Shown here one piece after another: positions 1 through 46,604 of a stretch of 46,604 nt of DNA. Location of the stretch: IMG/VR virus record IMGVR_UViG_3300046517_000307, positions 1-46,604 of that record; one strand, given 5' to 3'. Origin of the DNA: a virus. The position numbers and the translations under genes were made by a program. The stretch's first letter is position 1. Every line of letters begins with the position of its first letter. Below the pieces are notes generated by a model. It was not told where the DNA came from and did no database searches. It was given only the letters and a program-made list of their open reading frames with translations.

Positions 1-127
1 CGGGCGCGGGAACACGACGAAAGGCTTGCGCTTCATGGCTTCATTGCCTTTTGCATGCCGCGCACAAGCGCTTCCTGCAATTCGGAAATGATCTTCGCCC
101 GCATGTCGGCGAGCGCTGGCGCCAGGA
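1..127. repeat. Terminal direct repeat, left copy
   Basis: The first 127 bases are identical to the last 127 bases (46478-46604). The repeat lies inside the end of the gp10-like gene and the start of a 32-codon gene, and both genes read correctly only if the two ends are joined. This fits a circular or circularly permuted genome whose assembler left a k-mer-length overlap, 127 being a common maximum k. A true terminal repeat of that length is possible but less likely. Confidence 0.95.
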
Positions 128-551
128 ATGGGCGCGCCGGAACCGCCTTGACGCCGGGCGGGTGCTTTGCAAAGTATTGCTCAAGGTCGGCAACGTGCGT
201 GATACTGCGCGGCCCGCCGCGCGCCCCGGCGCCGACCTTGCGCCGGAAACCGTATTCCCAAAGCGCGCCATATTCAACATTGGTGCCGACGAAATAAGCG
301 ATTTCGCCGCCGGTATCAACGAAGCGCGAGCGCGAATCCGCGGCGCCCGGCGTGATCGAACCGCGCAACCGGTTCGTCACAACGCCAAGGTGCGCCGGGC
401 GCGGGCCGGTCAAGTAATCCTTTTGCACATGCTTTTGCAATTCGAAGCCTAGCTTTTTGATCGTCTTCACGACTTCATTGCGCACGACGCCCGGCGCGAG
501 CTTCATGCGCTCAATTAACTGCCGGTCGCCGACGATGGTTGCGGTAATCAC
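33..551 (-). CDS. HK97 gp10-like head-tail joining / tail completion protein
   Basis: 172 residues, with GTG at 551 chosen because it overlaps the stop of the upstream DUF3309 gene in a GTGA junction. The longer frame back to 644 runs through that gene. The protein has the pattern of the HK97 gp10 family: a helical N-terminus, a GTNVEYGALWEYG core and a late PARPFLAPAL motif before a C-terminal helix. Family members act at the head-tail interface of siphoviruses. Its neighbours fit: the connector protein lies upstream, the tail completion and tail tube genes downstream across the contig junction. Its stop overlaps the ATG of the 32-residue gene (ATGA). The family is fairly certain; the exact role (stopper or completion) is inferred from position. 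Confidence 0.85.
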   Translation of the reverse strand: MITATIVGDRQLIERMKLAPGVVRNEVVKTIKKLGFELQKHVQKDYLTGPRPAHLGVVTNRLRGSITPGAADSRSRFVDTGGEIAYFVGTNVEYGALWEYGFRRKVGAGARGGPRSITHVADLEQYFAKHPPGVKAVPARPFLAPALADMRAKIISELQEALVRGMQKAMKP

Positions 552-706
552 AGGCGCCCAAACAACACAAGGATAAGCAACACGACAACGATAATGCCGA
601 CGATGCCCGACGGCCCATAGCCCCAGCCTTGCGAATGCGGCCAAGTCGGAATGACGCCGATAAGCAACAGGATTAGAACGATCAAAAGAATTGTGCCGAT
701 GGACAT
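548..706 (-). CDS. DUF3309-like small membrane protein
   Basis: 52 residues starting at ATG 706 behind a CGGAGA ribosome site. It matches the DUF3309 pattern: N-terminal MSIGTILLIVLILLLIG, a central PTWPHSQGWGYGPSG loop and a second hydrophobic run ending LVLFGRL, so two short membrane helices joined by an aromatic/glycine loop. DUF3309 proteins are small bacterial membrane proteins of unknown function. It is out of place between the head-tail connector and the gp10-like gene. The GTGA overlap shows it is translated with the structural operon. Confidence 0.85.
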   Translation of the reverse strand: MSIGTILLIVLILLLIGVIPTWPHSQGWGYGPSGIVGIIVVVLLILVLFGRL

Positions 707-720
707 AGCGTTATCTCCGG

Positions 721-906
721 TTAGTGCAACATCGTCGGGCCAACAAGATGCGTCAGCGCAGCGAACACAAGACCGAGCGCAATGAGATTCAACCGCCCCG
801 GCGGATTGCTGCGCCCTTCCGGCGGCGGCGGCAAGAATGGACAAATGACCGCAAGCGCCCAACAGATGCAAGCCAAAACCCAAAACGCAATAACTAACGG
901 AACCAT
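721..906 (-). CDS. Small membrane protein, two hydrophobic segments
   Basis: 61 residues. ATG 906 has a strong AGGGGG ribosome site. Hydrophobic segments lie at about residues 3-24 and 41-58, separated by a proline-rich polar stretch (PFLPPPPEGR). No family is recognised. Together with the DUF3309-like gene just downstream it makes a pair of tiny membrane proteins inside the head-tail connector cluster. A holin role is conceivable from size and topology, but the gene is far from the lysozyme and nothing else supports it. Confidence 0.65.
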   Translation of the reverse strand: MVPLVIAFWVLACICWALAVICPFLPPPPEGRSNPPGRLNLIALGLVFAALTHLVGPTMLH

Positions 907-915
907 GTTCGCCCC

Positions 916-1938
916 CTATTGGATTGGCGAAACGTTGCGATACTGATTAAGCACGCCTTGCGCGCGTGCGGTAATCGGCGTGTTGGTAAAGGTAATGCTC
1001 TGCGCGTCGATAGCTTCCGACACCTTGCCAATGCGCGAACGGTAGACGAACCAATCGCCAATCATGTCGATTGCCGCTTGCTCAACATCGAACGGCACAT
1101 ACCCGTAAGACAGCGCCACGGGAATGCCCGCTTCGGCGGCGTTGAAGGTGAAAACGGCGTCGGCGAGACTGTACTGGCCCGGCCCCGGCGCGCCCGTCAC
1201 AAGCTCCAACACGGTGCCATCGGCGAGGATGGCAGACACCGGGCTTGCCGCCCAATGCGCCAAACCCTCTAAGGTGTAAGGCGCGCTCGCGGGAACGGTG
1301 TTCGGTTCGCTATCGACTAAGTAACCCGCCTGGTAATCAAACACAACGTTGTTGTAACCGCGCGGGAAGCGGCGCCCGGTAAGCGCAACGCGTTCGTCAT
1401 CGAAGACGTAACCGCCTAATTGCGTTGCGGTGACAATCGGCCCAAGCGGCGGGCGCGGCAACACCGGCAACCCGTCAATGTAAACCGCCGTAACGCCCGT
1501 GCACGGGAAGTTTTTAAGCATCATAAAAGGCATGCCCTGCCCGCTGCGCGTTTCGCTATACATCGCCGAAGCGATGGTGCGGTTAAGCCATGATTGGATG
1601 TAAGTCGAAATGGCGGAAATCAAGCGCTGCATCAACGGGTCGGTAATGCCAACGTAACCGCCGCCCGCATAGGTCGTAAACCCGGTCGAATCGACGGGAA
1701 TGGAAAACGTCGTCGGCGTGATGACGGTAATCACATACGCGCCCGCGTTTAACTCGGTCATGCCTAGCACACCGTCAAGCGTGTACGTTCCGCCGGAAAT
1801 CAGCGGCGTGGTCGGACGCGCGGCGAGCGTGATAACCGCCGCGCTCGCCTTCGAAATCTCCGACACGGCAAGGCCGGTCAAGGCCAACCATTGCTTCGCC
1901 GTTTCAAGCCGCGTCAGGTCGCCGGGATTCATGCTCAC
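916..1938 (-). CDS. Head-tail connector (gp6/gp15-like adaptor) with an inserted FCCH-like domain
   Basis: 340 residues. GTG 1938 overlaps the upstream stop (GTGA); ATG 1932 has better spacing to the AAGG site, so the true start may be two codons later. The N-terminal helix (RLETAKQWLALTG) and the central block (DPLMQRLISAISTYIQSWLNR) resemble phage head-tail adaptors. The middle has a beta-rich region and the C-terminus a helix (DVEQAAIDMIGDWF). Residues of about 30-97 form an insertion with the signature of the FCCH-like domain seen in many phage structural proteins (GVLGMTELN, YVITVITPTTFSIP, VDSTGFTTYAGGG). The position after the capsid gene fits a connector bound to the portal. Confidence 0.8.
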   Translation of the reverse strand: MSMNPGDLTRLETAKQWLALTGLAVSEISKASAAVITLAARPTTPLISGGTYTLDGVLGMTELNAGAYVITVITPTTFSIPVDSTGFTTYAGGGYVGITDPLMQRLISAISTYIQSWLNRTIASAMYSETRSGQGMPFMMLKNFPCTGVTAVYIDGLPVLPRPPLGPIVTATQLGGYVFDDERVALTGRRFPRGYNNVVFDYQAGYLVDSEPNTVPASAPYTLEGLAHWAASPVSAILADGTVLELVTGAPGPGQYSLADAVFTFNAAEAGIPVALSYGYVPFDVEQAAIDMIGDWFVYRSRIGKVSEAIDAQSITFTNTPITARAQGVLNQYRNVSPIQ

Positions 1939-2144
1939 GCCTTTTTAAGCGACAGCGTTTTGAATTGCGGTTTTGCTGGCGCTTCATCCGGCACAAGCGC
2001 GTTGCCGTGAATCGGGCGCAGCAATTCGTTGAGCGCCGACGCTGGCACGCGCACCCGGTCATTAACCGCCGGATACCATTCGCCGTTGTGCGACACACCG
2101 GAGCAACCCGGTTGCGTCTTGAGCGTTACCAAAACTTGATTCAT
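1935..2144 (-). CDS. Small hypothetical protein of the head module
   Basis: 69 residues, ATG 2144 with GAGGT seven bases upstream. The sequence starts MNQVLVTLKTQPGCSGVSHN and carries a short beta-rich body (WYPAVNDRVRVPASALNELL) and a basic tail. Capsid clusters often have small proteins of this kind between capsid and connector genes, some being decoration or completion factors, but I recognise no family. It is translationally coupled to the connector gene and sits just after the hairpin that follows the capsid gene. Confidence 0.7.
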   Translation of the reverse strand: MNQVLVTLKTQPGCSGVSHNGEWYPAVNDRVRVPASALNELLRPIHGNALVPDEAPAKPQFKTLSLKKA

Positions 2145-2160
2145 CGCATTACCTCATTTC

Positions 2161-2212
2161 AAAAACCGGCGGCGGTAATCGCCGGTCGCACCCTTTAAAA
2201 AACCGCCGCCGG
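2161..2212 (-). terminator. Hairpin with T-tract after the capsid gene
   Basis: On the - strand CCGGCGGCGG (2212-2203) pairs perfectly with CCGCCGCCGG (2175-2166) and is followed by TTTTTG. The 27-base loop contains a smaller stem (ACCGGCG with CGCCGGT). The shape is that of a factor-independent terminator, probably partial, which would lower expression of the genes after the highly expressed capsid gene. Confidence 0.6.
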
Positions 2213-2237
2213 GCCTAGCTCGCGCCGCCAAGCGCGT

Positions 2238-3713
2238 TTACGAATTGCCGATGCCGGTAATGACACCGAAGGCCGGGTTAAAGTAGTTTTGCAACACGCC
2301 GTCGAAATAGACGCCATATTGATACTTCCGCGAAACAATCGGCCATTCGATCTGGTAATAATCACGGCGCAACAGCATGCGCACCAGTTGCGCCACATTC
2401 GACAGCGGATAAGGCACCGTCCGCGAATAAATGTAGCAAGTGCCTTGCGGCATGAACGGGTGAGCATGCACTTGCAATTGCTGCGTGCCAAACCCGATTG
2501 GGTTGTTGTACACCTTGAATTGCGCCGCCGCCGCAAGCCCGTTTGCGCTCGCGTCGCTCATGAAGAACGGCGCAAGGTTCGTGTTGCCGGTAAGAATCTT
2601 GTTTTTGGCGTTTTGCTGATCCGTTCCGTTCATGATTATGTCGGTCGGAATCAGGCGGTAATTGTTGTAAAACGATGACAACGCCGTGTCAATTTCGGCG
2701 ATGCCGCCCGTGCCGCTGCCGCTCGTTGTGAACGCCGCGCCGCCAAGGTCTTTGGTGTATGACCCGCTGCCCGACTTCATCGCTTGCGTAAGCAGACCAT
2801 CGAACACAAGCGAATTGGTCGACGTATCGGTTGAGGGCAGCGCCGAAGACAGTTGACCCGACGCGTTAAGCGCCGTAATGGTTGCCGTCGGGTTGCCCGT
2901 AATCGCGGCGAGCTTCCACGATGCCGCCGTGGCGCTGGCATACCACGCATAACCGACCGCGCCAGGCGTTGCCGTCGTCGACAGCGTGAACGATTGCACC
3001 GCCGTGCCTGCGTTGAGCGTGCCGCCCGTGCTGTTGGTCGAAGCGATGCCGCTAAAGCCTTGAATCGTGTCCGTCGACCCGTCGGCGTTGGTGCGCGTAT
3101 ACGGCAGTTTGACGCCCGCCGCGACGGTCGATTGCAGCATACCGTCATACGTCAGCGGAACCACAACAAAGGAATACGTTGTGCCGTCCGACAGCGCACC
3201 GCCGGTTGCATGCCCCGTCGCCGTCGGCACAACACCCGTGCCGAGCAGCATCGTGGCATTGCCGCCGATGATTATTTTTTCCTCTTGCTCCATGCACGCC
3301 TGCAACAGTTCGGTAACGGCCAGCGCGCGCACATCGTCAAAGCCTTTTGCGGCATAGTCGGCTTCGAACGTTACATAATTGTCCAGGCCAAGGAATGCGA
3401 ACGCCGCGAGAACCGCATTCACCGTTTGCGACATATAACCGCCGCGGTTGCCTTCCGACAGACCAATGGACACGTTGCCGGGGTTAACGGCAGTAATCGT
3501 GCGCCAGTTGGCTTGAATGCCCGTGCCGCCGACGTTGCGCGGAATCATGTTGCGCATAATCGTGGTGATCGGGTACAGCAATTGTGCCGCCGGTTGCAAA
3601 TCGTATTCGGCGATGCCGGTAATCGCGGTGCCGGGTTGCACAAAGGCTTTGTGCACATCGGCTTTTTGCGCTTCCCGAATCTTGCCGAGAATCGAATTCA
3701 GGTCTTGTTGCAT
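2238..3713 (-). CDS. Major capsid protein (HK97-fold type, with inserted domain)
   Basis: 491 residues, ATG 3713 behind GAGGA. It lies directly after the protease/scaffold gene and before the connector, the usual place of the capsid gene. The N-terminal 150 residues (helical start, AEYDLQPAAQLLYPITTIMRN, then GNRGGYMSQTVN and LLQACMEQEEKIIIGGN) and the C-terminal part from about residue 310 read as a capsid body. Between about 160 and 298 there is a Thr/Ser/Gly-rich beta domain (DGTTYSFVVVPLTYDG, AVGYAWYASATAASWKLAAI) of FN3/Ig type, a surface insertion that explains the length compared with about 300-350 for plain capsids. The call rests on synteny plus domain pattern. Confidence 0.85.
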   Translation of the reverse strand: MQQDLNSILGKIREAQKADVHKAFVQPGTAITGIAEYDLQPAAQLLYPITTIMRNMIPRNVGGTGIQANWRTITAVNPGNVSIGLSEGNRGGYMSQTVNAVLAAFAFLGLDNYVTFEADYAAKGFDDVRALAVTELLQACMEQEEKIIIGGNATMLLGTGVVPTATGHATGGALSDGTTYSFVVVPLTYDGMLQSTVAAGVKLPYTRTNADGSTDTIQGFSGIASTNSTGGTLNAGTAVQSFTLSTTATPGAVGYAWYASATAASWKLAAITGNPTATITALNASGQLSSALPSTDTSTNSLVFDGLLTQAMKSGSGSYTKDLGGAAFTTSGSGTGGIAEIDTALSSFYNNYRLIPTDIIMNGTDQQNAKNKILTGNTNLAPFFMSDASANGLAAAAQFKVYNNPIGFGTQQLQVHAHPFMPQGTCYIYSRTVPYPLSNVAQLVRMLLRRDYYQIEWPIVSRKYQYGVYFDGVLQNYFNPAFGVITGIGNS

Positions 3714-3754
3714 GGTGTGTTCCTCGAATCAGTTACGGTTGGTTAGATGGTTGT

Positions 3755-5365
3755 TTACTTGGCAACGCGTCGGCGAGGGTCGCCGGGCATGCCGCCCGTG
3801 GATTGAATTACCTTTGTTACCGTGGCCGCTTCGTTGATGCTGCCATCGGGATTCAACACCGTAAGCGCCGCGATGTCTTCGGCGCTCAACGTCTTAGGTT
3901 CGCCGCCATTGCCCGTGTCGTCGGTCTTTTCGACCGGACGAAGGCGAATGCGCGAAACTGGTTGCGCCTCAAGCTTCGTAATCTTCGCAGTCAGCGTTTC
4001 GATTTGCGCGGCAAGCGTCGCACCTTTCACAAGCTCCGCATTCGCCACGACCTTTTCGCTGCCGCCGTCGCCGCACGATGCGCCAAGCGCGACCATGCTG
4101 TTATGCGCGTTTTGCAAGTGCGCTTTGTCCGCTGCCGAATGCCTGGCGCCCGCCTTTTCCAACAGGCGCGCGCGCAGCGCGGGCGCGTCAAGCTTCACCG
4201 CGTCGGCGAATTCGTCGGCGGTCATCGCATCGGCGGCAGACTTCAACAGCACGCCAAGCGTCGCATCGGGCGCGGGCATCGCTTTGAGCATGGCGCGCGA
4301 CGCATGCACCGTATGGAATAGCGCGACGGCTTCGCCCGCGTCGGTCGACGCGACAAGGGACGCGACAAGCTCGTTGGATTCTTCATTGCTCATGGCTTGA
4401 AAAATCTTGACGCCTTCGGACATCCACGCGCGCAGCGCTTCCGGCACCGGCGACGCGTCGCCTTCGTAATCGGCGTCGGCTTGCGCGCTCATGGCAACAT
4501 TCGCAAGGCATTGCAGGCAATCCGCGAACGCCTGCACATTCCACATGCCTTTGTCGACTGCTACGCCCGCCGCCGGTACGGGTTCCGCGACCGGTGCGGG
4601 CGCATTTCGCTTTGCGATGTCGGCTTGCAATGCCGCGAGCGCATCGGCCATCGTAAGGCCGGATTCGTTGAGCGTCTTCGCAAATTCTTCGACTTGATCC
4701 GGCGTGCCGGTTACGTCTAATGCTTCGTCGGCTTTTTCGCCGCCTTCGGCTTTTGCGGTTTCCGCTTTCGCTGCGTCGCCGCTCTCGCCGTCGGTCTTTG
4801 CAATGGCGGCATCGGCGGCAGCGTCGCCGGTTGCGGAAGCGCTATCGTCACCAGAGGCAACGACCTTGAACGGCACTTGTTGCACCACGCCATCAGCTTT
4901 GACCACATCGAAGAAAAGCGCAGAAGGCACGCACGGATTATCAACAAGGGAAATCTCCGAAGGGTTGGCGACATATCGCTTGACTTCGGCATCGCCGACT
5001 TTCTCGGCTTTCTTGTCTCCGACATACGCGCCCCCGATGGAATAACCCGTGTAAACGCCTTCGATAACCTTTTGCCATTCGGCGTCGTCAACAATCTTAG
5101 TGCCGATGTCGATTGCCTTTGCCGCATCGTCGCAGTTCATGGCGATAAGCTTGCCCGCGGCAACCTTGCCATGCATCGCGCGCAGATTGCCGAGCGACTT
5201 GCCATCGGTCGCGTCGGCAAACGATTTCGACCACGCTTCAAAATATGGTTTGCTTCCGGCGTAATCGAAAATTTCGCCGCTCTTGTCGACTTCCTCGGCA
5301 ATAGCCCGGCCCCACACTTCGCGGCGAGCTTCGTCCACTTTCATTAAACGCGCAAAGATTTTCAT
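3755..5365 (-). CDS. Prohead protease fused to scaffold-like C-terminus (XkdF/S78-like)
   Basis: 536 residues, ATG 5365 after AAAGGAATAGG. Residues 1-150 match XkdF-type prohead proteases: KVDEARREVWGRAIAEEVDKSGE at the start, His65 in MHG, Ser109 in GYSIGG and an acidic residue in the SEISLVDNP motif near 136-144, a likely His/Ser/acid triad. The rest is alanine-rich, acidic and helical, and resembles a capsid scaffold (delta domain) that the protease would remove during maturation. The gene is immediately upstream of the capsid gene. Protease and scaffold in one chain is a known arrangement. Confidence 0.87.
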   Translation of the reverse strand: MKIFARLMKVDEARREVWGRAIAEEVDKSGEIFDYAGSKPYFEAWSKSFADATDGKSLGNLRAMHGKVAAGKLIAMNCDDAAKAIDIGTKIVDDAEWQKVIEGVYTGYSIGGAYVGDKKAEKVGDAEVKRYVANPSEISLVDNPCVPSALFFDVVKADGVVQQVPFKVVASGDDSASATGDAAADAAIAKTDGESGDAAKAETAKAEGGEKADEALDVTGTPDQVEEFAKTLNESGLTMADALAALQADIAKRNAPAPVAEPVPAAGVAVDKGMWNVQAFADCLQCLANVAMSAQADADYEGDASPVPEALRAWMSEGVKIFQAMSNEESNELVASLVASTDAGEAVALFHTVHASRAMLKAMPAPDATLGVLLKSAADAMTADEFADAVKLDAPALRARLLEKAGARHSAADKAHLQNAHNSMVALGASCGDGGSEKVVANAELVKGATLAAQIETLTAKITKLEAQPVSRIRLRPVEKTDDTGNGGEPKTLSAEDIAALTVLNPDGSINEAATVTKVIQSTGGMPGDPRRRVAK

Positions 5366-5394
5366 GCCTATTCCTTTTTCCGTTGGCGGGCGCG

Positions 5395-6648
5395 TTACTT
5401 CACCGTTACGCTGCCGTTGCCGTTGTTGGTGAAAGTGCGACTGCTGCCATCCGTCGTTGTGTAGCTTTGCCCGGTCGAAAGCCGCGCATAATCGGTCGTG
5501 TCGCTGCCGCCATAATTGCTATACATGGTTTCCTGTTTGTGCACGCGAATTTCGTTATGCCAATCGCCCTGGTAATCAACCATCCACGCGCCGCATTGGA
5601 TGGCGTCGGGCGCGACGGTAATGCTGCGCAGCGTGGCACTTGCGCAAGGCTTCGGCGACGGCAGCGCGCCGAGCGCGCGAAGGTGCGGCGACGCGAAATT
5701 TACTAGCGTGTACATATCGCTCCCGCGGCCCATTTGGTCAACGTCGCTGCCGTATTCGTTGTATGAACCGTTGTAGCGTGACGCGTTGTGCAACAGGTAG
5801 AGTGCGTGGCCTATTTCGTGCGCATACATTCCGGCGCCATCTTGGCTTGTTCCCCATGCGGCCACGAATCCGCCGCCGGTCGACGCCTGCGAAGACCAAC
5901 AGGTATAAGGCGTTACGCCGACAACAACATCCGGCGCCGGTTTCTTATTCCCAATCGCGGCGTATGCGTCGCTGTACATATTGATCCAACCGCAACTCGT
6001 CGCTTTGCTCAATTCGACGGCTGGCAATACCGTAATATTGAGCTTGCGCACGCCATACGTTACCGACAAATACCACGCCGCGACGCGATCCATGATCGGT
6101 TGCAATGCCGCTTGCGTTACTTTCGGCAGCGTCGCGTTGTATGCATCAATCGACGGTTGCGACGCGCCGTCGTACATTTGGTAACGCAATGGCACAACGT
6201 AAACCGTCGTCATGATTACCGGTGCGGGGGGCGTCGACACCGGGGGCGGCGGGGGTGGGGGCGGCGGCGGCGGCGGCGGCGGCGGCGGGGGGGGTGGGGG
6301 CGGCGACGGCGCAACCGTGGGGCATGTTACGGGCGCGGCGGTGCCTTTAACATCGAACGTCGTGCAATGCCCGTCGCCATACTGAAATGTCGCAGTACTG
6401 CTAACGATGAACACCCGCGCGGCGCGGAATTCCGCTACCAACGTCCAGCTTGATGTCGGCAACGTGTACAGGTTGTAAGCGTAATTGCCGTCGGCATCGC
6501 CCACGCCGTAATTGCGGAAAATTTCTTGCGTCGGCGTGACAACCCATTGTCCGCCCGTATTGCTACCCTCATAAGTTCCGTCGGGCGATGATTGAGCAAA
6601 CGCGGGCAGCGTAAGCGCCATTAGCAACGCAATTAAAAGGTTTTTCAA
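5395..6648 (-). CDS. Secreted M11 (gametolysin)-like metzincin metalloprotease
   Basis: 417 residues from TTG 6648, chosen because it overlaps the upstream stop (TTGA), has GAGGA six bases upstream and gives a clean Sec signal peptide (about residues 1-19, ending AFA/QS). An N-terminal beta domain follows, then 21 consecutive prolines (116-136). The catalytic domain carries HEIGHALYLLH with zinc ligands His277, His281 and His287 and catalytic Glu278. A Met-turn at Met306 (SDVDQMGRG) is typical of M11 peptidases. Cysteines suggest disulfides in an exported protein. The substrate is unknown; the mature enzyme should be periplasmic or extracellular, or packaged. It sits between the minor head fusion and the prohead protease, which is very unusual for phages. 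Confidence 0.88.
   Translation of the reverse strand: MKNLLIALLMALTLPAFAQSSPDGTYEGSNTGGQWVVTPTQEIFRNYGVGDADGNYAYNLYTLPTSSWTLVAEFRAARVFIVSSTATFQYGDGHCTTFDVKGTAAPVTCPTVAPSPPPPPPPPPPPPPPPPPPPPPVSTPPAPVIMTTVYVVPLRYQMYDGASQPSIDAYNATLPKVTQAALQPIMDRVAAWYLSVTYGVRKLNITVLPAVELSKATSCGWINMYSDAYAAIGNKKPAPDVVVGVTPYTCWSSQASTGGGFVAAWGTSQDGAGMYAHEIGHALYLLHNASRYNGSYNEYGSDVDQMGRGSDMYTLVNFASPHLRALGALPSPKPCASATLRSITVAPDAIQCGAWMVDYQGDWHNEIRVHKQETMYSNYGGSDTTDYARLSTGQSYTTTDGSSRTFTNNGNGSVTVK
6241..6303. repeat. Polyproline-coding GC microsatellite, (GGC)9 and G8 runs
   Basis: 63 bases encode 21 prolines in the M11-like protease. On the + strand the tract includes nine GGC units (6260-6286) followed by eight G in a row (6287-6294). 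Such tracts slip easily during replication: triplet changes alter linker length, and a single-base change in the G run would shift the frame before the catalytic domain. Confidence 0.85.
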
Positions 6649-9600
6649 GCGGATTCCTCTTGTGTTTGCATGACGACCGGCACGATTGAGCATCGGCAGT
6701 TTGGATGCACGGGCGGCGCATCGTCGCCACTTGGAAAAGGCGCATCTAATGCAAGTTCGCCAGCGTCGGCATTTTCCTGGCATTCTTCCGACACTAAATC
6801 ATCTTCCGCGGTAATCCATTCCTTGCCTTGCACGACGCCGCTTGCCTTGTAACCCTCAAGCGCGCCGCTATTTGCCGCCATTTGCGTTTCGGTGCGCGCA
6901 ATCATCATCGCGCGCGAATCGCTAAATGCATAAGAGTCTTGCAACGAAGCCGCAATTTTGTCGTTGCTCCAACCCTCTAGCATTGCTTGCTCAACCGTGG
7001 CGCGGATACCGTCGCGCGTGCCTTCGGTAATCTGCCATTCCGCATTCGGGTTTTGGATCAATTCACCCGCGGCGTTAATGCGCATGCCGACCATTTCCGC
7101 CGAGCGCTCTTTGCCGTAATCAAGCGCATATTCGTTGACGACGTTCGCAACCTCTTTGCGCGCGGTTACGTCAATGCCGACCTGATCCAATGCGGCATAA
7201 GCGCCATCGCTTGCAATGGCGGCGAGCGTGTCGTCAATCTCCCCGACAAGCGCAACCCATTGGTTAAAGTCGATGCGCGCAATGATTTCGTCAAGCGCAA
7301 GCAATTCTTGATCGTCGGTCTTTGCCTTGGCGTAACCGTGCGCGCGCATCAAATCATGTATTTGCTTTGCAATGTCTGCCACCTGCGAACGCAGGAATTT
7401 AGCGACGTCACGCGTAAGCATCGCGCGCGCAACGCGAATCGCTTTGCGTTTGGTGAAGTCGCGCGCTGCGGTAACGCGCTTTTCTACGTCGTTGGAAATG
7501 GTCGGCGACGCGGCAAAGGTGACGGCGGCAACGGCGAGCAGGGCGCGGAATTCCTCAAGCTCAAAATCGCGCTCAATGAGCGGCTTCGGATCAAGCGGAA
7601 CAAGCCGCGACAGCGAATCGCGTTGCAGCGGCGCGGCGCCATCCGGCGCAAAGGCAGCGCCCCCGGCGAAGGCGACGGCCCCCGCGGCGACACGTTGCCT
7701 GGCGAGCGGCGATTGGCGAAGGTACGGCGACAAGCCGCCGGAACCAACCGCCGCCGTCGGCGCCGCTTCGGCGTCGAAGGCGCCCGACCCGGCAAAGGAA
7801 ACCGCGCCCGCCGACGCTTGGCTTGCCCCTTCGGCGTCGAATACCCCATGCCCGGCGAACGCAACGGCCCCGTCGGCGAGCGCCAGGCCCGTCGGGGTGA
7901 ATTGGCCCACGCCAAGGAATTGCGCGGCGCCTGTGGCCGTTTCCGCCGTCTGTGCGTCGAATGCGCCCGCTCCGGCGAACGCCGCCGCGCCGATGGCGAG
8001 CGCTTGCCCGTCGGCAGCGAATGTGCCATTGCCCGCGAACGCCGCGAAGCCTGCCGCGAATGCTGCGCCGCCGAAGGTCGCAACCCCGGCGCCCGATGCC
8101 GTAAGCGCGCCGTCGGCATGCGCCGCACCCGCTGCGGCAAAGGCGCCCGCGCCATTGAAGGCGCCGACCGCCTGCCCCTGTGCCGACGTTGCGCCGACCG
8201 GGGCGAAGGCGCCAACGCCGTGCGCCGTTAGGCTCGCCGCGGCATTTTCGTGCCCAACCGGGGCGAAGACGCCGACACCGGAAGCGGCGAGCGCGCCATC
8301 GGCGTGCGCGGCACCGGTTGCGGCGAATGCTCCGACGCCAGCAAAAGCAACGTGCCCGCTTGCCAATTCGCTGCCGTGCGGCGCGAATGTGCCGGAACCG
8401 GCACCCGTCCACGATGCCCGCGCCAATTCGGCAGCGGCACCGGCAAACGCACCGGAACCGGCGAAGCTTACATGCGCGCCCGCGCGCGGTGCGAAGGCGC
8501 CGACGCCCGCGAAGTTGGTATGCGCCGCGGCATTTTCATGCCCGATTGCAGACAGCGCACCGACGCCAGCGAACGCAACATGCGCACCGCCGCGAACGTT
8601 GAATGCGCCAGCACCGGAGAATGCGACTTGCCCGGCATCATTCTCGCGCGCGACGAACGACGTTGACCCGACGCCATGAAATGCGACGACGCCGCTGGAG
8701 AGCAAACGCCCAACCGCCGACAGCGAACCGATGCCAGCGAAGTTTGCATGCGTCGTGGCATTTTCATGCCCAACCGGTGACGCGCTGCCGCTTCCTGCAA
8801 AAGCAACGTGCGCGCCTGCCTTCGGTGCGAACGCTCCGCTTCCCGCCGCCGTAAGATGCGACGCCGCAAGCTCGCGCGCAACAAAGGACGTTGATCCTAT
8901 TCCCGCGAATGCAACATGCGCGCCCGCATGCGGAGCAAACGCACCGGAGCCGGAGAACGCAACGTGGGCGCCTGCCTTCGGCGCAAAACTACCCGCACCC
9001 GCTGCGGTTAGATGCGAAGCGGCATTCTCATGTCCGACCGGTGCGAATGAACCAATGCCAGCGAACGCGACATGCGCACCCGCCTTCGGCGCAAAACTTC
9101 CGACGCCAGCATAGGCAACGGCGCCGGTAACATTGCCGCTTCCAAATACATAAACGTTAGCATTTAGATAACTGCCGCCTGGAATTTGCGCCTGTGCAAT
9201 GAATGTGCCCGACGCATCGTAATAGCTTGAACCAGGAATCTGCCGCGCTACGGTAAACGCCACCGGCGCCATGCTGCCTGTGCCCGCGAATGCAACCGCG
9301 CCGCCCGGTTGGATTGCTTGACCGACAAAGCTTGTTGACCCGGCGCCGCCAAAGGCTACGCTGCCGCGGCGCGCCGACACGCCAGCGAATGACGCCGCCC
9401 CGACGCCCGCAAACGCCACATGCCCGGCGCCCTTTGGCGCAAACGTTCCCGCACCGTGGAATTGCACCGACGATGCTGCTAATTCTTTTGCGGCGAAGCT
9501 CGTTGATCCGACGCCAGAAAATAGAACCTTAGCGCCGCCATTCGGCGCCAATGCTCCGCTTCCGGCAAACGCAACCGCGCCCGGCGGTGCGAAGTCGGAT

Positions 9601-10211
9601 GTTGCGATGGTGTATGCGCTGCCGACGCGAAAATCAATATCTTGCGTCGTACCAGAACCGCCCGAAGTTATTTCAACGCCGACGTTTACAAAAAGGTATT
9701 CATTGTTGAGCGTCTTAACCGCGCCCGGCGACCATGTGATCGTTACGGTCGTGTCTGCGCTGGTGGAAAGGTTCGCGCCGGTCGCGGCAGATGCAACGCG
9801 CGCGCTTGTTAATTCTGTGGCGCCCGTACCGTTCGCATTCGCGGAACGCCATACGCGCACGGCAAGCTTGAGGCGTCCGGTATATGCCGCCGTAACCGAG
9901 CGAATGCCAAAAGTAAGCGTCCAATTGGTATTCGCAAAGTTACCCGTGATCGTGTTTTCCGAGCGCCAACAATCGCCAACCGTCTGCGACGGCGCGGCAC
10001 TCGGTTGTAACGTCGTGCCCCATGTACCAGCGTTGCGCGCAACCTCTGTGCCGCCGTTTTGCAAGCATGATTGCGCGATGGCATTGGAATCGGCAACCCA
10101 TCCGGTTGTCGTCGTTGCGGTTGTCGGCGCGCTGCCGCCATCCTGCAATGAACGATGCAGCGTTGCGCCGCTTGGCACCGCATCTTTAAAATAAAAGGTT
10201 TTAACCGCCAT
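6645..10211 (-). CDS. Giant fusion: fibre-like domain + repeat array + SPP1 gp7/Mu F-like minor head protein
   Basis: 1188 residues. ATG 10211 overlaps the upstream stop (TAATG). Residues 1-205 form a beta-rich domain (starts AVKTFYFKDAVPSGATL). From about 205 to 850 there are about 31 imperfect 17-20 residue repeats of the form VAFAGxGxFAPxG. The last 325 residues are helical and end with the head morphogenesis signature of the gp7/Mu F family: ARTETQMAANSGAL near residue 1104, KEWITAEDD, a Cys, and HPNCRC near 1169. gp7/F proteins bind the portal inside the prohead, and some are ejected with DNA. The usual family length is 250-500, so about 860 residues are added in front. Whether the repeats lie inside or outside the capsid is unknown. 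Confidence 0.85.
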   Translation of the reverse strand: MAVKTFYFKDAVPSGATLHRSLQDGGSAPTTATTTTGWVADSNAIAQSCLQNGGTEVARNAGTWGTTLQPSAAPSQTVGDCWRSENTITGNFANTNWTLTFGIRSVTAAYTGRLKLAVRVWRSANANGTGATELTSARVASAATGANLSTSADTTVTITWSPGAVKTLNNEYLFVNVGVEITSGGSGTTQDIDFRVGSAYTIATSDFAPPGAVAFAGSGALAPNGGAKVLFSGVGSTSFAAKELAASSVQFHGAGTFAPKGAGHVAFAGVGAASFAGVSARRGSVAFGGAGSTSFVGQAIQPGGAVAFAGTGSMAPVAFTVARQIPGSSYYDASGTFIAQAQIPGGSYLNANVYVFGSGNVTGAVAYAGVGSFAPKAGAHVAFAGIGSFAPVGHENAASHLTAAGAGSFAPKAGAHVAFSGSGAFAPHAGAHVAFAGIGSTSFVARELAASHLTAAGSGAFAPKAGAHVAFAGSGSASPVGHENATTHANFAGIGSLSAVGRLLSSGVVAFHGVGSTSFVARENDAGQVAFSGAGAFNVRGGAHVAFAGVGALSAIGHENAAAHTNFAGVGAFAPRAGAHVSFAGSGAFAGAAAELARASWTGAGSGTFAPHGSELASGHVAFAGVGAFAATGAAHADGALAASGVGVFAPVGHENAAASLTAHGVGAFAPVGATSAQGQAVGAFNGAGAFAAAGAAHADGALTASGAGVATFGGAAFAAGFAAFAGNGTFAADGQALAIGAAAFAGAGAFDAQTAETATGAAQFLGVGQFTPTGLALADGAVAFAGHGVFDAEGASQASAGAVSFAGSGAFDAEAAPTAAVGSGGLSPYLRQSPLARQRVAAGAVAFAGGAAFAPDGAAPLQRDSLSRLVPLDPKPLIERDFELEEFRALLAVAAVTFAASPTISNDVEKRVTAARDFTKRKAIRVARAMLTRDVAKFLRSQVADIAKQIHDLMRAHGYAKAKTDDQELLALDEIIARIDFNQWVALVGEIDDTLAAIASDGAYAALDQVGIDVTARKEVANVVNEYALDYGKERSAEMVGMRINAAGELIQNPNAEWQITEGTRDGIRATVEQAMLEGWSNDKIAASLQDSYAFSDSRAMMIARTETQMAANSGALEGYKASGVVQGKEWITAEDDLVSEECQENADAGELALDAPFPSGDDAPPVHPNCRCSIVPVVMQTQEESA
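7650..9590. repeat. In-frame tandem repeat array (about 31 units of 51-60 bp)
   Basis: The DNA shows recurring blocks such as gcgccngccttcggcgcaaa, gcgaacgcaacatgcgc and attttcatgcccaacc at irregular spacing, which correspond to VAFAGxGxFAP-type protein units. Some units alternate in type (KAGAH, GHENAA, STSFVARE), which suggests that pairs of units were duplicated together. Copy number is likely to vary between relatives, and assembly from short reads could have collapsed units. Confidence 0.85.
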
Positions 10212-11488
10212 TACGTCACCGTCATTTTCGGGTCAACGTAAACGGTATAACTAGCCTTCGCCAGTTTCACCGAAGCGATAAAAAAGCCTTTGAGTTGCGG
10301 CGTAAACGTAACACTAAGTTTTTGCTTGTTCGGGTTGCTGATGCCCGTCGTTGTCCATGTTGCCGAGCTTGAGGCAAGCGTTGAACCTGACGCTAACGCA
10401 TCGGGCGCGCTTGTCGCAAGCGTGCCCTGTGGGTTTCCGCTCGCGCCGTAATATTCAACCTCAAGCCATATTTCGTTGTCTTTTAATCCCGTTACGCTAT
10501 CGTGCAGGAATTCGACCGTCACGGTTCGCGCGCTTCCGGTCGCATCATTCCAAATGACGAATTCGCCCGTTTGCAGCGCGCCAACGGGGAAAATTGTGCC
10601 CGCAACCGAAACGGCTTTCCATGACAGCGGCGTGATGCCATCGGTTGCGCCGCCGGTTCGAACAATCGTTATTTCGCTGTATACGTCACCCCATTGCGTT
10701 TCACGGTGCAAAACGTAATTGGTTCCAGCCGAGTCGCATGACATCAACTGCACGATATTCGGCCCGCTATTCGTTACCGACGTTCCGCTTATTTTTCCCG
10801 TCCATGACGACGGCAGTTTGATATTGCGAAGCGTCAAGCGCATACCCGTAGAGGTCGCGCTATTTATGTTCGTTGTCGTCGCAGCATTCGACAAATCTAT
10901 TGCTTCAAGCGTGCCGCCAACCGACGTTGTGCCGAGCAAATCTGTCGGGTTGGTTCCGCCCGCCAACAAACTGCCCCCAATCCAGCGCCACAATTGATTG
11001 CCCGAGATAAATTGCCCCGCCGCCGAAAATTTCACGGTGCAATTAAGCCATGTCGACGTGTTCGGCGTTATGGTTGCCGTGCCGGTGCCGGTCAGTTGAA
11101 ACGAACATTGCTCCATCAAACTTCCCGCGCCACACGTTAGCCCAGCCGCCGATGTGCGCCCCGCTTGAAACGTAATGCCATAGACGTAAACCGGTACGGT
11201 GCTTATCGTTAAGCCAACGTTACCGGAGAACGTCACGACCGCGCCGGTTGCAATCGTCGCCGGGGGCGCGCCGCTTGACTTGTCCGCGCAGATGCATTTA
11301 AGGGCAACACCAAACCATGTTACCGTTAACGTATCCGTTTCGGTATGTACGCTTGAAACGTAAATGACATCCCCGGCGCCGAGCGTTACCGCCGTCGTTA
11401 GCCCGTCAATGGACGTCGAAGCCTTCGCCCATGTATCAAATGGCGAAGTGTCCGAACCAACGGTGCTATCGACGTAATAAGTGGTCAT
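10211..11488 (-). CDS. Beta-helix-like virion protein (pectate-lyase-like fold candidate)
   Basis: 425 residues, ATG 11488. It begins TTYYVDSTVGSD followed by short repeating beta strands with ladders of Asn, Thr, Gly and Val (ITFQAGRTSAAGLTCGAGSLMEQCSFQL, VTNSGPNIVQLMSCDSAG split over turns), the usual look of right-handed parallel beta-helix proteins used as tailspikes, depolymerases or head fibres. A C-terminal beta-sandwich follows (LSVTFTPQLKGFFIASVKLAKASYTVYVD). It is translationally linked (TAATG) to the repeat-containing minor head fusion, so the two may form one surface structure. Enzyme activity cannot be read from the sequence. Confidence 0.6.
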   Translation of the reverse strand: MTTYYVDSTVGSDTSPFDTWAKASTSIDGLTTAVTLGAGDVIYVSSVHTETDTLTVTWFGVALKCICADKSSGAPPATIATGAVVTFSGNVGLTISTVPVYVYGITFQAGRTSAAGLTCGAGSLMEQCSFQLTGTGTATITPNTSTWLNCTVKFSAAGQFISGNQLWRWIGGSLLAGGTNPTDLLGTTSVGGTLEAIDLSNAATTTNINSATSTGMRLTLRNIKLPSSWTGKISGTSVTNSGPNIVQLMSCDSAGTNYVLHRETQWGDVYSEITIVRTGGATDGITPLSWKAVSVAGTIFPVGALQTGEFVIWNDATGSARTVTVEFLHDSVTGLKDNEIWLEVEYYGASGNPQGTLATSAPDALASGSTLASSSATWTTTGISNPNKQKLSVTFTPQLKGFFIASVKLAKASYTVYVDPKMTVT

Positions 11489-11501
11489 TCGACCGCCCGT
11501 A

Positions 11502-11915
11502 TTACCCTATGCGCGCCGTGCCGAGCATGGTTGCGGCACCGACCGCGATGATTTCCGGCGTCGGCACATGGCGCAGCGCCATCGCTTCGACCACATCGGC
11601 GAGCGTTGCCGCCGCGCAATGCGGGTCTTTTAACACTTCGTTGAGAATCGCTTGATAGTCGGAATTCAACCGCGCCGAATACAGCACGGCGGATTTGTCT
11701 ATTTTGTCGCGCAGCAAGTCGACGTTAACGCGCACTTTCGCTTCCTGGCCGCGCAATGCAAGGTCAACGTGCCATGCGGTAATCTTGAATTCCGGCGGCA
11801 ACCATGTGTTGACGACATCGGCGATGGATTGACAGTCGCCATTTTCGCGGGCTTCGTTCGCCGCCCATAGCTTGAAAATCAACGCGCGTAGGAGTGCGAT
11901 GCCTTCGCTATTCAT
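11502..11915 (-). CDS. Hypothetical helical protein of the head module
   Basis: 137 residues from ATG 11915, preceded by GGGGA at seven bases; a GTG at 11939 would add eight residues but would run over the upstream protease stop. The protein is helical and charged (LLRALIFKLWAANEARENGD, VRVNVDLLRDKIDKSAVLYSARLNSD) with one TAWHVDLALRG segment. No family is recognised. It lies between the reprolysin-like protease and the beta-helix protein. An accessory or chaperone role is possible, with no direct evidence. Confidence 0.7.
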   Translation of the reverse strand: MNSEGIALLRALIFKLWAANEARENGDCQSIADVVNTWLPPEFKITAWHVDLALRGQEAKVRVNVDLLRDKIDKSAVLYSARLNSDYQAILNEVLKDPHCAAATLADVVEAMALRHVPTPEIIAVGAATMLGTARIG

Positions 11916-11929
11916 TTCCCATTCCCCTT

Positions 11930-13321
11930 TTATTTGCACTTGCCGCTATTGCCGCGCGGCGTGCATGTTGGCTTTGCAATCCAATTGACCGACGTTTGCG
12001 CCGTGCTACTCGTTGTGCCGTTGCTCGCCGTCACCATGTAAGTAACGGTGCCGACGGTTGCGTTGGTCGTGTTGCAATTGCTCGTTGTGCTAAAGCAATT
12101 CGTCCAAACGTAAGCGGTCGGCGAACCGGCGCACACGGCAGAAAGCGTTACCGTCGTGTTGACCACGGGCGAAGCCTTGTTCGGCGACAGCGTGCACGAC
12201 ACGGGCGGCGGCGGCGGTGCGGTCGCGCTGCGGAAATTGGCAACCGTTACGGCGTTGCCGTTGAGCGTGCGCACGTTATCCGCGGTCGTTGCATTCCCCA
12301 TCGGGTCGGCGGGCGTGCCATACGTTGCAAGCGGATTCGAAAAGTATTGCAAGCGCGTGCCGCCGCATTGCGTCGGGTACGCCATGACGGTGCGCCAGGC
12401 TTCGGCGCAATCGACCCAACCATGATTAACGCCCGGCGTGGAATCCACGAACATATCGTGCCTGGCGCCGAGCAAGTGCCCAAGCTCATGCGGGAACGAA
12501 AGGTTGCCGACGGCGCACCCGCGATTGATAACCGACCACGCGATGTTGACGTTCGGGCCGATGCCGTAGGACATGCCGCAATATCCGCCGGATTCTTCGA
12601 CGTACATGGCAACAAGGTCGGCATAATGCGCATTGCGCAACGATGCAACGCCGGGGTCGGCAGCAAGCCAATTAACGTCTGCGGTTTGGTCGCCTAGTTC
12701 GTCATGCGCGACTTGCGCCGAATAGGCGAGATTGAAGCGAAACGAAATGCCGCTGTTGGCGAACACTTGATTGCTTACGTCAATCGCGTTTTGTATCGCC
12801 GCGCCAATGCCCGCACCCGCTGCCGCCGCGGTTTGGTTGGAGTACAGCACCATAACGTCAATTACGGCGCCAGTATCGCCGTGCACATCGGCGGGCGCCG
12901 CCGCTGGCGCGACATGATCCAGCGTGTCCGCCTTGCCGTCGGGAAAGCCTTTCGGGTCAAGCTCCACAAGCGTTTGCTTACCCTTCGCATCGGTGCGAAT
13001 CTCATATGTCGGGTCGCTACCCTTCGTGCCCAAATAGACGTAACCGGACACGACGCCATCCACCGACGTAAGCACCGCGCGCCCGCCTGGATAGCCTTGC
13101 ACCGTGCCAACCCAAGTAAAATTGCCCGCCTTGCGATGGTCGACATGGTGCAAATGCAGGGTGAGCGCGCCAACGGTAAGCTTCGCCGCCGGGCGCGCTT
13201 GATCCAACACGACCGCCGCGGGCGTTGAGCGCTTGACGCCGTGGTTGCGTTCGTAATCTTGCGCGAACACCGGCAACGCAAAGCCGAGCGCAAGCAACAG
13301 CGTGGCGGCGCGTTTCATCAT
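11930..13321 (-). CDS. Secreted reprolysin-like (M12) metzincin metalloprotease with Ig-like tail
   Basis: 463 residues. ATG 13321 (or the next codon, 13318) follows GAGG. A Sec signal peptide occupies 1-20 (VFA/QD). Residues of about 21-150 look like a propeptide (LHLHHVDHRKAGNFTWVG). The catalytic domain has HELGHLLGARHD with ligands His278, His282 and His288, catalytic Glu279, Asp289 after the third ligand, and a Met-turn at Met313 (TVMAYPTQC), as in adamalysin/reprolysin peptidases. Several cysteines should form disulfides. A short Pro linker (369-373) leads to a C-terminal Ig-like domain (374-448). It is the second secreted metzincin in this operon and is not a recent copy of the M11-like one, since sequence and Met-turn context differ. 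Target unknown. Confidence 0.9.
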   Translation of the reverse strand: MMKRAATLLLALGFALPVFAQDYERNHGVKRSTPAAVVLDQARPAAKLTVGALTLHLHHVDHRKAGNFTWVGTVQGYPGGRAVLTSVDGVVSGYVYLGTKGSDPTYEIRTDAKGKQTLVELDPKGFPDGKADTLDHVAPAAAPADVHGDTGAVIDVMVLYSNQTAAAAGAGIGAAIQNAIDVSNQVFANSGISFRFNLAYSAQVAHDELGDQTADVNWLAADPGVASLRNAHYADLVAMYVEESGGYCGMSYGIGPNVNIAWSVINRGCAVGNLSFPHELGHLLGARHDMFVDSTPGVNHGWVDCAEAWRTVMAYPTQCGGTRLQYFSNPLATYGTPADPMGNATTADNVRTLNGNAVTVANFRSATAPPPPPVSCTLSPNKASPVVNTTVTLSAVCAGSPTAYVWTNCFSTTSNCNTTNATVGTVTYMVTASNGTTSSTAQTSVNWIAKPTCTPRGNSGKCK

Positions 13322-13322
13322 G

Positions 13323-13763
13323 TTATGCCTCGGTAAACGTGGTTGAAGTGGTCAACTGTGGCGTTACGCCCGTGGTAACGGCCAGGTTCGGCGAGATAGG
13401 CCCGAAGTAAAGATTCACGCCAGCGCTTGCCGTGTTGTCGGTGCCAAGCATTGCGTATGTTTCCGTTTCGGTTCCGCTTGACGCCGCCGGGAAGCTACAC
13501 GTTGCAACCAACGCCGACGATTGCGCACTTGCTGCCGTAAAGCCGCCGGTCGTGCGCGCAATGGCAACGCGCGCATAAGAACCATAAGCCGCTTCGGTCG
13601 TCGTCTGATTCGATGCTGCCGAGAGCGTGCCGGTCGACAACCCCATAATCAGATTGGTAAGCGGTGTTCCCGTGTCGTTTACCGCGATGCCCGTCCACGT
13701 TGTTGCGTTGAGCAGGAGCTTGAGAAAATTGTTAATGGTCGTGTTGCCTTTGCCGGTTGCCAT
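13323..13763 (-). CDS. Small virion protein of the Gp80-like family
   Basis: 146 residues, ATG 13763 with GAGGAG upstream. The pattern ATGKGNTTINNFLKLLLNATTW, followed by a LIMGLSTGTLSAASNQTTTEA block and YGSYARVAIARTTGGF, is common in proteobacterial phages, in proteins annotated as tail fibre or Gp80-like. The C-terminal half is beta-rich and Thr/Ser-rich. Here it sits between portal and protease, so a head-surface or decoration function is equally possible. The family resemblance is fair; the function is not established. Confidence 0.72.
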   Translation of the reverse strand: MATGKGNTTINNFLKLLLNATTWTGIAVNDTGTPLTNLIMGLSTGTLSAASNQTTTEAAYGSYARVAIARTTGGFTAASAQSSALVATCSFPAASSGTETETYAMLGTDNTASAGVNLYFGPISPNLAVTTGVTPQLTTSTTFTEA

Positions 13764-13768
13764 GAGCG

Positions 13769-15565
13769 TTACTCCTCAATTTTTGCTACTAGATGCCCGT
13801 GTTCATCGCGCGATGCGGTGACGGTTCGGGGTTTGGGGGAATCGAATTTTGCGTGTACGGTCGTCGGCCCGACATCCACAAAGACATCGGCTTGCTTCAT
13901 TTCCGGCAACGTGACGTTGACCGGCGGCGATGTGACGTTGACCGCCGCCGGGGCGATATGCACTTGCGGCGCTTCGACGGTAATGTTGGCGGGCGCTTGC
14001 TTCACCGCCGCAATAAACTTTTCGAAGCGCGCTTCATCTTCCTTTTTCGCTTCCGGCGTCGGCCCTACGACCGGGGCAGGCTTCGCCGCCTGCATCGCCA
14101 GGGCATGATCGTTTTGCGCCTGTTGCTGTTCATCCGGCAACACGGTTGAATTGGCCGCGGCGTTGAACGTTGCGACATCCATTTGCGCGCGCATGTCCGG
14201 CTTCATCGGTTCATCGCCGCGCTTTTGCCGGATTTCGTCAGGGTGATAAATCTTCGCTCCGACTAGCGCAACATCAATCGTCGCTTGATCGGTCGGCGCA
14301 ATCGGGTCGTCTTGCTCCCACTTAAAGCACAAATCAGGATAACCGAATTTGTACGCAATGACATCGTTAAGCAGGTTCGTGATCCAACGCAACACAGGCT
14401 CAAGGCCTTGCTGCGTCGCCGTTTCTTGATGTGTCTGCGCGGTCGCACGATTCATTTGCCGGATAAACGGCGTCGGCGAAACGCTAAACGCGAAACAGCA
14501 AATGCGCGTCAACCATTCGTCATATTCATCTTTGAGCGCTTTTTCCTTTGTGTCGAAAGGCTCAACACCCTTTGGCACGAACATGCTGCCGCGGCGATTC
14601 TCAAGGTTGCCGCGCAGCATGGATTCCCAATACAACGAAAACTTTGCGATTTGGTCGGGGTTCCATGTTTCGGGAACCTGGAAAATCAAATCGGGCGTGC
14701 TGCCGTTTGTGAAATACGACAGTTGATAAAACTGGCGATGCAATGCGATGTTTACCGTTGTTACGATTTGCTCAACCGGCGAGTAACCGTAAATGCGGTC
14801 GACGCGCACGTTGCGCGGACGGTAGAACAATTCCGGCATCGGTTGCCCGTATTCGTCAAGCGGCAACGGCGTGCCCTTCGGCGTCGCAACGACGTAATCG
14901 ACCGCGGGCAATCCCTTAATGACTTCCTGATAGGCCGGGCCTTCGTCGGGCATCGGCGTGCGCCCGTCGTCGGTAATGACGCGCTTGATGGTCGCGCCGT
15001 CGATGACTTGCAACCCGAACAAATCGCCGCCGCGTGTTGGTTGGCAATACAGGCTCACCGCATCCAACACGAACAACTGTTCCAATACCATGCGCATCCA
15101 ATCGTCCCAAACGTGGTAACGGTCGGGGCGTTCGAAAAACTTTTGCACTTCATCGCAACGCGAATCGCGCTCTTGCGTGTCGTCTTTGGGCGCAATCGTC
15201 CATTCTTGCGCGGCGACTTCATCCTTGCGCGTTTCAATGATTAGGCGCAACACATCGAAGCCGTCGGCCATCGACTTTAGTTGCGCAAAGCCGATTGCTT
15301 CCTCGCCGCGCGGCGTTATGCGGGTGTTGTATCCGGTCGGGTAATCGAACGCGCGCCCGAGCGCGTCGGCTTGCGCTACGGGGTATAGCGGATTCTGCGG
15401 CGAGAAAAACGCCGTTGGCGAGTTAACGCCGCGAATCGTATACGACCCGTCAAGGTTCAACTTGATGCGCGGCTTACCCGTGCCCGCCATGCTGCCAGCG
15501 CGCAGCAACGCCGGGTCAACCGGCATGGCGTTGGGGTTCGTTTGCGGGTTGCTGCCATTCGCCAT
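13769..15565 (-). CDS. Portal protein
   Basis: 598 residues, ATG 15565. It follows terminase by a few small genes. Portal features are visible: AFDYPTGYNTRITPRGEEAIGFAQL near the start, RLIIETRKDEVAAQEWTI, an EVQKFFERPDR helix, VRVDRIYGYSPVEQIVTTVNIAL, and the stem region ENRRGSMFVPKGVEPF, then SPTPFIRQMNRATAQTHQETA. The C-terminus is long, alanine/glutamine-rich and then valine-rich (ITVEAPQVHIAPAAVNV), probably exposed in the prohead interior. It forms the dodecameric DNA channel at the capsid vertex and should contact the gp7-like protein. Confidence 0.93.
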   Translation of the reverse strand: MANGSNPQTNPNAMPVDPALLRAGSMAGTGKPRIKLNLDGSYTIRGVNSPTAFFSPQNPLYPVAQADALGRAFDYPTGYNTRITPRGEEAIGFAQLKSMADGFDVLRLIIETRKDEVAAQEWTIAPKDDTQERDSRCDEVQKFFERPDRYHVWDDWMRMVLEQLFVLDAVSLYCQPTRGGDLFGLQVIDGATIKRVITDDGRTPMPDEGPAYQEVIKGLPAVDYVVATPKGTPLPLDEYGQPMPELFYRPRNVRVDRIYGYSPVEQIVTTVNIALHRQFYQLSYFTNGSTPDLIFQVPETWNPDQIAKFSLYWESMLRGNLENRRGSMFVPKGVEPFDTKEKALKDEYDEWLTRICCFAFSVSPTPFIRQMNRATAQTHQETATQQGLEPVLRWITNLLNDVIAYKFGYPDLCFKWEQDDPIAPTDQATIDVALVGAKIYHPDEIRQKRGDEPMKPDMRAQMDVATFNAAANSTVLPDEQQQAQNDHALAMQAAKPAPVVGPTPEAKKEDEARFEKFIAAVKQAPANITVEAPQVHIAPAAVNVTSPPVNVTLPEMKQADVFVDVGPTTVHAKFDSPKPRTVTASRDEHGHLVAKIEE

Positions 15566-15736
15566 TTAAGCCCAACCTTTGCAAAGACAATTGCCGGTCA
15601 TGTTTATTTGCGATTGGCAATGCGGCCAATGGCCGGTAGCGAAAAACGGGCCTATCGGTTTGGTGATAGGCGCGGCGGGCAATACTGCCGCAACCGGAAG
15701 CGCGGCAATCGTTGCAATGAATTCGCGTCGCTTCAT
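15566..15736 (-). CDS. 56-residue protein with twin-arginine-like signal sequence
   Basis: ATG 15736, two bases after the upstream stop and directly abutting the portal start. The N-terminus reads MKRREFIATIAALPVAAVLP: a basic start with RR, then a hydrophobic core, like a short Tat or Sec signal or a membrane anchor. The remainder (ITKPIGPFFATGHWPHCQ, then a Cys-rich end with NCLCKGW) has three cysteines. No family is recognised. The tight spacing supports translation. Confidence 0.6.
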   Translation of the reverse strand: MKRREFIATIAALPVAAVLPAAPITKPIGPFFATGHWPHCQSQINMTGNCLCKGWA

Positions 15737-15737
15737 T

Positions 15738-15962
15738 TCAATGGGCCTTTGTAATCGGGCAAGGTTCGGCCACTTCGCCGGGCAATGCGTCCTGTTGCTT
15801 AATCAAGATCATGAGCAAACCTTGATTGAACGTAAGCGACGCAATCAAGTCGTGCGCTTCGGCAACGCAATACGCAAGGCGCATGTTGTTACGCTCAAGC
15901 AATGCGACGCGCTCCATCAGCGTGCGCGGTTCATCCGGTGCCGTCGTCGTCTTCGTCGTCAT
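15738..15962 (-). CDS. Small coiled-coil-like hypothetical protein
   Basis: 74 residues from ATG 15962; a TTG at 15998 would add twelve. The Thr-rich start is followed by a heptad-like helix (TLMERVALLERNNMRLAYCV) and a hydrophobic helix (LIASLTFNQGLLMILIK). Its beginning overlaps the end of the 45-residue membrane protein gene by 32 bases in another frame. No ribosome site is obvious, so translational coupling is probable. Function unknown. Confidence 0.5.
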   Translation of the reverse strand: MTTKTTTAPDEPRTLMERVALLERNNMRLAYCVAEAHDLIASLTFNQGLLMILIKQQDALPGEVAEPCPITKAH

Positions 15963-16068
15963 GTTCGCGTCGATTGATTGATACAAGCGAATGCGCAATT
16001 ACCCAAAGGCCAACGACAATAAAGCCCGACGCCCAAAGCGTCGACGCATCGGGCATGCCGAAGCTCAC
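15931..16068 (-). CDS. 45-residue single-pass membrane protein with acidic tail
   Basis: GTG 16068 overlaps the stop of the collagen-like gene (GTGA), the same junction type used repeatedly in this genome. The sequence has one hydrophobic helix ([20 protein letters not shown]) followed by a basic NRRE and a run of Asp/Glu. It is too short for a family call. Its end overlaps the next gene in a different frame. Confidence 0.55.
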
Positions 16069-16397
16069 GCAGCGCCCGTGGCACCGCGCGCGCCTGTGGC
16101 GCCAACCGCGCCGGTTGGCCCCGTAATTCCAACGGCCCCCGTTGGCCCGCCAGCATGACCAACGGAGCCGATATTGCCGGTGCTACCGGTGAGCGCGGTA
16201 AGCCCCGTATTGCCGCGCGCACCGACAGCGCCTACCGGCCCCGTTGCGTAATTGAATCCCGCCGCAAGCAAGCCCGGCGAAATTGCATATTGCGGCATAG
16301 TGACGAAGCCGTTAACCGGCGTATACGTCACGCCATCAAGGCCCAACACCGGCCCCGCGTTTGCAGGGCATGTTAAAACGATTGTGTGCGAAGACAT
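16065..16397 (-). CDS. Collagen-like virion protein, copy 1
   Basis: 110 residues, ATG 16397 after AAAGGAAA. Residues 1-52 form a beta-rich head ([19 protein letters not shown], then [10 protein letters not shown]) that is clearly paralogous to the next gene upstream. The rest is Gly-X-Y collagen-like sequence ([14 protein letters not shown]). Collagen-like tracts in phage proteins form trimeric rods. The position between terminase and portal is unusual; a head fibre is one option. The stop overlaps the next start (GTGA). Confidence 0.75.
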
Positions 16398-16445
16398 GGC
16401 GCGCTTTCCTTTGCGTGTTGTCGAAGCGTTTACATGCTTGCGCGT

Positions 16446-16787
16446 TTACGTTCCTGTGGCCCCGGTATTTCCTGTTGCGCCCGCTGCGCCCGTGGCGCCT
16501 GTAATTCCGACAGCGCCTGTGCTTCCTGTATTTCCTGTGCTACTTCCTGTTGCGCCTGTGCCGCCTGTATTTCCTGTATTTCCAACGGCGCCCGTATTTC
16601 CGCTAGGCCCGGTAATTCCTGTGCCACCCGTACCGCCGACGCCGAAGTTATATCCCGCGGTCAGCATGCCAGGCGCAACCGCATTCGCTGGCATCGTGAC
16701 TTGACCGGAAACGACGGCATACACAACGCCATCCATCCCCAACACGTTGCCAATACCCGTCGGCACGTTCAATGTAACGTTGCTCAT
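16446..16787 (-). CDS. Collagen-like virion protein, copy 2
   Basis: 113 residues; ATG 16787 overlaps the terminase stop (ATGA). The N-terminal domain ([19 protein letters not shown], then [12 protein letters not shown]) matches that of copy 1 at most core positions. The C-terminal half is Gly-X-Y with many NTG and ATG triplets encoded by nearly identical 9-base units. The two copies therefore arose by tandem duplication, followed by divergence of the rod. Probably a trimeric surface fibre; the location in the virion is unknown. Confidence 0.75.
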
Positions 16788-18262
16788 GATTTATTCCCTT
16801 TCGTGTAATGCGATAGCAAACCTTCGTGCGTGTCGGTGACAACGCCCGGCGTCGGTGCAACATGATTCGCAGCAAGCGCTTGTGCGGCGCGTGCATAGTG
16901 GTCAAGCAAGCCAAAACCTGCCGCATCGGCAAGTGCGGTCAATGCCCACACGGCAGCATCCATGCGGTCGGGCGAACGCTCCGCGGTTAGCGGGTCGTAT
17001 TCGCACATTTGATCCTCAAGCGCGCCAAACGCGCCGACATGATGCACGCGGCCTTGTTCATACAACGCGGCAATCGGTTCGGCGCGAATCATCTTGCCGC
17101 GCGTTGCCGTTACCTTCGTGTACGCAATGTTCGCGTCGACCGTGCGCATTAACGCTTCGATCAAGTCGCCGCCGTTGTTGGTTTCGCCAATGATGCGGTC
17201 GGCGCTGCGGTCGTGGTAGCAACGCACGGCAGCGCGCGCCCAACCATCCGGCGTGGCGCTTAATGATGCGTCTTGCGTGACGTAGAAGTGCGTGCCGTCC
17301 GCAACAGGCTTTCCGTCGGGCGGTATCCACTTGAGCGGCGCCGGGCCAACGCCAGCGGCAACAATGCCGGTTTCGGCGCTGTCTTCCTCATGCGTAACCG
17401 CAGGATCCACGCCAATGACAACGCGTTGCAGCGCGGGCATTTGCTCAAGCGTGATGCGACTGTTTTCGATGCTTGAGCGTGCCCAAAGCGCGTTGGGGTT
17501 GTCGTCAAGCATTTCGGCGTTAAGTTCCTGGCGCCCGAGCCTTGTGCCTTCATACTTGCGAATAACCGTAGCGAAGAATGCGCGCGCCAGGTTGTCGGCG
17601 TTTTCGTATGTGTTGCCGCGGGTGACGCAACACGCCGGGTCGGCAATTAAATCCTTGATGATTTTCGTCGGGCGCGGCGTGGTCGTGATGACAGCCTGTG
17701 GCGCGTTACCTAACCGCAAGCCAAGTTGAGCTTGATCCCATGATTCTGCGTAACGCCATGCGGCGATTTCATCGCACCAAAGCTTTTCGTGTTGCTTACC
17801 GCGCAAGCGTTCCGGTTCGTCTGCGGTGAACACAAGCGACACGCAACCGGACGGCCAATGCAATTGGCGCCCGACGTATCGCGGGCGCTCATTGCGTGGG
17901 CATATCGCCAAGATGCCGGATTCGCCTTCGATCATGATGTCGCGTGCATCGTCAAGCGTCGCACCGATAAGATTGACGTAGCGAAACGTTTGCGCCCACT
18001 TGCGCACGGTTTCCGCGCCTGTGCGCGTCTTGCCGAAGCCGCGCCCGGCGTCGATAAGCCAATACGTCGCCTGGCCGTTCGCAAAACGGACGGGTTGCAA
18101 TTGCGACGGTCGCGCCCAAAAGCGCCACGCGTATTTGAGCGCCGCAAGTTCATCGTCCGTTAGTCTCGCCAATTGCGCTTGCCGCTGCGCTATCGGCAGA
18201 CTCATGAAGTAGCTTGCTTCGGATTGATTCGGCTTCGTCGGCAACATTGATTGGCCCGCCAT
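16784..18262 (-). CDS. terL: Terminase large subunit
   Basis: 492 residues. The packaging ATPase has Walker A AGRGFGKT (72-79) and Walker B LWCDE (161-165), with Glu165 the likely catalytic acid. The nuclease domain shows VIGVDPA (Asp286), GETNNGGD (Glu360) and [10 protein letters not shown] (Asp435), three acidic residues expected to bind metal. The pattern is of the HK97/GTA (gp17-like) type, in line with the GTA-like tail genes. ATG 18262 gives a 113-base overlap with the small subunit gene; ATG 18205 would reduce it. It cuts and pumps DNA into the prohead through the portal. Confidence 0.96.
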
Positions 18263-18728
18263 CCTTGCCCGTCATTTCGACGCGGCGAACACGATATTTG
18301 TCGTCACGCGATGCAAGCAAAAACTCAAGCAACCGGTCGCTATAGACTTGCACGGTGCCGCATTCATCGCCCTTGTAAAACACCGGTTGCGTTACGCCGT
18401 CATGTGCACGGCGCACCGCTTCACGCTCAAGGCGTTCGGTTGACTCGGCAAGCGCTGCGTCCCATGCCATTGCAAATTCGGTGTCCACTTCGCGCAAGTA
18501 ATACGCGGCGCGTCTTTGCATTCCGCTTTGCTCACATGCGTAAAGCACAACACCGCATTCCGCAAGCGCTTCGATGAACACCTTTCGCGCACGCGTTGAC
18601 GGTGTTCCCTTCGCGCCAAGAATGCGTCGCGCTTTGGGGTTATGTCCTGTGCCGATGCCCTTTGTAGAAAGGCCCGCGGCATTGTCTGCGCGCGGGCCTT
18701 TGTCGGGCGGTGATTCACCTTGTTGCAT
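18150..18728 (-). CDS. terS: Terminase small subunit
   Basis: 192 residues, ATG 18728 behind AAAGG. After a disordered polar N-terminus there is an HTH-like region (TRARKVFIEALAECGVVLYACEQSGMQRR) and the conserved block ERLEREAVRRAHDGVTQPVF, GDECGTVQVYSD and LLEFLLASR found in small terminase subunits next to this kind of large subunit. It recognises the packaging start site. Its start lies about 40 bases downstream of a promoter-like TTGACA element. Confidence 0.9.
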   Translation of the reverse strand: MQQGESPPDKGPRADNAAGLSTKGIGTGHNPKARRILGAKGTPSTRARKVFIEALAECGVVLYACEQSGMQRRAAYYLREVDTEFAMAWDAALAESTERLEREAVRRAHDGVTQPVFYKGDECGTVQVYSDRLLEFLLASRDDKYRVRRVEMTGKDGGPINVADEAESIRSKLLHESADSAAASAIGETNGR

Positions 18729-18768
18729 GGTGACGCCTTTCGCTACTGTGATTTGCGGATAGGTTGGA

Positions 18769-18810
18769 CGCTATGCGAAACCATTTTGCGATGTCAAGGA
18801 ATGTTTTACA
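18769..18810 (-). promoter_or_regulatory. Promoter-like element upstream of terS
   Basis: On the - strand a perfect TTGACA (18797-18792) is followed after 16-17 bases by CATAGC/ATAGCG, a weak -10. Seven bases upstream of TTGACA is TGTAAA (18810-18805). TGTAAA followed by TTGACA also occurs in both arms of the inverted repeat at 22055-22106, so this may be a regulated late promoter. The rest of the 160-base gap (18729-18888) shows no gene. Confidence 0.5.
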
Positions 18811-18888
18811 GGGGTGGCGTTGGCCTGTGTCGGGTGTGGTCGTACCGGGTTGGGGGTGATCGTGGCGCCTGTGGCCGGGTTTGGTCGG

Positions 18889-19509
18889 TTACGGGCCTTT
18901 CCATTGCCTCAAGCGGGCGTCGAATTCGGCTTGGGATTCGCCTGGCCGGGCGGTTGGTTTTGGGTTTCCGACTATCTTAGTCGGGCTTTGCTTTGAGTTA
19001 TCCACAGGCGTAAATGCTTTTGAATTAACGTCAACGTCAACGTCAGTCTGTGACGCACGGTGCGTCACATGAGTGTCACGCGTGACAGTATCAGAATCAG
19101 TCACTTGCGCGCGGTGTTTTTGCATGCGTTCCCGGTAGCGTCTGCGGTCGCGCTCCATCGTGAGGACGCACCCGGTCAAATAGTCGTGGTAAAGCTTCCC
19201 GTCGCTGTGCAATGTCCAACCGCCTAGCAGTACCTTTTTATGCGTTGCGAACATACCTTGTGGCATGCGCAAAAGCTTTGCGATTCTGTCGTCATCATTC
19301 GGGAGTGTCGCACAAGGGATTTGCTGCCACGCTAGAAACCACAATAAGAGCAACCACGGGCGCACATCGTCGTCAGCATCAATCCATGTGCCTGATTGGT
19401 TGATGCGTATGTGATCGAATGCAAGGGCGTAATTCCCGGCGCGCGTGCTATCGGGATAAGGCGGCGGTGTAAGTTTTACATCGACGCTGCGCAAGATTGG
19501 TTCGGCCAC
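18889..19509 (-). CDS. DUF1376-like (YdaU-type) protein, possible replication initiator
   Basis: 206 residues from GTG 19509, which has GGAAGGAAA at suitable spacing; GTG 19527 is the longer alternative. The core (DDDVRPWLLLLWFLAWQQ, PNDDDRIAKLLRMPQGMF, GGWTLHSDGKLYHDYL) follows the pattern of DUF1376/YdaU proteins: a short helix-turn-helix-like region, then the sentence-like basic helix MERDRRRYRERMQKHRA. The C-terminal third is polar and disordered with a DVDVDVN stretch. Such proteins are found in phage replication modules near DnaC-like loaders. No loader is present, and the gene lies in the late-strand operon before terminase, so its role here is uncertain. Confidence 0.65.
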   Translation of the reverse strand: MAEPILRSVDVKLTPPPYPDSTRAGNYALAFDHIRINQSGTWIDADDDVRPWLLLLWFLAWQQIPCATLPNDDDRIAKLLRMPQGMFATHKKVLLGGWTLHSDGKLYHDYLTGCVLTMERDRRRYRERMQKHRAQVTDSDTVTRDTHVTHRASQTDVDVDVNSKAFTPVDNSKQSPTKIVGNPKPTARPGESQAEFDARLRQWKGP

Positions 19510-19620
19510 TTCGGGCTTTCCTTCCACAAAAGGAAAAAGGTGCCGCTATCGCTGTTGTGGCAGCGAAGCGCGCGCGGCCCCTGTCGGGTGTTCCCTGCGC
19601 GTTTTCGCGGCAAAGCAAGT

Positions 19621-19809
19621 CTAAATCAAACGATACCGGTTCGGTTCATTGCGCCGCATTTGGTCAACCTCGCGCCATGTTGCCGAGCGCGCGCCCGTCG
19701 ACGCAATCAAATGCCAATTGCCGAAATGTTTGCAATTCTTGTTAATGCAGCGCGCGAACGCCAGCGCTTTATCGTCTTGCATGTGCGCTTCGCAGCGTGG
19801 GCAACGCAT
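19621..19809 (-). CDS. Ogr/Delta-like zinc-finger protein (possible late activator)
   Basis: 62 residues from ATG 19809, which overlaps the upstream stop (TAATG) and has AGGA seven bases upstream. MRCPRC near the start and CINKNCKHFGNWHL later reproduce the CPxC ... CxNxxC..F signature of Ogr/Delta activators of P2-like phages, though the spacing between cysteine pairs is 14 rather than about 22. Ogr proteins bind upstream of late promoters and recruit RNA polymerase. The gene is in the pre-terminase part of the - strand operon. A generic zinc ribbon is the alternative. The 93-111 bases after it, up to the next start, show no convincing gene. Confidence 0.5.
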   Translation of the reverse strand: MRCPRCEAHMQDDKALAFARCINKNCKHFGNWHLIASTGARSATWREVDQMRRNEPNRYRLI

Positions 19810-20006
19810 TACCATTTCCTAAAAAATGCATAAGCGTCACGCGCCCATAACGGCCAAAGCATTACGCCAACGACGAACCCGAGGGGGCAACGCGCAACCC
19901 AGTTAAAAATACTGTCGTTTTCATCATCGCATATTGCACCGATGATGCAGCCGATTAGGTTGTGAATCGCCAAAGCCGCGAATACAAAAAGTGTTAGCGC
20001 TAGCAT
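19809..20006 (-). CDS. Small two-helix membrane protein
   Basis: 65 residues from ATG 20006, one base after the upstream stop; the longer frame from 20048 is rejected because it runs over the previous gene. Hydrophobic segments lie at about 1-25 (MLALTLFVFAALAIHNLIG) and 38-55 (CPLGFVVGVMLWPLW), with an acidic CDDEND loop between. No family is recognised. Two-helix topology could fit a holin or a membrane effector, but it is remote from the lysozyme gene. Confidence 0.65.
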   Translation of the reverse strand: MLALTLFVFAALAIHNLIGCIIGAICDDENDSIFNWVARCPLGFVVGVMLWPLWARDAYAFFRKW

Positions 20007-20007
20007 T

Positions 20008-20421
20008 TCAATACGACGAATAATCGAAGACCATGTTGCGCGGGTCATTCCACGACTTGCCGTGCGTCGGCACGGTTGCCGGATCGTATTGGTACACCTT
20101 CACCGTTACCGGCGTTCCCGCGGGCGTTTGCATTTCGTTGGTGCCCGGTTGCGCTTCGCCGGTCACGAAGTTAAGCGTGCCGGTTTGCTGGCCGTTGACC
20201 GGGAACGGGTTGGCCGGGCCGGTCGTGACAATCCAACGCGCTTTGCCGCCGCCTTCGCCATATTCCGCGAATTGGAGCTTCGCGCCTGCCTTGTTCGGCA
20301 TGGTGAACGACAGCAACACAACGTCGTCTTTTTCGTCAATCGGGGGGCATCCATTCGCCCCGGTAATGACGCGTTCGTAAGGTGCGTCGCCATTGAGTGC
20401 GACCGTGATCTTTTGGCCCAT
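20008..20421 (-). CDS. Hypothetical beta-rich protein
   Basis: 137 residues, ATG 20421 with AAAGGG upstream. The sequence reads as alternating strands (QKITVALNGD, DDVVLLSFTMPNKAGAKLQF, ARWIVTTGPANPFP, TPVTVKVYQYDP) with no membrane segment and no signal. No family is recognised. It lies between the winged-helix gene and the small membrane protein in the regulator-type part of the - strand operon. Confidence 0.7.
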   Translation of the reverse strand: MGQKITVALNGDAPYERVITGANGCPPIDEKDDVVLLSFTMPNKAGAKLQFAEYGEGGGKARWIVTTGPANPFPVNGQQTGTLNFVTGEAQPGTNEMQTPAGTPVTVKVYQYDPATVPTHGKSWNDPRNMVFDYSSY

Positions 20422-20456
20422 GATGTTGCCCTTTCGGTTGATTCGCTTCGTTGAGA

Positions 20457-20909
20457 TTACGCAAACGGTTTTGCCACTAGCACGCGTTGATTGCGCCCGC
20501 TCGCGCCCGTGCGCCTTACGCCTGTGTCAATGATGAATTGCTTTTCCATGAGCGCGGCAAAGCGCGCGGTGACGCTTGAATAGGGCAGCGTCGACAGCCT
20601 GGCGCGCACTTCGTCGCTAATGCACCCGCGGTGCCCGAAGCTTGCCACGGTGTTGTAAACCAATTCTTCAAGCCTTGTCGTGTCGGTTGCCTGTGCCGCT
20701 TGCTTGCTTGTGTCGGGGTCGGCGGCGCGCGCGAGTTTGTAAGCGTCGGTGCCGTAGCCTTCGGGCGGCGGTTTCCAGTTGATGCCGTCCGTTGATGTCC
20801 AACCGGGCAGGCTCTTGTTGGTGTGCAGCGGCTTCGCGTGCGCTTCCGATGCCTCACGGGCGCGCGCCTGTGCCGCGATTTGCTTGGCACGTTCGGCAAT
20901 GTTGGTCAT
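20457..20909 (-). CDS. Winged helix-turn-helix phage protein
   Basis: 150 residues from ATG 20909, which overlaps the stop of the 40-residue gene (ATGA); the open frame extends to 21122 but that part overlaps two other genes. The C-terminal 85 residues contain DTSKQAAQATDTTRLEELVY, GHRGCISDEVRARL, PYSSVTARFAALMEKQFI and a TGVRRTGASGRNQ wing, the pattern of winged-helix proteins common in proteobacterial phages. The N-terminal part is a basic/Ala-rich helix and a GWTSTDGINWKPPPEGYG segment. Probably binds DNA; target unknown. Confidence 0.75.
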   Translation of the reverse strand: MTNIAERAKQIAAQARAREASEAHAKPLHTNKSLPGWTSTDGINWKPPPEGYGTDAYKLARAADPDTSKQAAQATDTTRLEELVYNTVASFGHRGCISDEVRARLSTLPYSSVTARFAALMEKQFIIDTGVRRTGASGRNQRVLVAKPFA

Positions 20910-21028
20910 ATAACCGGTATCCTCGCATGGAGCTTGCGCGCTATGGTATCCGCGCGCTTTAACTGTCTGCGCGTGTAGCGATACTTCCCGCGAATCTTGA
21001 CGCCCATTCGGCGCTTTGCGCGCTTCAT
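20906..21028 (-). CDS. 40-residue basic protein
   Basis: ATG 21028 overlaps the stop of the preceding gene and its TGA overlaps the next start, both as ATGA, so it is one link of a four-gene coupled chain. The peptide is very basic (MKRAKRRMGVKIRGKYRYTR). It could bind nucleic acid. Nothing more can be said. Confidence 0.6.
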   Translation of the reverse strand: MKRAKRRMGVKIRGKYRYTRRQLKRADTIARKLHARIPVI

Positions 21029-21276
21029 CGCAGCGGCGAGAATGCTTGCGCAATCGCTGCGTCAATAATGGCGCGCAACAGGCGCGAGCGCGACGGGATG
21101 CGCGCGAACGTGTCGTTGCCATTGTCTACTTTGGCGAAATACTCGCGGACGCCGTTTGCTAATTGGTGCCGTTCGTAGTAGCGCCCGCGCACCGTCACTT
21201 TGTAAACGGTCGGCCCGCCCGACCAACGCGCCGCAGACACTTCGCACCGACCATTCGTGTCGTTTATGTCTGTCAT
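21025..21276 (-). CDS. Hypothetical small protein
   Basis: 83 residues from ATG 21276, overlapping the stop of the DUF1064-like gene (ATGA). It has a beta-rich middle (TVYKVTVRGRYYERHQLANG) and a C-terminal helix (SRLLRAIIDAAIAQAFSPLR). No family is recognised. Translated with the nuclease-like gene, so probably expressed at the same level. Confidence 0.65.
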   Translation of the reverse strand: MTDINDTNGRCEVSAARWSGGPTVYKVTVRGRYYERHQLANGVREYFAKVDNGNDTFARIPSRSRLLRAIIDAAIAQAFSPLR

Positions 21277-21848
21277 GTCTCGCGCACCTTGATGCCATGC
21301 ACAAACAACATGAGTTTGCGCTTGATCCGGTATTCTTTGGTAAGCACGCCTTTGCAATCCTCAACCACGCGCTGCCAACCGGTTGCCGTCCATTCCTCAT
21401 ATTCAAAGTCGCATTCATAATTACAGGCGTGTTCGGCGATGCGGTACGCCTTCGGCGGTTTCGTGTACTGCGCCGGAATCAACAGGAAGCGCGTTTTTTC
21501 CTTGAGGTTTCGAATCTGTTTCCCTTGCTGCATCAATTGCAATTCGAATGCGCGCTTCGCTTCCTTGACGCTGGCATAACTGCCCGTCTTGCGATTGCCG
21601 TATTTGTTGCGAACGACGGCATCGGTTAGCACCGGCACCGCACATTCACCGCCGACGCCGCCCGAGTTCCCGGTAAACGCATTCATTGTTCGCACGGGGG
21701 GTTCGTCGGCGGGCGGCGCCCGCATCGCAGCGTCGACCACGGCGCGAACCGGAATCCACGGCATTTTCTCGGTCGTCTTAAACCTGGCGTCGACGCGCTT
21801 TTGCAATTCCATATGCGCTTGCGCATCCTTGAGCCGAAGCATTCGCAT
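21273..21848 (-). CDS. DUF1064-like phage nuclease (PD-(D/E)xK type)
   Basis: 191 residues, ATG 21848 after GGGGA. Residues 80-190 match DUF1064: NKYGNRKTGSYASVKEAKRAFEL with Glu96 in a helix, a hydrophobic FLLIPAQYTK strand, CDFEYEE with Asp147, and VVEDCKGVLT with Asp164 and Lys166, a PD-(D/E)xK-like set. The first 75 residues are helical then proline-rich and not recognised. Such proteins are thought to process recombination or packaging intermediates. It is the second gene in the - strand operon, after the small HTH gene. Confidence 0.78.
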   Translation of the reverse strand: MRMLRLKDAQAHMELQKRVDARFKTTEKMPWIPVRAVVDAAMRAPPADEPPVRTMNAFTGNSGGVGGECAVPVLTDAVVRNKYGNRKTGSYASVKEAKRAFELQLMQQGKQIRNLKEKTRFLLIPAQYTKPPKAYRIAEHACNYECDFEYEEWTATGWQRVVEDCKGVLTKEYRIKRKLMLFVHGIKVRET

Positions 21849-21866
21849 TGCCTATTCCCCTTTGGT

Positions 21867-22025
21867 TTAGTCGGATATGGCGCCAAGGATGGCGGCGACG
21901 CGCTGGCGCGTTACGCGAAAGCGCTTGCCAATGGCATCAAGCGTAAGTCCTTGATCGCGCAAGCGCTTCATTCGTTCCCGGCGGTCGCGCCATCGGGTCT
22001 TTTGGATGCTATAGGGGGTCTTCAT
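21867..22025 (-). CDS. 52-residue helix-turn-helix protein at the divergent control region
   Basis: ATG 22025 to TAA at 21867. The peptide is basic with a clear HTH: MKRLRDQGLTLDAIGKRF then RVTRQRVAAILG, like sigma region 4 or MerR/Cro-type recognition helices. There is no Shine-Dalgarno sequence, and the -10 of the candidate promoter would start the mRNA at or near the ATG, so translation may be leaderless, as for lambda cI from PRM. It is the first gene of the - strand operon and faces the early operon across an inverted repeat, so autoregulation or control of the divergent promoters is a reasonable inference. Confidence 0.68.
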   Translation of the reverse strand: MKTPYSIQKTRWRDRRERMKRLRDQGLTLDAIGKRFRVTRQRVAAILGAISD

Positions 22026-22031
22026 GCGCCG

Positions 22032-22060
22032 ACGTTAAGGCGGGCGGTTTGGCTTGTCAA
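22032..22060 (-). promoter_or_regulatory. Leftward promoter candidate of the divergent region
   Basis: On the - strand TTGACA (22060-22055), a 17-base spacer and TAACGT (22037-22032). The -35 is perfect, the -10 matches at three positions. It would give transcripts starting near 22025, at the start codon of the HTH gene. TGTAAA lies four bases upstream of the -35. Confidence 0.5.
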
Positions 22061-22106
22061 CAGGTTTACAAATATATTTTGCGTTTGCCGTGTAAAGGGG
22101 TTGACA
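22055..22106. promoter_or_regulatory. Inverted repeat operator candidate between divergent promoters
   Basis: Left arm TGTCAACAGGTTTACA (22055-22070) and right arm TGTAAAGGGGTTGACA (22091-22106) are inverted copies with 13 of 16 positions matching, separated by 20 bases that begin with an AT-rich stretch (AATATATTTT). Each outer end is the TTGACA of an outward promoter. This is the layout of a two-way switch. Likely ligands are the 52-residue HTH or the LuxR-type protein. Confidence 0.65.
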
Positions 22107-22129
22107 CGAATCCGGCAAAGGCGTTTAAT
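22101..22129 (+). promoter_or_regulatory. Early rightward sigma70-type promoter
   Basis: TTGACA at 22101-22106, exactly 17 bases, then TTTAAT at 22124-22129 (five of six to TATAAT). This is the best promoter seen in the window. It drives the + strand operon starting with ATG 22173, leaving a leader of about 37 bases. Confidence 0.82.
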
Positions 22130-22172
22130 TCAATCACGGCACACGCGCCGGAAACCACAAAGGAAATACAAC

Positions 22173-22400
22173 ATGCAAGCTCGCACGCCTACCCCTCGCC
22201 ACGCGTGGGCAAAGGTCGGGCAATGCGTCGTAAGCCAAGCCGATATGATCGGCAAGGTTGTACGCATTGTCGATACCGGAACCGTGCCATATGCCGTAGT
22301 TGAGTGGAGCAACGGCTACACCGGGCGCGTATCAATAACGCAAATTCGCGCAGATGACGGCGTGATTGTTTCAACCGAACCAATCCGCAAGGGATGGTAA
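22173..22400 (+). CDS. Hypothetical small beta-rich protein, first early gene
   Basis: 75 residues from ATG 22173, preceded by AAAGGAAA. The sequence VGQCVVSQADMIGKVVRIVD, then VPYAVVEWSNGYTGRVSI, has the hydrophobic strand spacing of a small SH3-like or KOW-like barrel. No family is named. As the first gene after the strong early promoter it will be made early and in quantity, as is typical of host takeover proteins. Confidence 0.75.
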   Translation: MQARTPTPRHAWAKVGQCVVSQADMIGKVVRIVDTGTVPYAVVEWSNGYTGRVSITQIRADDGVIVSTEPIRKGW

Positions 22401-22423
22401 GCCAAATTGGAAAAGGAATAATC

Positions 22424-22915
22424 ATGCGTGCATCCCCGAAGACCACGAAGACGAACGCCCCGCACAATCACGGGCGCAGCATTCGCGTAACCAAACACGA
22501 CAGCACCGGGCGCATCATCGCCGCCGCCGAAGTGTCGACGCTTGAGGCAGCGCACCGGTTCCTTGATTCGCTCAACAGCGACGGCACGATGAAGGCGCCA
22601 GCGAAGCCGAGCAAGCCGATTCCGGCGCCAGGCGCGCCGACGCTTGGCGAAGCGCTTATGCAAGCGACGCCGACGCAACAGCAACAGGCGAAGCCCGATA
22701 TGTGGCAAGGTGAATTTGCCAAGCGCGTGCGCGCCGAAGCCGAAGCATTCCGCGCCGCGAATCCCGATGCGCCGATGTTCGGCGTCGGGCCGGGGCATGG
22801 CGCCGTTCAAGTCGCCTGCCCGACCTGTGGCGGGCTTCAATGGGTTTCCGGCACCAACCTTCGCCCGCAACCGTGCCGGGCCTGCCACGGGTCGGGGAAG
22901 GCGGTGCAATCATGA
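22424..22915 (+). CDS. Hypothetical protein with C-terminal DnaJ-like zinc motif
   Basis: 163 residues from ATG 22424, with GGAAAAGGAAT upstream. The N-terminal region (RSIRVTKHDSTGRIIAAAEV, then a helix) is beta/alpha, the middle is Pro/Ala/Gln-rich, and the end has CPTCGG and CRACHGSG (Cys132, 135, 151, 154), a single zinc knuckle like those in DnaJ-type proteins. Function unknown; its stop overlaps the next gene (ATGA). Confidence 0.75.
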   Translation: MRASPKTTKTNAPHNHGRSIRVTKHDSTGRIIAAAEVSTLEAAHRFLDSLNSDGTMKAPAKPSKPIPAPGAPTLGEALMQATPTQQQQAKPDMWQGEFAKRVRAEAEAFRAANPDAPMFGVGPGHGAVQVACPTCGGLQWVSGTNLRPQPCRACHGSGKAVQS

Positions 22916-23196
22916 GCGTAGCTAACGTTAATGCCGCGATGAAAAAGACGATTGCCGGTGCGTGGCGCGTGTATGCGGCTGGCACAGCAATTCGTTCGGC
23001 ATACCCCGACGGAGCGGATTACAAACTCGCCGACGCCACTTCATACGCGAACGCCGCGACACTCGCGCGCATGATTGAAGCGCATGACGACCTTGTGCAC
23101 GCGCTCCGCGTTATTGCCGAATCGTCGTGGCCCCAATCCTGCCCTGCAAAGTGGGCGGAAATGATTAGCGCCGCGCTTGCGAAGGCGCAAGGATGA
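22912..23196 (+). CDS. Hypothetical helical protein
   Basis: 94 residues from ATG 22912 (ATGA overlap). Largely helical and alanine-rich (VNAAMKKTIAGAWRVYAAGT, LARMIEAHDDLVHALRVIAE). No family is recognised. It is a member of the coupled early chain between two small cysteine-containing proteins. Confidence 0.7.
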   Translation: MSVANVNAAMKKTIAGAWRVYAAGTAIRSAYPDGADYKLADATSYANAATLARMIEAHDDLVHALRVIAESSWPQSCPAKWAEMISAALAKAQG

Positions 23197-23414
23197 AGCG
23201 CGCCAGCAAAAGCGCGCGGGCGCACAAGCGCGACTTGGCGCCCGCGCCGCCGCCGCCGTGTGAGTGCGGGCGCCTGGCGTTCCCGCACCGGCACGAATGG
23301 CGTTGCGATGACTTCGCGCTCGCCGATGCTGCCGACGGTTACGACGACGACAGCGCAACCGAGCGCGCCGTATTCGATGCGACCGAAGCGCGTTCAATCA
23401 ACGGGGGGCGATGA
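23193..23414 (+). CDS. Small Cys/His-rich hypothetical protein
   Basis: 73 residues from ATG 23193 (ATGA overlap). A basic start is followed by PPPPCECG, FPHRHEWRCDDF and an acidic stretch. CxC with two His and a further Cys could bind zinc. No family is recognised. Confidence 0.65.
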   Translation: MKRASKSARAHKRDLAPAPPPPCECGRLAFPHRHEWRCDDFALADAADGYDDDSATERAVFDATEARSINGGR

Positions 23415-23536
23415 TGCATTACATCCTGTATTGGGTTGCGCGGTTTTTATGTGGGTTGCGCGATGCGTGGCGCGACGGCGCGAATAGCCGCGACCGGTCG
23501 GATTGCACGCCGAAATCGAAACCGTGGCAGCGATGA
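23411..23536 (+). CDS. 41-residue hypothetical protein
   Basis: ATG 23411 overlaps the previous stop and its TGA overlaps the next ATG (ATGA on both sides). It starts with a short hydrophobic helix (MMHYILYWVARFLCGL) and continues basic and polar. Possibly a small membrane-associated peptide; supported mainly by the overlap pattern. Confidence 0.55.
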   Translation: MMHYILYWVARFLCGLRDAWRDGANSRDRSDCTPKSKPWQR

Positions 23537-23847
23537 TGCTTACGCCACGCGAAACGGAAATTGCGCGCCTTGTCGGTTCCGGCATGACGAACACGCAAAT
23601 TGCAAAGCGGCTTGGCATGTCGTTTCACACGGTCAAGACGCACTTGCATTCGGCTTATGCAAAGACCGGCGCACAGACGCGCGCAGCGCTCGCGGCGTGG
23701 ATGGTCGCAACCGATATGTGCGGCACAGATTACGAATCCGGCCCAAGCCAATGCCCGCACGGTAAACCTTACGGTGAGTGCAACGCCTGCGACGTTGCTG
23801 GCGATTTCGCATACGACGCAGCGCGCGAAGCGCGGGTGTTCAAATGA
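23533..23847 (+). CDS. LuxR-type HTH regulator with C-terminal zinc knuckle
   Basis: 104 residues from ATG 23533. Residues 4-57 are a GerE/LuxR-type DNA-binding domain: LTPRETEIARLVGSGMTNTQ, IAKRLGMSFHTVKTHLHSAY, AKTGAQTRAALAAW. There is no receiver or sensor domain. The C-terminus has CPHGKPYGECNAC, a putative zinc site. Single-domain LuxR proteins can act as DNA-binding switches; the gene is in the early operon, so control of the late operon or of host genes is plausible. The HTH family call is strong, the target is unknown. Confidence 0.85.
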   Translation: MMLTPRETEIARLVGSGMTNTQIAKRLGMSFHTVKTHLHSAYAKTGAQTRAALAAWMVATDMCGTDYESGPSQCPHGKPYGECNACDVAGDFAYDAAREARVFK

Positions 23848-23957
23848 GCAATTTAATACATGCGTTGCTAATCTTTTGGACATTGCTTGGCGGCGTGTTT
23901 ATTACCGCATACGCGATCAATTGGGCCGTCGAAAAGCTTTACGGTGACGAAGAATGA
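23844..23957 (+). CDS. 37-residue single-pass membrane peptide
   Basis: ATG 23844 and TGA 23957 both overlap the neighbours as ATGA. One hydrophobic helix (LIHALLIFWTLLGGVFITAY) is followed by a short charged tail ending DEE. Small early phage membrane peptides may alter host envelope functions. No family is named. Confidence 0.6.
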   Translation: MSNLIHALLIFWTLLGGVFITAYAINWAVEKLYGDEE

Positions 23958-24343
23958 AGCGCTACGACATGACCGACGAATTGCCGAAGCGCTACGCACA
24001 AGCATTGACCGGCGCCGCATCGCTTGAGGAATTGCGCAAGGTGGTCGATTCATTTGCGCACGTTGCCGCCGACGCTGGCGCGGTCGTGTGGAGCTTGGCG
24101 CCGGAAGACTTCGCTGGATTCCGCGCCGGGCTTGAATTGGAGCGCAGCGGCGTCTATGCCGGTGCCGCCTGGGGTGCGCGTTACGACAGCGTAATGATGC
24201 CCGCCATCATGTTGCAAGTCGCGCTTATCGCCATCGAATTTAAAGTGCCTTGGGGGTTGGCGTTCAATCGTTGCGCCGATACCGGAATGGTGATCGAACG
24301 AAACGGCATCGCCGTTTGGAAAGGGGCAAAGCATGGCAGTTAA
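23954..24343 (+). CDS. Hypothetical early protein
   Basis: 129 residues from ATG 23954. The N-terminal half is helical (DELPKRYAQALTGAASLEEL) and the C-terminal half hydrophobic (SVMMPAIMLQVALIAIEF) with a final IERNGIAVWKG strand. A membrane-associated helix near 79-96 is possible. No family is recognised. Its end overlaps the next start by 11 bases. Confidence 0.7.
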   Translation: MKRYDMTDELPKRYAQALTGAASLEELRKVVDSFAHVAADAGAVVWSLAPEDFAGFRAGLELERSGVYAGAAWGARYDSVMMPAIMLQVALIAIEFKVPWGLAFNRCADTGMVIERNGIAVWKGAKHGS

Positions 24344-24563
24344 AACGCAATTGCGCGCCGTCGTGAAGCCTGCACCGGTCGCGCCGTACCGATTCAACGT
24401 CGGGGTTATTCCCTATAGCGACCCCGACTTGCGGGCGAAGTGGTTGGCGGCGGTCGAATGGTTGCGCCGTGGCAAGAAAAGCAAGTGGTTGCTTGACAAC
24501 GTAGCGCCGGGCAAGTGGCGCGACGTTTTCGACGATCAAGGAAAGGCAAGCGCCGAAGCCTAG
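24333..24563 (+). CDS. Hypothetical small basic protein
   Basis: 76 residues from ATG 24333, whose ribosome site (GGGGCAAAG) is inside the end of the upstream gene. Basic in the middle (RRGKKSKWLLDNVAPGKW) with a PDLRAKWLAAVEWL helix. Unknown function. Confidence 0.68.
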   Translation: MAVKTQLRAVVKPAPVAPYRFNVGVIPYSDPDLRAKWLAAVEWLRRGKKSKWLLDNVAPGKWRDVFDDQGKASAEA

Positions 24564-24598
24564 AATTCGGCGCATCTTAAATCGGGAGTTGAATCGAC

Positions 24599-24907
24599 AT
24601 GGCAAAGAAAAAGGACGAAGGCGCGGCACCGTTGGACGTTCCGACAACGGGCATGGAACCGACCTTGCCCGGCATCGAAGCGCCGCCGGTTGCGGTCGTG
24701 CGCACGCGCGATGTGAAGCCCAAGCTTTACATCGTCATTGACGAAGCGAAGAAAACCGAAGTGCCGGTTAAGGCGTTGACCAAAGCCCGCGCGATTTCCT
24801 ACGTTGCCGAAGCGACCTATAAGGCGCGCCTGGCGACGATGGACGAAGTGCTGGCAATGGGACAAAAGGGCGTCGAAGTCTACGACGCGACAACGACCGA
24901 CGAATAA
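24599..24907 (+). CDS. Hypothetical protein upstream of the recombination genes
   Basis: 102 residues from ATG 24599 after CGGGAG. A lysine-rich, proline-rich N-terminus (disordered) leads to a compact region KPKLYIVIDEAKKTEVPVKA, then ARAISYVAEATYKARLATMD. The 35-base gap before it is the widest in this part of the operon and shows no clear promoter. No family is recognised. Confidence 0.7.
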   Translation: MAKKKDEGAAPLDVPTTGMEPTLPGIEAPPVAVVRTRDVKPKLYIVIDEAKKTEVPVKALTKARAISYVAEATYKARLATMDEVLAMGQKGVEVYDATTTDE

Positions 24908-24916
24908 GGCGCCGCC

Positions 24917-25090
24917 ATGAATGACATCGAACGCGCTAACGTTATATCAACACTTGCGCAAAGTTTGGTGCAAGCGTCAGGCGTCAAGGATGTTTCGCCG
25001 TATCAGGTTGACGAAATCGTAAAAGCGATGCAACGCGTCGCAAAGACAATCGGCACCGATAGCGCGAGCGCAATCCCGCCGCTTGAGTGA
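24917..25090 (+). CDS. 57-residue helical hypothetical protein
   Basis: ATG 24917 to TGA 25090, nine bases after the upstream stop. Predicted helical (NDIERANVISTLAQSLVQAS, VDEIVKAMQRVAKTIGT). It lies 50 bases before the exonuclease gene. Function unknown. Confidence 0.62.
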   Translation: MNDIERANVISTLAQSLVQASGVKDVSPYQVDEIVKAMQRVAKTIGTDSASAIPPLE

Positions 25091-25140
25091 ATGGCCGGGC
25101 GGCAGCGCATCGCCGCCCGTTTCCTTGGGAGTGCAACAGA

Positions 25141-26118
25141 ATGGCACTAACACGCAAACAGCATGCCGCCCGGCAAAAGGGCATCGGTTCATCCGACGCC
25201 CCCGCCGCGCTTGGCTTGCCGTCATTCAAGGGGCGCACGCAATACGCGCTATGGCATGAGAAACGCAACCCGACCGACGACCACGAAGACAAGGCAAGCG
25301 ACGAACGCCAGCGCTTCGGCGAATTGTTAGAAGGTGCCATTGCGCAACGCGTATCGGAAGTTGAGCGCTGCCCGCTGCAACGGGTGAATCAAACGCTTGT
25401 AAGCAAAGAATACCCGTTCATGCTCGCGCACCTTGACCGGGTGATACCGACGCGCAGCAACACGGTCGCACGCTGGAATGCGAATGCTGGCAAGCTCAAC
25501 AACGCCGCGGCGATTGTCGAAATAAAAAACAGTATGTCAGATTGGGGATACGGCGAGGAAGGTACCGACGATGTGCCGACGCATTACCTTGTGCAATGCG
25601 CGCATCAAATGATCGTATCGCGCGTTGAGCTTTGCATACTTGCCGTGCTGTTCCGCGGCAGCGACTTGCGCCGCTATCCTATTCGCTTGACGCCCGACCT
25701 TGCGCAAATGGTAATCGACGGTGAGCGCAAATTCTGGCACATGGTCAAAAACAACATTGAACCGCCGAAAACCGCGCTTTCCGATGTGAAGCTCGCCTAT
25801 CCGATAAGCCGCGCGGTCGAAAAGGAAGCGCCGAGCGATATTATCGAATTGCTCAAGGAATACCGCACATTTGATGCACGCATTACCTTTGAGGCAAAAG
25901 AGCGCGATGACATCGAAGCGCGCATCAAGGATTTTCTTGGCGACGCCGACACGCTAACCGTTATGGGCGTGCCGGTGTTGACCTGGAAAACGGGCAAAGG
26001 TCGCACGACCATTGACGCCGAGCGCTTGCGCAAGGATAAGCCCGACATCGCCGCCGAGTACACGAAAACCGGTGCGCCCGTGCGCACATTCCGCCCGAAA
26101 AACGCAAAGGATGAATGA
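25141..26118 (+). CDS. YqaJ-type viral recombinase / exonuclease
   Basis: 325 residues from ATG 25141 (GGGAG upstream). YqaJ/lambda-exonuclease fold motifs in order: the basic N-terminus LTRKQHAARQKGIGSSDAPA, GELLEGAI (Glu64), LAHLDRVI (Asp99), IVEIKNS (Glu127, Lys129) and YLVQCAHQ (Gln152). These form the metal-binding nuclease centre that resects double-stranded DNA 5' to 3'. The C-terminal third is helical. It is immediately followed by a protein that probably binds the exposed strand. The two would promote annealing-type recombination of phage DNA. Confidence 0.93.
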   Translation: MALTRKQHAARQKGIGSSDAPAALGLPSFKGRTQYALWHEKRNPTDDHEDKASDERQRFGELLEGAIAQRVSEVERCPLQRVNQTLVSKEYPFMLAHLDRVIPTRSNTVARWNANAGKLNNAAAIVEIKNSMSDWGYGEEGTDDVPTHYLVQCAHQMIVSRVELCILAVLFRGSDLRRYPIRLTPDLAQMVIDGERKFWHMVKNNIEPPKTALSDVKLAYPISRAVEKEAPSDIIELLKEYRTFDARITFEAKERDDIEARIKDFLGDADTLTVMGVPVLTWKTGKGRTTIDAERLRKDKPDIAAEYTKTGAPVRTFRPKNAKDE

Positions 26119-26122
26119 CATC

Positions 26123-27190
26123 ATGAACGACACGACACAAGGCGCACTTGTCACGACCGCCGACGCGGGCGCACTCGCGCAATTGAATTCGTCGGAGATT
26201 CAACAACAGATTGCCACGGCACACGCCTTCCCGCGCAACGTCACGACGTTCCGCGACGAAGTGCAATCCCTCGCCACGCTCACCGCGGACGTTGCCGAAG
26301 AATGCAGCTATTCGTTGCCGCGCAAAGACAAGGATGGCAACAGCGTGCCGATTATCGGCCCGTCGGCGCGCTTCGCCGAAATCGTGGCGATGTCCTGGGG
26401 CAATTGCCACGCCGCCGCGCGCGTCGTTGACGACAAGGGAACGCACGTTGTCGCGCAAGGCGTGTTTTGGGATTTGCAAAAGAATGCCCGCATTACATAC
26501 GAAGTGTCGCGCAGCATCGTCTACCGCAACGGCGGTCGGTATACGCCCGACATGATCGGCGTTACCGGCAACGCGGCATGTTCGATTGCGTTGCGCAACG
26601 CCATTCTTAAAGGCGTGCCCAAAGCGTTTTGGGCCGACCTGTGGGAACAGTCGCGCAAGGTTGCCGTTGGCGACGCGCACACGCTCGCCGAGCGCCGCAC
26701 GGTCGCATTCAAGAAACTGGCATTGCTCAACGTATCGCCCGATATGATCCTGGCGAAGCTTGGGCGCCCGAGCGCTGCCGACATAACGCTTGATGATTTG
26801 GGCGTGTTGCTTGGCATCTATCAAGCGCTGAAGGAAGGCGACAGCACGGTTGAGGATATGTTTCCGCCCGTGGCAGCGGCAGCGCAACCGACGCCGACCG
26901 GGCACAACGTCGACAGCACGCCCAAGGTGACGAAGGGCACCGACAAGCTCCGCGACGCGCTCAAAAAGGCGGCACCCGCGGCGCCGGTAGCGACGACGGA
27001 GGGCTTTAGTTATCAGCATGTCAACGAACAATTGCAGAAGGCGGCAAAGGCCAAAGACGCCGAAGCGTTCGCGCTCGCGCGTGATTTGGTCAAGGATGTT
27101 GCCGACGAAGCGCAGCGCGCCGAGCTTGACGTTGAAGCGCGCAGACTCGCCAAGCAATTCGACGCCGACGAAGCGGGCACGCGAGGTTAA
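26123..27190 (+). CDS. Probable recombination partner of the YqaJ exonuclease (annealing-protein-like)
   Basis: 355 residues from ATG 26123 (AAAGGA upstream; ATG 26111 is an in-frame alternative). The core (FPRNVTTFRDEVQSLATL, CSYSLPRKDKDGN, IIGPSARFAEIVAMSWGN, ITYEVSRSIVYRNGGRYT, GNAACSIALRNAILKGVPK, GDAHTLAERRTVAFKKL) belongs to a family I know only as phage proteins encoded beside exonucleases; a single-strand annealing role is the common assumption. After a Pro/Ala linker (about 275-320) there is a helical C-terminal tail. Gene order exonuclease then this protein mirrors lambda exo/bet and RecE/RecT pairs. Confidence 0.78.
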   Translation: MNDTTQGALVTTADAGALAQLNSSEIQQQIATAHAFPRNVTTFRDEVQSLATLTADVAEECSYSLPRKDKDGNSVPIIGPSARFAEIVAMSWGNCHAAARVVDDKGTHVVAQGVFWDLQKNARITYEVSRSIVYRNGGRYTPDMIGVTGNAACSIALRNAILKGVPKAFWADLWEQSRKVAVGDAHTLAERRTVAFKKLALLNVSPDMILAKLGRPSAADITLDDLGVLLGIYQALKEGDSTVEDMFPPVAAAAQPTPTGHNVDSTPKVTKGTDKLRDALKKAAPAAPVATTEGFSYQHVNEQLQKAAKAKDAEAFALARDLVKDVADEAQRAELDVEARRLAKQFDADEAGTRG

Positions 27191-27193
27191 TTT

Positions 27194-27454
27194 ATGACCA
27201 CCGCAAAGATGGTGCCGCGCGAGCCGACGCCGAAAACGATTGGCTACGCCTATGTCGGAGTGTGGTCGGACGGCACGTTGGGATGGTGTCTGCCCGCGCA
27301 TCTTACGCACGATCCAAAACGGACTTACTCCCGGCGATACGCAGAACCCTGCGAGCCTCACCCGGATTGGTCAAACATTGGAGAACCTTCGTACCTGTGC
27401 AAGATCACGATTGAGCGTGTGCCTAATGTGCGGATGCGGAGGATCAAGCCATGA
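27194..27454 (+). CDS. Hypothetical early protein
   Basis: 86 residues, ATG 27194. The sequence has a small hydrophobic core (TIGYAYVGVWSDGTLGWCLP) and a basic end (ERVPNVRMRRIKP). No family is recognised. The stop overlaps the next ATG (ATGA). Confidence 0.65.
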   Translation: MTTAKMVPREPTPKTIGYAYVGVWSDGTLGWCLPAHLTHDPKRTYSRRYAEPCEPHPDWSNIGEPSYLCKITIERVPNVRMRRIKP

Positions 27455-27921
27455 CCAACGACAAGGCCGCCCCTGCCGCGCCCGCGTGGACGGATGCGGA
27501 TATTCGCCATGCGTACATCAAAGAATACGGTTATGAGCCGACGAAGGGAGATTTTGCTGCATTCAAGTGCGCCTTCCGCGCCGGACTCGCAGCAGCCGCG
27601 CCCGCGAAGGAGCCATACCGTCACATTATGTCGCTGCAAGAGTGTGCGGACGCTGAATCGCCGCAGCACCCGCCGCAGGATGCGCCCGCGAAGGAGCCGA
27701 AGGCAGGCGACCCGGCGTGCTTCGGATTCGGAACGTACATCGACAAGCCCGCCCCCGCGCCGGATGCTGCGCCCGACGTTGCCGCGATGGTGGCGAGGCT
27801 GCGCATGGCAAGAGCCAAGACGGGATCGAAACTGTATGGCGAAGCCGCCTCGCGCATAGAGGCTCTGGCGCGGGAACGGGATTGGCTACGCAAGCGGCAT
27901 GTGAGTCAGGGGGACGCATGA
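27451..27921 (+). CDS. Hypothetical protein with Ala/Pro-rich linkers
   Basis: 156 residues, ATG 27451. An N-terminal helical block (WTDADIRHAYIKEYGYEPTK, FAAFKCAFRAGLAAAA), two Ala/Pro/Lys linkers repeating APAKEP, and a C-terminal helix (DVAAMVARLRMARAKTG, YGEAASRIEALARERDWL). This modular low-complexity type is common in betaproteobacterial phages and prophages. Its function is unknown. Confidence 0.7.
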   Translation: MTNDKAAPAAPAWTDADIRHAYIKEYGYEPTKGDFAAFKCAFRAGLAAAAPAKEPYRHIMSLQECADAESPQHPPQDAPAKEPKAGDPACFGFGTYIDKPAPAPDAAPDVAAMVARLRMARAKTGSKLYGEAASRIEALARERDWLRKRHVSQGDA

Positions 27922-28073
27922 AACCGGAGCGCGTGCTAGTCGCTTTCAATTCGGCGCTTTACTGTGTCAACGCCATGCTTTGGCAATGGTATGCGCAGCG
28001 CAGCGGCATCGCGCTCGCCTGCCTTGCCGTCGCATGCATTGGCGCATTCGTGTACCGCAAAACTGGAGATTGA
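27918..28073 (+). CDS. 51-residue membrane protein
   Basis: ATG 27918 overlaps the previous stop. Two hydrophobic stretches (LVAFNSALYCVNAMLW and IALACLAVACIGAFVY) are separated by QWYAQRSG, so a small two-helix membrane protein is likely. A holin-like or accessory membrane role is possible, with no direct evidence. Confidence 0.62.
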   Translation: MKPERVLVAFNSALYCVNAMLWQWYAQRSGIALACLAVACIGAFVYRKTGD

Positions 28074-28075
28074 AA

Positions 28076-28315
28076 ATGTATTGCAAAACGTGTGTATTTT
28101 ACAGGCCACCAGAAAAACTAGATAAATTGTTTCCTGCATTTTCGGTAATGGGAGATTGCGAAAACCAAAAAATAAAATATTCGAAAGCAATTAACTCTGC
28201 CGGAAATAAGGTGCGCCCCATTCTTGACGGCGTGTTTTATACGGATGCCGAATGTTATAGCGCATCATTAATCGTCGGCCCCGATTTCGGGTGCATCCAT
28301 TGGAAGGCGCGTTAA
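28076..28315 (+). CDS. Low-GC Cys-rich small protein, probably a recent acquisition
   Basis: 79 residues from ATG 28076. CKTC at the start, then DCENQKIKYSKAI, a Cys near 60 and GCIHWKAR at the end resemble small phage proteins with a metal-binding cysteine set. The first 130 bases are near 35-40% GC against about 60% in both neighbours, and the codons are A/T-ending, so the gene differs sharply in origin. No function can be assigned. Confidence 0.72.
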   Translation: MYCKTCVFYRPPEKLDKLFPAFSVMGDCENQKIKYSKAINSAGNKVRPILDGVFYTDAECYSASLIVGPDFGCIHWKAR

Positions 28316-31150
28316 ATGTTGTGTCCTATATGCAATAGCGGCACAACGATCCGGGCCGGTGATTCGCCTTACAACGTATGCCACGAATGCGGCACATGGT
28401 TTCAAAGCCCGCTTCCGAAAAAGATTTACGAAGGCGCGCACGAACCGCCTGGCGATACGATGTCGGACGGGGAAAAGGAAGCGAATCGGCATCTTGCCAA
28501 TTCCCTATTCGACAACGTGCTAGGCGGCAACATTGGGCTTTGCGTCGACCTTGGCGCGAAGTTTCCCTTCCTTTCGCATTGCCTGCAAAAGCGCGGGTGC
28601 GACGCGCTCGCGGTCGACGCTATCGACACGGCGCCGCACTTCGGCGAAGTGTTGGGCGTGCGCATGCTCCGGTGCGACTTTGAGGACGATTGGCAATGGA
28701 TCATCAAGGAAGTCGGCCCGCGCCCGGTCAAGCTTTTTACGATGGTGCACGCCTTCGAACACGTTTATAACCCGCGGCGCCTGTTGCTGCGCATGCGCGA
28801 CTTGCTCGCGCCCGACGGTCGCATATTCATTCGCATGCCCGACCACGGCGTACCGGGTTACGAACGCGACATGCGCGCGTCGCACTACCTCATTCACCCG
28901 TGGTTTTACGCCATCGGCAGCATTCTTGAAATGTGCGCACAATTGGGCGATGTCTTCGAAGTGGAGCGCGCCGACGAAGTGCAACCGGGCCAGCGCGACA
29001 TAACCTTGCGCCCGCTTGCCAGGCGCCCGCGCTTGTCGGTTGCCATTATTTGCAAGAATGAACAGCGCGACATTGGCAAAGCGATTGCGTCGGTTAAGCC
29101 GATTGCCGACACGTTCGTTGTCTGCGATACCGGGTCGACCGATAACACGATGGCGGCAACGTTGGACGCGTGCAGCGACGCGCGCTTGATGTGGTCGGAA
29201 TATACCGGCGCCAGCGAGCGCGACGACGCGGGCGATTGGAAACTTTGGGACTTCGCCAAGGCGCGCAATCACGCGTTGGAGATTGCCGAAACGACCGGCG
29301 ACGAATGGGTTATGTGGATTGACGCTGACGACATCGTGCGCACGCCGCGGGCGTTTAAGCGCGCAATGTACTGGCCCCAATTCGGAAGCTTCGGCGCGTG
29401 GATTGTCGCGGGCGGGCATCGCTGGGTACATTACCGGATGTGGAAACGAAGCGCGCACGTTCGCTTCAAAGGTCGCTGCCACGAATACCCCGTGCTAGAC
29501 GATGTGCCCGGCACCGTAATAATGGAATCGGCCATTACGCACGACGCCGAGCCGACCATTGGCGAAACCGGCAACGACCGAAATTTGCGTATGCTTATGC
29601 GCGAATGGGACGAAAGCGCGACGACGCGCGGCGCGTTCTATATCGGGTGCACGCACCGCGACGCCGGGCGTTGGGACGAAGCCGCGCATTGGTTCCGCGC
29701 GCGTATTACGCTAGGCGAAGGCTATCGTGATGAATGGTTATTTGCGCATTTGTACCTTGCGCGCGCGCTGCGCCAGTTGAAGCGCGCCGACGAAGCCGAA
29801 GTCGTCTTGTGCAGCGGGTTGGCGCTTGCGCCTGATTGGCAAGAATTCCGCATGGAGCTTGCGCAAATGCACTACGCCGCAAAGCGTTATGACGTAGCGA
29901 TTGCGCATGCGGAATTGGCGCTCAATCAACCCATACCGGAAACGCACCTTTGGCGCGAGCATGGGCAGTACCGCGACCAACCGGCGCGCCTTATCTCATG
30001 GTGCCACGATCACGCCGGGGCGCTGCAACGTTCGCTAGAATTCGCCAAGCTCGCGCAAAGCCTTATCGGCGGGCCGGATCACGAATGGAATGTGCGCATC
30101 ATCGGGCTAGAGCAACGCATCGCTGCACCGGATGAACCGCAACCGGGCGGCGCCGAAGCGGTCAAGTGGTCGAAGGCTTTGAATGCATCGCGCCCGATTA
30201 TCGGCTTATGTCGGCCCGGCGCCATCGGCGATATTCTCATGACGCTAAACCTAATCCCGGCGTTGCGCGAAGCTAATCCCGGTCATGACATTTATTACTT
30301 CTGCGCTCCGCAATACGCTGCACAGGATTCGCTAGGTTGGATCATTCAAGCCGCCGGGTGTGATGCCGTGATGTCGTCAGACCATTGGGAGCAATGGCGC
30401 GGCAAGTTCGCGCGCGCCGTTTCGCTTGTCGGCTACCCGCTCGCCGAAGGCTATCCCGACAAACCTATGCAACGGCATTTACTTGAATACTTCGCCGATG
30501 AAATGGGCGTTTTTCCGGTCGACTTGCAGCGTAACGTTTTCGCGCCTGCGTCGCTTACGCTGCCGCTGCCATACATCGAAGACACGGTGCCATATGCCAC
30601 ATTGCAAGTAACCGCCGGTTGGTCGGCATACAAGCAATGGCCGTTTGATAAGTGGGCGCAAGTCGTCGCCGCGCTTCCCGACATCCGTTTTATTCAGATT
30701 GGCGAGCGCGACGCGCCGCGCATTCCTGGCACATGGAATTTCATGTTAGGCACATCGCTGCAATATTCCATTGCCGAAGTCGCCAACGCGCGATTGCATG
30801 TCGGCATTGATTCGTTCGCAAACCACTTGACGAATTATTACTGGCAAAGCGGCAACCACACGAAGCGCACGCCTGGCGTGATCCTTTGGGGGTCGACACA
30901 GGCGAGCGCGGCGGGCTATCCCGGCAACACGAACATTTCGAAAGGCTTGCATTGCCAACCGTGTTTCAAGGAAGACGAAACCATTAGCAGGCACCCGCGC
31001 GGCATTTGCAAGAATCCGCCTTATGATGTCGGGCCAGGAAGCGAAACGGGGTTACGCTTTTACGGTGACGGCTTGCACGCGTGCATGGCGGCGATTACCG
31101 TTGATGAAGTCGTGGAAGCGATACGCGAAAAGTGGGGCAGCGCCACATAA
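28316..31150 (+). CDS. Methyltransferase / GT2 / TPR / GT9 glycan-modifying fusion
   Basis: 944 residues from ATG 28316. Residues 3-25 form a zinc ribbon (CPIC, CHEC). Residues of about 75-230 are a SAM-dependent methyltransferase (GLCVDLGAKFPFLSH, VHAFEHVYNPRRLLLRMRDL). Residues of about 239-415 are a GT2 glycosyltransferase (LSVAIICKNEQRDIGKAI, DTGSTDNT, WIDADD with Asp336/Asp338). Residues of about 440-600 read as TPR-like helices. Residues 625-935 are a GT9 heptosyltransferase-like domain (CRPGAIGDILM, GWSAYKQWPFDKWAQV, LHVGIDSFANHL). Together these could build and methylate a glycan on LPS, on a virion protein or on DNA. It is the last early gene before the hairpin. Confidence 0.85.
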   Translation: MLCPICNSGTTIRAGDSPYNVCHECGTWFQSPLPKKIYEGAHEPPGDTMSDGEKEANRHLANSLFDNVLGGNIGLCVDLGAKFPFLSHCLQKRGCDALAVDAIDTAPHFGEVLGVRMLRCDFEDDWQWIIKEVGPRPVKLFTMVHAFEHVYNPRRLLLRMRDLLAPDGRIFIRMPDHGVPGYERDMRASHYLIHPWFYAIGSILEMCAQLGDVFEVERADEVQPGQRDITLRPLARRPRLSVAIICKNEQRDIGKAIASVKPIADTFVVCDTGSTDNTMAATLDACSDARLMWSEYTGASERDDAGDWKLWDFAKARNHALEIAETTGDEWVMWIDADDIVRTPRAFKRAMYWPQFGSFGAWIVAGGHRWVHYRMWKRSAHVRFKGRCHEYPVLDDVPGTVIMESAITHDAEPTIGETGNDRNLRMLMREWDESATTRGAFYIGCTHRDAGRWDEAAHWFRARITLGEGYRDEWLFAHLYLARALRQLKRADEAEVVLCSGLALAPDWQEFRMELAQMHYAAKRYDVAIAHAELALNQPIPETHLWREHGQYRDQPARLISWCHDHAGALQRSLEFAKLAQSLIGGPDHEWNVRIIGLEQRIAAPDEPQPGGAEAVKWSKALNASRPIIGLCRPGAIGDILMTLNLIPALREANPGHDIYYFCAPQYAAQDSLGWIIQAAGCDAVMSSDHWEQWRGKFARAVSLVGYPLAEGYPDKPMQRHLLEYFADEMGVFPVDLQRNVFAPASLTLPLPYIEDTVPYATLQVTAGWSAYKQWPFDKWAQVVAALPDIRFIQIGERDAPRIPGTWNFMLGTSLQYSIAEVANARLHVGIDSFANHLTNYYWQSGNHTKRTPGVILWGSTQASAAGYPGNTNISKGLHCQPCFKEDETISRHPRGICKNPPYDVGPGSETGLRFYGDGLHACMAAITVDEVVEAIREKWGSAT

Positions 31151-31153
31151 CAA

Positions 31154-31177
31154 AAAGGCCCGCCGTAGCGGGCCTTT
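31154..31177. terminator. Perfect bidirectional hairpin terminator between convergent operons
   Basis: AAAGGCCCGC (31154-31163), loop CGTA, GCGGGCCTTT (31168-31177): a 10-bp stem without mismatch, with A and T tracts on both sides so that it can work in either direction. It ends the + strand early operon (stop 31150) and faces the end of the - strand operon (stop 31196). Confidence 0.93.
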
Positions 31178-31195
31178 CCTTTTCGCGTTGCCTAT

Positions 31196-31543
31196 TTACG
31201 GCGTCGGCGGGACGTCGGGCGTAACTGCGCCGAAGGTGAAATTCGCCGCGACCGCATCGCCCGCAATGACCGAAACGGAATCCACGAAATCGACGTTATT
31301 GGTTCCCGTGCCAAGGTCAACGTCGGCATTGACGGTTACTTGCGAAACGCCGATTGTGTCGGTGACATGAATCTTCGCGCTCATGCCATCCGGCGCCGCG
31401 GTGATCGAATCGACAACGGTTGAATCGCTCGCCGTCCAAGTCGGAACGCCGTCAACCTTCGCGGGCTTTCCTTTCGAATCAACGAACGAAATCGCAACAT
31501 CAACCGTGCCGGGTACGTCGGTGTCTTTGACGACAAGTGCCAT
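31196..31543 (-). CDS. Ig-like (Big-type) virion protein
   Basis: 115 residues from ATG 31543, with AAGGGG six bases upstream. The frame is open further upstream (GTG 31681 would give 161 residues). The sequence is a single Ig-like beta sandwich (VDVAISFVDSKGKPAKVDGV, PTWTASDSTVVDS, AKIHVTDTIGVSQVTVNADV), like the bacterial Ig domains on phage surfaces and decoration proteins. It ends VTPDVPPTP. As the last gene of the late operon it might decorate head or tail. The 183 bases between it and the next gene upstream hold no other clear gene. Confidence 0.72.
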   Translation of the reverse strand: MALVVKDTDVPGTVDVAISFVDSKGKPAKVDGVPTWTASDSTVVDSITAAPDGMSAKIHVTDTIGVSQVTVNADVDLGTGTNNVDFVDSVSVIAGDAVAANFTFGAVTPDVPPTP

Positions 31544-31726
31544 GTCTGCCCCTTCGCTTGTGAATGAAACGCCTTTGAACAAATAGGTAACGCGCCGCGT
31601 AATGGTGCGGTGCTTACCGCCGCAAAACGACAAGCAAAACATTCTCCGAAAGTGCCGGATCATTTCGGATTCGTGTGTCACGGTGCACCTTTCGCGGCAA
31701 TGGTTGAACATTACAACACGGGCGGT

Positions 31727-31921
31727 TTAAGCAAGCAAGTCGCCTGCCCCTGCCGCCCGAGCCGCCGCCAATAGAATCGCATCATTTTTCGCCAGCAAGG
31801 CATCGACTAGCGGCGCATCATCGGGGCCAGGCACGAAGGTAAAGGCAACCGAGCGCACGCCTTCAAAGTCGTTGTGCAATTCGACAACAACGTTGACCTT
31901 TGTTACGCCCGGCGGCGTCAT
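31727..31921 (-). CDS. Small hypothetical protein after the lysozyme gene
   Basis: 64 residues; ATG 31921 overlaps the lysozyme stop (ATGA). It has a short beta hairpin (VTKVNVVVELHNDFEGVRSV) and a helical alanine-rich end (VDALLAKNDAILLAAARAAG). No family is recognised. The coupling to the lysozyme gene hints at a lysis-related role. Confidence 0.6.
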   Translation of the reverse strand: MTPPGVTKVNVVVELHNDFEGVRSVAFTFVPGPDDAPLVDALLAKNDAILLAAARAAGAGDLLA

Positions 31922-33009
31922 TTCGCGCTGCCCTTCGACGCCAATTCGGAAAGCACGGCGGTTTGCGCGCTAGAGTTTTTGCTACCGTCAAAGCGATAGG
32001 CGAATATCTCGCGCCACACGCCAAAGCCGATTGCCAGCAACGGCCCGGCAACGCCGATTAAGCCGGTGTTGATGTCATTCTTTGCGATTGCCTGATAAAT
32101 GATTGCCGACGTAAAGCCCAAAAGCATTAGCGTTGCCGCGCCGCCCGCGAACCAAACCAACCACGGCGTCATGTCCCACTTTTCGACAGCGGCAACGCGC
32201 GCGGCAGATTCGCGCCCGGCGATTTCCGCCGCCCATGTGTCTTTGTCGTAACCGTGGAGCTTGTCGAATAGCGGCGCCAATTGGTCAAGCGAATATTGCT
32301 CAAGCTTCGCCACGGTTGCCGCTTGCTGTTCCGGCGGTTGCGCCGTCACCGCGGCGACCGCCTGTATTGCCGTCGGCGCATCGGTGACGGGCACGCCGAC
32401 CGCCTGGCCGACTTGCGTAATCAGGCTTTGCAGGAATTGTCCCGCCGCCGCCGGGTCGCTGCCCGTCGCCTTTGCGATTTGCGCTTGCGCGCGCCCGCTA
32501 AACAATTGCAAGACTTGCGGCAATAGTTGAGTCAACAACGGTATCGCAATGGCGCCCACGGTATCCCCCGGTTGTTGTGTTGCTGATACCGGCGGCGTTT
32601 CCGCCGGTTGCTCGCCTGCAAACTTTGCCGCCAATGCACCCCGGCGCGCGGCTTCGCCTTCCGCGTCGCCGGGGCGTTCATATCGTTTCGAAACACAGGC
32701 GCCCGCTTCGGTTGCTGTAACGCACGCGCGCAGCGCATCGCCCGCCGCCTTTTCGTTTCCGTTAAGCTCAGAGTGCACAAACGCGAGTTGATCCTCTACC
32801 GAAGACCCGCGAATATTCTTGCCCATGACCGACGCAAAAATAGCTTGCCTATCCGCGTGCCATTGCGCAATGCCGTATGCCTGCCCGCCATCGCCGACTG
32901 CTTCGGGGTTAAGGTGACTTTCCGCGAACAAGTTGGCAACAATGCCCGCCGCTTGTGCTGGCGTCCAACCGAGGCTAACAAAATAAGCGATTGCGCGTTG
33001 CGCGTTCAT
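31918..33009 (-). CDS. Phage lysozyme with C-terminal membrane hairpin
   Basis: 363 residues, ATG 33009. Residues 1-130 match the phage tail lysozyme type: AIAYFVSLGWTPAQAAGIVA, NLFAESHLNPEAVGDGG with Glu30 the likely catalytic acid, and AYGIAQWHADRQ. A Pro/Gln linker is followed by amphipathic helices (150-260) and two strongly hydrophobic segments at about 283-306 and 315-333 with a short loop, then a polar tail. The TM pair looks like a built-in holin or membrane anchor. A plain endolysin has about 150-200 residues. Two small membrane proteins lie directly upstream. Confidence 0.8.
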   Translation of the reverse strand: MNAQRAIAYFVSLGWTPAQAAGIVANLFAESHLNPEAVGDGGQAYGIAQWHADRQAIFASVMGKNIRGSSVEDQLAFVHSELNGNEKAAGDALRACVTATEAGACVSKRYERPGDAEGEAARRGALAAKFAGEQPAETPPVSATQQPGDTVGAIAIPLLTQLLPQVLQLFSGRAQAQIAKATGSDPAAAGQFLQSLITQVGQAVGVPVTDAPTAIQAVAAVTAQPPEQQAATVAKLEQYSLDQLAPLFDKLHGYDKDTWAAEIAGRESAARVAAVEKWDMTPWLVWFAGGAATLMLLGFTSAIIYQAIAKNDINTGLIGVAGPLLAIGFGVWREIFAYRFDGSKNSSAQTAVLSELASKGSAK

Positions 33010-33420
33010 TTATTTTTCCTTTGTCGTCGCCATCGCTTCGGTTCTGGCATCGTCAAAGCGCTTCACCGCGGCGTTATATTCGTCGCCATAGGTCGCGCAC
33101 GCGCTTGCCTCAATGAGTGACATCGGCTTGCCGCTCGCCTTTTGAATGTTGCAATCGTTTACCCGGTTGCGCGCTTGCGTCGCTTCGATGCGCGCCAACT
33201 GCACCGCGGCCCATGCGTCTTTGCTTTCGTCGTGCTTTTGATGCGTCACGAATTCTTCGTGCGTCGTGAAGTAATGCAGCGCGGCGAGCGCCATCGGGCC
33301 AATTGACGCGAGGATAGCAACGGCGGTTGCGATGGTGGAAAGCGTCAACCACGGGCGCTTGTGCCAGGTTGCGACGAAGCGCTCCGACTTTGCCGCGACT
33401 TTCCGCCTTGGCGTAGTCAT
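33010..33420 (-). CDS. Membrane protein of the lysis region
   Basis: 136 residues; ATG 33420 overlaps the upstream gene by four bases. A basic N-terminus precedes one membrane helix (LTLSTIATAVAILASIGPMALAALH split at 26-49), then a long charged helical part (DESKDAWAAVQLARIEATQA, FDDARTEAMATTKE). N-in, single TM and helical periplasmic domain resembles an i-spanin, but no spanin partner (small lipoprotein) was found. It may also be a holin-like protein. Confidence 0.62.
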   Translation of the reverse strand: MTTPRRKVAAKSERFVATWHKRPWLTLSTIATAVAILASIGPMALAALHYFTTHEEFVTHQKHDESKDAWAAVQLARIEATQARNRVNDCNIQKASGKPMSLIEASACATYGDEYNAAVKRFDDARTEAMATTKEK

Positions 33421-33788
33421 TTGCCGTTCGTCCTTTGCATGCGCAAGGCTTCGATTGCCGCCTGTATTTGCGCCTGTGTTATTTGAACGTTGGTTATTTT
33501 TTCGTCCATTCGACTAACTTTTGCTTCGGTCGATTGGCGCAAATCCCGGTTTGATTCGTCGCGCTTGTTTTCCATCGAAAGGCGTTCCGTTGCAATCGTT
33601 TCAAGTGATAGCACGCGCGATTCCATTGCGCGCCCCCAAACAAGAAACGGCCCGCCGATTACAAGGCTTATGCCGAGAATCCCGACGATGGTATCAAGCG
33701 ACAAGCGCTTGTCGAAATGCCACGCGCGCCGGTCTTGCCACGCTGCCGCTTCGGCTTCATTACTCCCGCGCACATTTCGTTGTGCCAT
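33417..33788 (-). CDS. Membrane protein with coiled-coil domain
   Basis: 123 residues from ATG 33788 (AGG seven bases upstream; the frame extends to 33824). One TM helix at about 33-52 (LDTIVGILGISLVIGGPFLV) is followed by a coiled coil with heptads (SLETIATERLSMENKRDESN, VSRMDEKITNVQITQAQIQA). It is common in phages beside lysis genes and fits an i-spanin-like or holin-associated protein. Partner candidates are the next gene and the lysozyme. Confidence 0.62.
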   Translation of the reverse strand: MAQRNVRGSNEAEAAAWQDRRAWHFDKRLSLDTIVGILGISLVIGGPFLVWGRAMESRVLSLETIATERLSMENKRDESNRDLRQSTEAKVSRMDEKITNVQITQAQIQAAIEALRMQRTNGK

Positions 33789-33827
33789 CATTCCGCCTAA
33801 AAATGAAAGTGAAATTACCGACAAGGT

Positions 33828-34562
33828 TTACTCAATCCACGTTATGAGGATGTAGCCGCCACATCCGTTGCCGCCCGCGACCGGTGGCGTATGACCAGCA
33901 GCGCCGCCACCGCCCGCGCCATAAGCCGTTGCTGCCGCAGAATGCCCTGCTTCCTGCCCGACATTCCCACTACCGCCCGCGCCGCCTTGACCCCACGGCG
34001 TTGATGCACTACCGCCGCCGCCAGACATTACGCCGACGTTCGCAGCGCCGCCAACGCCGCCCGCATATCCCGGCCCTGCTGCGCCATCGCCGCCCGCGCT
34101 ATTATTAAACTGACCAATCCCACCGCCGCCACCGCCTGCAACGAAATAGGGGAATTCCATACCGCCGATACTTCCCGGGAATCCTTTTGGACTTCCATTA
34201 CTACCGATCACGCCGCGCAAGTATCCGCCTCCGTCGCCCCCAACATTGACCGGAGTCGGTGCGCCTCGCGCTATCAATGTCCCAAACGTCGTGTCGCCGC
34301 CGCTGTTGCCAAGGTGATTCGATCCCGCTGCGCCGCCCGCGCCGCCCGCGCCAACTGAATATGCGACCGTCCCTCCTGGCGTGACTGCATACGGAATATT
34401 GATGCCCCATTCTCCGCTGCCGCATCCCCCCGAAGGCGACGTTCCATTACCGCCGCCTGCACCGCCCCCCACAAGCGAAACGTAAACAAGCGACACTTCC
34501 GCAGGAACGGTGAAGTTCCCGCTTCCGCTTGTATATTCCTGCGAATGCGAACCGGTCGACAT
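33828..34562 (-). CDS. Glycine-rich tail fibre tip / adhesin
   Basis: 244 residues, ATG 34562. It starts with a short beta strand (GSGNFTVPAEVSLVYVSLVG) and continues with glycine-rich loops (GGGAGGGNGTSPSGGCGSG, GYLRGVIGSNGSPKG) interrupted by the strands needed for a polyglycine sandwich, ending GYILITWIE. This is the pattern of glycine-rich receptor-binding tips such as those of phage S16/T4-type adhesins. A similar C-terminal half is in the adjacent fibre gene, so the tip was probably duplicated. It should decide host range. Confidence 0.78.
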   Translation of the reverse strand: MSTGSHSQEYTSGSGNFTVPAEVSLVYVSLVGGGAGGGNGTSPSGGCGSGEWGINIPYAVTPGGTVAYSVGAGGAGGAAGSNHLGNSGGDTTFGTLIARGAPTPVNVGGDGGGYLRGVIGSNGSPKGFPGSIGGMEFPYFVAGGGGGGIGQFNNSAGGDGAAGPGYAGGVGGAANVGVMSGGGGSASTPWGQGGAGGSGNVGQEAGHSAAATAYGAGGGGAAGHTPPVAGGNGCGGYILITWIE

Positions 34563-34565
34563 GGC

Positions 34566-36038
<1,473 letters not shown>

Positions 36039-36052
36039 GATCTTTTTCCCTG

Positions 36053-39000
36053 TTAAGCCGGTTCAATGTCCATTTCAACCGCCATCGGAACGCGCGACGC
36101 GTTCGGCACCGTGACGACAAAGTAATACGTTGTCGAATGTTGCAGCGTCGCATACTGCGTCGGAAACGGATTAGGCGCGCCGACGACGGCGTAAATTTGC
36201 GGGTAAAAACTATTTTGGTCGACGTAAGGTATAAGCGGATTGCCGCATGGCACATCGGTAAGCTTTAGCCCACGCGTCCCCGGTGCGCTGCCATACTCAA
36301 AGGCCCATAAGCGCACCTTGAATGCTCCGCTTCCCGGCGTCGTGAGACTAAGCAACCATGTCGAATTGTTGTCGAAACCCGCCGGGTTTTGGATGATGCC
36401 GGAATCGCCAACGGCCCATGTAAGCGTTGTCGAATACACCGTGCCGGGGCACGACCCCGACGGCGGCGGCAGCGGCGGCGGGTTGTTGTACGGCGTCACC
36501 GGGTTAAGCGGCGCGTCGATAGTCGACCCGCTGCCCGCCAATGCGGCGCCCGCTTGAATGCCTAGCCCAAGCGTGCCGATTTGTCCGACGGTGCAATAAA
36601 TGACTTGCTGCGCAGCGCCGAAGTCGGTTACTTGCTGCGCGGCGGTATAGGTCACGGTCGGCGATGTGATGCCGGTAATCACGCGCGCGCATACCGTGTA
36701 CGTCGCGTCCCAAATTTGCACAACGTACAATTCAGACGCTTCGGAAAGCGGAACGTCGGTAAAGTTAACCCAAGTGCCGCCGATGCGCGTTCGTCTTATC
36801 CATGTGATTGTCAGGTCGCCGGAACCATTCAAGCCGCCGCCAATCTGCACGGGCGAGTAACAGCGCAGCGCCACGCCGTTATTGGTGAAACCGACCGCCG
36901 ATGCGCTGCCAAGCGTTTGCCCCGACGTAACCGCCTTGAATGCGCGCGCCGCGCCGATTTCGGCAAATGGCCCGACGACGTTGAGCGATGTCGGCAGCAA
37001 TACGAACCGGTCGGCGGCGCCGTGTTGCGCTTGCGCCCATTCGGTGCCGCGGCGACCGCGCAAAAGCCCGCTCAATTCATAAGTAAACGCCGTGGTTAAA
37101 ACGGCATTCTTGAATTGCACGAATTCATCGCCGATAAGGCACTCATTAGCGCCGTTCAATACTTCGATTTCCGCGGCGCTGGCAAGCTCGCCGCTGCCAG
37201 GATTCAACACGACCGTTACCCGATTGATTTCGTCAAACACGTTGCCGCCGTAAAAATTGCCGAGCAATGTTGACGCATAACCGAAAGTGTCGGGCGTTAT
37301 GTCTGTGGCAATCTCCGAATAATTAACGCCGCCATCAAGCGACTTGTAAAGCGTAGCGCCCGCCCAACGCGCCGTGGTCGCGCCATTCATCGCGGCATAG
37401 TATCCATTCGTCGCGTCGTGATCCGTTACAAGCGGAATGTCCAACAGCAACAACGTCGTTGCCTGTGGCGATTGCGTCGGGCCGGGCGTGTATCCGCCGG
37501 GTTGCGACGCGACCGGCGCCGACACCATGACGATAGCCTTGGCGCGCACGCCATCAAGCTTTATGGTCGTCGTGCCCGCTTCATCCTTTTGCGCAATGCG
37601 CAGCGTATACCCCGGCACGTTGATAACGTCGCACGGTTCCAGGTAGGCATACTTGCGCGGCAAAAACGTGGTGAACGATTCGCGCTCAAGCCATGCCATG
37701 AAAAGGTTTACTTCGGCAATCTGCACCGCCTTTTGCGCCGGGAACACAAGCGCCAACTGCACCGAAGTAATCAATTGGCTTGACGTTACTTCGCGCTGCG
37801 CCAATTGCGTGCCGGGTTGGTATGCCGCGGCCAGGTCAAGATAACCGACCGAAAACACGGCGGGCAAATCAACCTCTTGCGCGCGCTGCACCGTGACGAT
37901 GGCGGGCGGCGTGCCCCCGGTCGGTTGCGCGGCAAGATCATTTTGCGGAATCGTAACAATTGGATCGGCGCCGCGCTTCACAAACTTAACAACCGTGTCG
38001 GATTCAACGGCGTCGAAAAAGTATCCGATTTGCAACGGTTCAATGGCGGTGCGGCAATCCATTTGATTAGCGAGCCGATACCCGTAAACCGTGTCGATCA
38101 ATTGCGATACGTCGATGTCGCTTGTCGTCAATCCGGCGCGCACCGACAAATCGGACACAACGCTTGCCAGCGTCGGGTATTGTTGCGCGTCGATTGGCAG
38201 GCGCGTATACAACCCGACCGATGCCGCGCCAGCCCAAAAGCAATAACCCTCTTGCGGCGACATGACGCTTGACGCGCTAAATTGCTGCGTGCTACCAATC
38301 GGCACCGGTTGCGTCGAATTGGCTACCGAGTCATAAGCAAAATTGCCGGTTTCGTCGATATGGTAAACGCTAACATTCTGTGCCATTGCACCGGCGCCGG
38401 TGCCACTCCCGCGCCAAAACCAAACGCCGTTTTGTTCGGCGCATAGCGAATAATAATTGCCGGTTCCGCTACCGCCCGTGCCGAACGCGAGCGCGGGAAC
38501 ACCGAGATTAGGAATTACCGTGCCGCTGGCAATTAGCGCGGTGCCAACAATCTTGTGCCAATGATCGCAAGTGTTAAGCGCGAAGTCAGTTCCGGTAAAA
38601 ACGAACATGGTTGAACCGTCGGGCGTAAAGCACACGCCCATAACCTGTTGCCCGGCGGGAAGTAGCGAACCGTAATCAAATCCGCAATACACAATGCCGC
38701 TGCCGTCGACATTTACATTGCCACTCGCCAACGCAGGAAAGTGCGTGCCGTCGCCGCCCGTTGTATAAGGCCCGCCTGTGTCATAGTAATAAAGTGGTTG
38801 CCCGTTAAAATTGCCGATTCCCAACCATTGCCATTGAAACCAATTGACCGGCGGCGGAAAGTGATAATTCAAAATGATTTCATCCGGCACCGCCTTGGCA
38901 ATGCCGGTCGTCGTGTCACCCGTCCAAACGATTGAAGGCCAGTCGAAATTGCTTTGCGTGTTCGGCACAATCTCACTATCGAACACGGCAATGCTATCGG

Positions 39001-39721
39001 TTGAGCCGACCGCCGGAACAGACGTAAAGCATGGAACCGGAAAACCGGTAAAGCCGAAATCGGTACTGCGCCAGTTAAAGCCGATGGCATTGTTCGCGGC
39101 GACTAATCGAATTGGAGCATTGCCTAATCCTTGCATTGTCACTTCGAATTCGAATGCCGGAATGCGATTACCGAAATCGGTTAAATACATCGTATCGGCG
39201 ACGACGTAAGCGCGCCCGCGATAGCCTGGCACGAAGCCAACGCCAAGCACGCCCTCCATCGTCGGGTCGGCGCCTTGCGTCGTGTCGCCAAGGTAAAGCG
39301 CGGTGAACGGAAACGCATTCGACAACGCGCTGCCAACCGTCTTGTCGAAGATCAAACGACCGTCGGCCCAAATCCGCGTAACGTCTTGAATCGGCCCCTC
39401 GCACAACATGACGGCGAATGATGCGCTATAGGTGTAGTCGGTGACTTTCGGGCCACCCTTGCCGCCGCTCTTGTGTTCGTGTTCCTGCAAATCGGTTTGC
39501 CAAATAACATTGCCAGCGATGCGCGACACGCCGTAAAGTATGGGAATCATTTGCCCATACTGCGAAGCTTGCACTTTCAAATCGGTTAGGCGCGGCCCAT
39601 TCTGCCCCTTGCCGGGGTCAAGTGCCGCGCCGAGCGCGGAACCAATCGCCCAACCAATTTCGGGCGCGCCGAAAAACGAACCGACTAAGGCGCCCGCTGC
39701 GCCTAAAACTAGGGTCGTCAT
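36053..39721 (-). CDS. Tail tip / hub protein (GTA gp15-like)
   Basis: 1222 residues from ATG 39721, which overlaps the upstream stop (ATGA). A glycine/alanine-rich hydrophobic start ([20 protein letters not shown]) leads to [20 protein letters not shown] and [17 protein letters not shown], the classical start of large siphovirus tail tip proteins. A long central beta region, the hub-like [14 protein letters not shown] and [20 protein letters not shown] part, and C-terminal FN3-like pieces follow. Its position after NlpC, DUF2163 and DUF2460 genes matches the RcGTA and lambda gpJ order. Binds the fibres and opens the tail on contact. Confidence 0.88.
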
Positions 39722-40158
39722 TCGATGCCCCGAAAGCGATAGGCGCGCACAATGCGCGAGCGCCAAAGCGCGTCAAGCCCATGCTCAACCACACGGCGCG
39801 CTTGCGCGTATGCATGAATGATCCGTTGCGGCGCATCGTTGCTCACGATGGCGAAATGCTGCGGATTCTCGGCGAAACGCATTACCAGTACATCGCCCGC
39901 GCGCGCATCGGCGACCGGCACCCGGTCAAGGAATCTGTCGCACCCGCCGAGCAACATCGCGGCATCAGGCTCGCGCCCGTAGTTATGCCATTCCGGTGCG
40001 GCGAAGAATGCCCGCGCTTCCGGCACGCCGAGCGCGTCGGCAACGCCCGCCACCAATCCTATACAGTCGGTGCCGATGCCCTTGAGCCGCGCTTGATGCT
40101 GCCAGCGGGTGCCTATCCACGCCCGCGCCTCAACGACCACGGCGCCGCGCGCAATCAC
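39718..40158 (-). CDS. NlpC/P60 cysteine peptidase of the tail tip (GTA gp14-like)
   Basis: 146 residues; GTG 40158 overlaps the upstream stop (GTGA). GTDCIGLV carries the catalytic Cys32, HFAIVS the catalytic His101, and RIIHAYAQ the third His/polar residue near 115. The fold is that of small NlpC/P60 peptidases which sit in the tail tip and cut peptidoglycan crosslinks during entry. Gene order with DUF2163 before and the hub after is typical. Confidence 0.9.
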   Translation of the reverse strand: MIARGAVVVEARAWIGTRWQHQARLKGIGTDCIGLVAGVADALGVPEARAFFAAPEWHNYGREPDAAMLLGGCDRFLDRVPVADARAGDVLVMRFAENPQHFAIVSNDAPQRIIHAYAQARRVVEHGLDALWRSRIVRAYRFRGIE

Positions 40159-41318
40159 GAATGCCGCCCGATTTGTACAAGCGCATCCATGCCTGGCAAG
40201 TAAGGCTCGCCGCCGAAATTTAGGACATTGTTAAACCGGTCTTTGCATGTCAAGAATTGCTTATTGCACCCGGCGTGCATCGTGTACGCATCGCCGATTG
40301 CGCACGCATACGGCATTGGCAATTGCAACGTGATCTGCCCCGGCACATAGCATTTAACTTCCATCGCAAGCCCGGCATTCAATCCACTTGTAAACGTAAT
40401 CACGCCGTAATCGAAATAACCGGATTCGCCCAACGGCGTTACCGTGCCGCCGCTGACGTAAGGCGGATAATCGGTTGTGTTGCTTGTGTCGACCGATAAA
40501 TTAAACGTCGTGGCGCTTGGGCTATGCGCAACCGTGATCGCATTGACCGCAACCGGGCCGACGACATCGGAAATCGTAACCGCCTGCCCGTTCGTAAGCG
40601 TTAAGCCGCTTGCCATGTGAACCACGCCTGGGTTGGCGTTCGTGACGTTCGTAATTGCAACGCCGCCGGTCGGCCCCGGTTCGCTGCGCGCAGTATCGTA
40701 AAGCGTCGTGTTGTCGACATTCACGCCGGTTAATGTGCTAGTCACCGTGAACGGCGTAAGGTCGACGGTGCACCGGGAATCGCCAAGGTTATACCGACAC
40801 GCCGGGCCGACAAGCTCGCCGATGGTGCGCGAATAGGCTTGCGTCATGCCGCGCAATTCCGCTTTGAACGTGCCGCGCTCAACCGTCACCATGCCGATGC
40901 GCCCGACGCGCTCAACGATGCAACCCATCGTCGTGCTTAGGTCTTTCCAATTGATTTGGAAAATGACGACAAAAGCGAAATCCCAAAGCCCGGCGTGTAA
41001 ATCGGCTTCGGTAATCGACGGCGACACAAGGATACCGTGTGCCTCAAGATTATCGACATTGAGCGCCGACGATGTTTGTATGTTCGTTGCGGTGTAACCG
41101 GTCGCCGCCTTGTAGGCTTGCGACCCGGTGCCGACAACCGGCGCGGGAACGTGCAAGGCTTGCGCCGTTAGCATTCCCTCAAGGCTTACCGTTATGTTGC
41201 TATCGTGATCGGTGAACGGCAACACCGTCCCATTTTGCAAGACGCAAAGCCAACACGTTGCCATCGTTTGATACGGTTGCGCCAGGTGCGCCCGCATCGC
41301 GGTAGTTAGCTTTTTCAT
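40155..41318 (-). CDS. DUF2163 / GTA gp13-like hub protein with FCCH insertion and four Cys
   Basis: 387 residues, ATG 41318. The DUF2163 part (QPYQTMATCWLCVLQNGTVL, DHDSNITVSLEGM, ELRGMTQAYSRTIGELVGP) is followed by a C-terminal domain. Four conserved cysteines, Cys174 and Cys183 (ACRYNLGDSRC) with Cys351 and Cys358 (GCNKQFLTC), match those that hold an iron-sulfur cluster in GTA gp13 and lambda gpL tail hub proteins. An FCCH-like domain is inserted near 220-295 between the two pairs. A tail-tip location next to NlpC and DUF2460 fits. Confidence 0.88.
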   Translation of the reverse strand: MKKLTTAMRAHLAQPYQTMATCWLCVLQNGTVLPFTDHDSNITVSLEGMLTAQALHVPAPVVGTGSQAYKAATGYTATNIQTSSALNVDNLEAHGILVSPSITEADLHAGLWDFAFVVIFQINWKDLSTTMGCIVERVGRIGMVTVERGTFKAELRGMTQAYSRTIGELVGPACRYNLGDSRCTVDLTPFTVTSTLTGVNVDNTTLYDTARSEPGPTGGVAITNVTNANPGVVHMASGLTLTNGQAVTISDVVGPVAVNAITVAHSPSATTFNLSVDTSNTTDYPPYVSGGTVTPLGESGYFDYGVITFTSGLNAGLAMEVKCYVPGQITLQLPMPYACAIGDAYTMHAGCNKQFLTCKDRFNNVLNFGGEPYLPGMDALVQIGRHS

Positions 41319-41908
41319 GGGTTACGCACTTCGCGCACCTTCAAATTTTGCCATTCCACTAGCGCGCCTTCGCTTGTCAATCCGAGCGATTGCAAGTCGG
41401 TCGCAAACCGCACCGGTATATCGAATTGCCCTACCCATGAAGTCGGCGTGCCGCTATTCATGTGCGCAATGCCGGTCGTATAGTCCAACGCGTTTAAACT
41501 GCCGCCCGTGATGACGACCGCGGGCGATGCAACAGGCTTTTGGATGATTTGCGAATACGTCACGCCGCCTTTGACATAATTCTTGTACATTTGAAAATGC
41601 GTGCTATCAATCATGACGAACACGCCCGCCGTTTCGTCGGTGTAGTCTGTCCAATCCTTGAAACGAAACGCGTTTAATTGCCCGCTGCACGCCATGAACA
41701 AATCGCGCAGCGCTTTGAAGTAATAGGCGTTGTTCGGCATGTTGGTACGCAGCGCTTCGGATACGTCCCATTCGCCGAGCGCTTGCGACCACGCCGCGTT
41801 GCGGTATTCGTCGCCGCCGTATGTCTCGGTAACGGTCGTGTTAAAGCCACGCCCGCCATGCGCCCAACGCGAAACTTCCGGCGGGAATTGCACATCAATA
41901 AAAGACAT
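41315..41908 (-). CDS. DUF2460 distal tail protein (GTA gp12-like)
   Basis: 197 residues, ATG 41908. FPPEVSRWAHGGRGFNTTVT, YGGDEYRNAAWSQALGEWDV and LRDLFMACSGQLNAFRFKDW are the defining DUF2460 motifs of the distal tail protein that joins tail tube and hub. The stop overlaps the DUF2163 gene start (ATGA). The C-terminal part is beta-rich. It is two bases after the tape measure gene. Confidence 0.9.
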   Translation of the reverse strand: MSFIDVQFPPEVSRWAHGGRGFNTTVTETYGGDEYRNAAWSQALGEWDVSEALRTNMPNNAYYFKALRDLFMACSGQLNAFRFKDWTDYTDETAGVFVMIDSTHFQMYKNYVKGGVTYSQIIQKPVASPAVVITGGSLNALDYTTGIAHMNSGTPTSWVGQFDIPVRFATDLQSLGLTSEGALVEWQNLKVREVRNP

Positions 41909-41910
41909 GG

Positions 41911-44400
41911 TTAGCCTATCCGGCGCACGGCGCGCGATGTGCCGCGATACGCCGCCGCGGCGATTTGATCCTGCGAACGGGAATCGACCGGGCCGTTAAT
42001 GGTGAAATGGTTTTGCACATGCATGGATTGGATTCCGCCCGCGCCTGGCACGTTATAGCGCGCTGGCACAATCGCTTCACCCTTATGCACCATTGCCAGC
42101 GTGTCGGCGGGAACATATGGCGTGCCGACCGCAAACGACGGGATAAGGCCCGTAAGCGAGCCGAAATCAAAGCCGCCGCCCCCGCCCCCGGCGCCGCTTG
42201 CCGCGCCGCCTAATAGTTGCGAAAGGAAATCGGCGCCCCCCGAGCCGCCGCCAAATAGCGATTGCGCAATCTTTTGCGCGGCAATCTTGTTGAGCGCCGC
42301 GACAACGGAATTGGCGAAATCTTTTAGCGCATCCTTTAATGACTTCGTGTGCGAAATCAAATCATCAACCAACGTGCCGAACGAATTTTCTACGGCATCT
42401 TGCGCCTGTAGCACAAACGAATTGCGCTCCAACACCGCCGCATTTTCAATTTGCGTTAGCTTTTCTTGATGCGATTGGTCAAGCGCTTCGATTGCCGCTT
42501 GCTGCGCCTTGATGGCGGCAACGTTACGGTCGGGGTCGTTTTCCAACAGGCGCAAGCGTGCAAGCAAACCGTCGCGGGCGATGGCATAGCGCCGGTTTTC
42601 GAAATCGGCGTCAAGCTTTAGCTTTTGCTCCGCGCTTATTTTGTGCATGGCGAGCGCTTGCGTGGCGCCCAATTCGTCCATTTTGACGCCATGCTCTAGG
42701 GTAAGCTCTCGCTGTTTCTCCGCGATTTCGTCAACCTTGAGCATTTGTTCGTGCATCTTGCGGCGTTCCTCAACGACTTGCTTATATGCCGCCGCCGCTT
42801 CCTTTGATTCGTTCCCGTAATGGTTCGCAATTAAGTCGAATTCTTTTTGCGCTATTGCAATGCGCGCGTCCGCATTGTTTTTGTATGCGGCCTTTTGTGC
42901 CTCAAGGTCGGCTATTACCTTGCCGAATGCTTCAACGCGTATTTGCCGTTCAACCGTAAAATAATTGCGTTCTATCTCTGCGCGTTCCTTTGCCGTTAAA
43001 TCTTGCCGCTTCAAAAGCTCCGACCAAAACGCCGACGTTTGCGCCAGGCTAAATTGTTCAAACGATCCTTGTTCTAATTTTTCCTTGTCGTATGCGTCGC
43101 GCTGCGCAGCAAGCTCCGCTTGCCATTGCCCGATGCGCGATGCATCGCCCCCGGTTCCGGTTGCCTTCGGCACAAAGGAACGCGTGCCGCTCTTGAGCGG
43201 CCCCGGCCCCGACCCGCCGCCGGTCGCGTTGTCACTCAGCAACGCCGCAATGCGTACCTTCGCGTCGGAATAAATCTTCACAACGCGCGCTTGGCTTTCG
43301 GCGGTTTCTTTTTCTATCTTCGCATTACCGGCGCGCCATATTTCGGGAATCGCCGTCCAATCACGATTAAACACGGCAATGAGGATTTGCCCCGTCGTCG
43401 TAAACACCGTGACGATATTTCGCCCGAACCACACGACATTTTCGACTACGATGCGCACGGCAGTTACGACCACATCAAACACGATCAACAAACCCTTAAC
43501 GGCATTTACAAACGTCGTCACGACCGCCGGGCCGACATCATTGAACCACGACGCCAAGCCTTGCAACGACGGCAACACCGCCTCACCGATTTTGTCGCCG
43601 ATGTCGGCAAAGACAACCTTCGTGGCGCCAAGCTCAAGCTTATATTTTGCAATCTGCGCTTGGCGTTCCGGCCCCATTTCTATATTGAGCGATTCCATTA
43701 ACTCAGCGGCGCGCTTTTGCGCATCGGGCAATCGCACCATCAAGTCATAAACTTCGCTCACGCTGCGCCCGAAAGCGGATAGCGCAAACTCGGCTTGATC
43801 CGCACCCGCCTTGTACGTCTGCATCGTTTCAAACGCGTTTTGCATTATCTCCGGCAACTTGAGCAAATCGCCCGTTGCCTTATCGCGCGTGACGACGCCA
43901 AGCCTGTTAATGTTTTCTTCGTCATTCTTGATTTGCCGCGCGAGCTTCAACCCGATGCCGGTTAGGTCGTCAGCGCTTTTCCCCATGATGTCCAACGCAA
44001 TAGCGGTTTGCGTCGCTTCCTTTGACATCATGCCGAAGACGTTTTCAAGCTTCACGACTTCGGATTGCAAATGCAGCATGCTTTCGATTGCTTCGTGCCA
44101 GAGCAAGCCGCCCGCGAATACGGCGCCGATGCCGAGCGCGACCGACTTGAATGATTCAATTGCATGCTTAACGCCATCAAGGTGCCCCTGTACTTTTCCT
44201 TTCATTTCCTCAAATGCGGCGCCAATGCCCTTGGCGCTTTGCTTCGATTTCGTTTCGGTATCCTGGCTTTGATTCGACAACGCCTTGAGCGCGTCGACCA
44301 TATCCTTTAGCGACGCCTGCACCGACGCCGCCGATTGCGTCATTGCATTGCGCAAGTCGTCTGTCTGTGCGCCTAGTTTTACTTCGACTTGATCGGTCAT
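41911..44400 (-). CDS. Tail tape measure protein
   Basis: 829 residues; ATG 44400 overlaps the chaperone T stop (ATGA). A helical start (KLGAQTDDLRNAMTQSAASV) is followed by hydrophobic segments (ALGIGAVFAGGLLWHEAIES, FDVVVTAVRIVVENVVWFG), long coiled coils (KERAEIERNYFTVERQIRVE) and a C-terminal Gly-rich part with AVGTPYVPADTLAMVHKGEA, a common end of tape measure proteins. It sets tail length; at about 1.5 angstrom per residue this suggests a tail of about 125 nm. Confidence 0.93.
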   Translation of the reverse strand: MTDQVEVKLGAQTDDLRNAMTQSAASVQASLKDMVDALKALSNQSQDTETKSKQSAKGIGAAFEEMKGKVQGHLDGVKHAIESFKSVALGIGAVFAGGLLWHEAIESMLHLQSEVVKLENVFGMMSKEATQTAIALDIMGKSADDLTGIGLKLARQIKNDEENINRLGVVTRDKATGDLLKLPEIMQNAFETMQTYKAGADQAEFALSAFGRSVSEVYDLMVRLPDAQKRAAELMESLNIEMGPERQAQIAKYKLELGATKVVFADIGDKIGEAVLPSLQGLASWFNDVGPAVVTTFVNAVKGLLIVFDVVVTAVRIVVENVVWFGRNIVTVFTTTGQILIAVFNRDWTAIPEIWRAGNAKIEKETAESQARVVKIYSDAKVRIAALLSDNATGGGSGPGPLKSGTRSFVPKATGTGGDASRIGQWQAELAAQRDAYDKEKLEQGSFEQFSLAQTSAFWSELLKRQDLTAKERAEIERNYFTVERQIRVEAFGKVIADLEAQKAAYKNNADARIAIAQKEFDLIANHYGNESKEAAAAYKQVVEERRKMHEQMLKVDEIAEKQRELTLEHGVKMDELGATQALAMHKISAEQKLKLDADFENRRYAIARDGLLARLRLLENDPDRNVAAIKAQQAAIEALDQSHQEKLTQIENAAVLERNSFVLQAQDAVENSFGTLVDDLISHTKSLKDALKDFANSVVAALNKIAAQKIAQSLFGGGSGGADFLSQLLGGAASGAGGGGGGFDFGSLTGLIPSFAVGTPYVPADTLAMVHKGEAIVPARYNVPGAGGIQSMHVQNHFTINGPVDSRSQDQIAAAAYRGTSRAVRRIG

Positions 44401-44690
44401 GATCCGGCCCGGCGCACCGTCAGTAACGGCAGCGCATCAAGGAAATTGTTGTGTTCGTCATTCGCCGCTGCCTTTGCGGCGGGCGTGACGGGTTTCGCGT
44501 CATCTTTGCCGTAACCGAGATAAGCGGCGACGGCACGATGCACGGGCGGGCACTTCTGCCAGTAATTGAACAGCGCGGCAACGCGTGGCAACGTCATGTG
44601 TTCCCCGATATATTCCCATTGCCAACACGTTGCAGTTATGATTTCGGCGTAAAGCGCGGGCCAATCAATCGGCGCCGCGCTTATATCTCC
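44397..44690 (-). CDS. Tail assembly chaperone T extension (reached by -1 frameshift)
   Basis: The - strand -1 frame is open from 44690 to the stop at 44397: GDISAAPIDWPALYAEIITA, then CWQWEYIGEHMTLPRVAALF, NYWQKCPPVHRAVAAYLGYG and a charged end. The latter part is the T-type chaperone (MTLPRVAALFNYWQK) typical beside GTA-like tail genes. The in-frame sequence before its ATG (44597) is conserved-looking rather than random, so the product is probably a G-T fusion of about 204 residues. The 66-residue ORF alone would miss the first part. Confidence 0.7.
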   Translation of the reverse strand, partial: GDISAAPIDWPALYAEIITATCWQWEYIGEHMTLPRVAALFNYWQKCPPVHRAVAAYLGYGKDDAKPVTPAAKAAANDEHNNFLDALPLLTVRRAGS

Positions 44691-45010
44691 CCCGGCGCGG
44701 CCCCGCGGTATCCACTCACCGCTAACACCGCCTCAATTGCCGCGCGCATGTTGCCAACGTCGACAATTTCCTGCACGCGCTCAATTGTCATGTCGGAGTA
44801 ATTGCGCGACAGCGACGCCAACACAAGCGTTGCCGCAATCTTGGCGACTTCGTGCATTGACGAAACGTTGCCAACGGCGTCGATAGTCGGCCCCAATTCC
44901 TCAAGTTGGCGAAGGTTGAGCGGCGCGAGAACGTAATCATTCCCGGCAAGGTTAAACACCTTGCCGGGAATCGCGGGTTGCATCGTGGTCTTTTCCGCAA
45001 GCGCATTCAC
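44681..45010 (-). CDS. Tail assembly chaperone G
   Basis: 109 residues. GTG 45010 is used here; ATG 44983 with GGAAAAG upstream is an equally good start. Helical core: LAGNDYVLAPLNLRQLEELG, TIDAVGNVSSMHEVAKIAAT, RVQEIVDVGNMRAAIEAVLA. It lies between tail tube and tape measure, the place of the G chaperone, which binds the tape measure protein before tube assembly. It ends at TAA (44683-44681), five codons after a run of five G (44693-44689). Confidence 0.85.
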   Translation of the reverse strand: MNALAEKTTMQPAIPGKVFNLAGNDYVLAPLNLRQLEELGPTIDAVGNVSSMHEVAKIAATLVLASLSRNYSDMTIERVQEIVDVGNMRAAIEAVLAVSGYRGAAPGEI

Positions 45011-45016
45011 GGCGCG

Positions 45017-45769
45017 TTACTCGCTGAAATACTTGTAAGCGATATTGCCGTTGCTATCCGCGAAACATTCAATATCAAACTCGGGAATGGTGAAGTCATC
45101 ATTCTTGAGCGTCATTGAAAGCTTCGTGCTGGTCGCGTTCGGATAACGCGTGTACATCGTTTTCCCCTGGTACGAAGTGCGAAGGTCGACCACGAAGAAT
45201 GGCGAATACCCCATTGGCAGATTGGTAACGGTAATCGACTTTGCCGCTGCCACGCCGGTTGACGAATACGCGTAATTGATGAAGACGGTCTTCGCAACGT
45301 CAACGTCGCCGAAGTCCCAAACGCCGCCGGTATAGTGATACTCGCCGCCGGTCGGCGTGCCGGTAACGCGCGTGTACGGCACGCCGTTGCCGTCGCGCGC
45401 GCCAAGGTCGGCAACCACATTCGCCGTCGCGCTCGTTGGCGTCACCGTGCCGCCGGTCGGAATGGCGGTGCCGGTCAGGTCTTCATAAATGTTTTCGTAT
45501 GTCGTGCCGAGCGAAAGCCCATAAACGAACGTGTTGAAAAGCTCCGCGTTAATGAGCGCCGCTTTGGCTTTGAGCGAAACTTTGCCCTTGCCGCGACCGA
45601 CGGCGACGGGGTATTGATTCGCGCCGTAAAGCAGTTTGCTTTCGAATTCTTCATCAACCGAAACCTCTTGCAAGATTCCGAATTGAATAGGCGTCGGGGT
45701 AGCAACGGCGTTGCCGCTTGCGTCAATGGTTTGCGTGCCGATAAGCACGCCTGCGCCGAATTGGATCAT
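45017..45769 (-). CDS. Major tail protein (tail tube)
   Basis: 250 residues, ATG 45769. It starts IQFGAGVLIGTQTIDASGNA and has the tube-protein pattern EVSVDEEFESKLLYGANQYP, VAVGRGKGKVSLKAKAALIN, ELFNTFVYG and TKLSMTLKNDDFTIPEFDIE. A loop region (about 95-165) is Thr/Gly-rich. Hexamers of this protein build the tail tube. The position before the chaperones and after the completion protein is standard. Confidence 0.9.
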   Translation of the reverse strand: MIQFGAGVLIGTQTIDASGNAVATPTPIQFGILQEVSVDEEFESKLLYGANQYPVAVGRGKGKVSLKAKAALINAELFNTFVYGLSLGTTYENIYEDLTGTAIPTGGTVTPTSATANVVADLGARDGNGVPYTRVTGTPTGGEYHYTGGVWDFGDVDVAKTVFINYAYSSTGVAAAKSITVTNLPMGYSPFFVVDLRTSYQGKTMYTRYPNATSTKLSMTLKNDDFTIPEFDIECFADSNGNIAYKYFSE

Positions 45770-45772
45770 GGT

Positions 45773-45976
45773 TTATTCCTCGGTTGCTGTTGCGTTGAGT
45801 GTTGATTGTGATTCGGCGATTAGATAAACGTAACCGCCACCCGGTAGCCTTTCCTTTTTTACTGTCACCGACGTTTCGCCGGGGTAAAGCGACATCGAAC
45901 GAAGCGCAGCGCGAACAGCGGCACCCGCTGCGCCAGGTATGGGGAATGCATCGGCGTTGTCATGAAACCGCCTCAC
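45773..45976 (-). CDS. Small hypothetical tail-module protein
   Basis: 67 residues from GTG 45976 (GTGA overlap with the upstream stop). The start (RRFHDNADAFPIPGAAGAAV) is followed by a hydrophobic/basic helix and ETSVTVKKERLPGGGYVYLI. No family is named. Position between tail terminator and tube gene. No strong ribosome site; coupling is assumed. Confidence 0.6.
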   Translation of the reverse strand: MRRFHDNADAFPIPGAAGAAVRAALRSMSLYPGETSVTVKKERLPGGGYVYLIAESQSTLNATATEE

Positions 45977-46413
45977 GGTATAAGAATGCGAATCGGCACA
46001 TCGACAATCGAAATCTCTTGTAACAAGCCTTCGCTTACCTTAACCGCGCCTTCGATGTAAACGTGATAAACCTGGCCGTTTAACGTAACAACGTTTTCGG
46101 GGTTGTTCGGCGTGTTTAATGCCGTGTCGATTGCATCCATGAGCGCATTGCAAAGCGTCGCCGGTAGCGTGTCCTCTACCGATGAAGACCACGCATACAT
46201 GACCACGCCGCATTGCAACGTGCGCTTCGCCGGAATACCGCGCCCCGGTCGCGTCCAATCCTCGCCTGTTTGGCACATGAATAGCGCGGGCATTTGCTCG
46301 CGCGCGACTTGCGCATGGTGCCGAAGAAAACGCGAAGTTGTCACGAATTTACCGGCAACCGCGGGCGATGCCAGGATCAAATCGAACAGCGCAGAATAGA
46401 TTGATTCGCGCAT
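45973..46413 (-). CDS. Tail completion / terminator-like protein
   Basis: 146 residues, ATG 46413. RESIYSALFDLILASPAVAG, FVTTSRFLRHHAQVAREQMP, ALFMCQTGEDWTR and the closing KVSEGLLQEISIVDVPIRIL resemble small siphovirus tail completion proteins that cap the tail tube. It follows the gp10-like gene across the circle junction and precedes the tube gene, which is the usual order. Confidence 0.78.
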   Translation of the reverse strand: MRESIYSALFDLILASPAVAGKFVTTSRFLRHHAQVAREQMPALFMCQTGEDWTRPGRGIPAKRTLQCGVVMYAWSSSVEDTLPATLCNALMDAIDTALNTPNNPENVVTLNGQVYHVYIEGAVKVSEGLLQEISIVDVPIRILIP

Positions 46414-46414
46414 G

Positions 46415-46513
46415 TCAGTCGATCACCAACGGGCGCCACGGGCGCAAGCCAAGGGCACGGCGAATTGCCGTAACCAGCGGGCGCGGGAACACGACGAAAG
46501 GCTTGCGCTTCAT
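46415..46513 (-). CDS. 32-residue basic peptide spanning the contig junction
   Basis: ATG 46513 to TGA 46415. The same ATG is at 36 in the left repeat copy, where only the beginning of the gene is present. The start overlaps the stop of the gp10-like gene (ATGA), and the stop lies one base before the next gene. The peptide (KRKPFVVFPRPLVTAIRRAL, then GLRPWRPLVID) is basic with a short amphipathic helix. Its place between two head-tail joining genes suggests a small accessory protein, but it may be a coupling leader. Confidence 0.5.
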   Translation of the reverse strand: MKRKPFVVFPRPLVTAIRRALGLRPWRPLVID

Positions 46514-46604
46514 GGCTTCATTGCCTTTTGCATGCCGCGCACAAGCGCTTCCTGCAATTCGGAAATGATCTTCGCCCGCATGTCGGCGAGCGCTGGCGCC
46601 AGGA
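46478..46604. repeat. Terminal direct repeat, right copy
   Basis: Exact copy of bases 1-127. It holds the beginning of the 32-residue peptide gene and the C-terminal end of the gp10-like gene (equivalent to 33-127), which runs off the window on the - strand. It should be counted once in the circular map. Confidence 0.95.

Follow-up and report, generated by a model that had tools for sequence, protein, structure and literature searches.

A linked pair of predicted exported metzincins among the head genes of a phage

Late gene order and position of the two protease genes

We analysed positions 1-46,604 of virus record IMGVR_UViG_3300046517_000307 (GC 0.586), and this whole stretch of 46,604 nucleotides is referred to as the window. 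Since an exact 127-base repeat lies at both ends (1-127 = 46478-46604), the genome is probably complete and circularly assembled, with a length of about 46,477 bp. The late genes follow one another on the minus strand in the order TerS, TerL, two collagen-like ORFs, portal, gp80-like protein, metzA, 145-aa ORF, P0004, MuF, metzB, S78/XkdF-like protease, a 491-aa protein in the capsid position, head-tail adaptor, and neck protein, while tape measure and tail genes lie beyond the neck protein, across the assembly join (Table 1). The two protease genes had been placed among the head genes of the late operon by an earlier note made from the sequence alone, and they are indeed found there, on the strand shared by TerS, TerL, portal, MuF, the S78-like protease, the capsid-position protein, and the head-tail adaptor. 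The note gave the coordinates of both ORFs correctly but omitted the strand, which is minus.

Table 1. Coordinates of the late genes and of a further gene with a homologue in a second phage
Feature	Position	Strand	Remarks
Terminase small subunit	18150-18728	minus	
Terminase large subunit	16784-18262	minus	
Portal protein	13769-15565	minus	
gp80-like protein	13323-13763	minus	podophage GP4 fibre I family, sub-threshold; directly after portal; edge of accessory insertion
metzA (P0002)	11930-13321	minus	predicted exported M12B/M72-like (Mep72/CpaA-type) metzincin
145-aa ORF	11502-11939	minus	between metzA and P0004; no family, no signal peptide; absent from second phage's cassette
P0004	10211-11488	minus	425 aa; third trio member; matches no database family
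MuF-domain head protein	6645-10211	minus	
metzB (P0001)	5395-6648	minus	TTG start; predicted exported divergent M11-like metzincin
S78/XkdF-like prohead protease/scaffold	3755-5365	minus	a family match is sub-threshold
Probable major capsid protein (by position)	2238-3713	minus	491 aa; phrog_13692, no annotated function
137-aa protein	20008-20421	minus	homologue also in second trio-bearing phage

Several other features were observed in the window. The two adjoining short collagen-like ORFs, which display a G-x-T repeat, occupy the terminase-portal interval (16065-16397 and 16446-16787, minus strand). A YqaJ recombinase gene lies on the plus strand, and a Phage_lysozyme2 protein is encoded at 31918-33009. 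A 944-aa fusion (28316-31150, plus strand) combines a methyltransferase, a GT2 glycosyltransferase (PHROG beta-1,4-glycosyltransferase), TPR, and a C-terminus that by eye resembles a heptosyltransferase, so that this phage gene may serve to modify surface glycans. The annotated gene products include no recognisable integrase or repressor.

A confirmed and a divergent, M11-like metzincin

The product of metzA consists of a signal peptide, a prodomain, a catalytic domain, and a C-terminal Ig-like domain. Its zinc motif HELGHLLGARHD, which fits HExxHxxGxxH/D, is kept in phage relatives and in a 20-row alignment, and its Met-turn WRTVMAY is conserved. All the elements that had been read in this protein (signal peptide, propeptide, zinc motif, reprolysin-type Met-turn, and Ig domain) were therefore recovered. 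In family scans, metzA scores 49.6 bits (7e-13) for Pfam Reprolysin_5 (PF13688, M12 family), above the gathering cut-off of 27. It also matches NCBIfam Mep72 (3.9e-29, 101.7 bits) and CpaA (5.7e-12, 44.7 bits) without reaching their curated cut-offs of 645 and 750, respectively; judged by these profiles, it is a relative, not a member, of the M72-type Mep72/CpaA equivalogs. Another match was to phrog_18894 (2.6e-17), a phage family with no assigned function. An AlphaFold model of metzA made with the 20-row alignment has a pLDDT of 82.5, and a Foldseek ranking against the PDB is headed by Acinetobacter CpaA (6o38, 1.3e-12), followed by ADAM17 zymogens, fragilysin, and snake venom metalloproteases, with an ADAM17 zymogen alignment that spans more than 400 columns, prodomain included. 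The structure prediction that had been proposed as a check thus returned a metzincin core. By motif, family, and predicted fold, metzA is confirmed as a metzincin. Its C-terminal 90 residues match Ig domains, those of Hoc outer capsid proteins among them.

Across the catalytic domain, bacterial relatives are as much as 53% identical to metzA. In a 48-row tree, the copies of the analysed phage and of a second phage (G001, see below) pair with an SH-aLRT of 100, and the pair nests in a five-row group whose other members are phage L115 and two bins, one assigned to Burkholderiales and one to Chloroflexota. Because the phage genes lie inside a bacterial radiation, a bacterial origin of phage metzA would fit. 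Bacterial M12-type metallopeptidases (Reprolysin_5) from Burkholderiales, Lysobacterales, and others align with metzA over the whole prodomain-catalytic architecture, but their genes are chromosomal or plasmid-borne and have other C-terminal parts. No linkage of these genes to metzB or P0004 was seen, and the metzB profile was absent from the six records tested. Mep72 of Pseudomonas aeruginosa (NF052434) and CpaA of Acinetobacter (NF033511, 6o38) have in common with metzA a reprolysin-like catalytic domain, the zinc motif, the Met-turn, and a Sec signal peptide. In contrast to both, metzA has an N-terminal prodomain, carries an Ig domain in place of two CBMs, and is phage-borne. No BamI/CpaB-type gene linked to metzA, and no inhibitor gene, was recognised. 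Mep72 is exported via Sec/T2SS, is biofilm-associated, and, unless its inhibitor BamI is present, is toxic to E. coli; it showed no activity on generic substrates, apparently has a narrow specificity, and has effects on flagellar and type III factors (PMC4334185).

The program-made ORF of metzB extends over 5395-6783. We place its start at 6648 because the homologue aligns from about there and because a TTG at this position overlaps the preceding MuF stop by 4 nt, and the extent of 5395-6648 given in the earlier note is therefore right. This overlap points to co-expression with the head genes. The protein comprises a signal peptide, an N-terminal beta domain, a 21-residue polyproline linker, a catalytic domain, and a C-terminal domain; a long proline run, of 21 prolines in metzB, is seen in all three phage homologues. 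The signal peptide, HEIGHALYLLH, and the Met-turn that had been claimed are present, the last as DQMG. The zinc motif has the three His and the Glu, while the canonical Gly at +7 is replaced by Tyr. In the G001 homologue the motifs are kept except for Y/W and L/M swaps between the zinc ligands, with Trp at +7 and the same DQMG. The homologue in another phage, L190, is a 45% relative carrying HEIGHAFGIFHN, with Gly at +7 and DQIG as Met-turn (Met to Ile). Since the Gly is replaced in two phages and the Met is lost in L190, the activity of metzB is uncertain.

When metzB was scanned against families, nothing passed the cut-off, and neither metzB nor its homologues matched PF05548 at up to E 10. 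First genome searches were dominated by matches to the polyproline linker and were discarded, while a direct PF05548 search of 185 + 12 genomes, run without a positive control, returned nothing. We built a catalytic profile from the three phage sequences (metzB, G001, and L190) with the linker left out. With this profile, matching proteins came from 1 of the 398 genomes searched phylum-wide and from 4 of the 349 searched at order level, with E 8e-7 to 7e-4 per genome, and the four matched bacterial proteins that were scanned (L204, L205, L206, and L209) are all Peptidase_M11 above the Pfam cut-off (E 4e-9 to 5e-17). Bacterial Peptidase_M11 proteins (gametolysin-like, PF05548) have in common with metzB the zinc motif, an EYGxxVDxMG Met-turn region, an LG motif, and the spacing over ~150 residues, all three motifs lying within the aligned stretch. 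They differ from it in that metzB has ~26% identity to them, Tyr/Trp at the motif Gly (in metzB and G001), a polyproline-linked N-terminal domain, another C-terminus, and no PF05548 match. The view that metzB is a divergent M11-type metzincin, by distant kinship via bacterial intermediates, is supported by these profile links, and it is in this sense that the M11-type call of the earlier note holds. The structure model of metzB (pLDDT 43) is too poor for use. At up to E 10 the metzB profile has 29 PDB matches, every one of them a metzincin of the astacin/stromelysin kind aligned at the zinc motif, with none below E 0.1. In an hhalign comparison of metzB with the metzA family, the zinc motif was the sole aligned part.

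Linkage of metzA, metzB, and P0004 and their distribution

New here is that metzA, metzB, and the 425-aa protein P0004 form a linked trio. They are three adjacent genes in G001 (IMGVR_UViG_3300046663_000168, 47.8 kb), which was counted as one phage together with contigs G002 and G003 because match identities were identical; in the analysed phage the 145-aa ORF and the MuF gene come between the members of the trio. Five genes have G001 homologues at 45% identity or more, namely the trio, the 137-aa protein (59-61% identity, located two genes upstream of the trio in G001), and a resolvase-like gene. No homologue of the portal was detectable in G001. The trio members show amino acid identities of 74, 76, and 75%, dN of 0.20, 0.19, and 0.19, and dN/dS of 0.08, 0.06, and 0.08, with dS saturated, and their DNA identity between the two phage backbones is about 69%. 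The three genes have thus diverged equally and under constraint (purifying selection), and the combination of saturated third codon positions with conserved amino acids argues that the metzA and metzB ORFs are not there by chance.

The proteases also occur separately. L190 has metzB, while metzA is absent from its 43-kb record; L115 encodes a metzA-family protease with a signal peptide (9509-10723), between exonuclease-like and dUTPase-like genes, while metzB is absent from its record. The two proteases are therefore separable, yet they are found together in two backbones, which suggests a small protein-cutting kit passed among phages. Protein searches with metzA, metzB, and P0004 in 50,697 isolate phages found none, for metzA even to E 10, a lack of chance matches that is odd and calls for caution; some catalogued phage proteins do contain the metzA domain, as phrog_18894 shows. 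In the open-access literature searched, we found no phage described as carrying a protease pair of the M11 or M12 type.

Portal relatives are found in Brevundimonas phages (47%) and in many uncultivated viruses. Among 80 portal-relative loci, many of which are fragmentary, no metzincin was found. Portal, MuF, and protease are consecutive in the closest relative (L008, 57%), and in all four loci that were read (L008, L014, L017, and L022) the order portal, MuF (separate or fused to portal), protease, and capsid-position protein has no intervening metzincin. On the strength of these loci we reject the view that both metzincins are routine head proteins, and the claim that two predicted secreted metzincins of different families are present here, outside any standard head module, is supported. 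The C-terminal part of MuF has matches in 59 ORFs of the fetched loci, whereas its 890-aa N-terminal extension, which holds many VAFAGxGAFAP-like repeats, has none. Several viral contigs have a P0004 relative downstream of a portal gene. The region near these relatives can hold a PhoD-like phosphatase (L098:6863-8233) or kelch proteins, one of which (L102:11483-14062) has a hydrophobic, signal-like N-terminus. Going by these gene orders, the region behind the portal seems to be a variable niche for accessory genes and is possibly a general site for accessory enzymes. P0004 is probably a fibre or decoration beta-helix protein of the virion.

Possible action of the proteases and its meaning

Among 35 gene products tested with a simple heuristic score (not SignalP), only metzA and metzB have strong Sec signal peptides; a third scoring ORF is clearly weaker and probably mis-started. 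The same heuristic also assigns a signal peptide to their relatives in G001, L190, and L115, and the catalytic-region cysteines of both proteases are conserved between the two trio-bearing phages. Predicted export and kinship to secreted proteases favour action outside the cytoplasm. In our best explanation, metzA and metzB would be made late, from the virion-gene operon, and exported via Sec as precursors. Disulphides would form as they fold in the periplasm, and activation would follow, for metzA by loss of its prodomain. Around lysis, the enzymes would cleave host envelope proteins or those of the matrix around the cell, and this cleavage may help cell break-up and the release or spread of progeny. 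The explanation rests on the observed genes, motifs, family kinship, metzA fold, heuristic signal peptides, purifying selection, co-occurrence of the trio, and position in the head operon. With moderate confidence, and as one joint reading, we take metzA, metzB, and P0004 to form a linked set of accessory genes, inserted among the virion genes of two or more phages with unrelated backbones, and its proteases to be exported late to act on envelope or matrix around lysis. Against a lysis role, the trio lies in the head module and not beside lysis genes such as that for the Phage_lysozyme2 protein (31918-33009).

The same position, beside P0004 and the gp80-like fibre protein, could mean that the proteases are displayed on the virion surface in the post-portal fibre/decoration niche, held by the metzA Ig domain and P0004, and clear matrix before adsorption. 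The resemblance of the metzA C-terminus to Hoc Ig domains would agree with this, as would the occurrence of P0004 relatives after portals elsewhere, in a niche that holds other enzymes such as the PhoD-like phosphatase. Tailed phages, however, assemble in the reducing cytoplasm, which sits badly with Sec signal peptides and conserved cysteines in both proteases, and bacterial M11 relatives also bear Ig-like C-termini, so that having an Ig domain does not mark a protein as part of the capsid. We therefore regard virion display as rather unlikely. Of the roles raised in the earlier note, proteolysis of biofilm, matrix, or envelope at lysis fits the Mep72/CpaA homology and the signal peptides, carriage on the virion is made less likely by the latter, and cleavage of competitor or immune proteins found no support here.

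The proteases might instead shave receptors or surface proteins off infected or neighbouring cells, blocking superinfection or the loss of progeny onto debris. Exported relatives of narrow specificity such as Mep72 (PMC4334185) are compatible with such a role, and the methyltransferase/glycosyltransferase fusion of this phage could alter surface glycans, but a place in the late operon is late for exclusion, and we judge it unlikely. Improbable in our view is that these are lysogenic-conversion genes aiding a lysogenic host in nutrition, matrix remodelling, or interaction with other organisms: the bacterial relatives are extracellular proteases and signal peptides are present, but no integrase or repressor was recognised among the annotated gene products, and the genes sit within the head operon instead of at a moron site close to att. 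That they are chance-acquired host passengers with no phage function, as the nesting of metzA in a bacterial family might hint, is highly improbable. Random passenger DNA was rejected because selection is strong (dN/dS about 0.06-0.08) and the trio is kept in two backbones at about 69% DNA identity.

The closest case in the literature searched is one Listeria metzincin of phage origin, and dedicated exported phage proteases are otherwise hardly described. In that mtz-tim metzincin-TIMP pair, the secreted metzincin weakens the envelope and sensitises cells to phage lysis (PMC8235301). It resembles metzA and metzB as a secreted metzincin linked to phage genes, but it differs in its Gram-positive host, in having a lipoprotein substrate as partner, in being a single protease, and in lying near holin-lysin or remnant loci and not in a head module.

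Late export of a linked accessory set remains our preferred reading. More tentatively, metzA and metzB might be a mobile two-protease module that moves between unrelated phages with a virion fibre protein, its exported or virion-tethered metzincins digesting extracellular or envelope proteins. Phages carry enzymes that cut sugars and peptidoglycan, and such a module would, if true, be the protein-degrading counterpart of phage polysaccharide depolymerases. A conserved metzincin pair that moves together with what is probably a virion protein suggests that, for phages, the layers of matrix or surface proteins around bacteria are a barrier worth attacking, and metzA and metzB are two concrete enzymes with which this idea may be tested.
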